In this document: piece after piece, positions 1 to 64,000 of the stretch
Layout of the letters: every line of letters starts with the position of its first letter
Position numbering within the stretch: position 1 is the stretch's first letter
Assembly: GCF_014635285.1 (NCBI RefSeq)
Contig: NZ_BMCR01000005.1
Coordinates: 186,001-250,000 of the forward strand
From: Stappia taiwanensis
GTDB lineage: Bacteria; Pseudomonadota; Alphaproteobacteria; Rhizobiales; Stappiaceae
DNA: 64,000 nucleotides
Reading direction: 5' to 3'
The notes under the pieces: generated by a model
What the model was told of the DNA's origin: nothing
The model's database searches: none
The model's input: the letters and a program-made list of their open reading frames with translations, nothing else
Position numbers and translations under genes: made by a program

Positions 1-161
1 TCCCGGCGGGGATGGCGTGCGGCACCCGTCCATCCGTACCGCAACCCGTCGCTTGAGATCGACGCCGGCCAATGGTGCAGCGTCTCGGCCACCCTGATGG
101 CAGGCGCATGCCTTCGACGGCGTGAGGTCCCGGAGGGAGCACTCAGGATTGGGAGCATGTC
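1..161. other. Left-edge sequence without a confident gene
   Basis: All three forward frames either close early or stay open without a recognisable protein. One forward frame is open from the edge to a TGA at 163-165 but its translation resembles no family I know. It may hold the tail of an upstream gene cut by the window. The last 15 bases contain GGGAG, a reasonable ribosome binding site for the protease that starts at 162. Confidence 0.4.
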
Positions 162-2708
162 ATGAAACAGGATGTGATTGTCGCTGTCGTCGCAAGTGTT
201 CTCGGCTTGCTGGCAAGTTGCTTTTCCGTCAGCGCTCAGGATCAGAAAAACGCCCCCGAGGCGGTTTCAATCGAAACTGCTCTCTCCGATGCCAAACTTC
301 TCGGCAAGGGAACCATCGAGGCCTATTCGAAAAACGAAAAGGCTCTGGTTGTCCTTCCCACAGCAGCCTTCGAGCGGCTGTTCCTGTGGTACTCTGAAAC
401 GGTCACCGTGCCATCCGGCGCAGATGACCATCTATGGTTGGGCGGCTCTGTCGTCCAGTTCCAGCATCGCGGCGACAAGGTCTTTGTCCGCGACCTGACG
501 GCGACCTTCGGCACTCGCATCGGCGACACCCAGGCGCCAGAGCTCGGCCAGCAAACGGGAGCGACGATCAATCCGATTGCGATTGCCGTGCGCCGGTCCA
601 ACGAGCCGCCGATCGCGGCGATTTTGCCAGTTGTCGCCTCGGCCGAGGACGGGCGTGTTCTGGTCGATATCACGGCGCTCTTTTCCAACGACATCGACTT
701 CATGTCGGCGCGTGCGCTGATCGCCAAGACCGGATTAACGCCACTCAAGGTGAATCCGGCAGCCTCCTACATCACCAGCGTGCGCGTGTTCCCCGAGAAC
801 TTCAATGTCAGGACGCATCTGACCTTCCTTGCCAAGGCCAAGGACCCGATTGCGCCGCCACGGAACATCTCGATGCGGGTCGGTCATTCGCTGGTCATGC
901 TGCCCGAAAAACCGATGGCCGCACGGCAGTTCGATCCCAGAGTCGGGTATTTTCGCACCGGGTCCGGTGTGACCGAACAGGATTCCGATTTCACCGTCTA
1001 TGAAGACGCCGGCCGCCTGGCGCAAACGCAAGGTTTGATCATGCGGTACAGGCTGGAGAAGAAGACCCCGGACGCTCCAGTCAGCGACCCTGTCGAGCCG
1101 ATCGTCTTCTACATCGGCCGCGAGGTGCCGGACCGGTGGCGGCCCTATCTGAAACGCGCAGTGGAGAGCTGGCAGCCTGCCTTCGAGGCTGCGGGCTTTT
1201 CCAACGCAATTGTCGCGCGCGATGCTCCGTCTTTCGCGGACGATCCGAACTGGACACCGGAGGATGCGCGCCACAGCACCATCAGGTGGCTTGCCCGGCC
1301 GACGCAAAACGCGACCGGACCGCATATCGTCGATCCGCGATCGGGCGAGATCCTGTCGTCGCACGTGGAGGTCTGGCCAGGGGTCATCACGATATTCAGC
1401 CAATACTATTTCGGCATCCATGCCGCGCTCGACCCGAGGGTCACCTCTCTCCCCTTGAGCGAAGAATTGCAGGGACGGTTGCTGCAATATGCCGTTGCCC
1501 ATGAAGTCGGCCATGGCATTGGCTTGCGGCACAATCACCTGGCATCCACCGCCTATTCCATCGCCCAGATGCGCAATCCGGAGTTCGCCAACAGCGCATC
1601 CGGTGCGACCACCTCGATCATGTCCTACGGACGCTGGAACCAGGCAGCGCAACCCGGAGACGGCGTCACCAAGTTCATACCGGATCCCGGGCCTTATGAT
1701 TTCTTCGCGATCAAATGGGGCTATGGCGATTTCGGAAAGACGCCGGATGAGGAAAACAAGGCGCTCGCCAGTCTCGTCGAGGCGGCGCAAGCCGATCGCC
1801 GGTTGCAATGGGCTGCGGGGGAACTGGCCGGCGAAATGGAGATCTGGAATGCCGACCCTCGCGTTCTGATGGAAAGCACAGGGATCGAGCGAGTTGAAGC
1901 CACACGGCTCGGCGTCACCAACATCGTCCGGGCGATTGAGAAGCTGTCGGCGGCAACGAAGGGCGACGAGACGGAGCTGGCAGCCGCCTATGGCGCAATC
2001 CAGACCTTCCACATGCGGTTCCTGAAATCGGTGACGAAGCTGATTGCCGGCGTGGAGGCCTATCCCTGGGCGCCCAGCCCCTACAGACGACTGGTTCCCG
2101 CTGAACAGCAGCGCGCCGCGATCCACTACCTCCTCGGAGAAGGTGCCCGCAGCCTGAATGCCTATCTGGAACCGGGTCTGGTCGAGCGCATCTCAGTTTT
2201 TGGTGGAGCGGAGGCAATCGCCGGCCTGCAGGCCTCGCTGGTCGACGATCTGTTCGAAGTTCTGCCAAATCCGGGGTTTCCGTCCGGCATCAAAAAACTT
2301 CCATTACTGGAGGCCCAGAAAGCCGGCAACGCCGCTGCCTATGGGCCGCTGGACTTCGCGGATGACACCTATGAGGCGCTCTGGAGCAACCTGTCGTCCG
2401 CGCCGACCTGGCGGCGCGTCTTGCAACGCGCCTATCTGGACAACATTGCTGCGATCCTGAAGGAAGAAAGGACCTCGAACCGGGCCGACCGGCTGAAAGC
2501 AAGAAGCGCCATGGCCCAGGGGCTGACAGCCGCATTCGCGGCGAGCATCACATCCTCAAGCGCCGAGACGGTCTTTCCGGGCTGGGCGCGGGACATGTTG
2601 CCAAAGCTGGCGGATCGTCTGGAGATCGCCGCCGATGAAGCCGGGACCGCTGACGAGCGTTACCATTTTCTGGCAATGGCCGCGCGTGCCAGACAGCTCG
2701 CCCGGTAG
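162..2708 (+). CDS. Secreted zinc-dependent metalloprotease of the DUF5117/Met-zincin type
   Basis: This 848-residue protein starts with a Sec-type signal peptide (lysine at position 2, hydrophobic core, likely cleavage after SVSA near residue 25), so it should act in the periplasm or outside the cell. The extended zinc motif HExxHxxGxxH is complete, with H447, E448, H451 and H457. A Met-turn candidate (SIMSYG) follows about 35 residues later, as in metzincins. The layout, with a long N-terminal region before a central protease domain and a helical C-terminal part, matches the DUF5117 plus DUF4953/Met-zincin proteins. The natural substrate is unknown. The ATG at 162 is preceded by GGGAG at a good distance. 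The downstream gene converges on it, so it is probably transcribed alone. Confidence 0.85.
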   Translation: MKQDVIVAVVASVLGLLASCFSVSAQDQKNAPEAVSIETALSDAKLLGKGTIEAYSKNEKALVVLPTAAFERLFLWYSETVTVPSGADDHLWLGGSVVQFQHRGDKVFVRDLTATFGTRIGDTQAPELGQQTGATINPIAIAVRRSNEPPIAAILPVVASAEDGRVLVDITALFSNDIDFMSARALIAKTGLTPLKVNPAASYITSVRVFPENFNVRTHLTFLAKAKDPIAPPRNISMRVGHSLVMLPEKPMAARQFDPRVGYFRTGSGVTEQDSDFTVYEDAGRLAQTQGLIMRYRLEKKTPDAPVSDPVEPIVFYIGREVPDRWRPYLKRAVESWQPAFEAAGFSNAIVARDAPSFADDPNWTPEDARHSTIRWLARPTQNATGPHIVDPRSGEILSSHVEVWPGVITIFSQYYFGIHAALDPRVTSLPLSEELQGRLLQYAVAHEVGHGIGLRHNHLASTAYSIAQMRNPEFANSASGATTSIMSYGRWNQAAQPGDGVTKFIPDPGPYDFFAIKWGYGDFGKTPDEENKALASLVEAAQADRRLQWAAGELAGEMEIWNADPRVLMESTGIERVEATRLGVTNIVRAIEKLSAATKGDETELAAAYGAIQTFHMRFLKSVTKLIAGVEAYPWAPSPYRRLVPAEQQRAAIHYLLGEGARSLNAYLEPGLVERISVFGGAEAIAGLQASLVDDLFEVLPNPGFPSGIKKLPLLEAQKAGNAAAYGPLDFADDTYEALWSNLSSAPTWRRVLQRAYLDNIAAILKEERTSNRADRLKARSAMAQGLTAAFAASITSSSAETVFPGWARDMLPKLADRLEIAADEAGTADERYHFLAMAARARQLAR

Positions 2709-2800
2709 ACCGCAACCGGCCGGGGCAGGCAGGAAAGCTGAGAACACTCAAGCCCCCGAGCGCTTAGGCGCAGCCGCCGCGCGTCCGCTTCTCCCGGTCC

Positions 2801-4042
2801 CTACTCCGGCTGCAGCAGGGCGCGGGTGGCGGCGAGCAGGGCTTCATCGCCGTAGTGCCGAGCGGCGAAGGAGAGCCCGACCGGCGCGTCGTCGACAGTC
2901 AGCAGCGGCGCAGTGATTTCCGGCAGCCGGCCCACACCGGAAAACGACGTGATCGCCATGGTCGGATCGTAGAACGCCAGCACCGCCTCCAGACTGGTCA
3001 GCGACCCCTTCAACGGGGCGATTACCGGTGTGGTCGGAAAACAGATCACCGTGCCTTGCGGCAGCGCCGCGTTGATCGCCTCGAACAGCCGCTCGCACAA
3101 GGCAAGACTGTCGAGCGCGGCGATCCGGTCGAATGCCCGCACATTGCCATAGGCCATGGAGAAGACGAAGCCGAGCTCCGGCTTTTGCGTCTCGATCCAG
3201 TTGCCGCCGGTGTTTTGAAACTCCGCCGTCTGCAAATTGCGCAAGGCCTTTGCGTTGCAGTCGGCAAGCCCCATGTCGCGGCCGACCAGATCGGCAAAAC
3301 GCACCCGCTCCGGGACGATGCCGGCCCGGTCGCAGATCGTCCCCAGCGCTTCCTCCGCCGCGCGGGCGACCGCGCCGTCGCAAAGCTCAAACGCATCCTC
3401 CAGAATCAGCAGCCGCTCAACCGCCGGCTCCCCGTCAGCCGTCGCATCCCCTTCCGGCGCGCTGCGCAGCAGCACCCGCATCGCCTTGTCGAGCACGGCG
3501 AACCGGTCCGCCGCCGCCCCGACCGTGCTGACGCCCGGCATGAACGGCAGCACCCCGGCTTCGGAAATCCGGTGCAGCGACGGGCGCATGCCCCAAAGGC
3601 CGCACAGGCTCGCCGGAACCCGGATCGAGCCTCCGGAATCGGTGCCCAGGGAGAAGTCGGCGAGCCCGCCGGCGACCGAGGCGGCGGAACCGCTGGACGA
3701 GCCGCCCGGGACGCGCTCCGGCGCCCGCGCGTTCACCGGCGTGCCAAAGAACTGGCTCTCGCCGTCAAGGCTGTAGGTGAACTCATCGGCGACCACCTTA
3801 CCGATGCAAGTTCCGCCCGCCGCCAGCAGCTGATCGACGCAAAGCGCGTTCTGCTGCGGCGCCGCATGGGCATCGCGCCAAGCCGGGCTGCCATAGGAGG
3901 TTTTTCGGCCGGCCAGATCGATGTTGTCCTTCACCGTGAAGCGCAAACCATCGAGCACCCCGCCGCGATAGGGCGGGATCGACAAGCGCTCGACCAGCGA
4001 GCCGGTCGGATCGGATGCGGAAACGTGCGGGGAAGACGCCAT
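2801..4042 (-). CDS. Amidase signature family hydrolase
   Basis: A 413-residue enzyme of the amidase signature family, which hydrolyses C-N bonds of amides or related substrates with a Ser-cisSer-Lys triad. The glycine/serine-rich signature is clear (GGSSSGSAA, then TDSGGSIRVPAS about 20 residues later), and the candidate triad lysine lies in the early TVKDNID motif. The frame is open further upstream, but the ATG at 4042 gives the usual family length and avoids running into the LysR gene. It lies 61 bases downstream of that regulator on the same strand, so the two are probably co-transcribed or functionally linked. The substrate cannot be told from sequence; formamide, urea-derivative or Glu-tRNA amidase subfamilies are alternatives. 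Confidence 0.85.
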   Translation of the reverse strand: MASSPHVSASDPTGSLVERLSIPPYRGGVLDGLRFTVKDNIDLAGRKTSYGSPAWRDAHAAPQQNALCVDQLLAAGGTCIGKVVADEFTYSLDGESQFFGTPVNARAPERVPGGSSSGSAASVAGGLADFSLGTDSGGSIRVPASLCGLWGMRPSLHRISEAGVLPFMPGVSTVGAAADRFAVLDKAMRVLLRSAPEGDATADGEPAVERLLILEDAFELCDGAVARAAEEALGTICDRAGIVPERVRFADLVGRDMGLADCNAKALRNLQTAEFQNTGGNWIETQKPELGFVFSMAYGNVRAFDRIAALDSLALCERLFEAINAALPQGTVICFPTTPVIAPLKGSLTSLEAVLAFYDPTMAITSFSGVGRLPEITAPLLTVDDAPVGLSFAARHYGDEALLAATRALLQPE

Positions 4043-4103
4043 GAAAATCTCCGGAAAAAACTGCAAAATACGCAAAGACCGATAGCCAATCGGACCGTGC
4101 GGC

Positions 4104-5018
4104 TCAACCGTCCGCGACGGATCGCGGCGCCCCCGCACAGACCTCGCGCACGCACTCACGCAGCCAGCGATGGGCCGGATCGGCGTCCAGCCTCGGGTGC
4201 CAGAGCAGCGACACGGTGACCTCCGGCACCAAAACCGGCAGGGGAAAACTGAAAAGATCATCGCGCAAGGATACGGTGTGCCGTTCGGGAACAGCAGTGA
4301 TCAGATCCGAGCCCCGCACCAGCGCCAGCGCCGAGGAAAACCCGCCGACGATTGCCGCAATCTTCCGCGCCAGCCCAAGCGCCTGCAGCGCTTGATCGAC
4401 CGGCCCCGCATCCCGACCCTGACGGGAGACGAGCACATGCCGCCCGGCCGCATAGCGCGCCGGTGTGATCTCGCCCCGGCACAAGGCATGCCCGGACCGC
4501 ACGACGCCGATGAACCGGTCGCGAAACAGCGCCTGCGCCCGCAACTCCGGCCCCATCTCCTCGCCGACGACCCCGGTTTCCAGATCAACGGTGCCTTCGC
4601 GCAGCGGCGTGCTGTCCCGGTCCGGCTTTTGCACGAAGCGCAGACGCACGCCAGGGGCCTGACGCATGAGACGGGCCATCAGATCCGCGCCGTAACTCTC
4701 CACGAAACCTTCGCTGGTCCTCAGGGTAAAGACCCGCTGCAGCCGGGCGAGATCGAGCGCCGCCGCCGGGCGCAAAGCCGCTTCCGCCTCCGCGACCAGC
4801 CCAGCGACCCGCTCCCGCAGCTCAAGCGCCCGGGGGGTGGGAACCAGCCCGCGCCCGGCGCGTACCAGCAGCGGATCGCCGGTCGTCTCGCGCAGGCGTT
4901 TCAGTGCCCGGCTCATGGCCGAGGGGCTGAGGTGCAGCCGCGCGGCGGCGCGAGCCACGCTGCCTTCGGCCAGCAGCACCTCCAGGGTGACGAGCAGGTT
5001 GAGATCGGGCCGCGACAT
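4104..5018 (-). CDS. LysR-family transcriptional regulator
   Basis: A 304-residue regulator with an N-terminal winged helix-turn-helix (residues about 5-62, with the typical GSVARAAARLHLSPSAMSRALKRL helix pair split over two helices) followed by a periplasmic-binding-protein-like effector domain. It lies immediately upstream of the amidase in the same direction and is divergent from the DUF2798/MFS pair across 130 bases. LysR proteins usually act on the divergent promoter, so the exporter pair and the amidase are both possible targets. The inducer is not identifiable. Confidence 0.88.
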   Translation of the reverse strand: MSRPDLNLLVTLEVLLAEGSVARAAARLHLSPSAMSRALKRLRETTGDPLLVRAGRGLVPTPRALELRERVAGLVAEAEAALRPAAALDLARLQRVFTLRTSEGFVESYGADLMARLMRQAPGVRLRFVQKPDRDSTPLREGTVDLETGVVGEEMGPELRAQALFRDRFIGVVRSGHALCRGEITPARYAAGRHVLVSRQGRDAGPVDQALQALGLARKIAAIVGGFSSALALVRGSDLITAVPERHTVSLRDDLFSFPLPVLVPEVTVSLLWHPRLDADPAHRWLRECVREVCAGAPRSVADG

Positions 5019-5148
5019 GGGCCGAACCCTAGCATGATTCCAGCCATATGAGGCGTTTCATGCATGAATAAGCTGCAAATGATGCGCGTTCCGCCATGAC
5101 TGGGGACCGGCTACCTGTGGATGAGTTCCACCCGCAGAAAGTCACCCG

Positions 5149-5391
5149 ATGATCCCGGCCAGATTTGAACCCGCTCTCTTCGCCCTCCTCCTCTCCGGCC
5201 TGATGTCGCTGGTGGTCTCGGCGATCTCCACCTGGCGCAGCGCCGGGTTGGCCGAAGGCTTTCCCAGGCTCTGGCTCGGGGCATGGCTTGCCTCCTGGCT
5301 TGTCGCCTTCCCGCTCGTTCTGGCCATAGCCCCCATTGCCCGCCGCGCCGTGCGCCGGCTAGTGCGATCCGACCAGGAAAATTCCCGATGA
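5149..5391 (+). CDS. Small DUF2798-family membrane protein
   Basis: An 80-residue protein with two predicted membrane helices (about residues 8-28 and 42-63) separated by a short loop and a basic C-terminal tail. The pattern fits the DUF2798 family of small inner-membrane proteins of unknown function, which often sit beside transporters. Its stop overlaps the start of the MFS gene by ATGA, indicating translational coupling. It is divergent from the LysR gene, which may control it. Confidence 0.75.
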   Translation: MIPARFEPALFALLLSGLMSLVVSAISTWRSAGLAEGFPRLWLGAWLASWLVAFPLVLAIAPIARRAVRRLVRSDQENSR

Positions 5392-6818
5392 CGACGGCAA
5401 GAAACAACGTGAGCGCGGCAAGCGAGACCGGATCGCCCGCCGCCCGTTGGGCACTCGCCAGCCTGTCCCTGTCGGTGCTGCTGTCGTCCCTGGGCACCAG
5501 CATCGCCAATGTCGCCCTGCCGAGGCTTGCGGAGGTGTTCCAGGCTCCCTTCGGCCAGATCCAGTGGGTCGTGCTGGCCTATCTGCTGGCCATCACCACC
5601 TTGATCGTCAGCGCCGGACGGCTTGGCGACCTCATCGGTCATCGCCGGCTGCTGCTCATTGGGCTGGTGCTGTTCGCCGCCGGCTCCGCCGCCAGCGGCC
5701 TTGCCCCCGGCCTCCCGTCGCTGATCGCCGCCCGCGCGGTGCAGGGCCTTGGCGCGGCGGTCATGATGGCCCTTGCCATGGCCCTTGTCGGCGGCACGGT
5801 GTCCAGCGAGAGAACCGGCAGCGCCATGGGGCTTTTGGGAACCATGTCGGCGGTCGGCACCGCGCTCGGCCCGACGCTCGGCGGCGTTCTGATCGCCGGC
5901 GCCGGCTGGCGCGCCATCTTTCTGGTCACCGTGCCGCTGGCCCTGCTGACACTGGGTCTGGCCTGGCGCACCTTGCCGGCGGACGCGCGCAAGGCCAGCG
6001 CGGAGCGGCCACGCCTCGACATGGTCGGAACCGCACTGCTCGCGGCGACGCTCGCCGCCTATGCACTTGCCATGACGCTCGGGCGGGGCGATTTCGGCAC
6101 TTTGAACATCGCCCTTCTCGCCGGAGCCGCACTTGGCACCCTGCTGTTCGTGCTGTCGCAAACCCGCGTATCCGCGCCCTTGATCCGGCTGTCCGCCTTC
6201 CGCGATGGCACCTTCAGCAGCAGTCTTGCTGTCAACGCGGTGGTGGCAACGGTGATGATGGCAACCCTGATCGTCGGGCCGTTCTACCTGGCGCAAGCGC
6301 TGGGGCTCAACGCGGCGATGGTTGGCCTTGCCATGTCGGTCGGCCCGATCATCGCCGCCCTCAGCGGCGTCCCCGCCGGACGGCTGGTCGACCGGCTCGG
6401 CGCGCCGACAACCGTCCGCCTTGGCCTTGGCGTCATGGCGGCCGGATCCTTCGGCCTGGCCATCCTGCCGGCCCTGTTCGGCCTTGCCGGCTACATCGCC
6501 GCCATCGCCCTGCTGACGCCCGGCTACCAGTTGTTTCAGGCGGCCAACAACACATCCCTCATGCAAGGGGTCGACAAGGCCCGCCGTGGCGTGATTTCCG
6601 GCCTGCTCAACCTGTCGCGCAATCTCGGGCTGATCACCGGCGCCTCGCTGATGGGCGCGGTGTTCGCCGCCGCCGCAGGCGCCAGCGACATATCCCAGGC
6701 CACGCCTGACGCTGTCGCAGGGGGAATGCAGGTCACCTTCGGGCTCGCCGGGCTTCTGGTCGTCGGCGCGTTTCTTCTTGCCGCCAGCACCGCAATGCGG
6801 CGCAAGACCATTTCCTGA
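5388..6818 (+). CDS. MFS transporter, DHA2 (EmrB/QacA) multidrug-efflux type
   Basis: A 476-residue inner-membrane protein with about 14 hydrophobic segments, the layout of the DHA2 drug:proton antiporters. Visible family motifs are the early motif D1-like stretch (LGTSIANVALP), motif A in the loop after helix 2 (GRLGDLIGHRR) and the motif C-like glycine-rich helix 5 (GTALGPTLGG). The ATG at 5388 is chosen over an upstream frame-open ATG because it forms an ATGA overlap with the preceding small membrane protein and matches family length. Exported compounds are unknown. Confidence 0.85.
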   Translation: MTTARNNVSAASETGSPAARWALASLSLSVLLSSLGTSIANVALPRLAEVFQAPFGQIQWVVLAYLLAITTLIVSAGRLGDLIGHRRLLLIGLVLFAAGSAASGLAPGLPSLIAARAVQGLGAAVMMALAMALVGGTVSSERTGSAMGLLGTMSAVGTALGPTLGGVLIAGAGWRAIFLVTVPLALLTLGLAWRTLPADARKASAERPRLDMVGTALLAATLAAYALAMTLGRGDFGTLNIALLAGAALGTLLFVLSQTRVSAPLIRLSAFRDGTFSSSLAVNAVVATVMMATLIVGPFYLAQALGLNAAMVGLAMSVGPIIAALSGVPAGRLVDRLGAPTTVRLGLGVMAAGSFGLAILPALFGLAGYIAAIALLTPGYQLFQAANNTSLMQGVDKARRGVISGLLNLSRNLGLITGASLMGAVFAAAAGASDISQATPDAVAGGMQVTFGLAGLLVVGAFLLAASTAMRRKTIS

Positions 6819-6965
6819 GGTAGCGCATAGCTGATCGGCGGCTTTTTTTTGCCCCTTTCCCGCCAGTTCGGCTATGAGGGACGTGGCTCGCGCGGCAAGG
6901 CCCCACAAAGGCACCGCCCGGGCCGTCTCACATGACGACCTTCACCATCACGGACAGTGAATATC

Positions 6966-8219
6966 ATGACCGCTTTCAAATCGGAGTTCTTGAAGACCCT
7001 CCAAGAGCGAGGCTTCATCCATCAGATCTCGAACCCGGACGGGCTCGACGATCTGTATGCGTCCGGAACGGTCACCGCCTATATCGGCTTCGACTGCACG
7101 GCGAAAAGCCTGCATGTCGGTTCGCTCGTCCAGATCATGATGCTGCACTGGATGCAGAAGACCGGTCACCGGCCGATCACCCTGATGGGCGGCGGAACCA
7201 CCCGGATCGGCGACCCGACCTTCCGCGATGACGCGCGCCCGCTCCTCACCGGCGAGCAGATCGAGGACAACAAGGCCGGCATCCGCAAGGTGTTCTCCAA
7301 TTTCCTGACCTTCGGCGAGGGACCGAAGGACGCGTTGATGCTGGACAACGCCGACTGGCTGCTCGGCCTGCAGTACATCGACTTCCTGCGCGAGGTCGGC
7401 CGGCATTTCTCCGTCAATCAGATGATCCAGCGGGACGCCGTGCGCCTGCGCCTTGAGCGCGAGCAGCACATGTCCTTCCTCGAATTCAACTACATGCTGC
7501 TGCAGGGCTACGACTTCGTCGAGCTGTACCGGCGCACCGGCTGCCGGGTGCAGATGGGCGGTTCCGACCAGTGGGGCAACATCTTGTCCGGCGTCGACCT
7601 TGGCCGGCGCATGGAAGAGGTGGAGCTGTTCGCCCTGACGACGCCGCTTCTCACCACCGCGTCCGGCGCGAAGATGGGCAAGACCGCCGCCGGCGCCGTC
7701 TGGCTCAACCCGGACATGCTCGCCCCTTACGACTACTGGCAGTTCTGGCGCAACACCGAGGACAGCGACGTGGAGCGTTTCCTCAAGCTGTTCACCACCC
7801 TGCCCCTGGACGAGATCGCCCGCCTTGCCGCCCTTGGCGGGTCGGAAATCAACGAGGCGAAGAAGGTGCTGGCCACCGAGGCGACCGCCATGGCCCATGG
7901 CCGGGAGGCGGCGGAGGCTGCCGCCGCGACCGCGCGCCAGGCCTTCGAGGAAGGCGCGCTGGCCGCCGGTCTGCCCACGGTGGAAATCCCCCGGGCCGAT
8001 CTTTCCGCCGGTCTCGGCGTGCTGGCGGCCTTCGTCACCGCCGGCCTGTGCGCCTCCAACGGCGAGGTGCGCCGTCAGGTCAAGAGCGGCGGCGTGCGCA
8101 TCAACGACCAGTCGGAAGGCGACGAGCGCCGCAGCCTGACGGAAGCCGATCTGGTGGATGACGGGGTGATCAAGCTCTCGCTCGGCAAGAAGCGGCACGT
8201 TTTGCTGAAGCCGGTCTGA
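6966..8219 (+). CDS. tyrS: Tyrosyl-tRNA synthetase
   Basis: A 417-residue class I aminoacyl-tRNA synthetase that charges tRNA-Tyr in the cytoplasm. The HIGH-type signature appears as LHVGS about 45 residues in, and the KMSKS-type loop appears as AKMGKTA around residue 240, a variant common in alphaproteobacteria. A C-terminal S4-like RNA-binding domain (about residues 350-415, [17 protein letters not shown]) is present. A GTG nine bases upstream is in frame, but the ATG at 6966 gives the usual N-terminus. A Rho-independent terminator follows directly. Confidence 0.97.
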
Positions 8220-8252
8220 CCGGCACCAGAATGCACCAGGATCCGACTACAG

Positions 8253-8282
8253 ACGGGGGGCGGGAAACCGCCTCCCGTTTTT
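8253..8282 (+). terminator. Rho-independent terminator after tyrS
   Basis: An 11-bp stem (8253-8263 with 8268-8278, one G-T pair) closes a GAAA tetraloop and is followed by five T residues. It lies 33 bases after the tyrS stop and also abuts the stop of the convergent AsmA-like gene. Confidence 0.9.
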
Positions 8283-8283
8283 G

Positions 8284-11200
8284 TTACTGGTATTCGAAGA
8301 TCTTGCGGAAGATCCCCGGCGCCATTATCGAGGCCGGGTTGACCGTCAGCACCGGATCGCTGACCGGTCCGGACAGGCGATAGGTAACACCGATCAGCCC
8401 CTCATCCGAGCCGCCGCCAAGGGCAAAGCCGAGGATCGGGATCTTGGCGAAGAGATTGTTGAGCGCGAAGATCGGCACGAAAGTGCCGGTCATGTCGAGG
8501 GTCCGGCTGGCCAGATTGACCGTCCCGGAAATGTTGCCGCCGACCGTAGCCCCGGCAAGGGTTCCCTCCACCACCCGCAACAGATCGCCCTCGCGCCGGA
8601 AGACGATGTCGAGCGCGCTGAACGAGGCTTCGCCCTTCCGGGCAGCCCCGCGCAAGCCTCGCTGGCTGCCTTCCGGGTTGGCCACCTGCGGAACCTCGGC
8701 CAGCTTGCGGATCGCCGGATCTTCGGTGATCGACAGCCGCCGCACCTTGAAGGTGCCGTGCCAGGTCTTGTCGCCCGGCATCTGCAGCACGAGCACACCG
8801 CGCCCGCCGCGCATGCGCTTGTAAAGATCGGTGAAGCGCAGCAGCGCCCCGGTATCGGCGATCTCGCCGCTCAGGGTCCGTCCGCCGGAGCCCGGCGCCA
8901 GGGCAATCTCGAAGCCGGCACGGGCCCCGGTCTTGCCCGACAGCGACAGACTGCGCAACGTGCTTCCGCTGCTGGCAAGCCGGAGGCGGACGTCATTGGC
9001 CACCACACCGTTGAAACCGGTCAGCCGATCAATTTCCGCATTGACCTGAACGCTGGCCCCGCCCTTCCCGGAACTGCTCTTGCCGCCCTCCGTGAAACTG
9101 GCGACAAGCCCGCGCCCATCGAAACGGCGAGCTCTGAAGTCGGCGACAAATCCCTTGCCCTTGCGCGAGATCCGCAGGCTGGCGTCATCGCTGGGACGCA
9201 AGGCGAACCGGTCGAACCGTGCGCCGGTGAACCCGCCGGCCTCGCTGAGATCGATCGACCCGGCGATATCGACCCCTTCCGAGGTCAGTTGGAAGTTGCG
9301 GACCTGCCGGCGCCCCTCCCCCTGGTGCATCGTGAAGCGCGCGCGCGCCGGCACGCCCTGGCTCTTGATCCAGCCGACCTGCGGCAGATGCACCCGCGCC
9401 CGCGTCAGATCGACGTCATAGGCCATCCCGTCGGAGGTATCCTCCGTCGCCAATTGCAGCTTGCCGGTGATGAACTCGCGCAGGTCGAAGCCACGGGCGG
9501 CCAGCTCCTTGGCGGTGACATTCAGCACCACCCCCTGCCGCGAAGCCACCGCATCGCCGCCCGGCCCCTCGAACGGCACGACCAGATCCAGATTGGCCGC
9601 CAAACCGTCAAGTCGCCCCGAGCCCTTCAGCTCCAGACGGTTGGCATTGGCATCGAATGTCAGTTTGGCCCCAGCGAGCTTGTGCCCGTTGATCGGCTCG
9701 GCATTGGCGAACTTGCGCAAGGCGCCGGTCACCGACCAGTCGACCTCCTCCATCGCCACGTCCTTTGCCAGCGGGAACCGCGCCCGAACGTCGAGATTGC
9801 CTTCGCCCGAAACATCCGCCGGCGCGATATCCCGCTTCGACAGAACCTGGAAAGGCTCCGCGTCGATCAGACTTGCCAGACCTTCCGCCGGTCCGCTGAC
9901 CGCCAGCTCCAGCTCTCCGGTCTTGATGCCGGGTTTGCGCAGATCCGGGATGCGGAACACGGTTTGTCCCAGATCGAGCGGATCGGTCTCGCCGGCCACC
10001 ATCACGCCGCTGTCGGCGGAAACGGTGAGCATCGCGTCCGCCACGTTGATGGTGCCAGTCAGCCGCTGCGCCACCGGGATCGTGCCGATGGTCTTCAGGC
10101 TGACATCGGCAAAGGCGATATCGACGCGAACGTCATTGCCGGACCAGCCCGGATCCGGATCCTGGGAATCGAAGGCCGGCGGCTGCAGTGCCACCGTGGC
10201 CCGCCCCTTGAGGATCCGCCCGTCGATCATGTGTTCGATGATCCAGGCCCGCGCCGGCGGGACCATTGTCACCGGCCAGAGCCGCTTCATGGTTGCCACC
10301 GGCATCGGCCCGCTTTGCACCGCAAGCGCCAGATAGGGACCATCCTCGGCAAGGCGCAGCGAGCCGGCCCCATCCATCGACGCCGTGCCCGATTGCAGCA
10401 CCAGCGTGTCGAAAAACACCTCCCGGCGGCGCAGGTCCGCCCGCCCCTTGGCGGTGAAACTTTCCAGCAGGAACGGCGGTCCAGGCACATCGCTCGGCCC
10501 GATGCGGCCGTTGCGGGACTCGATCCGGTAAGACCACAGGGCTCCCGGCTGCCTGGGAGGTTCAACCACCCCTTCGAAGGGAAACACCGTGTTGCCGCGC
10601 ATGTAGACCGAGGGCGCGATCAGGAACCCGGGCCTCCCCTCTTCCCAGAGAAGCTGCACGTCGATCCGGTCGAAGCCGACAATGGCCCGACCGGTGTTGA
10701 TCCAGCCCGGTGTGACGATCAGGCTCGCCCGGGTGGTTTGAAATGCGCCCGCGGCGTCCAGTGACACCTCGATGGTCGGCTGGATCGGCACCCCGAGCCC
10801 CTTGCCGGTCGCCAGTTCCGCGTCAATGGGCATGAACTCGCCAATGGTGACATCGCGCAAGGCCAGGGTAATGGTCCGCTGGCCTGTCTCCGGATCGACC
10901 CGCCGCAATGCCTGCGCCCGCCACCGACCGAGGCGCCCGGCGACCTCGGCCTCCATGCGCAAGGTCAGGTCTTCGTCATGGGTCAGTTCGGCGTCGATCC
11001 CGGAGATCCGATAGGTCTCCTCCGCCTCGGCCAGCACCTCGCCGGACACGATCTCGATGCGGGAAATGCCCCGGCGGGAGAGCTGCTGCCCCGCGAGGAT
11101 ACCGATCTGATCCATCGCCTCGGCAATGCCGGACATCTTCGGTACGGAGGTGGTTTCCGCCGGTTCGGTTTCCAGCTCCAGCCGCGGTTGCTCCAGCACG

Positions 11201-11541
11201 ATTTCGGAGATGGAAAGACGGCCCATCAGCAATGCGGTCAGATCGAGCGGCGCGGAAATACGCGGCAGGAACAGCGAGAGCGGGCGCGCGCCCTCCAGCT
11301 CGACAGCGGCGTTTTCAAGCTCCAGCCGCGCCGGCAACCCCTCGGAAAGATCCACCGTCGCGGCACCGATGGTCAGAGCCACGCCGCTGAACGACACCTC
11401 GCGCTCGATCATGCGCGCGGCGAAGCCGATCGGGATCGGCCCCTGCATCGCCCGGATCACACCAAGGCCGATAGCCAGCACCAGCAGCGCAAGACAAGCC
11501 CCCGCCACGCGTCTCGGCCAGCGCCGGCGCGAGTGACGCAA
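8284..11541 (-). CDS. AsmA/YhdP-like large envelope protein (AsmA-like C-terminal domain)
   Basis: A protein of about 1,085 residues with one N-terminal membrane helix (after the arginine-rich RRRWPRRVAG) and a very long periplasmic part rich in beta strands. The C-terminal section, ending in DPVLTVNPASIMAPGIF, is typical of the AsmA_2/DUF3971 group, relatives of YhdP and TamB that are thought to bridge inner and outer membranes and move phospholipids. The start is uncertain: the frame is open far upstream, through the opposite-strand peroxiredoxin gene, and has no ATG before the membrane helix. I give the TTG at 11541; a CTG at 11586 with AAGGA in front and a TTG at 11631 are alternatives. 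It converges with tyrS. Confidence 0.8.
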   Translation of the reverse strand: MRHSRRRWPRRVAGACLALLVLAIGLGVIRAMQGPIPIGFAARMIEREVSFSGVALTIGAATVDLSEGLPARLELENAAVELEGARPLSLFLPRISAPLDLTALLMGRLSISEIVLEQPRLELETEPAETTSVPKMSGIAEAMDQIGILAGQQLSRRGISRIEIVSGEVLAEAEETYRISGIDAELTHDEDLTLRMEAEVAGRLGRWRAQALRRVDPETGQRTITLALRDVTIGEFMPIDAELATGKGLGVPIQPTIEVSLDAAGAFQTTRASLIVTPGWINTGRAIVGFDRIDVQLLWEEGRPGFLIAPSVYMRGNTVFPFEGVVEPPRQPGALWSYRIESRNGRIGPSDVPGPPFLLESFTAKGRADLRRREVFFDTLVLQSGTASMDGAGSLRLAEDGPYLALAVQSGPMPVATMKRLWPVTMVPPARAWIIEHMIDGRILKGRATVALQPPAFDSQDPDPGWSGNDVRVDIAFADVSLKTIGTIPVAQRLTGTINVADAMLTVSADSGVMVAGETDPLDLGQTVFRIPDLRKPGIKTGELELAVSGPAEGLASLIDAEPFQVLSKRDIAPADVSGEGNLDVRARFPLAKDVAMEEVDWSVTGALRKFANAEPINGHKLAGAKLTFDANANRLELKGSGRLDGLAANLDLVVPFEGPGGDAVASRQGVVLNVTAKELAARGFDLREFITGKLQLATEDTSDGMAYDVDLTRARVHLPQVGWIKSQGVPARARFTMHQGEGRRQVRNFQLTSEGVDIAGSIDLSEAGGFTGARFDRFALRPSDDASLRISRKGKGFVADFRARRFDGRGLVASFTEGGKSSSGKGGASVQVNAEIDRLTGFNGVVANDVRLRLASSGSTLRSLSLSGKTGARAGFEIALAPGSGGRTLSGEIADTGALLRFTDLYKRMRGGRGVLVLQMPGDKTWHGTFKVRRLSITEDPAIRKLAEVPQVANPEGSQRGLRGAARKGEASFSALDIVFRREGDLLRVVEGTLAGATVGGNISGTVNLASRTLDMTGTFVPIFALNNLFAKIPILGFALGGGSDEGLIGVTYRLSGPVSDPVLTVNPASIMAPGIFRKIFEYQ

Positions 11542-11751
11542 TGTATCGCGAAGCGGAATATTGCGGCGGATCAGTCGCTTATACAGACTCTCGTTCCTTG
11601 GCTGCCAACAATCGATACAAAGCCGAATCAACCCGATGATACCAGCGGTTGCCGCCGCACCTCGCGATATCTGCGTGGGCACGGGTCGCAAGGACTGGCA
11701 CCTTGGGAATCGGTTACTAGTCGAAGCAGCATGTGACGAAAGGAAGGCGGA

Positions 11752-12222
11752 ATGACGAAACTCGAAGAAGGAAATCCCGCTCCGGATTTCGATCTGCCGA
11801 CGGATGGCGATGGGCGGCTTGCCCTGGCCGACCTCACCGGCAAGATGGTGGTGCTGTACTTCTATCCCAAGGATGACACGCCCGGCTGCACCAAGGAGGC
11901 GATTGCCTTCAGCGCTCTGCGAGATGAGTTCGAAAAAGCCGGCGCCGTGGTGATTGGGGTCTCCCCCGATACCCCGGCCAAACACGACAAATTCAAGGCC
12001 AAGCATGAACTGAGCGTGCATCTGGCGGCCGACACCGACCAAGCCACCGCCAACGCCTATCGCGTGTGGGTCGAAAAATCCATGTATGGCCGCAAATACA
12101 TGGGCATCGAGCGCTCCACCTTCCTGATCGGCGCCGATGGCACGCTCCTGAAGATCTGGCGCAAGGTCAAGGTCGCTGGCCATGCAGAAGCCGTACTGGA
12201 CGCAGTGCGCGCGCAAGGGTAA
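11752..12222 (+). CDS. bcp: Peroxiredoxin of the Bcp/PrxQ family (one-cysteine form)
   Basis: A 156-residue cytoplasmic thiol peroxidase that reduces hydrogen peroxide and organic hydroperoxides. The peroxidatic cysteine is in the motif DDTPGCTKEA near residue 46. E. coli Bcp has a second, resolving cysteine five residues later; here that position is isoleucine and the protein contains no other cysteine, so it should work by a one-cysteine cycle with an external thiol partner. The start ATG follows a clear purine-rich site (GAAAGGAAGGCGG region). The next gene follows closely or overlaps its end. Confidence 0.93.
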   Translation: MTKLEEGNPAPDFDLPTDGDGRLALADLTGKMVVLYFYPKDDTPGCTKEAIAFSALRDEFEKAGAVVIGVSPDTPAKHDKFKAKHELSVHLAADTDQATANAYRVWVEKSMYGRKYMGIERSTFLIGADGTLLKIWRKVKVAGHAEAVLDAVRAQG

Positions 12223-12277
12223 CCCCGCAAGGCAAACCGCTTCTGTGCAGCCTCTCGAAGGAAAGCCGCCGGCCGAC

Positions 12278-13129
12278 ATGTCGATTTCCCCCACCCGAAT
12301 GGATCTTGAAGGCCACGCACCGGCCTCGCTGGCCTGCGGCGCCCGGCGGATCGTTGCCGCCGCCGATCTCGATGAGAAGATACGACTGTCCCATGCCACG
12401 GCCCGGGCGTGGTTCGCCCGCACCCTGTCGGTGCGCCGCCGCACCGGCGCTGCGGCAATGCCCGATCAGCCCGGGCGTCCGGAGCGTCCCGTCCTCCTGC
12501 CGCCGCGCGACATGCCCAAGCGCGCCGCCGGCGGCCGGCAGGGCAAGATCGCGCTGATCCACTCTCTGGCCCATATCGAGCTGAACGCGGTCGACCTCAC
12601 CTGGGACCTGGTCGGACGCTTCGCCGACCGTCAGATGCCGCGCTCGTTCTTTGACGACTGGGTGCGCGTGGGGCTGGAGGAAGCCAAGCACTTTTCCCTT
12701 TTGCGGCAGAGGCTTATCGAGCTTGATTCGCATTATGGTGCATTGCCGGCCCATCACGGCCTATGGGAAGCGGCGGAGAGCACCGGCGACGATCTCGCCG
12801 CCCGGCTGGCGGTAATCCCATTGGTGCTGGAGGCACGCGGCCTCGACATCACGCCGCCGATGATCGAGAAAACGCTGGCCGCCGGCGACCGGGAGACGGC
12901 GGCAATCCTGGAAATCATCTACCGGGATGAAAAGCGCCATGTGGCCTTCGGAGCCAAGTGGTTCCGCTTTATCTGCGACCGCGACCGCCAGGACCCGGAA
13001 AAGCGCTTTCAGGATCTGGTCCGGCGCCATTTCAAGGGCGGATTGAAGCCCCCCTTCAACGACCGGGCCCGCGCCGAGGCCGGATTGACCCCGGGATTCT
13101 ACCGCCCCCTCGCCCGCCTGATCGGCTGA
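12278..13129 (+). CDS. Ferritin-like domain protein, DUF455 family
   Basis: A protein of about 283 residues belonging to the DUF455 ferritin-like group. The middle and C-terminal parts contain carboxylate/histidine pairs spaced as in four-helix di-iron proteins: SLAHIELNAVDL, GLEEAKHFSLL, LEARGLD and YRDEKRHVAFG. These would bind two metal ions. Its biochemical role is not established; related proteins lie near tRNA-modification or stress genes. The start is unclear: the same frame is open back into bcp, and a GTG at 12245 is an alternative to the ATG at 12278. Confidence 0.8.
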   Translation: MSISPTRMDLEGHAPASLACGARRIVAAADLDEKIRLSHATARAWFARTLSVRRRTGAAAMPDQPGRPERPVLLPPRDMPKRAAGGRQGKIALIHSLAHIELNAVDLTWDLVGRFADRQMPRSFFDDWVRVGLEEAKHFSLLRQRLIELDSHYGALPAHHGLWEAAESTGDDLAARLAVIPLVLEARGLDITPPMIEKTLAAGDRETAAILEIIYRDEKRHVAFGAKWFRFICDRDRQDPEKRFQDLVRRHFKGGLKPPFNDRARAEAGLTPGFYRPLARLIG

Positions 13130-13218
13130 GATGCCAATTCCTTAGCATTTGTTAACCTTAATCAACTCTAATCCCGCTGGATGGATCGCGTGACCTTTCG
13201 CGCTAGGCATCATCCGGA

Positions 13219-14583
13219 ATGGGGCTGAAGAGTATGACGGAACACGGTGCACGATCAGACAGGGTGTTCGGCAAACGCAAGGAACCGCATCGGGTCATCA
13301 TCGCACGCGGCGAGACGGTTCGCTCCTTCACCATTTCCCCCTGGTTCGCCGGCCTTGCCACTGGCGTCGGCCTGTTATTCGCCGTCGGGTATATCGGCGC
13401 CACCGCCTATCTGGTCCTGCGCGACGACATCATCCAGTCCTCCGCCGAACGCCAGGCTCAGATGCAGCTTTCCTATGAGGACCGCATCGCCCAGTTGCGC
13501 GCCAAGGTCGACCGGCTGACCAGCCGCCGGGTGCTCGAGGCCCAGTCCATCGACGAGCGGCTCACCGCCGTGCTCAGCCGACAGCAGGATCTGGACAGCC
13601 GCCAGTCCCGCGTCGCCTCGCTGATCGAAAAAGCGGCAAAGACCGGCATCCGCGTTGCCATCGGCAACCCCATGCCGCAAAGCAAGCCGGACCGACCCGA
13701 GGGTCTCCTCGCCTTTGGCGCAGGTACTGACACCGGCGACACCGGAATCGGTGGCATGCCCGAGCCCATCGACCTGATGCCGGACCTGCAATTGCGCGGC
13801 AGTCAGGGCGCGCAGCCACCCGCCACACCGGTCAACGCTCCAGCCGCCCCTTCGACCGCAACCGCCGAGGACAAACGCGCCAGCCTGATCGAGGACGTGT
13901 CCGGTTCCCTTGCACGCATGGACACGGAAGCGAATCTGGCCCTCGAGGTGATTGCCACCTCTGCCGAACGCGATCACGCGGCCATCGTCGGCGCGGCGGA
14001 TCGGCTCGGTCTGCGCCTTGCCGGCATGCCCGCCCGCACGGCAACGGAAGGCACCGGTGGCCCCTTTGTTGCGTTGACCGCCGAAAACGGCTTCGACGCC
14101 CGGTTCGAGCGTGCGGAACGCGCCCTTCTCGCACTGGAGAAGGTCAAGCAGGCCGCGCGCGGCATTCCCGTACGCAGTCCGATCGCCGGCGCCCCAATCT
14201 CCTCCTCCTTCGGTCCGCGCCTCGACCCGTTCATGGGACGGATGGCGATGCACACCGGCACCGATTTCAAGGCGACCCGCGGCACCCCCATCCAGGCCCC
14301 GGGCATGGGCAAGGTGGTTTTCGCCGGCCGCAATGGCGGCTATGGCAAATCGGTGGAAATCGAGCATCCCAGCGGGGTCGTCTCCCGCTTTGCCCATATG
14401 AGTCGGATCGCCGTCACCAAGGGCCAGACCGTCACCGCCCGGGACACGATCGGTTATGTCGGCTCCACCGGACGCTCCACCGGTCCGCACCTGCATTACG
14501 AAATCCGCATCGGCGACAAGCCGCTCAATCCCGCCCGTTTCCTGACGGCCGGCGAGACGATCACCCCGATCATCGAGAATTGA
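13219..14583 (+). CDS. M23-family metallopeptidase with N-terminal membrane anchor and coiled coil
   Basis: A 454-residue cell-wall enzyme of the LytM/M23 family. A single membrane segment lies at about residues 42-65, followed by a coiled-coil-like region (about 75-140), a variable linker and a C-terminal LytM domain (about 315-445). The zinc-binding residues are visible in HTGTDF and in GPHLHYEIRIG near the end, so it is likely an active peptidoglycan endopeptidase rather than a degenerate activator. A second in-frame ATG at 13234 is an alternative start. The AT-rich gap upstream (13130-13218) probably holds its promoter. Confidence 0.9.
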   Translation: MGLKSMTEHGARSDRVFGKRKEPHRVIIARGETVRSFTISPWFAGLATGVGLLFAVGYIGATAYLVLRDDIIQSSAERQAQMQLSYEDRIAQLRAKVDRLTSRRVLEAQSIDERLTAVLSRQQDLDSRQSRVASLIEKAAKTGIRVAIGNPMPQSKPDRPEGLLAFGAGTDTGDTGIGGMPEPIDLMPDLQLRGSQGAQPPATPVNAPAAPSTATAEDKRASLIEDVSGSLARMDTEANLALEVIATSAERDHAAIVGAADRLGLRLAGMPARTATEGTGGPFVALTAENGFDARFERAERALLALEKVKQAARGIPVRSPIAGAPISSSFGPRLDPFMGRMAMHTGTDFKATRGTPIQAPGMGKVVFAGRNGGYGKSVEIEHPSGVVSRFAHMSRIAVTKGQTVTARDTIGYVGSTGRSTGPHLHYEIRIGDKPLNPARFLTAGETITPIIEN

Positions 14584-14610
14584 GCCCGCCGCTTGCAGGC
14601 TGACGACCAG

Positions 14611-14631
14611 ACGGCGCCCCATGGGCGCCGT
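14611..14631 (+). terminator. Hairpin after the M23 peptidase gene
   Basis: A perfect 9-bp stem (14611-14619 with 14623-14631) with a 3-base loop lies 27 bases after the stop. The following T content is modest (TGGCATTT), so it may be a weak terminator. Confidence 0.55.
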
Positions 14632-14700
14632 TGGCATTTCCAGCGCTTGACGACGCAATCGCACGCCTCCGGGTCCCTTGCGCTCCCGGTTCAGCGGCCT

Positions 14701-14718
14701 CTGTCATCTGGCTGCAAC
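14701..14718 (+). promoter_or_regulatory. Candidate Pho box upstream of phnC
   Basis: The sequence CTGTCAT-CTGG-CTGCAAC matches the PhoB-box layout of two 7-base direct repeats separated by 4 bases. The first repeat is perfect, the second has four of seven bases. It lies 41 bases before the phnC start, a sensible place for activation under phosphate limitation. PhoB control is an inference. Confidence 0.5.
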
Positions 14719-14759
14719 ACTCCTCCCTTACGTCGGCGGCGCAAGGGAGAACACAGCAC

Positions 14760-15623
14760 ATGCCAGCAATCGAAGCCCGCTCCGTTTCAAAAGCGTTCGA
14801 GCGCAACAAGCCGGTCCTCAACGATGTCTCGCTGTCGATCGAGGATGGCGAGATGGTGGCCCTCATCGGTGCCTCCGGCTCGGGGAAATCCACGCTTCTC
14901 CGGTTGATCTCGGGTCTGGAAACCATCGACCGTGGCAGCGTCAGCACGATTTCCGTGTTTGATCGCACCGTCCAGGCAAGCGGTGGCCGCACCACCGAGG
15001 CCCGCCGCATCCGCCGCGATGTCGGTGTCATCTTTCAGCAATTCAATCTCGTCAATCGCCTCAGCGTGCTGCGCAACGTGCTCGCCGGACGCCTGGGCAA
15101 GACGCCCTTCTGGCGCGGCACCCTCGGCCTCTTCACCCGCGCCGACCGCATTCGCGCCCTGCAGGCACTGGAGCGGGTCGGCATCATCGACTTCGCCCAC
15201 CGCCGCGCCTCGCGCCTGTCCGGCGGCCAGCAGCAGCGCGCGGCGATTGCCCGTGCCCTGACCCAGGAAGCGCGGCTGATCCTCGCCGATGAGCCGATCG
15301 CCTCGCTCGATCCGGCTTCGGCCGACAAGGTGATGGGCACCCTCGCCCGCATCAATCGCGAGGACGGCGTGACCGTGGTGGTGTCGCTGCACCAGATCGA
15401 CCATGCCTTCCGTCATTGCCAGCGGATCATCGCCCTGAAACGCGGCACGCTGGTCTACGACGGCCCGGTCAGCGGCATCAGCCGCGCCGACCTTGCAGCC
15501 CTTTACGACAGCGACACGCTGTCGACCGCTGACATGCCCACAGGCCCGAGATTGGTCGGGCATGGCGGTGCGGCACCCGAAGCCGCGCCGAAGGTGGCCG
15601 CCCTTGCGGTCGCGAACGCGTGA
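14760..15623 (+). CDS. phnC: Phosphonate-type ABC transporter ATP-binding protein
   Basis: A 287-residue ATPase that would power uptake of phosphonate, phosphite or phosphate esters through PhnE. The Walker A motif GASGSGKST, the ABC signature LSGGQQQR, Walker B ([12 protein letters not shown]) and the switch histidine (VVVSLHQID) are all intact. The start at 14760 is chosen because AAGGGAGA lies just upstream, whereas the longer open frame begins in the preceding intergenic region. It is the first gene of phnC-phnD-phnE and lies behind a candidate Pho box. Confidence 0.93.
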
Positions 15624-15666
15624 GCCCGGACGGCGCGCGTCAAAAGATTCAATCAGGAGAAAACCC

Positions 15667-16671
15667 ATGTTGAAGAAAGTCCTTGTGGCAGCGGCTTTCG
15701 CGCTGTCCGCGACCGGCATCGCCCAGGCTGAGGAAAAGGGCGCCCTGCCCGAGACCATCAACTTCGGCATCATTTCCACCGAAAGCGCCTCGGTGCTGGA
15801 GAAGAACTTCCAGCCCTTCCTCGACGACATGTCCAAGGCGCTCGGCGTCAAGGTCAAGCCGTTCTTCGCCTCCGACTACGCTGGCGTGATCGCCGGCATG
15901 GGCGCCAAGCAGGTGGACCTTGCCTGGTTCGGCAACAAGTCGGCCATTCAGGCCGTCGACAAGGCCGGCGGCGAAGTCTTCGCCCAGACCATCAAGGACG
16001 ACGGGTCGCGCGGCTACTACTCGCTGCTGATCACCCAGAAGGACAGCCCGCTGAACTCGCTCGACGACGTTCTGAAGTGCGACAAGACGCTGACCTTCGG
16101 CAATGGCGATCCCAACTCCACCTCCGGCTTCGCCATCCCCGGCTATTACGTCTGGGCACTGAACGGCAAGACCCCGGAAGAGTGCTTCGCCCGCGTGACC
16201 TCCGCCAACCATGAAGGCAATGCGCTTGCCGTTGCCTCCGGCCAGGTCGATGTCGCCACCAATAACACCGAAAGCATCTACGCCCGCTTCGCCAAGTCCA
16301 AGCCGGAAGCCGCCGCGAAGATCAAGGAAATCTGGCGCTCGCCGCTGATCCCGTCCGACCCGATGGTCTGGCGCGCCGACCTCTCGCCCGCTGCCAAGGA
16401 GAAGCTCTACTACTTCTTCATGCAGTACGGCCGCTTCGGCGACATGGAGAAGGTCGCCCGTGAGCGCAAGATCCTCGCCGGTCTGTCCGATGGCTGGGGT
16501 CCGTTCCTCGCCTCCTCCAACGCCCAGCTGCTCGACGTGCGCCAGATCGAGGCGTTCAAGGCCAAGCTGAAGGCCGAGGCCTCCGGAGATGCCGAGGCGA
16601 TCAAGGCCGCCGATGCGCTGCTCGCCGATCTGGCCGAGCAGGCCGAGATCGTCGGCAAGGGCGGCTACTGA
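15667..16671 (+). CDS. phnD: Phosphonate-type ABC transporter substrate-binding protein
   Basis: A 334-residue periplasmic binding protein with a clear signal peptide (MLKKVLVAAAFALS, cleavage after AQA near residue 21). The PhnD fold is indicated by the sequence after the signal (INFGIISTESA) and the later FGNGDPNSTSGFAIP stretch that lines the ligand pocket in this family. CAGGAG lies just before the ATG. No C-P lyase genes follow, so the ligand may be a phosphonate processed elsewhere, phosphite or another phosphate compound. Confidence 0.93.
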   Translation: MLKKVLVAAAFALSATGIAQAEEKGALPETINFGIISTESASVLEKNFQPFLDDMSKALGVKVKPFFASDYAGVIAGMGAKQVDLAWFGNKSAIQAVDKAGGEVFAQTIKDDGSRGYYSLLITQKDSPLNSLDDVLKCDKTLTFGNGDPNSTSGFAIPGYYVWALNGKTPEECFARVTSANHEGNALAVASGQVDVATNNTESIYARFAKSKPEAAAKIKEIWRSPLIPSDPMVWRADLSPAAKEKLYYFFMQYGRFGDMEKVARERKILAGLSDGWGPFLASSNAQLLDVRQIEAFKAKLKAEASGDAEAIKAADALLADLAEQAEIVGKGGY

Positions 16672-16688
16672 GCCAGCCTGACGGGAGA

Positions 16689-16754
16689 CCGGCCCCGCAT
16701 TGGGGCCGGCACCTGATACCGGAATATCCGGGCCGCAGGCACCCCTGCGGCCCG
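16689..16754 (+). other. Two tandem stem-loops between phnD and phnE
   Basis: The first hairpin has an 8-bp stem (16689-16696 with 16702-16709). The second has a perfect 11-bp stem (16729-16739 with 16744-16754) and a 4-base loop. Neither is followed by a T run, so they are more likely mRNA-stabilising or partial-termination structures that raise binding-protein expression over permease expression. Confidence 0.75.
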
Positions 16755-16778
16755 TCTGCCAAGGGGAAGGAAACGAAC

Positions 16779-17612
16779 ATGATTGCGGATACGGGCCGAA
16801 TGACCGCCGAAGCCGCTCTTTCGGACGCCGTGCGCGCGCAGATGCAGCCGCGCTGGTCGAACATACTGCGCCTTGCCGCCATCACCGGCGTGATCGTCGT
16901 CCTGCTGGCCCTGTCGTACTATCCGGCGGAAATCAACAACTGGACCCGACTGCTCAAGGGCAACGACTTCCTCGACGGGATGGTCGCCCAGTTTCTCAAT
17001 CCGGATTTCGCCGATCTCGATCTTTATCTGAGCAAGATGCTGGAGACGGTTCAAATCGCCCTTTGGGGCACCGTGCTGTCGGTGATCTTCGGCGCCCCGC
17101 TCGCCCTTCTCGCCTCCAGCAACATCGCCCCGGCCTGGGTCGTCTTCCCCATGCGCCGGCTGATGGACGCAAGCCGCGCCATCAACGACCTGGTGTTCGC
17201 AGTGCTGTTCGTCGCCGTCGTCGGCCTGGGCCCGCTGCCCGGCGTGATGGCCATCTTCGTGCACAATCTGGGCATCATCTCCAAACTGTTCTCCGAGGCG
17301 GTCGAGGCCATCGACGAACGCCCGGTGGAGGGCATCCGCACCACCGGCGCCAGCCGCATCCAGGAAATCCTCTACGGCGTGATCCCGCAGGTCATTCCCC
17401 TGTGGTCGAGCTTCTCGCTCTACCGCTTCGAGACCAATGTGCGCTCCGCCACCGTGCTCGGCATCGTCGGTGCCGGCGGCATCGGCTTCACCTTCAACGA
17501 GGCGTTCAAGGGTTTCCGCTTCGAGGAAGCCAGCGCCATCATCATCGTCATGGTGCTGACGGTGACGGTGATCGACATGATCTCCAGCCGCCTGCGCAAG
17601 ATGCTGATCTAG
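16779..17612 (+). CDS. phnE: Phosphonate-type ABC transporter permease
   Basis: A 277-residue inner-membrane permease with about five to six membrane segments. The cytoplasmic EAA loop that contacts the ATPase is recognisable (GIRTTGASRIQEILYGVIPQ), followed by GIVGAGGIGF typical of PhnE. The ATG follows AAGGAA at a good distance. Only one permease gene is present, so the transporter probably uses a PhnE homodimer. A strong terminator follows. Confidence 0.92.
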   Translation: MIADTGRMTAEAALSDAVRAQMQPRWSNILRLAAITGVIVVLLALSYYPAEINNWTRLLKGNDFLDGMVAQFLNPDFADLDLYLSKMLETVQIALWGTVLSVIFGAPLALLASSNIAPAWVVFPMRRLMDASRAINDLVFAVLFVAVVGLGPLPGVMAIFVHNLGIISKLFSEAVEAIDERPVEGIRTTGASRIQEILYGVIPQVIPLWSSFSLYRFETNVRSATVLGIVGAGGIGFTFNEAFKGFRFEEASAIIIVMVLTVTVIDMISSRLRKMLI

Positions 17613-17685
17613 CACCGATCGCACTGGGACGGCACGCACCGAACCCACGGGCCGGAGGCAGCGACGCCCCGGCCCACAAACGCAA

Positions 17686-17719
17686 AAAACGGCGGCCTCC
17701 TTGCGGGGGCCGCCGTTTT
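17686..17719. terminator. Bidirectional terminator between phnE and prfB
   Basis: A perfect 12-bp stem (17686-17697 with 17708-17719) with a 10-base loop has six A residues on its left and four T residues on its right arm end. It can terminate both convergent genes. Confidence 0.92.
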
Positions 17720-17745
17720 CGTTTCCGTCGCCTGGTCGGGTCGCC

Positions 17746-18877
17746 CTACTCGACGTCCTCGACCTCCTCCGGCGCGCCGCCGAAGGCCCGCTGGGCAAGG
17801 GTCGCTTCCATGAACTTGTCGAGATCGCCGTTCAGAACGTCTTGCGGGCTGGTGCTTTCGACCCCGGTCCGCAGGTCCTTCACCAACTGGTAGGGCTGCA
17901 GCACATAGGAGCGGATCTGGTGCCCCCAGCCGATCGAGGTCTTGGACGAGGCTTCCGCGTTCGCCTGCTCCTCGCGCTTTTGCAGCTCCAGCTCGTAGAG
18001 CCGGGCCTTTAGCATCGACCAGGCGGTAGCCCGGTTCTTGTGCTGCGACCGTTCGCTCTGACACTGCACGACAATGCCGGTCGGTTGGTGCGTGATGCGC
18101 ACGGCCGAATCGGTGGTGTTGACGTGCTGCCCGCCGGCGCCCGAGGCGCGGTAGGTGTCGATGCGGCAGTCGCTCTCGTTGACGTCGATCTCGATGGAAT
18201 CGTCGATCACCGGATAGACCCAGGCGGAGGCAAAGCTGGTGTGTCGCCGCGCCTGGCTGTCATACGGCGAGATGCGCACCAGACGATGGACACCGGATTC
18301 GGTCTTCAGCCAGCCATAGGCGTTCTCGCCCTTGACCTTCAGCGTCACCGACTTGATCCCGGCCTCTTCGCCATCGTGGATTTCAAGCACCTCGACCTTG
18401 TGGCCATGCTGCTCGGCCCAGCGGGTGTACATGCGCAAAAGCATGCTCGCCCAGTCCTGGCTTTCCGTGCCGCCGGCACCGGCGTTGATTTCCAGATAGG
18501 CGTCGTTGCCATCGGCCTCGCCGGACAACAGCGAAGCGATCTGACGCTTCTGGACATCGCCGCGCAACGCCTTCAGCGCCGTCTCGGCTTCCTGGATGAC
18601 GTCCTTGTCGCCCTCCATTTCACCGAGCTCGATCAGCTCCAGATTGTCGCTCAGATCGGCTTCCAGCGCACGCACGCCGTTCAGCCCGTCATCGAGCTGC
18701 TGGCGCTCGCGCATCAGCTTCTGTGCCCGCGCGGGATCGTCCCAAAGGGTAGGATCCTCGGAGGCGGCGTTCAGTTCATCCAGACGGGAAATTGCGGTAT
18801 CCCAGTCAAAGATGCCTCCTCAGCAGGCTTATGGCCTGCTTGATTTCGTCGACAACGGCCTCGGTTTCGGCGCGCAT
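17746..18877 (-). CDS. prfB: Peptide chain release factor 2, expressed through a programmed +1 frameshift
   Basis: RF2 reads the UGA and UAA stop codons. The GGQ loop that triggers peptide release is present (GAGGQHVN). The stop-codon discriminator reads SPY where E. coli has SPF. The gene starts at the ATG at 18877. The first 23 codons end at an in-frame TGA (18808-18806) inside CTTTGAC; slipping one base gives GACTGGGAT and continues in the second frame to 17746, for a protein of 376 residues. A perfect AGGAGG lies three bases before the CTT, as in E. coli. This is autoregulation by RF2 level, not a broken gene. mrcA lies upstream on the same strand. Confidence 0.96.
18806..18820 (-). promoter_or_regulatory. 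prfB recoding site: internal Shine-Dalgarno plus CTTTGA slip site
   Basis: On the minus strand the order is AGGAGG (18820-18815), CAT spacer, CTT, then the TGA stop at 18808-18806 followed by C. Spacing and sequence match the known RF2 frameshift signal. Low RF2 slows termination at TGA and favours the +1 slip. Confidence 0.96.
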
Positions 18878-19014
18878 CGCAACTCCCCTTGTTGGTTGGT
18901 GCGGGAATGGAATGGCAAATCATCGGCCGACGCGAAGCGCGGCCCGGCTGCGGACCATAGTGGAAGGTCCGCAGCGCTGTAAACCGCCTTGACGGGCAAG
19001 GCGTTGACCGGGGC

Positions 19015-21462
19015 TCAGTAGAGCCCGCCAGTTCCCGTCATCACCGCTTCGCCCGCTTCCGGCGAGACCGTGCGCGGGATGCCCACGTCGTTCTGGAAGC
19101 CGATGATTGAATACTCGTCCGGCGGTGCCGTGCCCGGCTTGAAGGCCTCCAGGATCGTCCCCGGAGCGCCCGCCGAAGCGCGCAGGCCCGTGCGCCGGTT
19201 GATCGGGATCAACTGCAGCCCACGCGGCACCCGGAACTCGACCGGCGGGGTGTCCGCCAGCGCTTCCTTCATGAAGTCGATGAAGATCGGCGCGGCGATC
19301 TGACCACCGGTGGCACCACGGCCCATCGGCTTGGGCGTGTCGTAGCCGACGAACACACCGACCGTCAGATCGGGCGTATAGCCGACGAACCAGGCGTCCT
19401 TCTCGTCATTGGTGGTGCCGGTCTTGCCGGCGACCGGACGGCCCAGCTTCTTCACCCGGGTCGCGGTGCCGCGCAGCACCACGCCTTCCATCATCGAGGT
19501 GATCTGGTAGGCGGTCATCGGATCGAGCACCTGCTCGCGATTGTCGATCAACTCCGGTTCGCTCTGCTCCGCCCAGTGATCGGCGATACAGGCATCGCAG
19601 ATCCGTTCTTCATGCCGGTAGACGGTCTTGCCGTACCGATCCTGAATGCGGTCGATCAGCGTCGGCGTCACCTTGCGCCCGCCATTGGCCAACATCGCAT
19701 AGGCGGTGACCATGCGCAGGACAGTCGTCTCGCCCGCGCCCAGCGACATGGACAGCACCGGCATCATGTCGTCGTAAATGCCGAACCGCTTGGCATATTC
19801 GGACACCAGCGGCATGCCCATGTCCTGCGCCAGCCGCACGGTCATCACGTTTCGCGACAGCTCGATGCCAAGACGCAGGGTCGAGGGACCATAATACTTG
19901 CCGCCATAGTTCTGCGGCCGCCAGACCGGCAGGCCCGGCCCCTGGCTCAGCTCCAGTTCCGCGTCCATCACCACGCTGGACGGGGTGTAGCCATTGTCGA
20001 GCGCGGCGGCATAGATGAACGGCTTGAAGGCCGAGCCGGGCTGGCGATAGGCTTGGGTGGCGCGGTTGAACTCACTCTGGGCGAAGCTGAACCCGCCGAC
20101 CATGGCCAGCACGCGACCGGTGAACGGATCCATCGCCACCAGCGCGCCGGACACCTTGGGGAACTGGCGCAGTTCGTAGCGCTCGCCCAGCTTCTCCACA
20201 TAGATGACATCGCCGGGGGTGAGCACATCGGTCACCTTCTTGGGCGCGCGGCCCTTGACCCTGGCCCATTTCACGCCCTCGAACGGCAGGGTTACCCGGA
20301 CGCGTTCGGTCGACAGGGCACCGCTGACCAGCTTCTCCGGCTGCAAGCCGACTTCCGCCGCCTTGTCGGACACGGACAGAACGACGCCAAGCTGCCATTC
20401 GGGAAGATCGGAGTAGGACTTGGCCTTGGCCAGCGCCTCGCCCCAGTCGCCTGCTCCGAGCTCCAGCGTTTCCACCGGGCCGCGCCAGCCGCCGCGACGG
20501 CGGTCGAAATTGATCAGGCCGTCCATCAGCGCCTTGCGCGCGATCACCTGAAGCCTGGGGTCGAGCGTGGAACGCACCGACAGCCCGCCTTCATAGAGCC
20601 GTTCCTCGCCGTAGATGGCGACCACCTTGCGGCGCACTTCCTCGGCGAAATACTCCGAGGCGAACAGCTGCGAACCGCGCGTCCGCGGCTTGACGTCCAG
20701 CGGCTTGGCCTTGGCTTCCTCGCCGGCGGCACTGTCGACATAGCCGTTCTGCACCATGCGGTCGATCACCCAGTTACGGCGAATGATCGCCTGCTCGCGC
20801 TGGCGGAAGGGATGGTAGTTGCTCGGCCCCTTGGGCAGCGCGGCCAGATAGGCCATCTCCTCAAGCGTCAGCTCATGCACCGACTTGTCGAAGTAAAGCA
20901 GCGACGCGGCGGCGACGCCATAGGCACCGATGCCGAGATAGATCTCGTTCAGATAGAGCTCGAGGATCTCGTCCTTGGTGTAGGCCTGCTCGATTCTGAG
21001 CGCCAGAATGGCTTCCTTGACCTTGCGCTCGATCGACACTTCGTTGGTCAACAGGAAGTTCTTGGCGACCTGCTGGGTGATCGTCGAGGCGCCCTGCGGC
21101 CGGCGGCCGGTACCGTAGTTGCGCGCGTAGGTCAGCGCGGCGCGGGCGATGCCTTCCGGATCGATGCCGAAATGCTCGTAGAAATTCTTGTCCTCGGCGG
21201 ACAGATACGCCTGCTTCAGCAGGTCCGGAATGGCCTGGATCGGCAGGAACATCCGGCGCTCACGGGCGTATTCGGCCATCAACTGGCCGTCGGCGGCATG
21301 CACGCGGCTCATCACCGGCGGCTCGTAGTTCTTCAGCGCGGTATAGTCCGGCAGGTCCTTGCTCATCTCCTGGAGATAGAGCCACACGCCGATCGCACCG
21401 ATCAGCGCGAAGACCGCGCCAATGCCGAACAGATAGCCAAAGAACTTGATCAGAAATCTCAT
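19015..21462 (-). CDS. mrcA: Bifunctional penicillin-binding protein 1A
   Basis: An 815-residue class A PBP that polymerises glycan strands and cross-links peptides in the periplasm. After one N-terminal membrane anchor (residues about 8-30), the GT51 glycosyltransferase domain shows its catalytic glutamate in SAEDKNFYEHFG near residue 90 and the GASTITQQVAKN motif. A middle OB-like region follows. The transpeptidase domain has the active-site serine in GSAFKPF near residue 475 and KTGTT near residue 677. It sits between amiC and prfB, the order seen in related alphaproteobacteria. Confidence 0.96.
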   Translation of the reverse strand: MRFLIKFFGYLFGIGAVFALIGAIGVWLYLQEMSKDLPDYTALKNYEPPVMSRVHAADGQLMAEYARERRMFLPIQAIPDLLKQAYLSAEDKNFYEHFGIDPEGIARAALTYARNYGTGRRPQGASTITQQVAKNFLLTNEVSIERKVKEAILALRIEQAYTKDEILELYLNEIYLGIGAYGVAAASLLYFDKSVHELTLEEMAYLAALPKGPSNYHPFRQREQAIIRRNWVIDRMVQNGYVDSAAGEEAKAKPLDVKPRTRGSQLFASEYFAEEVRRKVVAIYGEERLYEGGLSVRSTLDPRLQVIARKALMDGLINFDRRRGGWRGPVETLELGAGDWGEALAKAKSYSDLPEWQLGVVLSVSDKAAEVGLQPEKLVSGALSTERVRVTLPFEGVKWARVKGRAPKKVTDVLTPGDVIYVEKLGERYELRQFPKVSGALVAMDPFTGRVLAMVGGFSFAQSEFNRATQAYRQPGSAFKPFIYAAALDNGYTPSSVVMDAELELSQGPGLPVWRPQNYGGKYYGPSTLRLGIELSRNVMTVRLAQDMGMPLVSEYAKRFGIYDDMMPVLSMSLGAGETTVLRMVTAYAMLANGGRKVTPTLIDRIQDRYGKTVYRHEERICDACIADHWAEQSEPELIDNREQVLDPMTAYQITSMMEGVVLRGTATRVKKLGRPVAGKTGTTNDEKDAWFVGYTPDLTVGVFVGYDTPKPMGRGATGGQIAAPIFIDFMKEALADTPPVEFRVPRGLQLIPINRRTGLRASAGAPGTILEAFKPGTAPPDEYSIIGFQNDVGIPRTVSPEAGEAVMTGTGGLY

Positions 21463-21608
21463 ATATCCGGCTCGTTGTTTCCGAAAACGTCTGCCACGCC
21501 AGTCTCGCCCCGTCGCCTTGGCCCCGTGCCCCTGGCACAGCGACCTCGGTACGATCGAAAAGGTCCCGTTACCCGGCCCCTCACCGGGCCGCCGCCCCTC
21601 GGGGTCGC

Positions 21609-21653
21609 GGCATGCTCACCGCACCACTGCGGCTCGCAGGGTGTCAGCATGCC
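21609..21653. other. Nested hairpin element between amiC and mrcA
   Basis: The outer stem pairs 21609-21620 with 21640-21653, with a two-base bulge on one side. Inside it, 21627-21631 pairs with 21635-21639 around a 3-base loop. No T run follows in either direction, so it is not an ordinary terminator. It lies in the 273-base gap of the amiC-mrcA transcription unit; function unknown. Confidence 0.5.
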
Positions 21654-21735
21654 CCATTCCATCAGCGACCAATATGGCGATGCTGAGGCGTGCGCAACCA
21701 CTTGCCCCACCTTAACCCATGCGGAAAGGCAAAAT

Positions 21736-23013
21736 TCAGTCCGCCTTGGCACCCGGTGTCACGGAGAGCCGCAGGGCCGCGCTCTTGCCCCGACGCTTGG
21801 CGAAATACCGGTCGATCGCCCCGCTGATCGCCGAGGACATCCGCTCACGCCACTCGCGGGTGGTCATCAGCTTTTCATCGAGCCGGTTGGACAGGTAGCC
21901 AAGCTCCACCAGCGTCGAAGGCACGTCATGGGCGGTCAACACCCGGAAACCGGCGGAACGATGCGGATTCTTCACCATCTTCGCCGCGCCGCTGAGCTCG
22001 CCCACCAGGGTCCGCGCGAACAGATGGGAGAAGGTCTTGGTCTCCTGCCGCGCCAGGTCGATCAGAATGTCGGTCACCACATCCGGTTCGTCGGCAAGGT
22101 CGATACCCGCGATGATATCGGAGCGGTTTTCCCGCTCCGCAAGCGCGGCGGCGATCTCGTCACTGGCGGTCTCCGACAGGGTATAGACACCGGCGCCGCG
22201 CACCTGATCGCGGCCGATGCGCACCGAATCGGCATGGATCGACACCAGCAGATCCGCCTCCAGCGAGCGGGCGATCTCCACCCGCTCGCGCAGCGGGATG
22301 AAGATATCCGTGTCCCGCGTCATATGCACATCGTAGCGGTCGAGCGCGTCGAGCTTCTTCTTCAGGAGCCGTGAGAACTGCAGGACCACCGCCTTTTCCA
22401 GCGTGCCACCCGTCCCGGCGGCGCCCGTGTCGATGCCGCCATGCCCCGGGTCGATGACGATCACCGGCCGGTGCTTGACCTTGCCGCCGGCGAGCCGGTC
22501 TCCCTTGTTGCCGGGTGTCGTCGCCGATGCCACCGGCGCGGCGGCGGTTGCCTCCCCGGCCTTGGCAAGGAAGGCGGACCGCGAGGTCTTCACCAGATCG
22601 AGCACGAACCGCGCCGGCTGCTCCGAGACTGAGGGCAGAACGAACACCTTGTCGACCGCCACCGGCGCGCGCAGGTCCAGCACGATCCGCGACTTGCCCT
22701 TGGCGAACAGACCGAAGCGCCAGGCGCCGACGAGCCCCCGCGCCTCGGCGCCCGCACCTTCCGGCAAATCGAATCGCACCTCGGGAAAATCGATCACCAG
22801 CCGGTGCGGATCAGCCAGCACCGACACGGTGAATGGCACCGCCTGCGACAGATCCATCACGAACCGGGTCCGGGTGTCATCCCCGGCAACGCGCGCCTCG
22901 CGGGCGACCGGCACCGCCGGCCGTGCGGCCTCTTCGGCGCGCAAGCCGACCGTTCCGGCGAAAACCGCCGCGATCAAGGCCACACCGCACAGTGTTCGCG
23001 TAAAAATGGTCAC
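21736..23013 (-). CDS. amiC: N-acetylmuramoyl-L-alanine amidase with AMIN domain
   Basis: A 425-residue periplasmic zinc amidase that cuts the amide bond between muramic acid and the stem peptide, used in daughter-cell separation. A signal sequence is followed by an AMIN domain (about residues 40-130), a linker and an Amidase_3 domain (about 190-410). Zinc and catalytic residues are visible in IDPGHGG, GGTLEKAV, SIHADS and VELGYLSN. The GTG at 23013 is preferred because it begins the signal peptide and has AGGTG in front; the frame is open further upstream without protein-like content. It is divergent from rne and upstream of mrcA. Confidence 0.92.
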   Translation of the reverse strand: MTIFTRTLCGVALIAAVFAGTVGLRAEEAARPAVPVAREARVAGDDTRTRFVMDLSQAVPFTVSVLADPHRLVIDFPEVRFDLPEGAGAEARGLVGAWRFGLFAKGKSRIVLDLRAPVAVDKVFVLPSVSEQPARFVLDLVKTSRSAFLAKAGEATAAAPVASATTPGNKGDRLAGGKVKHRPVIVIDPGHGGIDTGAAGTGGTLEKAVVLQFSRLLKKKLDALDRYDVHMTRDTDIFIPLRERVEIARSLEADLLVSIHADSVRIGRDQVRGAGVYTLSETASDEIAAALAERENRSDIIAGIDLADEPDVVTDILIDLARQETKTFSHLFARTLVGELSGAAKMVKNPHRSAGFRVLTAHDVPSTLVELGYLSNRLDEKLMTTREWRERMSSAISGAIDRYFAKRRGKSAALRLSVTPGAKAD

Positions 23014-23704
23014 CAAGGCACCTGCAATTCGTCTTTCGCCCGATGGCGCCGCCGCCCCTATCCCAAGGGATACCCTTAGGCAAGTTAACCTTTCATTGAC
23101 AATAGGGCGAGCGGACTGCGAACGGGAAAAGATCGAGTTTGCTTGCCAACACACGTTCGCGCCCGTAAAAGATAGGCAACGGGTCTCGGTTTCGGACATG
23201 TGTCGAATCGGGACGTTCTGTTGCCATTGACCGGCGCCCGGCCTGGCCAACTGTCCTCGCGTCATCCGTAATAGATTACGTGACAGCTTGAACCCGGGGT
23301 GGGCAAATCCCGCGTGCGTCACTGGCTCGCTCGAACGGTATCAGCCTGCGCATACCCGCAGGGCGTTCGGCCGAAGCCGGGATAAACCGATTTAGGGACG
23401 GCCAGGCGCTCTCGGACCAGGCCCGTTCGCAGGTTGCTCCTGCGTGTTGTTCTCGAGGTGTGCCAAACCGGTTCACCGCTGCGAAATATAGTTCAGACAG
23501 GCGCTGCAATGACCACATGCGCGATGACGTTCCGACAGGGGACTGAGGCTGGCGACTTCCAGGTCGCCGCCCCCTTTGGGATCGCCGCGCAGTGCGCCAC
23601 CCCTTCAACCTTCTCATCGAAGAACAGAACGTCCGCCACGTCACGGCTGCATTGGGCAAGATCCCGATGCCGAGCCGGGGCGGCGGTCGTGGAGATCCCC
23701 ATCA
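23014..23704. other. Long amiC-rne intergenic region, probable rne leader
   Basis: No gene is convincing in these 691 bases. It must hold the promoters of amiC and rne. Visible structures are an inverted repeat CGTAAT-AG-ATTACG (23267-23280), a 6-bp hairpin at 23428-23444 and another at 23551-23568. RNase E genes elsewhere have long structured leaders through which the enzyme represses its own mRNA, and this layout would fit. Start sites cannot be fixed from sequence. Confidence 0.6.
23085..23099 (-). promoter_or_regulatory. Candidate CtrA-type site upstream of amiC
   Basis: Read on the minus strand this is TCAA-N7-TTAA followed by C, one mismatch from the CtrA consensus TTAA-N7-TTAA. It lies about 72 bases before the amiC start. 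Cell-cycle control of a septal amidase is plausible, but a single short motif is weak evidence. Confidence 0.35.
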
Positions 23705-26548
23705 ATGGCAAACAAAATGCTGATCGACGCCACGCATCCGGAAGAGACCCGGGTCGTCGTCGTGCGTGGCAACAGGGTCGAAGAATTTGATTTCGAGGCC
23801 GCAAACCGCAAACAGCTTCGCGGCAACATCTATCTTGCCAAGGTAACCCGCGTCGAACCGTCGCTGCAGGCGGCTTTCGTCGACTACGGTGGCAACCGCC
23901 ACGGGTTCCTTGCCTTCAGCGAGATCCATCCGGACTATTACCAGATCCCGATGGCCGACCGGCAGGCCCTCCTCGACGAGGAGGAGGCCGACGAGGCCAG
24001 CGCCGAGGAAGTGACCGAAAAGCCCCGCCGCCGTCGCGGCAAGGCGGCCGCGGCCAAGGCCGAAACCGAGGAAGACACCGTCGCCTCGGAAGCCTCGGAC
24101 AATGGCGACGACGAGAGCAACGGTGCCAACGCTGGTGCGGAAAGCGCCAGTGACGACAATGGCGCCGAAACCGCCACCGACGACAATGACGACAGCGACG
24201 GCAACGGTGACGACGACGATGTGGAATCGGTCGGCGCTGAAGATGCGATGGAAGAGGTGCCGCAGCGCGTCCGCCGTCATCGCAAGCAGTACAAGATCCA
24301 GGAAGTGATCAAGCGCCGCCAGGTGCTGCTGGTTCAGGTCGTCAAGGAAGAGCGCGGCAACAAGGGCGCGGCGCTCACCACCTACCTGTCCCTGGCCGGC
24401 CGTTATTCGGTGCTGATGCCGAACACCGCCCGTGGCGGTGGCATTTCCCGCAAGATCACCAACCCGACCGACCGCAAGCGTCTCAAGAAGATCGCCTCGG
24501 AGCTGGAGGTGCCGGAGGGCATGGGGGTGATTCTGCGCACCGCCGGCGCCAGCCGCACCAAGGCGGAGATCAAGCGCGACTTCGAATACCTGATGCGGCT
24601 GTGGGAGAATGTGCGCGACCTGACGCTGCAATCCTCCGCCCCCTATCTGGTCTATGAGGAAGGGTCGCTGATCAAGCGCTCGATCCGCGACCTTTACAAC
24701 AAGGACATCGAACAGGTTCTGGTTGCCGGCGACGAGGGCTACCGCGAGGCCAAGGACTTCATGCGGATGCTCATGCCGAGCCACGCGAAGAACGTCCAGC
24801 CCTACAAGGAAGCGACGCCGATTTTCTCCCGGTTCATGGTCGAGTCGCAGCTTGACGCCATGTTCTCGCCGCAGGTCACCCTGAAGTCCGGTGGCTATCT
24901 CGTCATCAACCAGACCGAAGCGCTGGTGGCGATCGACGTCAACTCGGGCAAGTCCACCCGCGAGCACAACATCGAGGACACCGCCGTCCAGACCAATCTG
25001 GAAGCGGCGGAGGAAGTGGCGCGCCAGCTTCGCCTGCGCGACCTCGCCGGCCTGATCGTGATCGACTTCATCGATATGGAGGAGAACAAGAACAACCGGG
25101 CGGTCGAGCGCAAGGTCAAGGAGTGCCTGAAGAACGACCGGGCACGCATCCAGGTTGGCCGGATCTCCCATTTCGGCCTCTTGGAAATGTCGCGCCAGCG
25201 CATTCGCACCGGCGTCCTGGAAAGCTCCATGACGCCCTGCCCGCATTGCCATGGCACCGGCATGATCCGCTCGGTCGAATCGGTGGCCCTGCATGTGCTG
25301 CGGTCGATCGAGGACATGCTGCTGAAGGGCGTCACGCACAATCTGATCGTGCGCACCACCACCGAGGCGGCGCTCTATATCCTCAACCAGAAGCGCGCGC
25401 ACCTGTCCGATCTGGAAGCCCGCTTCGGCCTGGAGATCGCCATCGAGGCGGCGGCGATGGAGAACGGGCACCATTACCTGATGGAGCGCGGCGAGCCGGT
25501 CGAACCGCGCGAGATCGAGGCCCAGCCGCTGGTGCAGCCGCATATGGTCACGCCGATCACGGCTGACGATCAGGACGAGGACGAGAGCGCCGAGGCGACC
25601 GAGACCGAACGTAGCCGTGACGACAGCACCTCCAGCGAGGACGATGGCTCGGGACGCAAGCGCCGCCGGCGCCGGCGTCGGCGCAAGAGCGGCGGTGGGG
25701 ACGAGGAGAGCCGGCAGGACGCCGCGCGCGACGAGACCTCCGGCGAAGGCGAGAGCGACGACAGCCAGGGCGAAGCCGCTGCGGACAAGAGTGCCTCCGA
25801 CGAGGATGGCGAAGAAGACCGGGCCCGGCGCAAGCGGCGGCGTGGCCGGCGCGGCGGTCGGCGTGGTCGGCGCGATGGCGAAGGCACCGAGGAGACGAAC
25901 GAGGCGACCGCCGAGGCGTCAGACACGTCGGCTGAGACGTCGGACGGCGCTTCCGGCGAAGGCCCTGCGTCCGACGCTGCTGCGCAGACCGCGCCGGAGG
26001 TAGCTTCCGAGACCGCGGAAACGGCACCTGTGGAGGCCGGTGAAGGCGAAACGGCTCCCGCCGCCCCCGCGCTTACGGAAACCGCTGTTGCCGAGAGCGC
26101 GGAACCCGTCGCAGCCTCCGAGAACGAGCCGGCCGAAGCCGCCTCTGCGGAAGAGACAGTACCGGCACCGGTGAGCGCAACAGACGACAGCGCACCGGCC
26201 GAGACCGTGGAAACGGGAACGGCGGAAGCGATTGAAACGCCGGCGGACGAACCGGCACCGCTCGTCGCGGCCGAGACCGAGGCCGAGCCCCAGACCGAAG
26301 CTGAGCCCGAGGCCGGGCAGACCGAAGCTGGCGAGAGCGAGACGGTGACGCCCGAGGCGGAGCCGGAAGTTGCAGCCGAGGCCGAACCGGCGGTTACCGC
26401 CGAGGCCAAGCCGGAGCCGGTCGCGCCGGCCGCTCCCAAGGAGCCGGTCGTCGTCAGCGAGAAGATCAAGGGCGACGGCACCGCCGAGGAGACCGAGGAG
26501 ACCGGTCCCAAGCGCTCCGGCTGGTGGCAACGCCGCAGCTTCTTCTGA
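23705..26548 (+). CDS. rne: Ribonuclease E
   Basis: A 947-residue endoribonuclease central to mRNA decay and rRNA processing. The catalytic half has an S1 domain interrupted by a long acidic insertion (about residues 80-180, rich in Asp, Glu, Ala), as in other alphaproteobacterial enzymes. It continues to a DNase I-like domain with the metal-binding aspartates in VAIDVNSGKS and VIDFIDME. The zinc-link CPHCHGTG that joins subunits is present. The C-terminal part is low-complexity, with arginine-rich clusters and a long Glu/Ala/Pro tail likely to scaffold a degradosome and condensates. The ATG at 23705 has GGAG upstream. The true transcript start lies far upstream. Confidence 0.95.
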   Translation: MANKMLIDATHPEETRVVVVRGNRVEEFDFEAANRKQLRGNIYLAKVTRVEPSLQAAFVDYGGNRHGFLAFSEIHPDYYQIPMADRQALLDEEEADEASAEEVTEKPRRRRGKAAAAKAETEEDTVASEASDNGDDESNGANAGAESASDDNGAETATDDNDDSDGNGDDDDVESVGAEDAMEEVPQRVRRHRKQYKIQEVIKRRQVLLVQVVKEERGNKGAALTTYLSLAGRYSVLMPNTARGGGISRKITNPTDRKRLKKIASELEVPEGMGVILRTAGASRTKAEIKRDFEYLMRLWENVRDLTLQSSAPYLVYEEGSLIKRSIRDLYNKDIEQVLVAGDEGYREAKDFMRMLMPSHAKNVQPYKEATPIFSRFMVESQLDAMFSPQVTLKSGGYLVINQTEALVAIDVNSGKSTREHNIEDTAVQTNLEAAEEVARQLRLRDLAGLIVIDFIDMEENKNNRAVERKVKECLKNDRARIQVGRISHFGLLEMSRQRIRTGVLESSMTPCPHCHGTGMIRSVESVALHVLRSIEDMLLKGVTHNLIVRTTTEAALYILNQKRAHLSDLEARFGLEIAIEAAAMENGHHYLMERGEPVEPREIEAQPLVQPHMVTPITADDQDEDESAEATETERSRDDSTSSEDDGSGRKRRRRRRRRKSGGGDEESRQDAARDETSGEGESDDSQGEAAADKSASDEDGEEDRARRKRRRGRRGGRRGRRDGEGTEETNEATAEASDTSAETSDGASGEGPASDAAAQTAPEVASETAETAPVEAGEGETAPAAPALTETAVAESAEPVAASENEPAEAASAEETVPAPVSATDDSAPAETVETGTAEAIETPADEPAPLVAAETEAEPQTEAEPEAGQTEAGESETVTPEAEPEVAAEAEPAVTAEAKPEPVAPAAPKEPVVVSEKIKGDGTAEETEETGPKRSGWWQRRSFF

Positions 26549-26603
26549 TCGCAAGATCACCACAGACAGGGAATGCCGGCCCCGCCGGCCTTCCACCTCT
26601 TCG

Positions 26604-26637
26604 CAAACCCCGTCGCACACGCGGCGGGGTTTGTTTT
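26604..26637 (+). terminator. Rho-independent terminator after rne
   Basis: A 13-bp stem (26604-26616 with 26621-26633, one G-T pair) with a 4-base loop is followed by TTTT. It lies 55 bases after the rne stop. Confidence 0.92.
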
Positions 26638-26666
26638 GCCAAGGACGAATTGGACGTCGCGCCGCC

Positions 26667-27263
26667 TCAGTCCTGGGCCGGGTGCCGCCGATCATCCTTA
26701 CGGGGAACTGGCGGCCTCGGCCCTCGGCACGCACCGATGAAGACCGCGCCAATACCCAGAACGGCGGTGAGCATGGCCGGCAGCAGCGCCGGTTCCAGTG
26801 CTTCGGTGCGAATGGCGGAATAAAGGCCGAGAGTGCCGCCGAGACAGCCGAGCCAGACCCCCGATAACCCAAGGCGCGCACTCAGCCGCACCGCCACGTC
26901 CGGATGATGCGACGCAGCCCGGATCTGCGCCCAGAACTGGAATCCGTCGAAAGGCAGGATCTGCAGCCTCTTGCAGCCGCGCTGGTCGTCCCGGTCGGTG
27001 GGCTCGAAACCGCCGAGCCCGTCGCGATACCAGGAGGACATGACAAGCACATCGGTGCCGGGCCGGATGCGAACACGGCCCGCGCCCGGCTGGTTGTATT
27101 TCCGGGTGAAGCCGGAATCCATCTCCCGGACCTGGCAGACGACGTTGTAGCCATTGTCCGGATTGACGATGCGCACGAGGCAGCGGGAGGGAAACCCCTT
27201 GGCCCAGATCCAGCCGTCGTTGGCCTCGTCCTGCATGGCCGCCCGAATGATGTACTTCGTCAT
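26667..27263 (-). CDS. Hypothetical protein with two C-terminal membrane helices
   Basis: A 198-residue protein I do not recognise. The N-terminal two thirds are soluble and carry DEANDGWIWAKGF and several beta-like segments; the C-terminal part has two likely membrane helices (about residues 128-150 and 158-180) and a basic tail. The ATG at 27263 is taken because the extra upstream codons look non-coding. It stands between rne and an aminotransferase gene, both transcribed separately or convergently, so context gives no function. Confidence 0.65.
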   Translation of the reverse strand: MTKYIIRAAMQDEANDGWIWAKGFPSRCLVRIVNPDNGYNVVCQVREMDSGFTRKYNQPGAGRVRIRPGTDVLVMSSWYRDGLGGFEPTDRDDQRGCKRLQILPFDGFQFWAQIRAASHHPDVAVRLSARLGLSGVWLGCLGGTLGLYSAIRTEALEPALLPAMLTAVLGIGAVFIGACRGPRPPVPRKDDRRHPAQD

Positions 27264-27361
27264 CGCCAGCCCACCTTCGCCGCTCGGTTTCAGGCTAGGG
27301 CGCAGGCGAGGAACTGGCAAGGCGCGCCGGGCGAGCCCCGTAGGGTCCCGCCCGCCTCCTG

Positions 27362-28522
27362 CTATCCCTGACGGGGCAGCCAGTCGCCGAGCCGGTCCAT
27401 CGCCTCGCGCATGTCCTCATGGGTGCCGGCGAAGGAAAAGCGGATGAAGCGCGTGCCCTGGAACGGGTCGAAATCCGCGCCGGGTGTCGCGGCGATCCCG
27501 GCCTCCTCCAGCATTGACCGCGCGAAGGCGGTGCTGTCATTGGCGAAGGGGCGCACGCTGGCATAAAGGTAGAAGGCACCATCCACCGGCAGCATCTCGT
27601 CAAAGCCGAGCGCGGGCATCCGCTCCACCAACAGCGCCCGGTTCCGGGCGTAGACCGCCTTCACCGCTTCCAGCTCCTCGGTCGCGGAGAACGCGGCGGC
27701 AGCGGCGCGCTGCGACAGCTCCGGCGGGGAGATGTAAAGGCTCTGCGCCAGCCGCTCGATCGGCCGCACCAGCACGTCCGGCACAACCATCCAGCCAATC
27801 CGCCAGCCGGTCATGCAGTAGTATTTGGAGAAGCTGTTGATGACGATGGTCTGATCGGAAAACGTCAGCGCGGTTTCCTGCTGACCGGCGAACACCAGCC
27901 CGTGGTAGATCTCATCGGAAATGAACCACAGGCCCATGTCCTCGCAGGCGGCGATCAGCGTGCGCAGCGCCTCTGGCGTCATCATCGTGCCGGTCGGATT
28001 GGCCGGGCTCGCCACCAGCACACCCTTCAGCGGCGCCTCGCGATGGGCCGCCTCGATCAGCTCCGGCGTCAGGGCCCAGCGGGTCTCGGGGCCGACCTCG
28101 ATCTCCACCGGCTCGATGCCGAGCGCACGCAGGATGTTGCGATAAGCCGGGTAACCGGGCGCGGCGATGGCGATCCGGTCGCCCGGATCGAAGGCGGCGA
28201 GGAAGGTCAGATTGAAGCCGGCGGAGGAGCCCGTCGTGGCGATGATCCGCTCGGTCGGCACCTCGGCGCCGAAGCTGTCGCGATAATACCCGGCAATCGC
28301 ATCGCGCAGCACCGGCAGGCCGCGCGCTTCGGTGTAGCCGAGCCGCCCGCCATCGAGCGCCGCGCGGGCGGCATCCAGCACCGGCTTGGGCGCCGCCGCG
28401 CCCGGCTGGCCGACCTCCATATGCAGGATATGCCGGCCGGATGCCTCCAGCGCATTCGCCCTGGCCAGAACATCCATGGCACGAAACGGCTCGACCTCGG
28501 AGCGCTTTGAAGGGTGAGGCAT
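27362..28522 (-). CDS. PLP-dependent aminotransferase, class I/II
   Basis: A 386-residue fold-type I aminotransferase. The PLP-binding lysine is in NSFSKYYCMTGWRIGW, the usual sequence of aspartate/alanine-type enzymes, and the upstream SPANPTGTMM and ISDEIYHGL motifs that hold the cofactor are intact. The substrate amino acid cannot be fixed. The ATG at 28522 is chosen over an upstream start because it removes a basic, unconserved extension. It is divergent from the M48 protease gene. Confidence 0.9.
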   Translation of the reverse strand: MPHPSKRSEVEPFRAMDVLARANALEASGRHILHMEVGQPGAAAPKPVLDAARAALDGGRLGYTEARGLPVLRDAIAGYYRDSFGAEVPTERIIATTGSSAGFNLTFLAAFDPGDRIAIAAPGYPAYRNILRALGIEPVEIEVGPETRWALTPELIEAAHREAPLKGVLVASPANPTGTMMTPEALRTLIAACEDMGLWFISDEIYHGLVFAGQQETALTFSDQTIVINSFSKYYCMTGWRIGWMVVPDVLVRPIERLAQSLYISPPELSQRAAAAAFSATEELEAVKAVYARNRALLVERMPALGFDEMLPVDGAFYLYASVRPFANDSTAFARSMLEEAGIAATPGADFDPFQGTRFIRFSFAGTHEDMREAMDRLGDWLPRQG

Positions 28523-28700
28523 GAAATCTGTCCTTTTCAATCGGCGGCCCCTTGGGCCGGTGCCGGTCAAGCTGATGCCGCATTCGCCCTGTCAAAGTCG
28601 TGCCAGCACAGGTTGACCGCCGTCAGGCTGCTCCCTACCCTCCAGCCGAAGCTCTGTCGAGAGCCGCCTATCAAAACGATCGAGACGACAAGGCGCTGCC

Positions 28701-30125
28701 ATGACCCATCGCCCAGCCGCATCGGCGGCCGAAACGCACCCCCGGCGCACCCGAGCGCGGCGGCTCCTCGCTCTTGCCACGGCAGGCGTGATGGCGCTCA
28801 CAGCCACCATTCCCCCCGCAGCCGCGCAGCGCTCCCTGCCGCTGGTCCGCGATGCGGAGACCGAGGCGTTGATGCGCGACTATGCCGCGCCGATCTTCGA
28901 TGTTGCCGGCATCGCCCGCTCGCAGGTCGATATCATCCTGGTCAACAAGACCGACTTCAACGCCTTTGTCGCCGACGCCCGGCGCATCTTCATCAACATC
29001 GGCGTGATCCTCGACGCGGAAACCCCGGGCGAGGTGATCGGCGTGCTGGCGCATGAGACCGGGCACATCACCGGCAATCATCTGGTGCGCATGCGTCAGG
29101 CGCTGGCCAACGCCCAATTGATGGCCGCCCTCGGTATCCTGCTCGGGGCCGGCGCGGTCGCGGCCGGCGCCTCGGCCGGCTCCAGCAGCGCCGTGCAAGG
29201 GGGCGCCGGCGCGCTGACCGCCGGAGCCGGCCTTGCCCAGCGGACGCTGCTTGCCTACCGGCGCGGCGAGGAATCGGTGGCCGACCGGGCCGCCATCACC
29301 TTCCTGGAAAAGACCGGCCAATCGGCCAAGGGGATGCTGAAGACCTTCTCCCGCTTCGCCGACCAGGCGCTTTTCTCGGCGAAATACACCGACCCCTACG
29401 CCCAGAGCCACCCGATGCCGCGCGAGCGCCTCAACGCGCTGGAAACCCTCGCCAAACGCAGCCGCTACTACAACAAGCCGGCGCCCACCGCCCTTCAGGC
29501 GCGTCACGACATGGTCCGCGCCAAGCTGCTGGCCTTCACCAGCCACCCGAATGTGGTGGCCCGCGCCTACCCCTCGTCCGACCGGTCGCTGGCGGCCGAG
29601 TACGCCCGGGCGGTGGTGTCGATGCGCACCAGGAGCCGCCGCACCAGCGTCAAGATGATCGACGCGCTGATCTCGCGGCAGCCGGACAATCCTTATTTTT
29701 ATGAGCTGAAGGGGCAGGCGCTGCTGGAATCCGGCAATCCGAAGGCCGCGATCGCCCCCTTCCGCAAGGCACTGTCGCTGCGCCCACGCGAGGCCCAGTT
29801 CATGATCTGGCTCGGCTTTGCCCTGGTCGCTTCCAACGACAAGGCCCGCCTGGGCGAGGCGGAAAAGATCCTGAAGGCAGGTCTGCGGATCGACCCGAAT
29901 TCGCCGATCGGCTATTCCCAGCTCGCCATCGCCCACGGGCGACAGGGCGAAACCGCCGAGGCCGACCTTGCCACCGCCCGCGGCCTGATGGCCCGGGGTG
30001 ACTTCCGCGGCGCCAAGCGCTACGCCACTCGCGCCCGGAAAAAGTTGAAGCGCGGCACGCCCGCCTGGCTGCAAGCCGACGATATCGTGTCCTACAAACC
30101 ACCGAAACTGCCGGGACGGTCCTGA
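28701..30125 (+). CDS. Periplasmic M48 metalloprotease with TPR repeats, BepA-like
   Basis: A 474-residue protein with an N-terminal signal segment (about residues 18-42 after a basic stretch). The M48 zinc motif HETGH is at residues 118-122, and the third ligand glutamate lies in GEESVADRAA. The C-terminal half has helical repeats of TPR type. The architecture equals that of BepA/YfgC, which controls assembly and clearance of outer-membrane proteins such as LptD. A DsbA-like gene follows 84 bases downstream, a sensible partner for disulfide-rich envelope clients. Confidence 0.88.
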   Translation: MTHRPAASAAETHPRRTRARRLLALATAGVMALTATIPPAAAQRSLPLVRDAETEALMRDYAAPIFDVAGIARSQVDIILVNKTDFNAFVADARRIFINIGVILDAETPGEVIGVLAHETGHITGNHLVRMRQALANAQLMAALGILLGAGAVAAGASAGSSSAVQGGAGALTAGAGLAQRTLLAYRRGEESVADRAAITFLEKTGQSAKGMLKTFSRFADQALFSAKYTDPYAQSHPMPRERLNALETLAKRSRYYNKPAPTALQARHDMVRAKLLAFTSHPNVVARAYPSSDRSLAAEYARAVVSMRTRSRRTSVKMIDALISRQPDNPYFYELKGQALLESGNPKAAIAPFRKALSLRPREAQFMIWLGFALVASNDKARLGEAEKILKAGLRIDPNSPIGYSQLAIAHGRQGETAEADLATARGLMARGDFRGAKRYATRARKKLKRGTPAWLQADDIVSYKPPKLPGRS

Positions 30126-30209
30126 CCCCGCCCGGCACACCAAAGAAGTCCTCTCGCAATTCCGCGCCTGTTGGCGCATACGGGTGCTCCCACCCGCCTG
30201 GAGACAAAG

Positions 30210-30968
30210 ATGAAGAAACTGCTGCAGACCGCCACGCTGGCGCTGGCCGTCACCCTCCCCGCCCTGCCGGCCCCGGCGCTCGCGGAGGAGCCGCTCGCCC
30301 GCACCGATGTGGAAACCATCGTGCGCGAATACCTTCTCGCCAATCCGGAAGTGATCCGCGATGCGATCAAGGAACTGGAGCGGCGCGAGGTCGCGGCGGC
30401 GAACAAGGCCCGGGCCGATGCCCTCAACACCGTTTCCGACGTCTTGTTCAACTCCACCCGCCAGGTGGAAATCGGCAATCCGGACGGCGACGTCACCTTG
30501 GTGGAGTTCTTCGACTACAACTGCGGCTACTGCAAGCGGGCCATGGACGACATGCTGCGCCTCCTCGATGAGGACAAGAACCTGCGCATCGTGCTGAAGG
30601 AATTCCCGGTGCTCGGACAGGGCTCGGTGGAAGCGGCACAGGTCGCCATCGCGGTGGCGGCGGTCGATTCCTCCAAGTATCTGGACTTCCACAAGGTGCT
30701 GATGGGCGGCCGGGGCCAGGCCAACCGCGCCCGCGCCCTCGACGCGGCCAAGAAGGCCGGCCTCGACATCGCCAAGGTGGAAGCGGCGATGAACAACAAG
30801 GAAGTCGGCGCCACGGTGGAAGAGGTCTACATGCTGGCCAACCGGCTCGGCCTGACCGGCACCCCATCCTATGTGGTCGGCAAGGACGTCATCATGGGCG
30901 CCGTCGGCTATGACGAGCTGAAGGAAAAGATCTCGGCCGCGCGCAACTGCGACGAGAGCACCTGCTGA
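30210..30968 (+). CDS. DsbA-family thiol:disulfide oxidoreductase
   Basis: A 252-residue periplasmic protein with a signal peptide (cleavage after ALA near residue 25). An N-terminal helical segment resembling the DsbA_N/ScsC extension is followed by a thioredoxin-like domain with the active site C105-G-Y-C108 and a cis-proline in GTPSYV. It probably oxidises or isomerises disulfides of envelope proteins. GGAGA lies before the ATG at 30210. An additional cysteine pair close to the C-terminus (NCDESTC) is unusual but also occurs in relatives. Confidence 0.9.
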   Translation: MKKLLQTATLALAVTLPALPAPALAEEPLARTDVETIVREYLLANPEVIRDAIKELERREVAAANKARADALNTVSDVLFNSTRQVEIGNPDGDVTLVEFFDYNCGYCKRAMDDMLRLLDEDKNLRIVLKEFPVLGQGSVEAAQVAIAVAAVDSSKYLDFHKVLMGGRGQANRARALDAAKKAGLDIAKVEAAMNNKEVGATVEEVYMLANRLGLTGTPSYVVGKDVIMGAVGYDELKEKISAARNCDESTC

Positions 30969-31111
30969 GCCCCATGTCGCCTGAAGAGCCGATCGGGAGT
31001 TGTTGATGCTCCCGGTCCGGTTTCCCCTTTTCCTCCCCGGGGCAAATGCATATAAGGGGCGGTGTGATGAGCGCGCATGATCGATGTCGCGCCGCCCTTA
31101 GCGGGGAATGA

Positions 31112-31552
31112 ATGTCCGCCTCCATCTATATCCTCAATGGTCCCAACCTCAATCGCCTCGGCACCCGTGAACCGGAAACCTACGGCAGCACGACGCTTGG
31201 CGACATCGAGGGACTGTGCCGTGATGTCGGCGAGGATCTCAATCTGGAGATCGAGTTCCGGCAGTCCAATCATGAAGGGCTGCTGGTGGACTGGATTCAG
31301 GAAGCCGGCGACCTGGCCCAGGGCCTGGTGCTCAACCCGGCGGCTTTCACCCATACCTCCGTGGCGATCCACGATGCCATTCGTGCCGTCGAAATTCCCA
31401 CCGTCGAGGTGCACCTGTCGAACGTGTTCGCCAGGGAAGCATTTCGGCACCATTCCTATGTGTCGCCGGTGGCCCTCGGTGTGATCTGCGGCTTCGGCGC
31501 GACCGGATATCGGCTCGCGCTCGAAGCCCTTTCCACCGTTATCAGGCCCTGA
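31112..31552 (+). CDS. aroQ: Type II 3-dehydroquinate dehydratase
   Basis: A 146-residue cytoplasmic enzyme of the shikimate pathway that dehydrates 3-dehydroquinate and forms dodecamers in this family. The N-terminal [16 protein letters not shown] signature with the catalytic arginine and the following tyrosine, the RQSNHEG motif and [11 protein letters not shown] are all intact. GGGG precedes the ATG. It leads a run of aroQ, accB and accC on the same strand. Confidence 0.96.
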
Positions 31553-31582
31553 TCCGCGACCGGAGCCCAACAAGAAAAGACA

Positions 31583-32041
31583 ATGTCAGACAAGAAGCAG
31601 AAGCTCGATCAGGATCTGATCCGCCAGCTCGCGGAGCTGCTCGACGAAACCAAGCTGACCGAGATCGAACTGGAGCGCGACGATTTCCGCGTCCGGGTCG
31701 CCCGTCAGATCACCATCGAAGCCCCGGTGCACGCCGCACCGCGCGCCGAGGCGGCAGCTCCCGCCCAGCCGGCGGCCGCAGCGGCTGCGGCCGACCCGTC
31801 CGGTCACCCCGGCGCGGTCCCCTCGCCGATGGTCGGCACCGCCTACCGGGCTCCGGAGCCGGGCGCGCGCAATTTCGTCGAGGTCGGCGACACGGTCGCA
31901 GCCGGTGACACGCTGATGATCATCGAGGCGATGAAGACCATGAACCACATCCCGGCGCCGCAGGCCGGCCGGGTGACCGCTGTGCTCGTCGAGGACGGGC
32001 AGCCGGTGGAGTATGGCGAGCCCCTCGTCATTCTTGAATGA
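31583..32041 (+). CDS. accB: Biotin carboxyl carrier protein of acetyl-CoA carboxylase
   Basis: A 152-residue carrier protein for the first step of fatty acid synthesis. The biotin-accepting lysine is K118 in EAMKTMN. An Ala/Pro-rich linker (about residues 48-78) separates an N-terminal helical part from the biotinyl domain. accC follows 14 bases later. Confidence 0.97.
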
Positions 32042-32055
32042 CGGGGGTTGAATCG

Positions 32056-33405
32056 ATGTTTTCCAAGATCCTGATCGCGAATCGTGGCGAAATCGCCCTG
32101 CGGGTTCTGCGCGCGTGCAAGGAACTGGGCATCCAGACCGTGGCGGTGCACTCCACCGCCGACGCCAATGCCATGCATGTGCGCCTTGCCGACGAAAGCG
32201 TGTGCATCGGCCCGGCCTCGGCCACCGACAGCTATCTCAACATCCCGCAACTTCTGGCGGCCTGTGAGATCACCGGTGCCGACGCGGTCCATCCCGGCTA
32301 TGGCTTCCTGTCGGAGAATGCCCGGTTCGCGGACATCCTGGAGGCGCATAACATCGCCTTCATCGGCCCCACCGCCGATCATATCCGCATCATGGGCGAC
32401 AAGATCGAGGCGAAGCTGACCGCCCAGCGGCTCGGCATTCCGGTGGTTCCCGGCTCCGACGGCGCCGTCACTCCCTCGGACGACGCCCATGCCATCGCCC
32501 GCGAAATCGGCTATCCGGTGCTGGTCAAGGCCGCTGCCGGTGGCGGCGGGCGCGGCATGAAGGTCGCCGAGACCGAAAAGGACCTCGACCGGGCTCTGTC
32601 GACCGCCCGGGCCGAAGCCAAGGCCGCCTTCGGCGACGACGCCCTTTACATGGAAAAGTACCTGGGCAAGCCGCGCCACATCGAAATTCAGGTGCTGGGC
32701 GACGGCCAGGGCAACGCCATCCATCTGGGCGAGCGCGACTGCTCCTTGCAGCGCCGGCACCAGAAGGTGTGGGAAGAGGCACCCTCCCCGGCCCTCAATG
32801 CCAGCCAGCGCACCGAAATCGGCGAGATCGTCGCCGATGCCATGCGCAAGCTCAAGTACCGGGGCGTCGGCACCATCGAGTTCCTCTATGAGAACGGCGA
32901 GTTCTACTTCATCGAGATGAACACCCGCCTTCAGGTGGAACATCCGGTGACGGAGATGATCACCGGCATCGATCTCGTCAACGAGCAGATCCGCATCGCC
33001 TCCGGTGCCAAGCTGACCATACGTCAGGAAGATGTGCTGTTCGAGGGCCATGCCATCGAATGCCGCATCAACGCGGAAAACCCGCGCAGCTTCGTGCCCT
33101 CGCCGGGACAGATCACCTATTACCACCCGCCGGGTGGGCTCGGTGTGCGGGTCGATTCCGGTGTCTATCAGGGCTACCGGATCCCGCCGTATTATGACAG
33201 CCTGATCGGCAAGCTGATTGTCCATGGCCGCAATCGGGTGGAATGCCTGATGCGGCTGCGCCGTTGCCTCGATGAATTCGTGGTCGACGGAATCGAATCG
33301 ACCATTCCGTTGTTCCGCGATCTGGTCGACAATCAGGATATCGCCAATGGCATGTATGATATCCATTGGCTGGAAAAATACCTGGCAGCGGCCGGCGAGG
33401 ACTGA
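32056..33405 (+). CDS. accC: Biotin carboxylase subunit of acetyl-CoA carboxylase
   Basis: A 449-residue ATP-grasp enzyme that carboxylates biotin on AccB using bicarbonate and ATP. The start [16 protein letters not shown] is the family N-terminus; the glycine loop [22 protein letters not shown] and [13 protein letters not shown] motifs are present. The ATG at 32056 is preferred over an in-frame upstream ATG that overlaps accB. aat follows. Confidence 0.97.
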
Positions 33406-33466
33406 TCCGGATCGACGATCCTGATCGGTTGCGGACCGGAGACGCTGCACTCCGGGACGAAAGCAC

Positions 33467-34135
33467 ATGGCGGCTAACAAGAACGACGCTCTGGAGATCA
33501 CCCCGCAGGTTTTGCTGAAGGCCTATGCCTGCGGGATCTTCCCCATGGCGGAATCGGCGGATGATCCCAATCTGTTCTGGATCGAGCCGGAGCATCGGGG
33601 GGTGTTGCCACTGGATAGCTGGCACATCCCCAAGCGGCTGCGCCGCACCCTCCGCCAGGACGCGTTCGAGATCCGGATCAACACCGATTTCGAGGGCATC
33701 ATCGACGGCTGTGCCGCCCCCATGCCGGGGCGGCGCAAGACCTGGATCAACAGCGAGATCCGCCGGCTCTATGGCGCGCTGTTCGACATGGGCTATTGCC
33801 ACACGGTGGAAGCCTGGCGCGAGGGCCGGCTCGTCGGCGGGCTCTACGGCGTCTGCCTCGGCGCGGCGTTTTTCGGCGAAAGCATGTTCGCCTTTGAGCG
33901 GGATGCCTCCAAGGTGGCGCTGGCCCACCTCATCGCCCGGCTGGTTGCCGGTCATTTCACCCTGCTCGACACCCAGTTCGTCACCGAGCATCTTGCCCAG
34001 TTCGGCGTCATCGAGGTGCCCAAGCCGCGCTACGACCGGATGCTGGAAGCCAGTCTGACCCATAGCGGCGACTTCTTTGCGCTGCCGCGCAATGCCACTG
34101 GCGCCGATGTGCTGGAAGTGCTGGGGCTGGCGTAA
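33467..34135 (+). CDS. aat: Leucyl/phenylalanyl-tRNA-protein transferase
   Basis: A 222-residue enzyme that adds Leu or Phe to proteins with N-terminal Arg or Lys, marking them for ClpAP (N-degron pathway). The start region [10 protein letters not shown], the central GRRKTWIN and the [18 protein letters not shown] stretch are diagnostic. Its place after accC is common in this bacterial order. Confidence 0.96.
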
Positions 34136-34180
34136 CGACGGGCCGGGCTTCCCACGCAGCGGGCGCGGCCTTGCGGCCGG

Positions 34181-34828
34181 TCAGCCGAGGTTCAGTGCCT
34201 TGGCGATTTCCGCCGCCAGATGGCGGGCTTCCTCCGCTCCCTTGCCGCGCGCGTCGGTCTCAAGCACCGTCTTGCCCATCCCCATGGAGGCGGCGAAGGC
34301 GGTACGGTTGCCCAGCCGCGCGTCACAGACCTGGAAGCCGTTTCCGGCGATCTCCTCCAGGATTTCCGCCGTCAGCGCGGCGCGGGGCGGCACCCGGTTG
34401 AGCACCACCATCGACGCGGTTCTCTCGCGCGCGGCGATCTCGACCGTCTGACCGGTGGCCCACAGGTCCACCTGGGTCGGCTGCACCGGGATCATCACCA
34501 GATCGGCCGCCTCGATGGCCGGGCGCACATCCGAGTCGGTCTTCGGAGGCGTGTCGATGATCACCAGCCCATGATCACGCGCCAGCGACCGCGCCTCGCG
34601 CCGCGCGCCCCAACCGCTGGAGGTGCGGAAGGTCAGACCGGTTTCGCGCTCGCCAAACGCCTGCTCACGCGCTTCAAACCAGGTGCCGAGCGAGCCTTGC
34701 GGATCCACATCGACGAGCGCCACCGGAAAGGCGCCGCTCTGCGCCAGGGCCACAGCCAGATGCGCGGCCAGCGTGGTCTTGCCCGACCCGCCCTTCTGCT
34801 GCGCCACCGAAAGAATTCTGCCACTCAT
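34181..34828 (-). CDS. ParA-family ATPase
   Basis: A 215-residue deviant-Walker ATPase. The P-loop QQKGGSGKTT, the DVDPQGS motif and VIIDTPP are present. It is short and lacks a DNA-binding N-terminus, so it resembles the orphan ParA/MipZ-like or cargo-positioning proteins rather than a plasmid partition protein; there is no parB beside it. GGAGG lies seven bases before the ATG at 34828. Divergent neighbour: an FAH-family gene across about 230 bases with no other feature. Confidence 0.88.
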   Translation of the reverse strand: MSGRILSVAQQKGGSGKTTLAAHLAVALAQSGAFPVALVDVDPQGSLGTWFEAREQAFGERETGLTFRTSSGWGARREARSLARDHGLVIIDTPPKTDSDVRPAIEAADLVMIPVQPTQVDLWATGQTVEIAARERTASMVVLNRVPPRAALTAEILEEIAGNGFQVCDARLGNRTAFAASMGMGKTVLETDARGKGAEEARHLAAEIAKALNLG

Positions 34829-35059
34829 GTCATCGCCTCCGGTGACAGTGTTGCACTGCGAAAGGCGCCGGACAACGCTGAATTCGCCCGACGCCGCAAC
34901 AAAATACCCGAAAGGCGGCAAGACGCCCTGCGGACAGGCCAACCGCCGCCGCTGGACCGGCGCGCGGGCTTCCCCTAGTAATGCAACCGATCCTATTTCC
35001 GCACGACTCGGGCCCGGTCCCGTCGCGCCCCCCGCCCCCTTGAAACAAGGACATCTCCC

Positions 35060-35758
35060 ATGGCTCAGTTCGTGATCGCTCCCCCCCGCCAGCCGAGCCT
35101 TGCCATTGAGGGAAGCACCGAACGTTTCCCCCTGCGCCGGGTGTATTGCGTTGGCCGCAACTATGCGGCCCATGCCCGGGAAATGGGGAACGACCCGGAT
35201 CGCGAACCTCCGTTCTTCTTTTCAAAGCCGGCGGATGCGGTCTGCGACGCCGGCGGCACGGTGCCCTATCCGCCGCTGACGGAAGATCTGCATCACGAGA
35301 TGGAGCTTGTCGTCGCCATCGGCGTCGGCGGCAGTGACATCGACCCGGCTGCGGCCACCGATCATATCTGGGGCTATGGCGCCGGCCTCGACCTCACCCG
35401 CCGCGATTTGCAGGCCCAAGCCAAGAAACTCGGTCGCCCCTGGGACTGGGCCAAGGGGTTCGACCAGTCCGCCCCTTGCGCACCGCTGATCCCCGCCAGC
35501 CGGATCGGACATCCGGTTTCGGGGCGCATCTGGCTCAAGGTCAATGGCGAGCTGCGCCAGGAGGGGGATCTGGCCGACCAGATCTGGCCGGTCGCCGATA
35601 TCGTCGCCATCTGCAGCCGCGCGGTGCGCCTCGAACCGGGCGATCTGATCCTCACCGGCACGCCGGCTGGCGTCGGTCCGCTGCAGCCCGGCGACAAGAT
35701 CGAAGGCGGCATCGAGGGCATCACCGACATTTCCCTGACCATCGGTCCGCGCGCATGA
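35060..35758 (+). CDS. Fumarylacetoacetate hydrolase family protein
   Basis: A 232-residue member of the FAH family, which hydrolyses or decarboxylates oxo-acids with a divalent metal. Family motifs YCVGRNYAAHAREM, FFSKPADAV and the metal-binding HHEMELVVAIG are present, as is GYGAGLDLTRRDLQ. It is likely a fumarylpyruvate hydrolase or oxaloacetate tautomerase-like enzyme; the exact reaction is open. It has its own promoter region shared divergently with the ParA gene. Confidence 0.9.
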   Translation: MAQFVIAPPRQPSLAIEGSTERFPLRRVYCVGRNYAAHAREMGNDPDREPPFFFSKPADAVCDAGGTVPYPPLTEDLHHEMELVVAIGVGGSDIDPAAATDHIWGYGAGLDLTRRDLQAQAKKLGRPWDWAKGFDQSAPCAPLIPASRIGHPVSGRIWLKVNGELRQEGDLADQIWPVADIVAICSRAVRLEPGDLILTGTPAGVGPLQPGDKIEGGIEGITDISLTIGPRA

Positions 35759-35786
35759 TCCCTCTCCTCCTGCGGAAGGGGCGCGC

Positions 35787-36575
35787 GTGACGCCCGCCGG
35801 ATCTAATCACATGCCCCCGAGGCCGTTCCGCCCGTTGCGCGCCGGACCGCTGGTGGTTCTGCGGTCTCTGGCGTTCCTTTTGCTCGTGCTCGCCTCGCTG
35901 GTGCTGCTGTCGGTGCTGACCCCACTCCTGGTCATGCCACGGCGTGCCTGCCTGGCGATCGTCCGTCAGGTACTTCGCTTCTGGCTGTGGCTGCTGCGCG
36001 TCATCACCGGTCTGGGCTATGAGGTGCGCGGCCTTGAGAACCTGCCTCAGGGCGGCTGTCTGGTTGCCTCCAAGCACCAGTCGGCCTTCGAGACGCTGGC
36101 GCTGCAGGTCATCCTCGACGATCCGGCCATTGTCCTCAAACGGGAGCTGACGCTCATCCCTCTCGCTGGCTGGACCATGTGGCGGCTTGGACATATCAGC
36201 ATCAACCGTGCCGCCGGCGCCTCCGCCCTGATGACCATGGTGCGCGATGCGCGCGAGCGGCTGGCCGACGGTCGCCAGGTGGTGATCTTTCCCGAAGGCA
36301 CCCGCAGCGCGCCGCTGGCGCCGCCCAACTACAAGGCCGGGCTGTCCGCGCTCTATCGCAGCCTCAAGGTTCCCTGCGTACCGATCGCGCTCAATTCCGG
36401 CGTGTTCTGGCCCCGGCGCAGCCTGTGGCGCTTTCCCGGACGCATCGTCATCGACATCTTGCCCCCTATTCCGCCCGGCCTCGATCAGGACAGCTTCCGC
36501 GCCCGCCTGCAGGAGGAGATCGAGGACCGAACGCGCGCCCTGGTGGAAGACGCCGAAACGAACCGGCAGCGCTGA
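35787..36575 (+). CDS. plsC: 1-acyl-sn-glycerol-3-phosphate acyltransferase
   Basis: A 262-residue membrane-associated acyltransferase of phospholipid synthesis. A hydrophobic N-terminal region is followed by the acyltransferase motif SKHQSAFETLAL, where the usual HX4D is HX4E, a variant seen in alphaproteobacteria. FPEGTRS and VPCVPIALNSG motifs follow. The start is GTG at 35787 with GAAGGGG upstream. Confidence 0.9.
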   Translation: MTPAGSNHMPPRPFRPLRAGPLVVLRSLAFLLLVLASLVLLSVLTPLLVMPRRACLAIVRQVLRFWLWLLRVITGLGYEVRGLENLPQGGCLVASKHQSAFETLALQVILDDPAIVLKRELTLIPLAGWTMWRLGHISINRAAGASALMTMVRDARERLADGRQVVIFPEGTRSAPLAPPNYKAGLSALYRSLKVPCVPIALNSGVFWPRRSLWRFPGRIVIDILPPIPPGLDQDSFRARLQEEIEDRTRALVEDAETNRQR

Positions 36576-36582
36576 CGCCGTC

Positions 36583-37371
36583 TCAGCCGGTGGCTCCCGC
36601 CGGCAGCGGCGACCGTGCCGCGCCAAGACTGCGGCCGATCCCGAAAAGATCCGGCGCGAACAGCGCGAAATAGACGATGAAGGCCGAGATCGCGACGATC
36701 TCCTGCAGCGTGTAGATGTAGTAGACTGTGTACTCGATCGTATCGGGCACCAGCCCCTTCAGCACGAACATCGCCAGATAAAGGACCGTGGTCAGGGTGA
36801 TGATCTTCGCCGCCCGGACCCTGAGCGCATTCATCCTGGGTAGCAGCGCCAGCCGGGGCCGAAGGCCATCGTCCGGCATATCGACCAGCCGGGAGCCGAG
36901 ATACCCGCTCAGGAAGATTGCCGTGCCCTGACCGAGGAAGAACAGATAGCTGCCCAGCATGTGCAGATCGTGATTGTTGGCAAAGGTGTACTGGGTGCAC
37001 AGCACCATGCCGCCACTACCGATGAGCTGAGCCATGAGAACGATGACCAGCAGGCGCATCAGCGACCGGCGCCGACGCTCCTCGCCCGCCCCGTAGCGCG
37101 CCATGATTCCCAGCCGGTAGCCGTTGACGATCGGCACCAGCGCCAGCGCAATGATCGTCGTTACCGCCAGGATCATCGCGGCAAAGGGCGTGCCGATCAC
37201 CGGATCGGAAATTGCCCGGCTGATCGTTGGAGCGCTATGCTGGACGTAGTCGGGGTGACGCTGGTAGAAAGCCCAACGAGCCCAAACCATCATCGGTATC
37301 TGAACAAGGGGAATGGCGACGATCGGCGCACTAAACACCAAGCCGAGAACAAGCCCTCTGCGCGACATCAT
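36583..37371 (-). CDS. Six-helix membrane protein, possibly Frag1/DRAM/Sfk1-like
   Basis: A 262-residue inner-membrane protein with six likely helices (for example around residues 10-30, 58-80, 100-120, 130-152, 185-205 and 220-242). The number and spacing of helices, and a conserved-looking histidine in NNHDLHMLGSYLFF before helix 4, recall the Frag1/DRAM/Sfk1 group; this is a weak resemblance and no reaction is known. The start at 37371 or three bases later follows GGGAAAC. It converges with plsC and is divergent from the ACP gene. Confidence 0.7.
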   Translation of the reverse strand: MMSRRGLVLGLVFSAPIVAIPLVQIPMMVWARWAFYQRHPDYVQHSAPTISRAISDPVIGTPFAAMILAVTTIIALALVPIVNGYRLGIMARYGAGEERRRRSLMRLLVIVLMAQLIGSGGMVLCTQYTFANNHDLHMLGSYLFFLGQGTAIFLSGYLGSRLVDMPDDGLRPRLALLPRMNALRVRAAKIITLTTVLYLAMFVLKGLVPDTIEYTVYYIYTLQEIVAISAFIVYFALFAPDLFGIGRSLGAARSPLPAGATG

Positions 37372-37658
37372 GTTTCCCAGCCCATTCGACCTTCCCCGGT
37401 TGCCTTGACCATGCCCGTCGCGCACATGCCCCACCAGATCGACGACAAAGGTCATCAGACCCGAGGACCAGGCAGCATCGCCAGTCCTTACCGGATTGCC
37501 GCCCCGCGTGACAAGCCACCCCCGGCAGACCGGCAGGTCAGGAAGGCACGCAGGAAGCCCCTCGCGCGCGCTATCGGTGCATTTCCTGCTGGATACTATG
37601 CCGACAAGGACTTATGACAGCCCGAATGACGTCAGGACAATAGGGACAGACAAGCCAC
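37372..37658. other. Divergent intergenic region upstream of the ACP operon
   Basis: These 287 bases separate the membrane-protein gene from the ACP gene and should hold both promoters. I see no extra gene and no strong palindrome. Confidence 0.5.
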
Positions 37659-37931
37659 ATGAAACTTAAGGTCGACGGGATTGAACCCGAGACGCTTGAC
37701 CGCCTCCTTGACCTCGTTGCAACGGAAGGCATGGTCGAGCGTGACAAGCTGACACTGGAAGCCACGTTCGAAGAACTGGGCATCCAATCGGCAGATATGG
37801 TCGTCATCCTGATGGCGATCGAAGAGGAATTTGGCATCTACATTCCGGTAGATGGCGATCTTGCCGACGCCCAAACGGTTGGGGACTTCCTGAAGGTCCT
37901 CGCGGAACGCATGAAGGACAATGCGGCGTGA
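37659..37931 (+). CDS. Acyl carrier protein of a specialised fatty-acid module
   Basis: A 90-residue ACP. The phosphopantetheine-accepting serine is S44 in GIQSADMV, where the usual aspartate before serine is glutamine and the following leucine is alanine, so it is not the housekeeping ACP. The second helix after the serine (EEEFGIYIP) is typical for NodF- and AcpXL-like carriers. Its stop overlaps the ketosynthase start by GTGA. With the next three genes it forms a four-gene operon. Confidence 0.85.
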   Translation: MKLKVDGIEPETLDRLLDLVATEGMVERDKLTLEATFEELGIQSADMVVILMAIEEEFGIYIPVDGDLADAQTVGDFLKVLAERMKDNAA

Positions 37932-39148
37932 CACAACACAATCGACGCATTGTCGTGACCGGCATGGGTGCGATCACGGCTGCGGGCAAGACTTGCGACG
38001 ACCTGTGGGAGGCGGCCCGCGAAGGTCGCTCCGGCGTCTCGCAGCTGCAGCTTGAGCGCTTCCCCACCCAGCGTATCAAATGCGCCGCGCATATTCCCGA
38101 TTTCGATCCGACCGGGTTTCTCAACGCCCAGGAACTGAAGACCACGGACCGGTTCGCGCAATTCGCCATTCTGGCCGCACGCCAGGCGCTGGAACAGGCC
38201 GGCCTCGATATTGACGAGCCGCGCGGCCTGCGCACCGGCGTCATCATCGGCTCGGGCATTGGTGGTGCCAATACCAACGACGATGGCCATTACGGCTTTT
38301 ATGTCAGCAAGGGCCGCACGGACCTGATGACCATCGCCAAGGTGATGCCGAACGCGGCCGCCTCCCAGGTCAGCATGCGCTATGGCGCGCGTGGTCCCTC
38401 GCTGGCGATTTCCAGCGCCTGCGCCTCCGGCACCCAGTCGATCGGCTATGGCCTGCAGATGATTCGTGCCGGCATCATCGATGCCGCGCTGGTCGGCGGC
38501 AGCGAAGCGCTGCTCACCCCCGCCACCTTCCGCGCCTGGGAAGTGCTGCGGGTGATGGCGCCGGAAGCCTGCCGCCCGTTCTCGGCAAAGCGCAACGGCA
38601 TGGTGCTGGGCGAAGGCTCCGCCGTCCTGATGATCGAGGAGCTGGAGCACGCGCTAGCGCGCGGGGCAACGCCGCTGGCGGAAATCGCCGGCTATGGCAC
38701 CACCAGCGATGCCAGCGACCTGCTGCGCCCGACCGTTGAGGGTCCGGCCGCCTCGATGGAGGCCGCGCTGGCCGATGCCGACCTTGCGCCGGAAGACATC
38801 GGCTATGTCAACGCCCATGGCACCGGCACGGTTCTCAACGACATTTCCGAGACCCAGGCCCTGCGTCAGGTGTTCGGCGACCATCTCGACGCCCTGCCCG
38901 TTTCCTCGACAAAGCCGATCCACGGCCACGCGCTTGGTGCGGCCGGTGCCATCGAAATGGTGATCACCATCTCCGCGTTGCGCGCGGGCGTGGCCCCGCC
39001 GACCATCAACTGGCTCGAGCCGGATCCGAAATGCACGCTGGATCCGGTGCCCAACACCGCCCGGCCGCATCCGATCAACGCGGCGATCAGCAACTCCTTC
39101 GCCTTTGGCGGCATCAATGCCACCCTGGCGGTGAAGGCCTACGCCTGA
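37928..39148 (+). CDS. Beta-ketoacyl-ACP synthase, NodE/FabF-like
   Basis: A 406-residue condensing enzyme with the full Cys-His-His triad C165 (SSACASG), H297 (NAHGTGT) and H334 (HGHALGAAG). The stretch around residues 203-230 (AWEVLRVMAPEACRPFS, then VLGEG) reads more like rhizobial NodE than like housekeeping FabF. It would elongate acyl chains on the ACP encoded just upstream. Translation starts with GTG overlapping the ACP stop. Confidence 0.88.
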   Translation: MTQHNRRIVVTGMGAITAAGKTCDDLWEAAREGRSGVSQLQLERFPTQRIKCAAHIPDFDPTGFLNAQELKTTDRFAQFAILAARQALEQAGLDIDEPRGLRTGVIIGSGIGGANTNDDGHYGFYVSKGRTDLMTIAKVMPNAAASQVSMRYGARGPSLAISSACASGTQSIGYGLQMIRAGIIDAALVGGSEALLTPATFRAWEVLRVMAPEACRPFSAKRNGMVLGEGSAVLMIEELEHALARGATPLAEIAGYGTTSDASDLLRPTVEGPAASMEAALADADLAPEDIGYVNAHGTGTVLNDISETQALRQVFGDHLDALPVSSTKPIHGHALGAAGAIEMVITISALRAGVAPPTINWLEPDPKCTLDPVPNTARPHPINAAISNSFAFGGINATLAVKAYA

Positions 39149-39170
39149 CACCATGGCTCAGGTGGAGGAC

Positions 39171-39596
39171 ATGACCGACTGGCAGCCCGTCGCCGACGTC
39201 GATTTCGAGACGCGGTCCGAGAGTGTCGCCGCTTTCGCGGCGGCGCTGGCGGGCAAGCCCGCTGCGGTGGCGAGCGAGCCCGCGCAGCGGGTGCCGGCGA
39301 CCTTTGCCTTCACCGTGCTGTCGCGGCCGGAAGTGCTGCGCGTGCTGGAGGGGCTCGCGGCGGATCGCGATGCCGTGCTTGTCCATCAGGCGCAGCAGTT
39401 CGAGTATTTCGCGCCGCTTTTGCCCGACAGCCGCTACCGGGCCGTGATCGACTGGCACCAGGTGCCGGAGCGCGCCGACCGGATCGTCGTGCGGGCACGC
39501 CTTCAGGACACGGACGGCGCCGAAGTCCAGCGGCTGCGGGCGGAAATCGTCCTGTTCGAAAATCGCCGTGATCACGAGGGGGCCCCGTCCGCATGA
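39171..39596 (+). CDS. MaoC/FAS1-like hot-dog protein, HadA-like half of a dehydratase
   Basis: A protein of about 141 residues resembling the N-terminal half of MaoC-type dehydratases (FAS1-like dehydratase domain). It lacks the hydratase catalytic motif that its downstream partner has, as is true of the substrate-binding subunit in mycobacterial HadAB. GGTGGAGG precedes the ATG at 39171; an earlier in-frame ATG at 39153 has no such site. It overlaps the next gene by ATGA. Confidence 0.72.
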   Translation: MTDWQPVADVDFETRSESVAAFAAALAGKPAAVASEPAQRVPATFAFTVLSRPEVLRVLEGLAADRDAVLVHQAQQFEYFAPLLPDSRYRAVIDWHQVPERADRIVVRARLQDTDGAEVQRLRAEIVLFENRRDHEGAPSA

Positions 39597-40012
39597 CCGC
39601 AACCTCCGCCCCTCTCCCCGTGCCGGCCATTGGCGCCCCCCTGCCCACATATCTGGTGACGGCGCTGGATGGCGAGCAGGTGGCGGCCTATGCCGCCGCC
39701 TCCGGCGACCGCAATCCGATCCATCTCGATGAGGATGCCGCCCGCGCGGCGGGACTGCCGGGCACCATTGTTCACGGCATGCTGATCATGGGACAGTTCG
39801 AAGCGGCCTTGCGCGGCTGGCGGCCCGAGTGCCGGATCGAGACGATGCAGACCCGCTTCCTGAGGCCGCTGGCGGTTGGCGGCGGCCTGCGCATCGAAGG
39901 GCGGGTCGCCAAGATCGAGACCGAGGCGCCACTCCGGCTGATCGTCCGGCTGATGGTGCGCGACGGTGCCGGCACGCCGATTTGCGTCGGCGACGCCCGG
40001 GTCGGGCTCTGA
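39593..40012 (+). CDS. MaoC-family (R)-specific hydratase/dehydratase, HadB-like half
   Basis: A 139-residue hot-dog protein carrying the full hydratase-2 motif SGDRNPIHLDEDAA with catalytic D39 and H44 and the later GTIVHGMLIMG. It would dehydrate 3-hydroxyacyl-ACP (or hydrate enoyl-CoA) as a heterodimer with the product of the overlapping upstream gene. It is the last gene of the ACP operon and converges with the DUF2478 gene. Confidence 0.85.
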   Translation: MTATSAPLPVPAIGAPLPTYLVTALDGEQVAAYAAASGDRNPIHLDEDAARAAGLPGTIVHGMLIMGQFEAALRGWRPECRIETMQTRFLRPLAVGGGLRIEGRVAKIETEAPLRLIVRLMVRDGAGTPICVGDARVGL

Positions 40013-40044
40013 AAGAACCGGAAACCTTCCAACAGGCAGATCGC

Positions 40045-40590
40045 TCAAAGGGCGAGCGTACCCCCCGCTGGCGCGTCGTGCGCCGCCCCCTTGCCAAGGG
40101 TCTGGAACCAGGCGGCCAGTGCCTCCACGGTCGGAGCAACCTTGACCGCAAGCCCACTGGCGAACTCCAGGAAGGCCGCCTCGTTCATGCTGTTGACGGC
40201 GACGGCGACGGGAATGTCGTGGGACACCGCTTCGCCGATCAGATCGCGAAAGCCGCGCCCATCCGCCTCATGCTTGCCGAACTTGTTGAGAACCAGGATA
40301 TCGGCGGACGTGTCGAAGCCCGACGCGACCTCGGCAACGGCGCATTCCAGCGCATCCGGATCGAGCCGGCAACCTCGCGCCTCCGGCCCCAGCGACTGGG
40401 ATATGCGAAACACCGCCCCATCGGGCAGCACCTGCACGTCCATATCGCAGGGATGTTCCTCGCCCCGGTCGGTGTTGATCTGCACCACCCCGTGGCAGTT
40501 CAGGCCGCGCGCGACAAGCGCGGCGGCAAAGCGCGCGAGCACCTGATCGGTGTCTCCCCGTCCGGGCGCCATGATATAGGCTATCGTCAT
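40045..40590 (-). CDS. DUF2478 protein in the NO-response operon
   Basis: A 181-residue cytoplasmic protein that fits the DUF2478 family: the N-terminal AYIMAPGRGDTDQVLARFA strand-loop and the central DILVLNKFGKHEADGRGFR segment are typical. The family is often found by nnrS or molybdate genes; its function is not established. Here it follows nnrU on the same strand after 68 bases, so it probably belongs to the NsrR-linked operon. Confidence 0.75.
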   Translation of the reverse strand: MTIAYIMAPGRGDTDQVLARFAAALVARGLNCHGVVQINTDRGEEHPCDMDVQVLPDGAVFRISQSLGPEARGCRLDPDALECAVAEVASGFDTSADILVLNKFGKHEADGRGFRDLIGEAVSHDIPVAVAVNSMNEAAFLEFASGLAVKVAPTVEALAAWFQTLGKGAAHDAPAGGTLAL

Positions 40591-40658
40591 CTCGTCACCT
40601 CTTCCCCTCCCGGGGTATCACATTCGCGCGGCGGCAGAAATGCCCAGACTGCGCGCTC

Positions 40659-41330
40659 CTACACCGGCAATGGCGAAACACCGAACAGATAGGGATGGGC
40701 CGCCAGCAGCAGCAGATAGACGCCGAGCGCCAGCCCGCAGCGCAAGGCCAGTCCGGCGGCCGACTGCGGCACCGGCACCACGGGGCCGGCACGAACCTCG
40801 GCCAGCAACGCCTCCCACCGCGCGCCCATCTCCCGGCGCCGGCGCCGGTCGACGATCCACATGCCCAGCAGCGCGAAGCCGGCAAAGGTGCCGAACAACA
40901 GCACATGCGCCAGATCGCCATTCGGCACCAGATGCGCCCCCGCCCAGAGCGCCAACGCCACGAGCAGGGGATGGCGCATCCAGCGCACCAGCCCGGGATG
41001 CGCCGGATCGAACCTGTCGTTGCCCGCCCCGCCGAAGGAGAACGGATTGGGCCGACCGAGCGACAGGGCCAGCAACAGGCAGACCGCGCCCATCACGGTC
41101 AGCGGCACATGGTTTTGCCAGGGCGCCCAGTCCCAGAGCCCCACGTAAGGGGCGCGGTTTGACGCCTCGATCAACCAGCCCAGCACGAAGAGCGACAGCG
41201 CCGAATAGGCGAGCGTGAAACCGCGCGCGCCCAGAACGCCAACGAGACGCTGCTTGACCGGCGGGCGCAGCGGCACCGAGTGGGTCAGGAAGAACGCCGC
41301 GAAGGCGAGTGTATATTCGCTCCACCCCAT
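40659..41330 (-). CDS. nnrU: NnrU-family membrane protein
   Basis: A 223-residue inner-membrane protein with about six helices and the NnrU-type motif LVRWMRHPLLVALALWAGAH (a methyltransferase-like isoprenylcysteine signature is shared by the fold). NnrU proteins accompany denitrification or NO-stress genes; the reaction is unknown. It is three bases from nnrS, which is just upstream. Confidence 0.88.
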   Translation of the reverse strand: MGWSEYTLAFAAFFLTHSVPLRPPVKQRLVGVLGARGFTLAYSALSLFVLGWLIEASNRAPYVGLWDWAPWQNHVPLTVMGAVCLLLALSLGRPNPFSFGGAGNDRFDPAHPGLVRWMRHPLLVALALWAGAHLVPNGDLAHVLLFGTFAGFALLGMWIVDRRRRREMGARWEALLAEVRAGPVVPVPQSAAGLALRCGLALGVYLLLLAAHPYLFGVSPLPV

Positions 41331-41333
41331 GGC

Positions 41334-42530
41334 TCAGCGCACCGGCTTGGGCAGCAGCAGAAGCGGCCCGTAGAGGACGACAAACCCGAGGAAGGCCAGA
41401 AGCCACAAGCCGCCGGCGAGAGAATAGAGCCCGGAGGCCATATCGGGCAGAAACCCAGCCAGCATCCGGCCGAAAACCGACAGGATCAGCGCCAGATAGA
41501 CCGCGCCCGTCCCCTTGCCTGCGGTCAGGGCGCGGCCGGTGTGGCCAAGGGTCGCCCGCGTCATCACCGCGACGGTCATCACGCCGATGGCACCGGCCAT
41601 CCACAGATGCTGCGCGGCGGCCAATTGCAGCAAATCGGGAAGGAGGATCGAGACGCCGATGGCCAGACTGCCGAGCGGCACGAAACCGTAGCCAACGTGC
41701 AGGATCCACACCAGCGGTTCGGTACCGGTGCGCCACCCGGCCCAGCGTCCGAGCCGTACGGCCTGCACCAGCCCGGCCAGGATCAGCCCGCCGCCGGTCA
41801 GCGCCCGTTCCGGCATGAACACCCAGGCGCAGAGCACGAACAGGGTCAACAGGATCGCCGCCTTGTCGAACGGTCCGACCGCGGAGGGGCGCGCCGGGTC
41901 GCCCTCCCGCACCAGCCAGTTGCGGGTGAAGGACGGAACGATCCGCCCGCCGATCACGGTGATCATCATGATGCCCGCCGCCAGGCCAATGCGCAGGCCG
42001 AGCCCCTGCGCCGCATAGGCGCCGTTTGCCGCCTCCCAGTGAAACACGGCATTGCCGATGGTCAGCACCAAGAGCATCGCCAGAACAATCAGGTTGCGCC
42101 AGTTGCGCCCGGCAACGATCTCCCGCGCGATCACCACCGCCAGCACGATCAGGCAGGAGAGATCAATGAGCGCCACGGCGAGCGGTGGCAGGGCGGCGGA
42201 GAAGAACACCGCAAGACGGCCGGCCAGCCACAGGCCCGCAAGCCCGGCCAGCGGCCAGCCGACGATCGGCAGCCGCCCGGTCCAGTTGGGCACCGCCGTC
42301 AGCAGGAAGCCAGCGACAACCGCCCCAAGATACCCGAACAGCAGCTCATGGGCGTGCCAGGAGACCGGGTCGAAGGCGGTCGGCAGCTCAAGATGCCCGG
42401 CGAGCATCGGCACCCAGAGCGCCATCGCCAGGCCCGCCCACAGCCCGGCAAACAGAAAAAACGGACGAAAGCCATACGTCAGCAGCGCCGGACCGGTCCA
42501 GGCACGCATCTGTTCCGCAGTCGAGGCCAT
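41334..42530 (-). CDS. nnrS: NnrS-family heme-copper membrane protein
   Basis: A 398-residue protein with about 12 helices that protects cells from nitrosative stress; relatives bind heme and copper. Family motifs visible are the start GFRPFFL, HAHELLFGY and the later histidine-rich loops near the C-terminal helices. The ATG at 42530 is chosen over a TTG at 42548 because GAGG lies in front. It is divergent from nsrR across a 136-base region that holds a candidate operator. Confidence 0.93.
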   Translation of the reverse strand: MASTAEQMRAWTGPALLTYGFRPFFLFAGLWAGLAMALWVPMLAGHLELPTAFDPVSWHAHELLFGYLGAVVAGFLLTAVPNWTGRLPIVGWPLAGLAGLWLAGRLAVFFSAALPPLAVALIDLSCLIVLAVVIAREIVAGRNWRNLIVLAMLLVLTIGNAVFHWEAANGAYAAQGLGLRIGLAAGIMMITVIGGRIVPSFTRNWLVREGDPARPSAVGPFDKAAILLTLFVLCAWVFMPERALTGGGLILAGLVQAVRLGRWAGWRTGTEPLVWILHVGYGFVPLGSLAIGVSILLPDLLQLAAAQHLWMAGAIGVMTVAVMTRATLGHTGRALTAGKGTGAVYLALILSVFGRMLAGFLPDMASGLYSLAGGLWLLAFLGFVVLYGPLLLLPKPVR

Positions 42531-42627
42531 GGTTCCACCTCTTGCCAAAGCGACTTCCGGGCGCCGCGATCAGGGACATTCCACACGCCCTGCCGACACC
42601 CGACATTTGCCTTTTGCTGTAAACCGA

Positions 42628-42643
42628 TGTAATGCGCATTGCA
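42628..42643. promoter_or_regulatory. Candidate NsrR operator between nnrS and nsrR
   Basis: TGTAATGCGCATTGCA is an inverted repeat with a single mismatched pair, placed in the divergent promoter 24 bases before the nsrR start. NsrR sites in proteobacteria are AT-rich inverted repeats of similar size. Assignment to NsrR is inference from position. Confidence 0.5.
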
Positions 42644-42666
42644 AATACCAATTCAGGGCCGTGGCG

Positions 42667-43083
42667 ATGCGTCTCACCACTTTCACCGATTTTGGGCTCC
42701 GGGCCTTGATGCGCCTGGCCGGCGAACCAACCCGCGCCTTTTCCACCGCAGAGCTGGCGGAGGAGTTCGCCGTGTCCCGGCATCATCTGGCCAAGGTGAT
42801 CTCGGTGCTGGCCGGCGCGGGGCTGATCGCCACGCGGCGCGGCGGCGGCGGCGGGGCGATGCTGGCCCGGCCCGCCGATCAGATCCGCCTCGGCGAGGTG
42901 GTGCGCCTGCTGGAAGCGGATCAGGTGCTGGTGGAATGTTTCGCCCCGGCGGGAAACCTCTGCACCCTCACCCCGCGCTGCCGGCTGAAGGCGCGGCTGG
43001 CCAAAGCCGAGGCAGCTTTTCTCGCCGAGCTCGACGAAAGCACCCTCGCCGACTGTATCTACACCCCAGCGGAGAAGGTGTAG
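42667..43083 (+). CDS. nsrR: Rrf2-family NO-sensing regulator
   Basis: A 138-residue repressor with an N-terminal winged helix-turn-helix and three cysteines in the spacing C-X7-C-X5-C (in VECFAPAGNLCTLTPRC), the same as in Bacillus subtilis NsrR, which ligates an iron-sulfur cluster destroyed by nitric oxide. Divergent nnrS-nnrU-DUF2478 are the natural targets. The ATG at 42667 is the family start; the frame is open upstream but not coding. Confidence 0.9.
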   Translation: MRLTTFTDFGLRALMRLAGEPTRAFSTAELAEEFAVSRHHLAKVISVLAGAGLIATRRGGGGGAMLARPADQIRLGEVVRLLEADQVLVECFAPAGNLCTLTPRCRLKARLAKAEAAFLAELDESTLADCIYTPAEKV

Positions 43084-43096
43084 GGGTAGGCTCCGC

Positions 43097-44308
43097 TCAG
43101 GCGGCCGGACGGGCCATACAGTCCTTCAGTGGCGTTTCGGGATTGGCAAGGTCAGCGGCCTCCATCGCCGCGCCCGAGGCGACAAACCGCCGGGCCATGC
43201 CGAGCGTTCGCTTGGCATTGATGGCGATGACCCCGCGCAGGCATCCCTGATCGAGAAAGAAGCGCGTTACGCCGGCGCCCGATGGCTCAGCCCGCTCCAC
43301 CTGCTCGAAGGCGTCGTCGCAAGCGCCCAGCATCTGGATGGCATGGCCGAATTGGGTCGACCAGAACCAGTCGGGCTCATCCTGCGGCGGTTCCTGCCCA
43401 AGGATCAGGTGGGCGACAGCCGCCGCCGACTGGTTGGCATTTTGCCAGGATTCCCGCCGCATGTTGCCGCGATGGCGATAACGCGCGCAGTCGCCAATAG
43501 CAAAAACGGCGGGATCGGCGGTGCGCCCCTGCGCATCCACCAAAATACCATCCTCGCAATCCAGGCCAGCGCCGCGCGCCACCTCATCATTCGCCTGCAT
43601 GCCGATGGCGGCGATCACCAGATCCGCCTCAACCAGATCCGTGCCGAGGCGCACGCTTCGCCCGTCTGCCAAAGCCGGCGACACTCCAAGATGAAGCGTG
43701 TTTCCCGCGTCCAGATGCATCGTGGCAAGTCGTTCGGACAACCAGCGCGGGGCGACCCGGGCACACAGCCGCTCCGACATCTCCGCGACATGCACCTCGA
43801 ACCCGGCCGCCCGGCAGGTTGCAGCAGCTTCAAGACCGAGCCAGCCGCCGCCGATGACGACGGCCCGGCGCCGGCCCGCGCTGACCCGGGTCAGTTCCGT
43901 GGCAAGCGCGTTCGCATCGCTCACATCGCGGATGGCAAGAAGCGGTGCCTGCCATCCCTCCGGAGGTGTCAGCCGGCGCGCCCGTCCGCCCGTGGCCAGC
44001 ACCAGATGGGTGTAGGCGAGCGTTTCCCCGCCAGCGCGCACGATCCGGGCCGCCCGATCCAGGCTCCCGACGTGCGTGCCAAGCCGCAGGTCGATATCGG
44101 CGGCGCGCGCGGCCTCTTGCGTCAGCACCACCAGCTTTTCGAACGGAACCGCTCCTTGCGCATAGCCCTTCGACAGTTCCGGCCGCTCGTAGGGCGGCAC
44201 GGTTTCCGCCCCCAGAAGCGTGATGCGTCCGGCGAAGCCCAACTCGCGCAGCTTGAGCGCCGCCCCGGCCCCGGCCTGTCCCGCGCCGGCGATGATCACA
44301 TGTTCCAT
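43097..44308 (-). CDS. Ferredoxin reductase component of a Rieske ring-hydroxylating dioxygenase
   Basis: A 403-residue FAD protein with two dinucleotide-binding motifs, GAGQAGAGAA at the start (FAD) and VIGGGWLGLEAA near the middle (NADH), and the FAD-binding AIGDCARY. This is the BphG/HcaD-type reductase that passes electrons from NADH to a Rieske ferredoxin. The only Rieske ferredoxin nearby (51589-51906) lacks a reductase in its own operon, so this protein should complete it. It is divergent from a TetR gene across 67 bases. Confidence 0.9.
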   Translation of the reverse strand: MEHVIIAGAGQAGAGAALKLRELGFAGRITLLGAETVPPYERPELSKGYAQGAVPFEKLVVLTQEAARAADIDLRLGTHVGSLDRAARIVRAGGETLAYTHLVLATGGRARRLTPPEGWQAPLLAIRDVSDANALATELTRVSAGRRRAVVIGGGWLGLEAAATCRAAGFEVHVAEMSERLCARVAPRWLSERLATMHLDAGNTLHLGVSPALADGRSVRLGTDLVEADLVIAAIGMQANDEVARGAGLDCEDGILVDAQGRTADPAVFAIGDCARYRHRGNMRRESWQNANQSAAAVAHLILGQEPPQDEPDWFWSTQFGHAIQMLGACDDAFEQVERAEPSGAGVTRFFLDQGCLRGVIAINAKRTLGMARRFVASGAAMEAADLANPETPLKDCMARPAA

Positions 44309-44375
44309 CCCACTGCCCTCTTCTGATAAACTGCATCCTGATTCAAGCTCTTGCCTCCTGCAAAGGATTGCCCTC

Positions 44376-45041
44376 TTGACCGGCGAAGCCGACGAGACCG
44401 AAGCGCCGGCGACGCCGCAGCGCCGCAAACGCAGCCCCACCCGCCGCCACAAGGACGCGCCGCTCAACGAGCAGGACTGGATCGACGCCGCCACGACAAT
44501 CCTCGTTCGCGAGAACGTGCGCGGCATCAAGATCGACACCCTGTGCAAGATGCTCGGCGTGACGAAAGGCAGCTTCTACTGGCACTTCGCCACGCGGAAC
44601 GAATTGCTGATCGCACTCCTGTCGAACTGGCGCCGGCGCATGACGCTCAATGTCATCCGCTCCATCACCCGCTCGGGCGAGAAGGCGCTGGAGCGGCTGC
44701 GCAACCTGATGGCTCTGCCCCGCCAGCCAAAATCGCCGGCTTTCGCCCAGATCGAATCGAGCATTCGCGACTGGGCCCGCCGGGTGGACATGCCGCGCGA
44801 GGTGGTGGAAGAGGTCGATGAAATCCGCCAGGACTATTTCGAACGGCTGTTCCGCGACCTCGGCTATGGACCGGAGGAGGCCCGCCGGCGCGGCTACGTC
44901 ACCTATTGCCTGATGATCGGCGACGCCACCTTGCACCGGACCCTCGACCGGGTGTCGCAGGAGGAGTTTCTGGAGACCGCGCTGGCGATGCTGGCCCCGC
45001 CCGCGCCCCCTCCGGCGGACGGGGACCGCCCGGAAAGCTAG
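44376..45041 (+). CDS. TetR-family transcriptional regulator
   Basis: A 221-residue regulator with an N-terminal arginine-rich extension, a helix-turn-helix (GIKIDTLCKMLGVTKGSFYWHF) and a helical ligand domain. The TTG start at 44376 is supported by AAAGGA eight bases upstream; the longer frame runs through the divergent promoter. It should control the divergent ferredoxin reductase and probably the aromatic operon that ends 13 bases away on the opposite strand. The inducer is unknown. Confidence 0.85.
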   Translation: MTGEADETEAPATPQRRKRSPTRRHKDAPLNEQDWIDAATTILVRENVRGIKIDTLCKMLGVTKGSFYWHFATRNELLIALLSNWRRRMTLNVIRSITRSGEKALERLRNLMALPRQPKSPAFAQIESSIRDWARRVDMPREVVEEVDEIRQDYFERLFRDLGYGPEEARRRGYVTYCLMIGDATLHRTLDRVSQEEFLETALAMLAPPAPPPADGDRPES

Positions 45042-45053
45042 CCCCGTCGCCCC

Positions 45054-46061
45054 TCACCTTTCCTTCACCAGATCGAGGGCGACGTCGGTGATCATGTCTT
45101 CCTGTCCGCCGACCATGCGGCGCTTGCCCAGTTCCACCAGAATGTCGCGGGTGTCGATGCCGAAGCGGTCCGACGCCTGTTCCGCGTGGCGCAGGAAGCT
45201 GGAGTAGACCCCGGCATAGCCGAGCGTCATGGTCTCCCGGTCGACCCGCACCGGCCGGTCCTGCAGCGGCCGCACCAGCTCTTCGGCCGCGTCCTGCAGC
45301 TTGAACAGGTCGCAGCCATGCTCCCAGCCCATCAGGTTGGCCACCGCGATGAAGGCTTCCAGCGGCGTGTTGCCGGCCCCGGCCCCCATGCCGGCGAGCG
45401 AGGCATCGACCCGGGTCGCGCCATGCTCCACCGCCACCACCGAGTTCGCCACCGCCAGCGACAGGTTCTCATGCATATGCGCGCCGCGTACCGTCTCCGG
45501 CTTCAGCACCGTGTCATAGGCCTCGAACCGGGCCGCCACATCGCGCATCACCATGCCGCCGCCCGAATCGGTCACATAGACACAGGCCGCGCCATAGCTT
45601 TCCATCTTGGCCGCTTCGCCGGCCAGCACCTCCGGCGGCGTCATATGCGACATCATCAGAAAGCCGCTGACATCCATCCCCATCTCGACGGCGGCGGCGA
45701 TATGCTGCGCCGACACATCCGCTTCGGTGGAATGGGTGGCGACGCGCACGGAGGTAACGCCCACGTCCCGGGCACGGCGCAGGTCCTCAATAGTGCCGAT
45801 GCCGGGGATCAGCAGCGTCGTCAGCCGGGCGCGTTTGCACACCTTCGCCGCTTCCGCGATCCAGGCCGCATCGGTGCATTTGCCGAAGCCATAGGTGAAG
45901 GTGGAGCCGGTCAGCCCGTCGCCATGGGCCACCTCGATGGCATCGACCCCCGCTTCTTCCAGCGCCTCGGCGATGGCGCGGACATGACCAAGATCATACT
46001 GGTGACGCAGGGCGTGCATGCCATCGCGCAAGGTGACGTCCTGAAGATAAAGCTTGGTCAT
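45054..46061 (-). CDS. mhpE: 4-hydroxy-2-oxovalerate aldolase
   Basis: A 335-residue class II aldolase that cleaves 4-hydroxy-2-oxovalerate to pyruvate and acetaldehyde. The start [14 protein letters not shown] has the catalytic arginine and metal-binding aspartate, and [11 protein letters not shown] supplies the metal histidines. It is the last gene of the long aromatic operon, one base after the acetaldehyde dehydrogenase gene; the two enzymes form a channeling complex in this family. Confidence 0.95.
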
Positions 46062-46062
46062 G

Positions 46063-47004
46063 TCAGGCGACCTCCACCCAGTTGCGCTTCACCGCCAGGC
46101 GCTCGGCGGTGCGCAGCGCGGCGGAGGTCATGATGTCGAGATTGCCCGCGTAGGCCGGCAGGTAATGGGCCGCGCCCTCCACCTCCAGGAAGATCGAGAC
46201 CTTGAGCCCGGTGAAGCTCCGGTCCATCTCCGGGATGGTGAGCGGGGCGTTGTCGCCGATCCGCTCGAACTGCACCTCCTGCTTCAGCCGGTAGCCCGGC
46301 ACATAGGACTGCACCTCGGCCACCATTGCCGCAACCGAGGCGCGGATATCCGCCTCGTCGGCGTCGTCGCACAGGCAGAACACCGTGTCGCGCATGATCA
46401 GCGGCGGTTCGGCCGGATTGAGGATGATGATCGCCTTGCCGCGGGTGGCGCCGCCCACCGCCTCGATCGCATGGGCGGTGGTCTCGGTGAACTCGTCGAT
46501 GTTGGCGCGGGTGCCGGGCCCGGCGGATTTCGACGAGATGGAGGCGACGATCTCGCCGTAATGCACCTTCGCCACCCGGTTGACCGCCGCCACCATCGGG
46601 ATGGTCGCCTGGCCGCCGCAGGTCACCATGTTGACATTCGGCTCGGCCAGATTGGCATCGAGATTGACCGAGGGCACGGTGAAGGGGCCAAGGGCCGCCG
46701 GCGTCAGGTCGATCACCTGCTTGCCATCGGCGATCAGCGCCTCGGAATGGCGCTTGTGGGCGCCGGCAGAGGTGGCATCGAAGACGATGCGAATGGCGTC
46801 ATATTCCGGCAGCGCGCGCAGGCCGTCGAGCCCTTTGTGGGTGGTGGCGACGCCAAGGCGGGTCGCCCGGGCCAGCCCGTCGCTGGCCGGGTCGATGCCG
46901 ACCATGGCGCCCATCTCCAGCACCTTCGACAGGCGCATGATCTTGATCATCAGGTCGGTGCCGATGTTGCCCGAGCCGATGATCGCGGCCTTGATCCTGT
47001 TCAT
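46063..47004 (-). CDS. mhpF: Acylating acetaldehyde dehydrogenase
   Basis: A 313-residue enzyme that converts acetaldehyde, NAD and CoA to acetyl-CoA, taking the aldehyde from the adjacent aldolase. The nucleotide-binding GSGNIG near the start and the catalytic C129 ([11 protein letters not shown]) are visible. Its start overlaps the hydratase stop by four bases. Confidence 0.95.
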
Positions 47005-47777
47005 TCTGCTTCTCCGAATGTGACGGCGGTCTCGCCAAAGCCTTCGATCTCGGCAACGAACCGGGCGCCGGGGGTGGCGGCGACCATCGGCCCGAGCGCG
47101 CCGGACAGCACCACGTCGCCTTCGCCGAGCGGCCGGCCGGCCCGGGCCATCACCCGGGCGAGCCATAGAAGCGCGTTGAGCGGCGAGCCGAGGCAGGCGC
47201 GGCCGCTGCCTTCGCTGACCACCTGATCGCCGCAGCGCATTTGCATCCGGCAATCGAGCAGGTCGGCGCCGTCGAGCCGCCGGGCCGAGGGGCCGAGGGT
47301 GAAGAAGGCGGAAGAAGCGTTGTCGGCGACCGTATCGACGAAGCGGATGTCCCAGTTGGCGATGCGCGAGCCGACGATCTCAAGGCTCGGCACCACGTAC
47401 TCCACCGCGCGGATCACCTCGGCCATGGTGCAGTCGGGCGCGGTGAGCGGCCGGCCGAGGATGAAGGCCAGCTCCGCCTCCGCCTTCATCTGCGCGCCGG
47501 CGACGAAGGGGATCTCGCCGTCGTGGGGCACGTCCATGTCGGCAAACAGCATGCCGTAATCGGGCTGATCGACGCCGAGTTGGCGCTGCACCGCCGGATT
47601 GGTCAGGCCGATCTTGCGGCCGACCAGGCGCCCGCCGGCGGCCAGCCGCGCGGCGGTGTTGATTTCCTGCACGGCATAGGCGTCTTCCGCCGTGGCAAGC
47701 TCATCGCGCACCGGCAGGATCGGCGCGCCGGTGGCGTCCGCCTCCCGCAGCGCACGGGCGATGTCATCAAGGGTCAT
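47001..47777 (-). CDS. mhpD: 2-keto-4-pentenoate hydratase
   Basis: A 258-residue hydratase of the meta-cleavage pathway that makes 4-hydroxy-2-oxovalerate from 2-hydroxypentadienoate. The [18 protein letters not shown] motif and the metal-binding [10 protein letters not shown] segment are intact. It overlaps its neighbours on both sides by four bases, so the lower pathway is translated as a unit. Confidence 0.93.
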
Positions 47778-48766
47778 GCTGTCAGTTCCCGTTCTGCGCG
47801 CCGCATGGCAACGCCCGCTTCACCCGGCTGCACCGCCGCATAGTCGGCGGCGAGCCCTTCGACGATGTCGGCCAGCGGCTCGGTCCTGGCGATGCCGCCA
47901 ACGCCCTGGCCCGCACTCCACACGTGTTTCCAGGCCTTGGCGCCGGAGTGCATGTCTCCGGAAAAGTCGATCTTCGCATCCGCACGCATGGCGTCAGGGG
48001 AGATGCCTGCCGCCTCGACGCTGGCGCGCATCCAGTTGCCCAGCGCACCGGTGATCGCCCGCGAGGCGATCAGATCCTCCATCGCGCTGTCGATCACCAT
48101 TTGCCGGTAGGCATCGGAAATCAGGGTTTCGCGCGCGGCGAGAAAGCGCGTGCCGACATAGGCGAAATCCGCGCCCAGAAGCTCGACCGCCCGCACGGCC
48201 CGGCCGGTCCCGATCCCGCCACCAACGGCGATCGGCCCATCGAAGAAACGCCGGACCTCCTCGATAAAGGGAAGCATTGCATATTCGCCGGTATGTCCGC
48301 CGGCTCCGGAGCACACCAGAACGAGGCCGTCGGCCCCCTTGTCCACGGCCTTGCGGGCGTAGGTGGGGCTGTTCACATCCGCGAACACAAGACCGCCATA
48401 GCCATGCACGGTGTCGGTGACCCGATGCGGTCCGCCAAGGGCGGTGATCACCAGTTCCGGCCGATAGGCGGCGACCAGAGCAAGCTCTTCCTCGAAACGG
48501 CCATAGCTTGAATGGGTGATCATGTTGAAGGCCCAGGGCGCGTCCTGCGGTCCGACCCGTGCGTGGATCGTCTCGAAGATAGCTTTCAGGTCGTCCACCG
48601 TGCGGGCGTTCGGGCCGGGCAAGGCGCCCATCACCCCGGCCTTGCAGGCGGCAATGACCATCTCCGGCCCCGACACCAGAAACATCGGCGCGACGATCAC
48701 CGGCAGGCGCAACCGTGCTTTCAGGGCCGCGACGCGCGCCCGCGCATCGCTCGTTTCCTTTTTCAT
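47774..48766 (-). CDS. Nitronate monooxygenase-like FMN protein
   Basis: A 330-residue TIM-barrel flavoprotein of the nitronate monooxygenase/2-nitropropane dioxygenase family. The VIVAPMFLVSGPEMV start and the phosphate-binding GGGIGTGRAV loop are typical; the VCSGAGGHTGE loop fits the class with the conserved histidine. Its role in an aromatic operon is unexplained: nitro-compound detoxification or an enoyl-type reduction are both possible. Four-base overlaps on each side tie it firmly to the operon. Confidence 0.85.
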   Translation of the reverse strand: MKKETSDARARVAALKARLRLPVIVAPMFLVSGPEMVIAACKAGVMGALPGPNARTVDDLKAIFETIHARVGPQDAPWAFNMITHSSYGRFEEELALVAAYRPELVITALGGPHRVTDTVHGYGGLVFADVNSPTYARKAVDKGADGLVLVCSGAGGHTGEYAMLPFIEEVRRFFDGPIAVGGGIGTGRAVRAVELLGADFAYVGTRFLAARETLISDAYRQMVIDSAMEDLIASRAITGALGNWMRASVEAAGISPDAMRADAKIDFSGDMHSGAKAWKHVWSAGQGVGGIARTEPLADIVEGLAADYAAVQPGEAGVAMRRAERELTA

Positions 48767-49611
48767 GAGGATGCCCCCCGCTTGCGCCGGCCTCCGCCGC
48801 GCACCTCCAGCCCGCCGTCGGAGCGGATGATTTCCGCCGTGACGAAGCCGCTTTCGGCTCTGCTGGCCAATGTCACGTAAAGTCCGGCGTGATCTTCCGG
48901 TTCGGATAGGAACCCGAGCGGCACCGTCTTCGCCACCATCGCGTCGAAGCCGTCGAGCCCGGCAAGCTGGCGTTCGTCGCCCGGCAGCCCGCCAAGGTTG
49001 GTGCGGGTGCCACCGGGGGCCACGGCGTTGACCCGGATGTCCGGCGCCAGCTCGAAGGCAAGCTGGCGCACGACCCCGACAAGTCCGTGCTTGGAGCCGA
49101 CATAGAGCGTCCCGCCGCCGCCGGAAAAGAAGGACGAGGACGACAGGGTGAAGACGATCGAGCCGCGCGTCTCGCGCAGGGCGTCCAGCCCTGCGCGGAC
49201 GGCCAGCAGATAGCCGAGCACATTGACATCGAACAACTGCCGATACCGCTGTGCCAGATCCTCGCCGGCAATGTCCTCGAACCGGTCGCCGAAGTCGTAG
49301 ACACCGGCATTGGGCACCAGCGTGTCGAGCTTGCCATAGGTGGTAACCACCGTCTCGACCGCTTGCCGGTTCGCCTCCCAGTCGCGCACATCGCCCAGCA
49401 CCGGGCAGACCGACGCGCCATGAGCGGCGCGCAAGTTGTCCACGTCGGTCTCCGAGCGCACCAGGACGCCGACGCGCGCGCCTTCGGCAATAAACCGCTC
49501 GACAACGGCCCGACCGATGCCCTTGCCGCCGCCGGTGACAAGGGCGACCTGTCCCGCCAGTCGGCCATTGGCCGCCTCCCGCGGCGGCGTTTCCCGCAAG
49601 GTCTCGCTCAT
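48763..49611 (-). CDS. Cis-dihydrodiol dehydrogenase, SDR family (BphB/HcaB-like)
   Basis: A 282-residue short-chain dehydrogenase. The NAD motif TGGGKGIG, NAGVYD, the catalytic serine (TLSSSS) and YVGSK are present. With a Rieske dioxygenase directly upstream, the likely reaction is oxidation of an arene cis-dihydrodiol to a catechol. The ATG at 49611 has GGAGGG in front; the open frame beyond it overlaps the beta subunit gene. Confidence 0.9.
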   Translation of the reverse strand: MSETLRETPPREAANGRLAGQVALVTGGGKGIGRAVVERFIAEGARVGVLVRSETDVDNLRAAHGASVCPVLGDVRDWEANRQAVETVVTTYGKLDTLVPNAGVYDFGDRFEDIAGEDLAQRYRQLFDVNVLGYLLAVRAGLDALRETRGSIVFTLSSSSFFSGGGGTLYVGSKHGLVGVVRQLAFELAPDIRVNAVAPGGTRTNLGGLPGDERQLAGLDGFDAMVAKTVPLGFLSEPEDHAGLYVTLASRAESGFVTAEIIRSDGGLEVRGGGRRKRGASS

Positions 49612-49625
49612 GGTCCCTCCTCCCC

Positions 49626-50183
49626 TCACAGGAACGTGTTGAGGTTCTTCGACAGAAGCACGTTCTGCACGATCAGGATGCGTCGGCGCGCCAGGCGAAA
49701 CCCCTCGCCGTGGCGGCGCAGCACGTCTTCCCGGCGACCGTGGATCACGTCCTGGTCCGTCTCGTTGCGGTTGCGCACATTGGTGAAGACCGAGCACACG
49801 GCCAGCAGCGATGGGTCGCCGGTCTCATAAACCTCGATGTTGGAGATCAGGTGCAGGTGCCGCGTGGCGGGGTTGTCGGCCCACGCGGAGGGCTCGACGA
49901 AGCGCGCGACCCGGACCTTGAGTTCGGACAAGGTGTCGTCGAAATAGGCGCTGTCGCCGTGGCGATAGGGGCCGCGCGCATCCGAGCGGTTGCGCGTTTC
50001 CATATCGGGCATCCAATAGTGGATGTCCTCGTCCACGAAATGATCGAGCCACTCCTGATAGGCCTCGCGGTCGAGGGTTCGGGCCTCGGCATTGAGGAAC
50101 CGGGTCACCGCCCGTTCCGTCTCCGCGTCGGCTGGCCGATCATAGGCGGCGAAGGGCCGTGAGATGTCGAGAATATCCGTCAT
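49626..50183 (-). CDS. Ring-hydroxylating dioxygenase beta subunit
   Basis: A 185-residue structural subunit of an alpha3beta3 aromatic dioxygenase. Family features include EARTLDREAYQEWLDHF, the DIHYWMPD segment and the C-terminal NVLLSKNLNTFL, typical of BphE/HcaF. The ATG at 50183 lies just after the alpha-subunit stop with GGAG in front; a GTG at 50192 overlapping that stop is an alternative. Confidence 0.92.
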   Translation of the reverse strand: MTDILDISRPFAAYDRPADAETERAVTRFLNAEARTLDREAYQEWLDHFVDEDIHYWMPDMETRNRSDARGPYRHGDSAYFDDTLSELKVRVARFVEPSAWADNPATRHLHLISNIEVYETGDPSLLAVCSVFTNVRNRNETDQDVIHGRREDVLRRHGEGFRLARRRILIVQNVLLSKNLNTFL

Positions 50184-50188
50184 CGCGC

Positions 50189-51592
50189 TCACTCCGCCGC
50201 AGCCTTGGGACGTGCTGGCGCCGCCGTGGCGCCGTTTTGCAAATCCGCCCAGTTGTCATGCTCCATGAATTCCGCCCAGCGGGTGTAGAACAGCCGTTGA
50301 TTGGCGTCGTTCATCGAGCCCTTGTGCACGATGCCCGGCAGGTCGCGTTCCAGATCCTCGGAGCCCAGGCCCAGTGCGTAGTGCAGCGGCTGCTGGCGGG
50401 TGACGAAGCCCTGATTGACGCGGGTCGAATATTCCCAGTTCTCGCCGTCATCCATCTCGAAGACGCCGCCGGGCGAGAAGGTCATCATCACGCCCTTGCG
50501 GTAGAGATCCTTGATGCGTTCCGGAGCGTTCTTGTTGACGATGGTCCAGGACACCAGTTCAATCTTGCCCGGCCCGCGCGGATGCCAGACGCGGAAGGTG
50601 TTCTGTCCCGGCAGGAACGACATGTTGGGGAAGACCGTGGCCGAGGAAACTGCGCCGATGGCTCGTGCGCGCACCTCGCCCAGCCGCGCCTTGGCGCGCT
50701 CCGACAGGTCGAACATATAGTCGACCAGTTCCGGATAGCCGAGCGTGCGGGTATTGCCGACCTTGTCGAGGTTGGATTCAATGCCATGCCCATAGACCGA
50801 CGCCTGAAAGGCCAGTTCGTCGTACCGCTTGCCCAGGTCGACACCGCCACCGAGGATCGCCTGAGCCCCCGACTGATGCGTCCAGAAGGCATGGAGAATG
50901 TCGCCAACGAAATTTTCCGCCGGGAATTTCCAGTTGCAGTCGATTTCGGAACGGATTGCTCCGCCGATGAATTCGGTGCCGCCTTCCTCGTTGTCGAGCA
51001 TGATGTCGAGATAGAAGGTGAAGTCGCCGAGAAACTCTTCAAGGCTTGGCGCTTCGGGGTCGAAAGTGCCGAAGATCAGCCCCTTGTAGCTGGCGACCTG
51101 GGCCACGGGCGTCAGGCCGATCTGCGCCTTCTCGAAGCTTTCGTCCTTTTCGTAAACCTTGCCGTCGGTGCCCCGCAAGCCGCCGTCGAGGCCGAAGGAC
51201 CAGCCGTGATAATTGCAGATGAAGCCGCGCGCCTTGCTGCCGGCATCGACCATGCAAACCCGGTTGCCGCGATGTGGGCAGGAGTTGAGCAGTGCCTTCA
51301 CCGAGCCGTCGCGCTGACGCACGACGATCACGTCATCCTCGCCCATCGAGGTGCGGATGAAATCGCCGGGCCCTGGAATCTGGCTTTCATGCGCCAGAAA
51401 CAGCCACGCCCGGGCGAAGATCTGGCGCAATTCCGCCTGATAGACCGCCTCGTCGGAAAACACCCGGCGATCGACCTGGGCGGTGTCGCGATCCACCAGC
51501 CGCGCGAAATCGGGGTAGCTGCCAGCCGTCGGATAGACCGGCGTCATATCCGGGCGCCCCGCGCCCTGGCACGAACCTCTGCACATGGTCAT
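50189..51592 (-). CDS. Ring-hydroxylating dioxygenase alpha subunit (Rieske and mononuclear iron)
   Basis: A 467-residue catalytic subunit that inserts both atoms of O2 into an aromatic ring. The Rieske cluster ligands are C105, H107, C126 and H129 (CPHRGNR and CNYHGW). The mononuclear iron is held by H234 and H239 (GDILHAFWTHQS), with bridging D231, and a later aspartate in MDDGENW near residue 381. The ring substrate is not readable from sequence. ATGA overlap with the ferredoxin supports 51592; 51586 and 51547 are alternative starts, the last giving a more typical N-terminus. Confidence 0.93.
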   Translation of the reverse strand: MTMCRGSCQGAGRPDMTPVYPTAGSYPDFARLVDRDTAQVDRRVFSDEAVYQAELRQIFARAWLFLAHESQIPGPGDFIRTSMGEDDVIVVRQRDGSVKALLNSCPHRGNRVCMVDAGSKARGFICNYHGWSFGLDGGLRGTDGKVYEKDESFEKAQIGLTPVAQVASYKGLIFGTFDPEAPSLEEFLGDFTFYLDIMLDNEEGGTEFIGGAIRSEIDCNWKFPAENFVGDILHAFWTHQSGAQAILGGGVDLGKRYDELAFQASVYGHGIESNLDKVGNTRTLGYPELVDYMFDLSERAKARLGEVRARAIGAVSSATVFPNMSFLPGQNTFRVWHPRGPGKIELVSWTIVNKNAPERIKDLYRKGVMMTFSPGGVFEMDDGENWEYSTRVNQGFVTRQQPLHYALGLGSEDLERDLPGIVHKGSMNDANQRLFYTRWAEFMEHDNWADLQNGATAAPARPKAAAE

Positions 51593-51906
51593 GCCTCCTC
51601 CTTCAGGCGGGCGAAGACCTTGCCGTCACGGTCCTCGCAGGTGAAAAACGTCAGATTGGGACAACCGGCCGGGCGGTTGTGAACCTCCCCCGAACCCAGT
51701 TCGAATTCGGCGAAATGAACGCCGCACACGACGCGGCCATCCTCGACCCAGCCTTCCGACAGGCTTTCCTCCGCATGCGGACAGGTGTCGGGAAAGACGA
51801 AGATCTGCCCCTCGTGCCGGGTCAACGCCACGGCGGGAAACCCTTCGACATCGCGGCGCAGGATTTCGCCTTCCACCACGTCGGTGCTGTTGCAAAGCTC
51901 GATCAT
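51589..51906 (-). CDS. Rieske ferredoxin of the ring-hydroxylating dioxygenase
   Basis: A 105-residue [2Fe-2S] protein with the Rieske ligands in CPHAEESLSEG and CGVHFAEFEL. It passes electrons from the reductase encoded at 43097-44308 to the alpha subunit. It overlaps both neighbours by four bases. Confidence 0.95.
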   Translation of the reverse strand: MIELCNSTDVVEGEILRRDVEGFPAVALTRHEGQIFVFPDTCPHAEESLSEGWVEDGRVVCGVHFAEFELGSGEVHNRPAGCPNLTFFTCEDRDGKVFARLKEEA

Positions 51907-52733
51907 GCCGCCACCTTCAGTTCCGCAAAGCCCATGCCGGTGACCCAGCCTTCGATCGGTTCATAGGCAACCACCTCGCCGCCGGCCGCGCGCGTCGCCG
52001 CCATCGCGCAGGCATAGGTGCGGATTTCCATGGCGCCATTGCCGCCCTCTTGCAGGATTTCCTCGTCGGTGAGTGCCAGCATCGCCTCCCGGTCGCCGCG
52101 CGCGACGATGTCGAGCACCTTGCGATCGAACGTCGGGTTGACCTCGCCCATGCGCTCGTTGCCGACATGATGGGAAATGCCGCCCGAGCCGATCACCACG
52201 ACACGCTGGTCAGTGCCGTCGCTTTCCACGGCGGCCGCGATGTGCTCGCCGATCTGCCAGGCCCGCGCCATCGGCAGATAAGGATCGACGCCGCAGGCCA
52301 GCATCACCGCCACCGTGGTCATGCCCTCGTTGGGCTTGATCATCAGATGATGCGGAATGCCGATGGAGTGATCGACCTGCATGGCGCGCCCGACCGTCCA
52401 GTCGAACCCGGTCTGCCGACCGACCGCCGCGATATGCGCGCCAAGCGCGGCGTTGGAGGCAATCGGCGCGCGCTTGATGCCGGGAAGCTGATCGACCGGC
52501 CCCTCGATCTCTCCGGTGGAGATGACATAGGGCGGCAGCGCTTCAGTACCAAAGAGTATGTAGTGGTCACAGCCAATGATGATGGCCGTGTCGGCGCGCA
52601 GCTCCCGAATGCGCTCGGCCATGCGCGCATAGGCGGCATAGACGGTGGCGCTTTGTTCGGCAGAGGCGCCCTTGGGGTTGAAATACATCACCGGATTGTG
52701 CGGAACGACGAAACCGCCGACGATCGTGGCCAT
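51903..52733 (-). CDS. Class III (LigB-type) extradiol ring-cleavage dioxygenase, large subunit
   Basis: A 276-residue catalytic subunit that opens a catechol next to the hydroxyls using Fe(II). Metal ligands of the LigB family are H12, H57 and E236, and a catalytic histidine lies at 188/189 in GGISHHVGN. It pairs with the small LigA-like subunit encoded three bases upstream, the same arrangement as LigAB and the carbazole-pathway enzyme CarBaBb. The natural catechol is unknown. Confidence 0.9.
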   Translation of the reverse strand: MATIVGGFVVPHNPVMYFNPKGASAEQSATVYAAYARMAERIRELRADTAIIIGCDHYILFGTEALPPYVISTGEIEGPVDQLPGIKRAPIASNAALGAHIAAVGRQTGFDWTVGRAMQVDHSIGIPHHLMIKPNEGMTTVAVMLACGVDPYLPMARAWQIGEHIAAAVESDGTDQRVVVIGSGGISHHVGNERMGEVNPTFDRKVLDIVARGDREAMLALTDEEILQEGGNGAMEIRTYACAMAATRAAGGEVVAYEPIEGWVTGMGFAELKVAA

Positions 52734-52736
52734 GGG

Positions 52737-52994
52737 TCAGGCCTCCTCTCGTTTCATGATTTTCATGTAATCGGAATTGGATTTGCCCGCCTGGAGCCAG
52801 AAGCCCCAGGTCAGCATCGTGTTCACGCCCCGGTCGGCGAGGTCGCGCACCCGATAATCCCGGACGAGCGTCTTTTCCTCGACGTCGAGCTGATAACGTC
52901 CGAGGAACTTGTCTGGATCGGCTGCAAAGAGTTTCTTGTTCGCGCCCGAGGTGGACAGGTCGTAGAGCACCTTTTCGAGACTGTTGCGGCTCAT
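52737..52994 (-). CDS. LigA-like small subunit of the extradiol dioxygenase
   Basis: An 85-residue helical protein of the LigA type (DPDKFLGRYQLDVEE, then RDYRVRDLADRGVNTMLTWG), which caps the active site of the LigB-type subunit. The ATG at 52994 overlaps the hydrolase stop by four bases; the open frame upstream of it is inside the hydrolase gene and non-coding. Confidence 0.85.
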   Translation of the reverse strand: MSRNSLEKVLYDLSTSGANKKLFAADPDKFLGRYQLDVEEKTLVRDYRVRDLADRGVNTMLTWGFWLQAGKSNSDYMKIMKREEA

Positions 52995-53818
52995 GCGTCT
53001 TCTCCCAGAAAGTCGGTGACCAGCTTCAGGAAGGCGGCTTCCCGTTCGATCTGCACCCAGTGGCCGCACTTGCCAAAGCTGTGGAGCTGCGAATTCTCCA
53101 GCCACTGATGCATGTCCAGCGCCCGCTCGTAGGGAACCAGCCGGTCCTCGCGGCCATGCAGGATCAGGGCGGGATGTTTCACCGTGCGCAGCATCTTTTC
53201 GGGAATGCCCCGCACGATCGGGGCCTCGCCTTCCGGCGGAGGCATCAGCTTGCGAAAAGCTTCCAGCGCCCCGTCCCGCGTTGCAGCCTCGAAACGCGCC
53301 TGGATCAGATCCTCGGTGACGAAGGAGGGATCATGGGGAAAGAAGCTCATCGCGCGGCGCAGGCTGTCCATCGTGCCGTCGAATTCGCCTTGCGCGCGCA
53401 GGCCGTCGGTCAGCGGGAAACGACCGCAGGGCGTTCCGAGCAGCACCAGCCGGTCGATCCGTTCCGGGTGATTGATCGCGGTCATCAGGCCGAGCGCGCC
53501 GCCGAAGGAATTGCCGACGACCGACACCTTTTCCAGCCCCAGCGCATCGAGCACACCGACGAAATGCTCTACCCACAACATGATGTTGTACTGGGTATCG
53601 GGTTTCATCTCGGTCGCGCCGAAACCGGCAATGTCCGGCGCCACGATGTCGAACTGCGCGGACAGCGGCGCGATCACCTTGCGCCAGTTTGCCCAGGCCG
53701 ACACGCCAGCGCCCGAGCCGTGCAGCAGGGCGACAGGTGCGCCCTCGCCCGCGCGGTGAACGTTGGTGTCATGACCGGCCGCCGTCACCGAAAGCCGGGT
53801 GGCGTTGTAATCCAGCAT
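52991..53818 (-). CDS. Meta-cleavage product hydrolase, alpha/beta fold
   Basis: A protein of about 275 residues that would split the ring-cleavage product (C-C hydrolase, BphD/MhpC/CarC type). The nucleophile serine is in VGNSFGGALG, the aspartate in GREDRLVPYE and the histidine in GKCGHWVQIE; the oxyanion loop HGSGAGVSAWANW is of the C-C hydrolase kind. GAGG lies nine bases before the ATG at 53818; an ATG at 53827 is also possible. It follows the TRAP genes and precedes LigA and LigB. Confidence 0.9.
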   Translation of the reverse strand: MLDYNATRLSVTAAGHDTNVHRAGEGAPVALLHGSGAGVSAWANWRKVIAPLSAQFDIVAPDIAGFGATEMKPDTQYNIMLWVEHFVGVLDALGLEKVSVVGNSFGGALGLMTAINHPERIDRLVLLGTPCGRFPLTDGLRAQGEFDGTMDSLRRAMSFFPHDPSFVTEDLIQARFEAATRDGALEAFRKLMPPPEGEAPIVRGIPEKMLRTVKHPALILHGREDRLVPYERALDMHQWLENSQLHSFGKCGHWVQIEREAAFLKLVTDFLGEDA

Positions 53819-53829
53819 GGCAGACATCC

Positions 53830-55119
53830 TCACTTGAGATAGGCGGGCAGCGCGAGTGACAGCCAGGGTACGAAGACCACCAGCAGCACGCGCGCCACAT
53901 CCGCGACAACGAAGGGAACGACGCCCCGGAAGATCCGCGACAGCGGGACCTCCTGCAGCACGGAGCGCAAGACGAAGACATTGAGCCCGACGGGCGGGGT
54001 GATCAGGCTGATTTCAACCACCACCACGACCAGCACGCCGAACCAGACGAGGTCGTATCCAAGGCTGACGACCAGCGGATAGAACACCGGTACGGTCAGC
54101 AGCATCATGGAGATGCTTTCCAGAATGCAGCCCAGAACGAGATAGATCAGGATGATCAGGAAGATGACCGCCAGCGGCGCAACGCCGAGGCTCTCGATGG
54201 CGGCGGTCAGGTCCTGGGGCAGGCGTGCCACATTGACCAGATTGGCAAACAGGAAGCTGCCGATCAGAATGGCCATCAACGCCACTGTCGTCGCGATCCC
54301 GTCGGCCAGCGCCGTGCGCACCATCTCCAGCGACGCGCGGCCACGCAGAACGGCGATGAGAAGCGCCCCGGCCGCGCCGATTCCGGCACTTTCCGTCGGC
54401 GAGAACAGTCCGCCATAGATGCCGCCCATGACAAGGCCGAACAGCAGAAGCACCGCCCAGATGCCGCGCAGCGCCGCGATGCGTTGCTGCCAGTTGGAGC
54501 GCGCGCCCGCCGGTCCGGCCTCCGGGTTGCGCGCCACGACAAACAGCACCGCCGCTGCATAGAGCACGATCCCGAGGATCCCCGGCAGAATGCCGGCCAT
54601 GAACAACGCGCCAATGTCGCTTTCGGTGATGATGCCGAAGAAGACCAGCGCGATGGACGGCGGAATGAGAATGCCGAGCGTGCCGCCGGCGGCGATCGAA
54701 CCGGTCGCCAGGTCGTCGCGATAGCCGAACCGTTTCATTTGCGGATAGGCAATGCGCGACATGGTGGCGGCAGTGGCGAATGACGAGCCGGACACGGCGC
54801 CGAAGCCGCCGCAGGCCGCCACCGTCGACAGGGCCAGCCCGCCCCGCCAATGGCCGACGAAGGCATAGCACGCCTGAAACAGCTCCTCCGCGATGCCCGA
54901 GCGCGCAATGAACGCGCCCATGACGATGAACAGCGGAATGACGGCGAATTCGTAGGTCAGCACCGTTTCGGTGGCGATGATCCCGACCTGGGCGAAGGCC
55001 GCCGGCCAACCCTGGAAGGCGGCAAGCCCGCACAGGCCCACCAGCCCCGTCGCCACGGCAATGGGCACCCGCAGCAGCAGCAACACGAGCAGGGTGACAA
55101 CGCTGATCGTCAGGATCAT
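53830..55119 (-). CDS. dctM: TRAP transporter large permease (DctM)
   Basis: A 429-residue membrane protein with 12 or so helices, the ion-coupled channel part of a TRAP uptake system. Signature segments are GGFGAVSGSSFATAATM and LGILIPPSIALVFFG, and the C-terminal TPPVGLNVFVL. Its ATG overlaps the dctQ stop by ATGA. It should import the organic acid degraded by this operon. Confidence 0.93.
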   Translation of the reverse strand: MILTISVVTLLVLLLLRVPIAVATGLVGLCGLAAFQGWPAAFAQVGIIATETVLTYEFAVIPLFIVMGAFIARSGIAEELFQACYAFVGHWRGGLALSTVAACGGFGAVSGSSFATAATMSRIAYPQMKRFGYRDDLATGSIAAGGTLGILIPPSIALVFFGIITESDIGALFMAGILPGILGIVLYAAAVLFVVARNPEAGPAGARSNWQQRIAALRGIWAVLLLFGLVMGGIYGGLFSPTESAGIGAAGALLIAVLRGRASLEMVRTALADGIATTVALMAILIGSFLFANLVNVARLPQDLTAAIESLGVAPLAVIFLIILIYLVLGCILESISMMLLTVPVFYPLVVSLGYDLVWFGVLVVVVVEISLITPPVGLNVFVLRSVLQEVPLSRIFRGVVPFVVADVARVLLVVFVPWLSLALPAYLK

Positions 55120-55622
55120 GATGCGCGCTCCCCATCGCCCGGGCGCAGACCCGGCACCACGGCCGCCAGCGTGGCGACAACGGCAAGGCTCGCCAGTCCG
55201 CCGAAGACCGCCAGCGGCAACCACTTTTCCAGCGGCAGGAACAGGAAGGTCTCGCGCCAGCGCATCAAGGCGCCCATCTGGCGGAAGATGTAGATGGCGA
55301 GCAGCGTGAAGAAGCTCAGTTCCAGCAGCCACACCGCCGCTTCGCGCGCCCGGTCGAACGCCGGCAGGCGGCTCAGCCAGGGTTGCAGCAGGTCGATGCG
55401 GATGTGGTCGCGCCGCCAGGCCGCGCGCACCAGCCCGCCATAGACCGCAACACCAAGCAGAACACCGACCAACTCATAGGCAAAGCCCAGCGGAGCGCCA
55501 AAGGCAACGCGCCCGACCACATCCACCGCGGTGATCCCGACCAGACCGAACAGCGCCAGCCGCGTCAGCAGGAGAAGCGCTTCTTGCAGGACGCCATGCA
55601 AGCGCCGCAGAAGCCGGATCAT
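55116..55622 (-). CDS. dctQ: TRAP transporter small permease (DctQ)
   Basis: A 168-residue membrane protein with four helices and the DctQ pattern (LRRLHGVLQEALLLLTRLALF, later RRDHIRIDLL). It overlaps its neighbours by four bases on both sides. Confidence 0.9.
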   Translation of the reverse strand: MIRLLRRLHGVLQEALLLLTRLALFGLVGITAVDVVGRVAFGAPLGFAYELVGVLLGVAVYGGLVRAAWRRDHIRIDLLQPWLSRLPAFDRAREAAVWLLELSFFTLLAIYIFRQMGALMRWRETFLFLPLEKWLPLAVFGGLASLAVVATLAAVVPGLRPGDGERAS

Positions 55623-56680
55623 TCACCGGCCTCCGCGATCTGCTGCCGATAAAAGGCCAGGGCAGCCTCCGGATCGATGCCGGCATCGCGGGCGCGCGCC
55701 TTCCAGGCCTCCAACTCGTCGGAATAGGCGGCGCGCAACTCGTCCTGAAAGGCATCCGACGCCGTCTGATAGGCTGTTCCGAGGCGCTCCTGGAACGCGG
55801 CGCGCGCCTTGAGGTCGTTCTCATGCCACAGCCGGCCCATGATCTCGCTGAGCCGCTCACCCGACAACGCGCGGATCGCTTCGCGGTCCTGTTCGCTGAT
55901 CTGTTCCCACTTCGCCTTGTTGACGATGATGAAGGCGGAGTTGGAGAAGATGCCGCCGGGAATGCGCGTGACCGCGTGTACATCGTCGTCGACATGGAAA
56001 CCGGTGACCAGTTCGTCGGAAATCACCGTGCCGTCGATGATGCCACGCGACAGCATCTCGCGAAGTTCGCCAAGCGATCCGGAGACCGGAACCGCGCCGA
56101 TCTTGCCCAGAACCCGGCCAACGACCGGCGTGGGTACGCGCAGTTTCTTGCCCTTGAGGTCGGCGAGCCGTGTTACCTGCGCCTCGCGCATGGAAATGTT
56201 GCCGCCTGCCGTCACATGCATTCCGAGCGTCACGACGTCACTCTGCATGCCGGTCGGCTCGAAATGCGCCTTCCACAGCCGCCAGTAGGCGCGCGAGGAG
56301 AGCCCCGCATTCTCGGTGATAAACGGGAACTCGACCATCTCCGTCAGCGGAAAGACGCCCGGCGTGTAGCCATGCGGACCCCAGGCGATATCCGCCACGC
56401 CATCGACCACGGCCTGATAGTTGCGGTTCGGCGGCGCCAGCGGCTTGGCCGAGGGCTCCACCGTCACCCGCCCCTCCGTGACCCGGGCGATGTCCTCGAA
56501 CCAGGGATAGAGCCCTTCGGCCTGACTCCAATGCCCGCTCGGGAACCATTGATTGTAACGCAGCGTCACACTTTCGGCCGCAGCCTCCCCGGCGGAGAAC
56601 AGCCCCATTCCAAGAACCGCCACCGTGCCGGCGAGCAGCGTCGCGCGGCCCCGCATGCGCAGATCTGTCCAATCGACCAT
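55619..56680 (-). CDS. dctP: TRAP transporter substrate-binding protein (DctP)
   Basis: A 353-residue periplasmic solute receptor with a signal peptide (cleavage near AAA, about residue 35). After it, LRYNQWFPSGHW and the later RVPTPVVGRVLGKIGA show the DctP fold, with the arginine that binds ligand carboxylates in this region. The ligand should be an aromatic or aliphatic carboxylate linked to the operon. Confidence 0.92.
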   Translation of the reverse strand: MVDWTDLRMRGRATLLAGTVAVLGMGLFSAGEAAAESVTLRYNQWFPSGHWSQAEGLYPWFEDIARVTEGRVTVEPSAKPLAPPNRNYQAVVDGVADIAWGPHGYTPGVFPLTEMVEFPFITENAGLSSRAYWRLWKAHFEPTGMQSDVVTLGMHVTAGGNISMREAQVTRLADLKGKKLRVPTPVVGRVLGKIGAVPVSGSLGELREMLSRGIIDGTVISDELVTGFHVDDDVHAVTRIPGGIFSNSAFIIVNKAKWEQISEQDREAIRALSGERLSEIMGRLWHENDLKARAAFQERLGTAYQTASDAFQDELRAAYSDELEAWKARARDAGIDPEAALAFYRQQIAEAGE

Positions 56681-56708
56681 CCCGTTTCCTCCCTCGATTG
56701 TGTTTTCT

Positions 56709-58235
56709 TCAGACGCTGTCTTCGGGCGCGCCCTGGCAGGCGCGCTGGCTCAATGCGATCCGGTCGAGCTTGCCGGCCGGCGTCAGCGGCAGTTCCTCCA
56801 GGCACTCGATGCGGGTCGGCATCCGATAGGCGAGCAGATAGTCGCGGCAGTGGGCGATCAGCCCATCCACGTCGAGAGGCGCGTCGCCGCGCGGCGCGAC
56901 GAAGGCCACCACCGCCTCGCCGCTGCGCGCATCCGGCGCGCCGACCACACAGGCCCCGGAAATGTCGGGATGGGTCAGGATCGCCTCTTCCACTTCGCGG
57001 GGGAAGACGTTGAACCCCTTGTGAATAATGACGTTCTTTTTCCTGTCCGTGATCGTGAGGAACCCCTCCCCGTCGACCACACCAACATCGCCGGTGTGCA
57101 GCCAACCGTCGCGCAGCACCAGCGCGGTCTCTTCCGGATTGTTGCAATACCCGCCCATCAGATGCGGCCCGCGCACCCGGATCTCACCGGCTTCGCCAAC
57201 CGGCATCTCCCGCTTGCCGGTTTCCAGATCGACGATGCTCACCTCGACATCGGGCGCAGGTTTTCCCGCCGCGCCAGCGCGGTGCCCCGCCTCAAGCGTG
57301 TTGACGGTGATCGGCGCCATCTCGGTCATACCGTAGCCCTCGAAGATCGTCAGGCCGGTCAGTTCCTTCCAGGTCTCGTGGACATGCAGCGGAAACGGCG
57401 CCCCGCCGCCCGGACACAACCGGAGCGTCGACAGGTTGCGCGACGCCAGGTCCGGATCCGACATCAGGGCCTGGTAGATCGCCGGCGGACCGCCGCCGAG
57501 CACCGTCACCCCTTCCCGCTCGATGGCATCCAGCGCGTCGCCCGGCCGGAACCGCTCAAGCATGATCGACGAGCCGGCACATTGCAGCGCCACGCAGACC
57601 CCCATGAGGTAGCCATAGATGTGACTGAAGGGCGCGATCGGCAGGAAGACCTCGCCGTCGGCAACCGGCCAGCCCCACTGCATCCGCTCGCCGGCCGCCA
57701 GTACCTTGCGATGGGTATAGCGCACCCGCTTCGGCACACCGGTGGTACCACCGGAGTAGAAATAGGTCGCCGTGTCGTCGCCTGAACCGCACGCGCTGGC
57801 CGCGCCATTATCCGCAGCAAGCCAGATACGCAGGCGATCCGCATCGACGGTCACCGCATCCGCGCAGAACGACAGCGGCGCATCGGTGAAAACCGCAGCG
57901 GGCGACAGCTCACCAATCAGAGTCTCACCGGTCTTCGGTGGCAACCCCGCATTCAGCAGCGCCGGAACTCCACCTGAATACAAGACTCCAAGGTATGTTA
58001 CGAGGAAATTGACACCATTGGCCATCGACAAGGCGATATCCCGCCGCTCGACCACATCACCATACAGGGCACGAAAGCCACGTACGGCCGCCAGCGCCTC
58101 GGCATAGGTCAGGCTGATAGTCGGGTCTTTGGCAAAGAGTCTCTCGGGATTTTCCCGTTCCGCCTTTACCAGGACATCAATGAGATTGCCGATATGCGCC
58201 TCCCGGCGCCAGGGCAGAAAACTCGCCACGGTCAT
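56709..58235 (-). CDS. AMP-dependent acid-CoA ligase
   Basis: A 508-residue member of the ANL superfamily that activates a carboxylic acid to its CoA ester. Core motifs are SGGTTGVPK (phosphate loop), EGYGMTEM, GWLHTGDVG and the C-terminal catalytic lysine in TPAGKLDR. It is the first gene of the long operon with GGAGGG before the ATG at 58235. Whether it activates the imported acid or the acid released by the hydrolase is open. Confidence 0.93.
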   Translation of the reverse strand: MTVASFLPWRREAHIGNLIDVLVKAERENPERLFAKDPTISLTYAEALAAVRGFRALYGDVVERRDIALSMANGVNFLVTYLGVLYSGGVPALLNAGLPPKTGETLIGELSPAAVFTDAPLSFCADAVTVDADRLRIWLAADNGAASACGSGDDTATYFYSGGTTGVPKRVRYTHRKVLAAGERMQWGWPVADGEVFLPIAPFSHIYGYLMGVCVALQCAGSSIMLERFRPGDALDAIEREGVTVLGGGPPAIYQALMSDPDLASRNLSTLRLCPGGGAPFPLHVHETWKELTGLTIFEGYGMTEMAPITVNTLEAGHRAGAAGKPAPDVEVSIVDLETGKREMPVGEAGEIRVRGPHLMGGYCNNPEETALVLRDGWLHTGDVGVVDGEGFLTITDRKKNVIIHKGFNVFPREVEEAILTHPDISGACVVGAPDARSGEAVVAFVAPRGDAPLDVDGLIAHCRDYLLAYRMPTRIECLEELPLTPAGKLDRIALSQRACQGAPEDSV

Positions 58236-58287
58236 CCGCGTCCCTCCTCTTTCTGCGCCCAGAAACCACCTCGCCTCCTTCGTGTCA

Positions 58288-58301
58288 ATACCTATGAGTA
58301 T
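58288..58301. promoter_or_regulatory. Imperfect palindrome in the promoter region of the aromatic operon
   Basis: ATAC-CTATGA-GTAT lies 53 bases before the ligase start, in the 235-base gap that must hold the operon promoter. It is a possible operator, for the TetR protein or another regulator; no second copy is seen near the TetR gene. Confidence 0.3.
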
Positions 58302-58377
58302 GTTTTCGGATCGACAAAGTGCAGGCCACATGCCTGACAGGTTGGCGCCTTGCGGCGATGAGAGCGCAGGTCAAACA

Positions 58378-58424
58378 CAAACGGCGGACGCCGGGCCATG
58401 GTCAGGCCGGGCATCCGCCGTTTG
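58378..58424 (-). terminator. Terminator after the HpaB-hydrolase operon
   Basis: A perfect 11-bp stem (58378-58388 with 58414-58424), extendable inward past one mismatch, lies 47 bases after the hydrolase stop. On the minus strand it is followed by TTGTGTTTG. It separates this operon from the promoter of the long aromatic operon. Confidence 0.8.
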
Positions 58425-58470
58425 ATATCAAGCCTTTCCCACCGAAGACCGGTGGACTGGCGGGATGTGT

Positions 58471-59328
58471 TCAGGCGGCCTCCGCCGGTTGCCGCATGCG
58501 CGCCAGCGCATCGAGGAAGAACGGGCGGAAGCCTTGCGGGTGTTCGCTCATCGGGAAATGGCCCAGCTCGTCCATCACCGTCAGTGTCGCTCCGGGAATC
58601 GCCCGGGCGGTCCGTTCCGCGTCTTCCGGCGTGCAGGTGAGGTCATAAGCCCCAACGAGGATATGCACCGGCGTGCGGGTACAGTCGATCTGGCCGAGCC
58701 GGGCGATCAGGCTGTCGTCGCGGGTATAAAAACTCAGATCGCCGCGAAAGACGCCCGGGCCCGACTGCATGAACATCCACAGCGTGTTCCAGCGCTCTTC
58801 GTCTGGCGCGTGGGGGGAAATGTTGGCGGAGACAAGCGCCGCCCCCATCTCGCCGCCATGGGCATCCGGCCGGTGGAACCAGTCGATGTCGTACCAGGCG
58901 GGCTGGAAATCCGAGGCCTCGATGGCGATGAAGCCGGAAAACCGCTCCGGGTGAAGAGCCGCCAGTTGCAACGCAATCCGCCCGCCCATCGAACAGCCGG
59001 CCAGCACCGGACGCTCCAGACCGAGCCCATCAATCACGGCCAGGATCGTCTCGATGTAGGCGTCGGTGGTCAGCAGATATTCCTGCGTCTCGAAACCTTC
59101 CGGCGGCAGCGATTTGCCATGCCAGGGCATGTCGAAGGCGATCATCCGGTGAGAGGCGGTCACCTCCGCATCGTTCATCAGATGCCGCCACTGGCGGGTG
59201 TCGGCGCCGGCGGTGTGCAGGCACAGCACCGGGCGCCCCGCGCCCGCTTCCTCGAAATAGATGCGGCGCGGCGCGCCCTCGACGGTGACCGTGAGATAGC
59301 GCCCGGTGATCGGTTCGATGGCAGTCAT
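58471..59328 (-). CDS. Alpha/beta hydrolase
   Basis: A 285-residue hydrolase with the oxyanion motif HTAGAD, nucleophile serine in GCSMGGRIA, an acidic residue in GAYDLTC and histidine in LGHFPMSEHP. It overlaps the SCP2-like gene by four bases and belongs to the HpaB operon. The substrate is not identifiable; a ring-fission product or an ester are possible. Confidence 0.88.
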   Translation of the reverse strand: MTAIEPITGRYLTVTVEGAPRRIYFEEAGAGRPVLCLHTAGADTRQWRHLMNDAEVTASHRMIAFDMPWHGKSLPPEGFETQEYLLTTDAYIETILAVIDGLGLERPVLAGCSMGGRIALQLAALHPERFSGFIAIEASDFQPAWYDIDWFHRPDAHGGEMGAALVSANISPHAPDEERWNTLWMFMQSGPGVFRGDLSFYTRDDSLIARLGQIDCTRTPVHILVGAYDLTCTPEDAERTARAIPGATLTVMDELGHFPMSEHPQGFRPFFLDALARMRQPAEAA

Positions 59329-59699
59329 TGAACGGCCTCCCGGCGCGCCAGCGCCATGAATTCCTTGAAGAAACGCAGGTTCTTGACGAGGGTGAGAATA
59401 TCGCCCTCGATCCGCGCGCGCCCAAGCTTCACCAGCCCGAAGATGTCGTGAAAGCCCGGGGCGGGAAGCGGCTCCCAGAAACGGGCGAGCGCCTCGCCAT
59501 CGGTGACCAGCGCGAAGCGATAGGGCGTCTTGCGGCTCGGACCTTCGGTGATGGCGACAAGCGCGCCCTTCTCGAAGTCGAGGTAATATTCCGCATCATC
59601 GACGCGAAGCTGCACCGTCTCGGTAAAGAGCCGGCCCAGCCGCATGAGATGGGGCGTCTCGGCAAGGCGCCCCCGCATGGTTTCCAGCGTATCGCGCAT
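59325..59699 (-). CDS. Small SCP2-like protein
   Basis: A 124-residue protein with the look of an SCP2 lipid-binding fold: a strand YYLDFEKGALVAI, a polar segment, then ARIEGDILTLVKNLRFFKEF near the end. SCP2 domains hold hydrophobic ligands, so it may bind an aromatic or terpenoid intermediate. Clear AAGGAG lies before the ATG at 59699. Located between the HpaB-type oxygenase and the hydrolase. Assignment is tentative. Confidence 0.6.
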   Translation of the reverse strand: MRDTLETMRGRLAETPHLMRLGRLFTETVQLRVDDAEYYLDFEKGALVAITEGPSRKTPYRFALVTDGEALARFWEPLPAPGFHDIFGLVKLGRARIEGDILTLVKNLRFFKEFMALARREAVQ

Positions 59700-59770
59700 G
59701 GCGTCTCCTTGTTGGTGATCCGGCCCAAGGGGGACGCGGGCGGCAGCATGCTCCGCCGCCCGCGCGAAGC

Positions 59771-61321
59771 TCACAGGGCCGCGACCTGTTTGAGAACGTT
59801 GACATCCGCCGGGTTGACCAGATCGGAGGCGGTCCAGCCGTTCAGATCGTATTCGCTCATGCATTCCTCGGCGAAGGCCTTCATCGCATCGAGCTGGCCG
59901 GTGGCCTGTGCGGTCAGCAGCGTTTCGATGCGGATGTTTTCGTAGTTACCGGCGTAGTTGCGCTCATAGAGCTCATGCCGCCCGCCGAATTCGGAGCCGA
60001 TGGCATCCCACAGGAGCTTGAGCAGCTTCACCCGGTCGATGGCCGCATAGCCGTTCGAGCCGCGCACGAAGCGGTCGATGTAGGGGCGCACCGCCGGGCT
60101 TTCGAAGTCGAGCGCCGAGCCCGGCAGGTAGATCAGGCCGGAGGCGACATGACGCTCGATCAGCTCCTTGATGCGGCCATAGGCCATCGGCGCGAACACC
60201 CGGTAGGCAAGCCCGGTGTAGGTGTTGGGCAGCACATAGCCATCCGTGCCGTCCCAGGGCAGCGGATTGTGCACCATCGCATCGGTCATGCCCTTGAACA
60301 GGTTGGCCCAGGCCAGCACTTCGCCAACGGCGGTCTGCACGCCCCGGAAGTCCTTCGATCCCGTTGCCTCCACCGCCTTGGCGAACAGGCCGGAGATGAA
60401 CTCCAGCTTGACCGCAAGCCGCGTGCAGCCATGCAGCGTGAAGCGCGGCACGAAGCCGGAGGCGGGGAAGAAGGTATTGATCTTGGCCACATCGCCATAG
60501 ACGAACACGTTTTCCCAGGGGACCAGGACCTTGTCGAAGACGAGGATGGAGTCGTTTTCGTCAAAACGCGAGGACAGCGGATAATCGAACGGCGTGCCGG
60601 CAACCGCCGCGTTCAGCTCATAGGAGGTGCGCGAGATCAGCTTCACCCCTTGCGCCGACATCGGCACGGTGAACAGCACCGCGAAGGACTTGTCCTTGAT
60701 CGGAATGCCATAGTGGGCAATGAAATTGTAATGGGTCAGCGCCGAACCGGTCGCCACCACCTTGGCACCGGAAACCACCAGGCCCGCGTCGGTCTCCTTC
60801 TCCACATGGATGAAGACGTCGCGCACCTCCTCGATGGCCTTGTCCCGGTCGATCGGCGGATTGACGATGGCGTGGTTCCAGTAATCGAGCCGCTCCTGGG
60901 TCTTGCTGTACCAGGCCTTGGCGTTCTCCGCATATTCGCCATAGAAGCCGGAGTTGGCGCCGAGCGTGCCCAGGAAGGACGCCTTGTAGTCGGGAGAGCG
61001 GCCCATCCAGCCGAAGGAGACCCGTTGCAACTCCGCGATCGCATCGCGGGACTTCACCAGATCCCCGGCCGATTTCGGCCCGAGAAAGAACGGATGGGTG
61101 ACGCCGCCGCTGCCATTGTCGCAAGCCACGCCGATCTGGTCGGCCTTTTCGTGAAAGCGATCGTACCAGCGCGCCACCATACGCGTGGAATTGCGGAAGG
61201 CGGGATGGGTGGTGACATCCTTCACCCGCTCGCCGTGCAGATAGATCTCGCGGTCATCCCGAATGCTTTCAAGATAGCTCTTGCCCGTGTAGGGCGTGTT
61301 GGTGGGCCGCATCCCGTCCAT
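59771..61321 (-). CDS. HpaB-family FADH2-dependent monooxygenase
   Basis: A 516-residue flavin-dependent hydroxylase related to 4-hydroxyphenylacetate 3-monooxygenase (HpaB) and to chlorophenol and other phenol hydroxylases of that family. The N-terminal [20 protein letters not shown] and the [25 protein letters not shown] stretch are family features. It needs reduced FAD from a partner reductase, which is provided by the flavin reductase gene on the other side of the divergent promoter. GGAGGAAAA precedes the ATG. The phenolic substrate is unknown. Confidence 0.9.
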
Positions 61322-61419
61322 GGTCTTTTCCTCCCAATCCGCTCGGCACGATCACCGGTCCCGCCAGCCTCCCGCCGGCAAGATGCAAGGAGGCTGCCGC
61401 GAATTCCCGCCGAACGAAA

Positions 61420-61435
61420 GGTATCGACCGATACC
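61420..61435. promoter_or_regulatory. Operator palindrome in the HpaB/FAD-synthetase divergent promoter
   Basis: GGTATCG-AC-CGATACC is a perfect inverted repeat with 7-base arms, placed between the two divergent starts (61321 and 61510). The same core GTATCG-N2-CGATAC occurs at 62674 before the intradiol dioxygenase, which suggests a shared regulator. Confidence 0.7.
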
Positions 61436-61509
61436 GTGATCCCTCCGCAGTTTTGCCGAATTCTGACGGTCACGGAGAACCCATCCGGACTGCTCGGGGA
61501 GGAGCGCAC

Positions 61510-62109
61510 ATGATCGCCGATCGGGAAACCCTCATGTCGACAGGCGGCACGGCCAAGGTGCATCCGCACGCCGCGCTGGCGCTGTCCTCCTCGCTCGTCA
61601 CCGTCGGCACCTTCGACGGCGTGCATCGCGGTCATCAGGCGCTTTTGTCCAATCTGGTGACCCGCGCCCGCCGCCGCGGCGTGCCCTCGCTCGTCTACAC
61701 CTTCGATCCGCCGCCCAAGACGGTGTTCGCCAAGGTGCTGCAACTGACCCCGCTGGAGGAGAAGCTGCGGCGCCTGTCCCATTTCGGCGTGGATCACATC
61801 GTGGTCGCTCGCTTCGATGCCGACTACGCCGCCCGGCCGGCCGAGGCCTTCATCGCCGAGCTTGGCCGCCTCAATCCGCGCGAACTCTGGCTCGGCCGGG
61901 ACTTTCGCTTTGGCCAGGGCCGCAAGGGCGACGTGGCGCTGCTGTCGCGCTATTTCGACGTCCGCGTTCTGAAGGATGTCGGCTGCACGACCGGCGAACG
62001 CATTTCCAGTTCCAGGTTGCGCGCGCTGTTCGGCGAGGGGCGCCGCGAGGAGGCCCGCCGCCTGCACGGCTGGCCCTCGCTCGGCTGCCTGCCCGGCACC
62101 GTCGACTGA
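61510..62109 (+). CDS. Stand-alone FAD synthetase (FMN adenylyltransferase) domain
   Basis: A 199-residue protein equal to the N-terminal half of RibF. The nucleotidyl-transfer motif FDGVHRGH (residues 35-42) and the ISSSR motif near residue 166 are intact, but the riboflavin kinase half is missing, since full RibF has about 310 residues. It would convert FMN to FAD, useful for the FAD-using HpaB enzyme. GGAGGAG precedes the ATG at 61510. It is co-directional with the flavin reductase 25 bases on. Confidence 0.8.
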   Translation: MIADRETLMSTGGTAKVHPHAALALSSSLVTVGTFDGVHRGHQALLSNLVTRARRRGVPSLVYTFDPPPKTVFAKVLQLTPLEEKLRRLSHFGVDHIVVARFDADYAARPAEAFIAELGRLNPRELWLGRDFRFGQGRKGDVALLSRYFDVRVLKDVGCTTGERISSSRLRALFGEGRREEARRLHGWPSLGCLPGTVD

Positions 62110-62134
62110 TTTCGCCGTCACAGGAGGAGACCCC

Positions 62135-62653
62135 ATGAACGCCGTACCGCGCATGACACCGCAGGCCGCCCCCATCGACCCGCTCGCCTTTCGCAACGCC
62201 TGCGGGGCGTTTGCCACCGGTGTCACCATCATCACCACCCGCGCGGATGCGCGCGACCATGGCATGACCGCCAATGCCTTCATGTCGATCTCCCTCGATC
62301 CGCCGCTGGTCGCGGTGTCCATCGCCGACACCGCGCGCATGTTGCCGCTGATCGAGCAGTCCGGACGCTTCGCCGTGTCGATCCTGGCAGCGGGAACCGA
62401 AGATGTGGCAATGCATTTCGCCGGACGGCCCAGGGACGATATCGGCAGCCCCTTGCGCGAGCTTGACGGCCTGCCCGTCGCCCGGGACGCCCTTGCCGTG
62501 TTCGCCGCCCATGTCCACCAGAGCGTGAAGGCCGGCGATCACGTGATTTTCATCGGCCGGGTCACGGCGCTCGACATCGCGCCGGAGGGACGCCCTCTCA
62601 CCTTTCACAAGGGCCGCTTCGGTGCGCTCACACCACAGGACGACAGCTTGTGA
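62135..62653 (+). CDS. Flavin reductase (HpaC-like)
   Basis: A 172-residue NAD(P)H:flavin reductase of the HpaC family. The FRNACGAFATGVTIITT start, the NAFMSISLDPPLV strand and the C-terminal KGRFGAL fit the family. It supplies reduced flavin to the HpaB-type oxygenase encoded divergently. CAGGAGGAG lies before the ATG. Confidence 0.92.
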   Translation: MNAVPRMTPQAAPIDPLAFRNACGAFATGVTIITTRADARDHGMTANAFMSISLDPPLVAVSIADTARMLPLIEQSGRFAVSILAAGTEDVAMHFAGRPRDDIGSPLRELDGLPVARDALAVFAAHVHQSVKAGDHVIFIGRVTALDIAPEGRPLTFHKGRFGALTPQDDSL

Positions 62654-62673
62654 CCCCCAATGCTGCGGCCGAA

Positions 62674-62687
62674 GTATCGGCCGATAC
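62674..62687. promoter_or_regulatory. Operator palindrome upstream of the intradiol dioxygenase
   Basis: GTATCGGCCGATAC is a perfect 14-base palindrome 114 bases before the dioxygenase start and 21 bases after the flavin reductase stop. It shares its core with the operator at 61420-61435. Confidence 0.7.
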
Positions 62688-62800
62688 CCTTCGCGGCATT
62701 GGGAGGATCCCGCCGCTGCACTAACCTTCAAGTGTCATTCGGAAAACCGGATCGCGGGAGGACGGTCGAAACGCGACCCACCCAAGGGAGGACTTTGAAA

Positions 62801-63673
62801 ATGCGGAATGTCACCATCGACAACGTTACCGATGCCGTGATCGGCTCGCTCGGCAAGTTCGGAGAGATCGACGCGCGCCAGCGCGAGATCATGACCTCGC
62901 TGCTCAAGCACCTGCACGGCTTCGTCAAGGATGTGAAGCTGTCGCACGGCGAGTTCCTGGCGGCTTGCGACTTTCTCGCCCGCGCCGGCCAGATCACCGA
63001 CGACAAACGTCAGGAGTTCATTCTTCTGGGCGACATTCTCGGCGTCGAGGTGCTGGTCGACATGCTGTCCAACCCGGTGGCGAATGGCGAAAGCGAATCC
63101 ACCGTGCTCGGCCCGTTCTACCGCGAGAACCCGCCGGTCCTGCCGAAGGGCGCCTCCACCATCCAGAAGAACTTCGAGGGCCAGGAAACGGTCTGGGTCG
63201 AAGGCTATGTGCGCGATGCCGCCGGCAACCCGCTTGCCGGTGTCACGCTCGACATCTGGGAAGACGCCCCAAACGGGCTCTACGAGAACCACGACCCGAA
63301 CCAGCCGGACTACAATCTGCGTGGCCGGTTCGAGACCGACGCGAACGGCCACTACGCCCTCATCGCGGTGCGGCCCGTGCCCTATCCGATCCCCGAGGAC
63401 GAAACCGCCGGTGAGCTGATCCGCTACATGGGCCACCACCCCAACCGGCCGGGGCACCTGCATTTCATCCTGTCGCGAGAGGGGTACCGCCCGCTGATCA
63501 CCCAGATCTACGACGCCGACAGTGCCTGGCTCGATACCGACAGCGTCTTCGCCGTCAAGGAAAGCCTGATCGGCAACTTCGAGAAGGCCCCTGACGGCGC
63601 CGACACCGATCTGACCCTGCGCTTCGACTTCGTCCTGCGCGAAGCAGCGGATGCCCGCATGGCGGCCGAGTAA
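62801..63673 (+). CDS. Intradiol ring-cleavage dioxygenase (hydroxyquinol/catechol 1,2-dioxygenase)
   Basis: A 290-residue Fe(III) dioxygenase that opens the ring between the two hydroxyls. The N-terminal helical dimerisation domain is followed by the iron site with Y161, Y195, H219 and H221 (NGLYENHD, VPYPIP, GHLHF). The PYPIP segment and length are closer to hydroxyquinol 1,2-dioxygenases than to catechol enzymes, and HpaB-type enzymes can form hydroxyquinols. The next gene, however, looks like muconate cycloisomerase, which fits catechol. AAGGGAGGA precedes the ATG. Confidence 0.9.
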   Translation: MRNVTIDNVTDAVIGSLGKFGEIDARQREIMTSLLKHLHGFVKDVKLSHGEFLAACDFLARAGQITDDKRQEFILLGDILGVEVLVDMLSNPVANGESESTVLGPFYRENPPVLPKGASTIQKNFEGQETVWVEGYVRDAAGNPLAGVTLDIWEDAPNGLYENHDPNQPDYNLRGRFETDANGHYALIAVRPVPYPIPEDETAGELIRYMGHHPNRPGHLHFILSREGYRPLITQIYDADSAWLDTDSVFAVKESLIGNFEKAPDGADTDLTLRFDFVLREAADARMAAE

Positions 63674-63685
63674 ACCGCATGCGTT

Positions 63686-63710
63686 CCGGGCCGGCCCTGT
63701 GCCGGCCCGG
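63686..63710 (+). terminator. Hairpin after the intradiol dioxygenase gene
   Basis: A perfect 10-bp stem (63686-63695 with 63701-63710) with a 5-base loop follows the stop by 12 bases. A C-rich tract rather than T residues follows, so it may act as a partial terminator or mRNA 3' end protector. Confidence 0.6.
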
Positions 63711-63789
63711 CCCCCTTCCTCGCAAGGCGCGCTCCTGTAACGCATCAAACGCCCACGCGCTGCCACCAGCGCCCGGAAGAGAGAGACCC

Positions 63790-64000
63790 ATGAACCTCGT
63801 CAATCCCGTCAAGGCCCCGCGCGCCCCTCTTTTCGACGAGACCGGCCTGACGATCGTCCGGGTCGAGACCCGGGCCGTGAACGCCCCGACGATCCGCGCG
63901 CACAAGCTGTCGAACACGGAAATCAGCCACAAGGCGATCATCCTGGTGCGGGTGATCCTGTCCGATGGCAGCATCGGCCATGGCGAGGGCTCCACCCTCG
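63790..64000 (+). CDS. Muconate cycloisomerase-like enolase-superfamily protein (partial, runs off the window)
   Basis: Only the first 70 codons are present. The stretch APTIRAHKLSNTEISHK followed by LSDGSIGHGEGSTL resembles the capping domain of CatB-type muconate cycloisomerases (PTIRPHKLS and DG-GEG-T). With the preceding dioxygenase this suggests an ortho-cleavage branch. Catalytic lysines lie beyond the edge, so the reaction is not certain. Confidence 0.7.
   Translation, partial: MNLVNPVKAPRAPLFDETGLTIVRVETRAVNAPTIRAHKLSNTEISHKAIILVRVILSDGSIGHGEGSTL

Follow-up and report, generated by a model that had tools for sequence, protein, structure and literature searches.

Within a 64,000-nucleotide stretch of the Stappia taiwanensis contig NZ_BMCR01000005.1 (hereafter the window), fifteen genes on the minus strand occupy positions 45054-58235; all were found at their coordinates, with functions as named by family searches. 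They are given below from the first gene onwards, together with the operator-like site ahead of them and the two genes beyond the last of them.

58284..58301, minus strand: operator-like palindrome RTACN6GTATTGAC with a -35-like TTGAC at its end, 48 bases ahead of the ligase start
56709..58235, minus strand: AMP-forming acyl-CoA ligase, 508 amino acids (PF00501, 205 bits; PF13193, 64 bits)
55619..56680, minus strand: TRAP solute-binding protein DctP (PF03480, 84 bits)
55116..55622, minus strand: TRAP small permease DctQ (PF04290, 52.6 bits)
53830..55119, minus strand: TRAP large permease DctM (TIGR00786, 304 bits, cut-off 268)
52991..53827, minus strand: meta-cleavage-product C-C hydrolase, CumD-like (CumD is the best solved relative, 245.8 bits)
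52737..52994, minus strand: LigA-type small extradiol dioxygenase subunit, 85 amino acids (PF07746, 29.4 bits, cut-off 25.3)
51903..52733, minus strand: LigB-type catalytic extradiol subunit (PF02900, 105.1 bits, cut-off 26.3)
51589..51906, minus strand: Rieske ferredoxin (PF00355, 54.8 bits; 38% identical to HcaC)
50189..51592, minus strand: Rieske ring-hydroxylating dioxygenase alpha subunit (PF00355, PF00848)
49626..50183, minus strand: dioxygenase beta subunit (PF00866, 137.7 bits)
48763..49611, minus strand: SDR cis-dihydrodiol dehydrogenase (NF004849, 332.6 bits, just above 330)
47774..48766, minus strand: FMN oxidoreductase of the nitronate monooxygenase (NMO)/FabK superfamily (PF03060, 80.9 bits, cut-off 28)
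47001..47777, minus strand: 2-hydroxypentadienoate hydratase, MhpD-type (NF008461, 321 bits, below the cut-off of 350; 53% identical to MhpD)
46063..47004, minus strand: acylating acetaldehyde dehydrogenase, MhpF-type (TIGR03215, 473 bits, cut-off 282)
45054..46061, minus strand: 4-hydroxy-2-oxovalerate aldolase, MhpE-type (TIGR03217, 544.6 bits, cut-off 286)
44376..45041, plus strand: TetR-family regulator (PF00440, 29.1 bits; start uncertain, TTG 44376 being a candidate)
43097..44308, minus strand: ferredoxin reductase, HcaD-like (HcaD model, 283.5 bits, cut-off 450; PF07992, PF14759)

Limits and conservation of the operon

The initial annotation described the fifteen genes as mostly overlapping by four bases, and with the beta subunit start taken as ATG 50183 this was borne out: 8 of the 14 junctions are 4-base overlaps, and at the remaining six the genes are separated by 1, 2, 3, 5, 14 and, at most, 28 bases. 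A scan of positions 43000-62700 returned 15 terminator-like sites, compared with 11.7 ± 4.4 in shuffled sequences; those on the minus strand within the operon all fall in coding sequence, in agreement with the earlier statement that the operon has no internal terminator. The fifteen-gene unit as first given is incomplete, as the ferredoxin reductase and the TetR regulator also belong to it. The TetR gene ends at 45041, with 12 bases between it and the stop codon of the aldolase gene; of the named related loci, all eight that extend far enough beyond the aldolase (L020-L025, L027 and L030) have both genes after it.

The operator-like motif matches once in the window (none in 100 shuffles) and once in the 4.42-Mb genome (none for the reversed control), and the site at 58284-58301 is a candidate promoter/operator that is unique in the genome; a consensus sigma-70 promoter scan listed no promoter at this position. 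It lies ahead of the operon in 11 of the 11 related alphaproteobacterial loci for which the start was fetched: in L018-L025, L027 and L030 the gene behind it is the ligase, and in L037 it is the hydrolase, which is the first gene there. It is single-copy in nearly every genome searched and absent from all three beta/gamma loci. Since this conserved site marks the operon start, the HpaB-type genes that lie upstream of it (58471-61321) probably form a unit of their own. Ahead of the TetR and ferredoxin reductase genes the window yielded no operator-like site (p 0.50), and in the corresponding regions of eight relatives 8 of 9 carry one at p <= 0.04.

A comparison of gene neighbourhoods in related genomes, proposed in the initial annotation, found the complete set of 15 genes, in unchanged order, in seven other alphaproteobacterial loci (L020, L021, L022, L024, L025, L027 and L030); in L024, a metagenome-assembled genome (MAG), two stop codons lie within the ligase frame. 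The core of the operon, without these TRAP genes, is present in Burkholderia, Paraburkholderia and Alcanivorax. Two host names of related loci, naphthalenivorans and pentaromativorans, recall aromatic hydrocarbons, and a Pseudomonas putida S12 fragment lies within a stretch carrying styrene genes.

Ring hydroxylation and ring cleavage

The four dioxygenase components (alpha, beta, Rieske ferredoxin and FAD reductase) are complete. The best family matches include the models for HcaE, HcaF, HcaC, HcaB and HcaD, and the order of reactions and the HcaC/D/B/F-like parts recall the Hca/Mhp system of E. coli, with whose counterparts the hydratase (53%), dehydrogenase (68%) and aldolase (68%) share identity. 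The specific likeness to Hca/Mhp that had been claimed for the route was nevertheless not supported at the steps before these, where the alpha subunit (39% to HcaE; 391.8 bits, below the HcaE cut-off of 830), the extradiol enzyme (23% to MhpB, which lies on another branch) and the hydrolase (32% to MhpC, 115.1 bits) are remote. Unlike Hca/Mhp, the Stappia operon adds the TRAP genes, the CoA ligase, the FabK/NMO-like protein and TetR. The nearest kin of the upper enzymes lie elsewhere. The alpha subunit is 51.7% identical to the EtbAa-type alpha subunit, and the SDR 47.5% identical to the HcaB-named enzyme, of the Etb-type alkylbenzene/biphenyl cluster on Rhodococcus jostii RHA1 pRHL2; a pNL1 enzyme (52%) is also among the nearest to the alpha subunit. 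The pRHL2 cluster differs in its BphC-type extradiol enzyme, and the annotation of the 19 kb examined shows neither TRAP genes nor a ligase nor an NMO-like gene. The alpha subunit scored 146.6 bits with the benzoate-type TIGR03229 (cut-off 781) and the SDR 277.8 bits with NF042950 (cut-off 450).

The LigA-type gene adjoins LigB in related operon loci. LigB residues H12, H57, H122, H188 and E236 are invariant across 18 aligned sequences, including that of the window, and by analogy with LigAB we take H12, H57, H188 and E236 to be metal-site residues; the pair is thus predicted from sequence to be a class III (LigAB) extradiol dioxygenase with its metal-site residues intact. In the tree LigB clades with the extradiol enzyme of the XWY-1 carbaryl plasmid (41% identity), which links it to McbB/PhnC, and McbB of strain C5pp is reported as a 1,2-dihydroxynaphthalene dioxygenase in PMC5141477. 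In the XWY-1 cluster there is a 2-hydroxychromene-2-carboxylate isomerase and no annotated C-C hydrolase of the CumD-like type, and the small hypothetical protein before its LigB gave no match to the operon LigA at 1e-8. Family searches of the Stappia operon found neither this isomerase nor a naphthalene-route hydratase-aldolase. In CarBaBb/CarC of pCAR1, the carbazole system that had been offered as a second parallel, a C-C hydrolase likewise comes after a two-subunit enzyme of LigAB type; this parallel was not supported in detail either, as the Rieske oxygenase is different and CarBb (32%) groups with G025 (support 98/98), on a branch apart from the window LigB. The LigA plus LigB pair, which had been called unusual, has a precedent in pCAR1, where a small subunit is annotated by the LigB-type gene; the unusual feature is its combination with TRAP importer, CoA ligase and FabK/NMO-like protein.

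Importer, CoA ligase and flavoprotein

In a Foldseek search with the predicted DctP model (pLDDT 84.1), ranks 1-3 were 4p56, whose ligand is mandelate, ranks 4-13 and 15-21 were TarP_Sse (coumarate/cinnamate complexes), a marine aromatic-acid solute-binding protein and TarP_Csal, and rank 14 was 5im2. Judged by this model, DctP is nearest to the aromatic-acid-binding proteins of TarPQM-type TRAP importers and is predicted to bind such acids, a likeness in importer family to TarPQM of Rhodopseudomonas palustris. In all seven complete alphaproteobacterial loci a TRAP system of the aromatic-acid type stands beside the ligase, behind the operator-like site. No relative of DctP was found in the Paraburkholderia genome, the Alcanivorax genome or the B. 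cenocepacia plasmid.

Sinorhizobium saheli has no DctPQM between ligase and hydrolase, and a genome-wide search at E 1e-10 found no relative of the operon DctP. Behind a second copy of the site, ABC transporter genes stand there together with a binding protein of the Peripla_BP_6 family; the best solved match of this protein is 7ylt (260.6 bits), and it matches the CouP entries 4f8j (249.3 bits) and 4jb0 (248.6 bits), CouP belonging to CouPSTU of R. palustris. PMC3610893 reports that the TarPQM/CouPSTU locus serves coumarate metabolism, that CouP binds coumarate, caffeate, ferulate and cinnamate at nanomolar strength and that TarP binds cinnamate. The importer swap in S. saheli is not a clean one, given that another TRAP set (DctP 317.5 bits, DctM 30%) lies upstream of the ligase, on the other strand, and that 7ylt outscores the CouP entries. 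In a Hyphomicrobiaceae MAG, a protein 42% identical to the S. saheli ABC binding protein lies between site and ligase, and no relative of the operon DctP was found; the contig stops after the ligase, so the region ahead of the hydrolase is outside this view.

The CoA ligase reached no cut-off among the best 25 of 106 NCBIfam families, and its best solved relatives include feruloyl-CoA synthetase, 4-coumarate-CoA ligase and malonyl-CoA ligase. The ligase differs in kind and position between the alphaproteobacterial loci and the beta/gamma members, which suggests that it is part of the pathway's task. The NMO-like protein carries a GAGGHTG motif that does not vary among 15 aligned sequences, that of the window being one of them, and the GGHxG within it is a mark of nitronate monooxygenase/FabK. 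Its fold is nearest to nitroalkane oxidase and FabK, the predicted model (pLDDT 75.2) does not tell nitronate monooxygenase from FabK, and the FabK equivalog scored 86.8 bits (cut-off 453). We considered whether ligase and flavoprotein form a two-gene module in which the FMN enzyme reduces or desaturates an aryl-alkenoyl- or aryl-alkanoyl-CoA, an idea that we regard as rather doubtful. In G310 the two genes are separated by 13 bases, and the 18 kb fetched there also contain TRAP genes and another Rieske gene but no LigAB; outside the operon the association of NMO-like gene and ligase is weak, and our literature search did not find such a reaction for the FabK/NMO-like family. If the idea were true, the acid would be handled partly as a CoA ester and partly by Rieske/LigAB ring cleavage, a mixed route that occurs in neither Hca/Mhp nor CoA-dependent pathways.

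A predicted pathway for an imported aromatic acid

From the gene set, its order and conservation, the LigB metal-site residues, the genome-unique promoter/operator candidate and the importer family, we infer every reaction, the substrate class, repression by TetR and its relief by the substrate. We consider it fairly probable that the seventeen genes form a catabolic unit under TetR control, which degrades an imported aromatic acid by meta-cleavage. The TRAP system would take in the acid, the four-component Rieske dioxygenase would add O2 to the ring and the SDR would yield a substituted catechol, which LigA-LigB would open adjacent to the two hydroxyls. Cleavage of the product by the CumD-type hydrolase would then give 2-hydroxypentadienoate and a side-chain acid, and the remaining steps to pyruvate and acetyl-CoA would fall to hydratase, aldolase and dehydrogenase. 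A carboxylate, either the imported acid or the side-chain acid set free by the hydrolase, would be handled as its CoA ester by the ligase and the FabK/NMO-like flavoprotein, probably with reduction or oxidation of a C=C next to the thioester. The substrate may be an aryl-alkanoic or aryl-alkenoic acid, a C6-C3 type being favoured, and TetR would repress the operon until relieved by the substrate.

The alpha subunit and the hydrolase are nearer to alkylbenzene enzymes than to Hca/Mhp, which by itself gives no pointer to an acid. Together with the carbaryl-plasmid clade of LigB, the host names and the styrene surroundings of the P. putida S12 fragment, it would suit a pathway for a neutral alkylbenzene, styrene or small polycyclic aromatic, the importer serving a side product. 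We judge this unlikely, given the aromatic-acid-type TRAP system in seven of seven complete alphaproteobacterial loci, the other importer behind the site copy in S. saheli, and an operon with neither the isomerase nor the hydratase-aldolase of naphthalene routes. A diverged Hca/Mhp route, in which plain 3-phenylpropionate or cinnamate would release succinate or fumarate, would account for the rank of the Hca models and fit the cinnamate bound by TarP (PMC3610893) and solved with TarP_Sse. It is nonetheless quite improbable, as the HcaE, MhpB and MhpC likenesses are remote, ligase and FabK-like enzyme are needless for succinate or fumarate, and a separate Mhp-type cluster (MhpB-like LigB, MhpC-like and MhpE-like genes) is present on contig C7 of the same genome. 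CumD acts on 2-hydroxy-6-oxo-7-methylocta-2,4-dienoate, a compound that also arises from p-cumate, and a p-cumate-like alkylbenzoate route would release a branched, isobutyrate-type acid for the ligase to activate; we hold this to be very improbable, as there is no ring-cleavage-product decarboxylase among the seventeen genes and the alpha subunit is not benzoate-type.

Overall, the initial interpretation was supported in part: the evidence favours a complete meta-cleavage route with an importer of its own, and none of the searches made brought up a characterised pathway that matches the operon as a whole, whereas the specific likeness to Hca/Mhp and carbazole systems was not supported. Each step resembles known enzymes; what is unusual is the combination with TRAP importer, CoA ligase and FabK/NMO-like protein. 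The spread of the operon over several named alphaproteobacterial genera, with an operator-like site that is single-copy in nearly every genome searched, makes it very likely a genuine pathway, maintained by selection, for a compound met by marine and soil bacteria. Identifying the substrate, on which the different importer behind the site copy in one relative offers an independent handle, would close a gap in the picture of aromatic carbon cycling, aid the assignment of a flavoprotein clade that at present bears the annotation 'nitronate monooxygenase' and give a ready-made candidate for a TetR sensor of an aromatic acid.

Gene content and limits of the operon

The window occupies C5:186001-250000 in a genome of 4.42 Mb on 20 contigs. 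The initial annotation had described fifteen minus-strand genes joining a TRAP importer, a CoA ligase, a Rieske dioxygenase and a two-subunit extradiol enzyme, and this description proved correct and, if anything, understated. The relevant features are:

43097..44308, minus strand: HcaD-like ferredoxin reductase
44376..45041, plus strand: TetR regulator
45054-58235, minus strand: operon of 15 genes
47774..48766, minus strand: flavoprotein resembling nitronate monooxygenase (NMO-like)
58284-58301: operator-like site

Beginning with the ligase at 58235 and ending with the aldolase stop codon at 45054, all 15 genes lie on the minus strand, in the order ligase, DctP, DctQ, DctM, C-C hydrolase, LigA, LigB, Rieske ferredoxin, dioxygenase alpha and beta subunits, SDR, NMO-like flavoprotein, hydratase, acetaldehyde dehydrogenase and aldolase, with 4-base overlaps at 8 of 14 junctions and a maximum gap of 28 bases. 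A scan for terminators inside the operon gave no excess over chance, and its GC content (0.65-0.68) compares with 0.64-0.68 in the surroundings. Past the aldolase end lie the TetR regulator and then the ferredoxin reductase, the component required by a dioxygenase that has a separate ferredoxin. HpaB-type genes upstream were set aside as operon members because a 235-base gap separates them from it, the operator-like site intervenes and, among the operon loci compared over the stretches fetched, they are present only in L018 (Stappia indica). These genes (58471-62653), which comprise an HpaB-type hydroxylase, a small ORF and an alpha/beta hydrolase, all minus-strand, and a plus-strand flavin reductase, probably form a separate aromatic unit, shown among the compared loci by the Stappia relative alone.

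Over 2.7 kb, the DNA of the hydratase-dehydrogenase-aldolase segment (45062-47777) matches at 97.6% identity the lower pathway of the Mhp-type cluster that the host has on contig C7 (L035 6358-9073), the aldolase proteins being 99.4% identical; this likeness suggests that the two pathways recently exchanged sequence by duplication or gene conversion. From 62661 onward and past the window end (L036 2661-15828) there is an aromatic catabolic island. Catechol 1,2-dioxygenase and muconate cycloisomerase come first; outside the window follow a LigB protein of the 4,5-DOPA type, another TRAP set and the lower pathway for meta-cleavage of catechol.

Kinship of the enzymes and distribution of the operon

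The alpha subunit is 52% identical both to the pRHL2 enzyme, which we take to be EtbAa, and to the pNL1 enzyme, against 39% for HcaE and 40-42% for BphA proteins. In the alpha tree, which carries a long-branch warning, the BphA proteins cluster with HcaE in a group of their own (91/99), and the branching among three other sets (alphas of the operon, the Etb/pNL1 pair, alphas of the beta/gamma loci) is not resolved. The window LigB groups (100/100, again with a long-branch warning) with extradiol enzymes of the XWY-1 carbaryl plasmid, Novosphingobium pentaromativorans and the sampled genome G138, while CarBb and MhpB fall outside; the residues to which we ascribe metal-site roles are invariant in all 18 LigB sequences. 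McbB of strain C5pp, which is of the same type as this group, is reported to be a 1,2-dihydroxynaphthalene dioxygenase (PMC5141477). For the hydrolase, CumD scored 246 bits versus at most 145.2 for all other solved enzymes among the matches listed. Identities, cut-offs and trees together led us to reject a plain Hca/Mhp, carbazole or naphthalene pathway. The earlier proposal of an imported aromatic acid held in outline, with no textbook match in our searches, but the analogues it named were loose. In many operon copies, including the window (51547-51592), alpha carries a short extension with Cys ahead of the point where such dioxygenases usually start, the second Cys being missing in some relatives.

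The nearest named relative found was Stappia indica SN13-18 (L018), with twelve whole operon proteins 94-99% identical to those of the window and 94.0% DNA identity across 14.3 kb; the L018 and L019 sequences terminate within the operon. A LigB scan of the named genome collection gave 12 loci (10 alphaproteobacterial, one Paraburkholderia, one Alcanivorax), and plasmid records contributed further loci from Tistrella and Burkholderia cenocepacia. Seven loci (L020, L021, L022, L024, L025, L027 and L030) have the complete set of 15 genes, ordered as in the window, together with TetR and reductase, the reductase preceding TetR in L022 and the ligase frame containing two stop codons in L024, a MAG. 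Sinorhizobium saheli (L023) has no TRAP genes in the ligase-hydrolase interval, and the Hyphomicrobiaceae MAG locus (L026) starts within the hydrolase and has no lower-pathway genes past the NMO-like gene. LigB matches at E <= 1e-30 came from 14 of 289 genomes drawn from the same class, the host among them, and LigA, LigB and alpha occurred together in 5 of these 14 in the stretches fetched (the host G000, G014, G033, G162 and G260).

Burkholderia, Paraburkholderia and Alcanivorax keep a core of hydrolase, LigA, LigB, alpha, beta, SDR, NMO-like gene and hydratase; its ferredoxin was matched in Alcanivorax only and one is annotated in B. cenocepacia. These beta/gamma loci have a different, longer ligase after the hydratase, annotated in B. 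cenocepacia as feruloyl-CoA synthase. On plasmid pTTS12 of Pseudomonas putida S12 (L032) the copy is reduced to LigA, LigB and a portion of alpha; mercury-resistance and transposon genes come next, and the surrounding stretch includes styrene-degradation genes. The literature searched, as far as its texts were accessible, yielded no description of the whole operon; the accessible parts of PMC11705938 and PMC12442348 deal with other clusters.

The flavoprotein and its ligase neighbours

The NMO-like family is frequent, with matches at E <= 1e-55 in 112 of 385 genomes of the class. Its neighbours were compared at 48 chosen loci, with L018 and L019 left out; three more plasmid loci, each with a ligase, were read but kept outside the count. 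In the fair comparison, 13 loci at 48-54% identity were set against 21 at 39-44% with similar flanks, and a CoA ligase lay within 7 kb of the NMO-like gene in 8/13 versus 4/21 (p = 0.025), within 5 kb in 7/13 versus 4/21 (p = 0.060) and within 3 kb in 5/13 versus 2/21 (p = 0.079), some flanks being shortened by contig ends and the loci being of shared ancestry. This is an indication, not proof, of a link between the two genes. A more striking figure, 13 of 14 operon-type loci versus 4/21 (p = 2e-5), was dropped as resting on a biased sample, because the 14 loci had mostly been picked via the operon itself and had longer flanks, and because the ligase lies 5-8 kb off in 8 of 10 loci at 71-80% identity. 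In 4 of 4 operon loci of 51-55% identity, no more than 1 kb separated the ligase from the NMO-like gene. The two genes are separated by 13 bases in genome G310, where TRAP genes and another Rieske gene adjoin and the 18 kb fetched held no LigAB. A carotenoid-oxygenase-type gene was present in the stretch at 6/13 loci (48-54%) versus 1/21 (39-44%).

A second NMO-like copy in the host (51% identity; contig C4, 419000-436000, L088) lies near two CoA ligases, a thiolase and a hotdog thioesterase, with a carotenoid-oxygenase-type fragment also nearby. Given the ligase neighbourhoods and the context of this copy, we favour, without certainty, an acyl-CoA as the substrate of the NMO-like protein. Nitroalkane oxidase and FabK fit its structural model (pLDDT 75.2) about equally.

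The operator-like site, the importers and the substrate

When the ligase promoters of nine loci were compared side by side, a palindrome, ATAC-N6-GTAT (GTAC in one), was seen to run directly into TTGAC. The pattern RTACN6GTATTGAC matched once in the window versus 0 in 100 shuffles, and once in the whole genome, at 58284-58301, 48 bases upstream of the ligase start. It occurs at 10 of 10 alphaproteobacterial loci with a fetched ligase start (L018-L025, L027 and L030), matches that are partly by construction as the pattern was derived from nine of the matching loci, which does not apply to the count per genome. That count, over 15 genomes or records that are not all independent (plasmid record W01 carries the same match as G260), was exactly one in 13, three in S. 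saheli and none in G310, which has no LigAB in the stretch read; the reversed pattern gave 2 matches in total. Where the operon begins with the hydrolase (L037) the site precedes the hydrolase, and it was not found at beta/gamma loci L028, L029 and L031.

A plain 16-mer search found no word common to the ligase promoter and the TetR/reductase region above shuffles. A profile of the promoter sites detected weaker copies before TetR or the reductase in 8 of 9 regions from eight relatives (p 0.003-0.037 per region, 300 shuffles each, uncorrected for the number of sequences tried, nine relatives plus the window; L022 provides two regions, its reductase side without a copy), and no copy in the corresponding window region (p = 0.50). 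A consensus promoter scan listed no promoter at the site. The simplest reading is that the site is a TetR operator overlapping a -35 box, where we infer that TetR binds.

The fold of the DctP model (pLDDT 84.1) is nearest 4p56, whose ligand is presumably mandelate, followed by TarP_Sse with coumarate/cinnamate, a marine SBP 'specific for aromatic acid ligands', 5im2 and TarP_Csal. Searches at E 1e-10 found no relatives of the window's DctP in the S. saheli genome, the Hyphomicrobiaceae MAG, the Paraburkholderia and Alcanivorax genomes and the B. cenocepacia plasmid, an empty answer that is weak without a positive control. The second site copy in S. saheli lies upstream of a gene for a Peripla_BP_6 binding protein, after which come ABC permease and ATPase domains of the branched-chain type; the third (L131) adjoins no operon gene. 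This binding protein is nearest 7ylt (260.6 bits), which may derive from an auxin-degradation operon, and scores 249.3 bits against 4f8j and 248.6 bits against 4jb0. The latter two are CouP with coumarate and with ferulate, respectively (PMC3610893). In the Hyphomicrobiaceae MAG the site is followed by a 42%-identical binding protein and then by a ligase at the contig end. The importer swap in S. saheli is not clean, since the locus has a further TRAP set, whose DctP belongs to another branch, on the opposite strand upstream of its ligase.

Overall, the best evidence for an aromatic-acid substrate is that the same site precedes importers of two unrelated types, both of which have aromatic-acid members. 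The transporter evidence favours an aryl acid of the C6-C3 type and the kinship of oxygenase and hydrolase favours an alkyl side chain; an acid of the aryl-alkanoic or aryl-alkenoic kind would agree with both.
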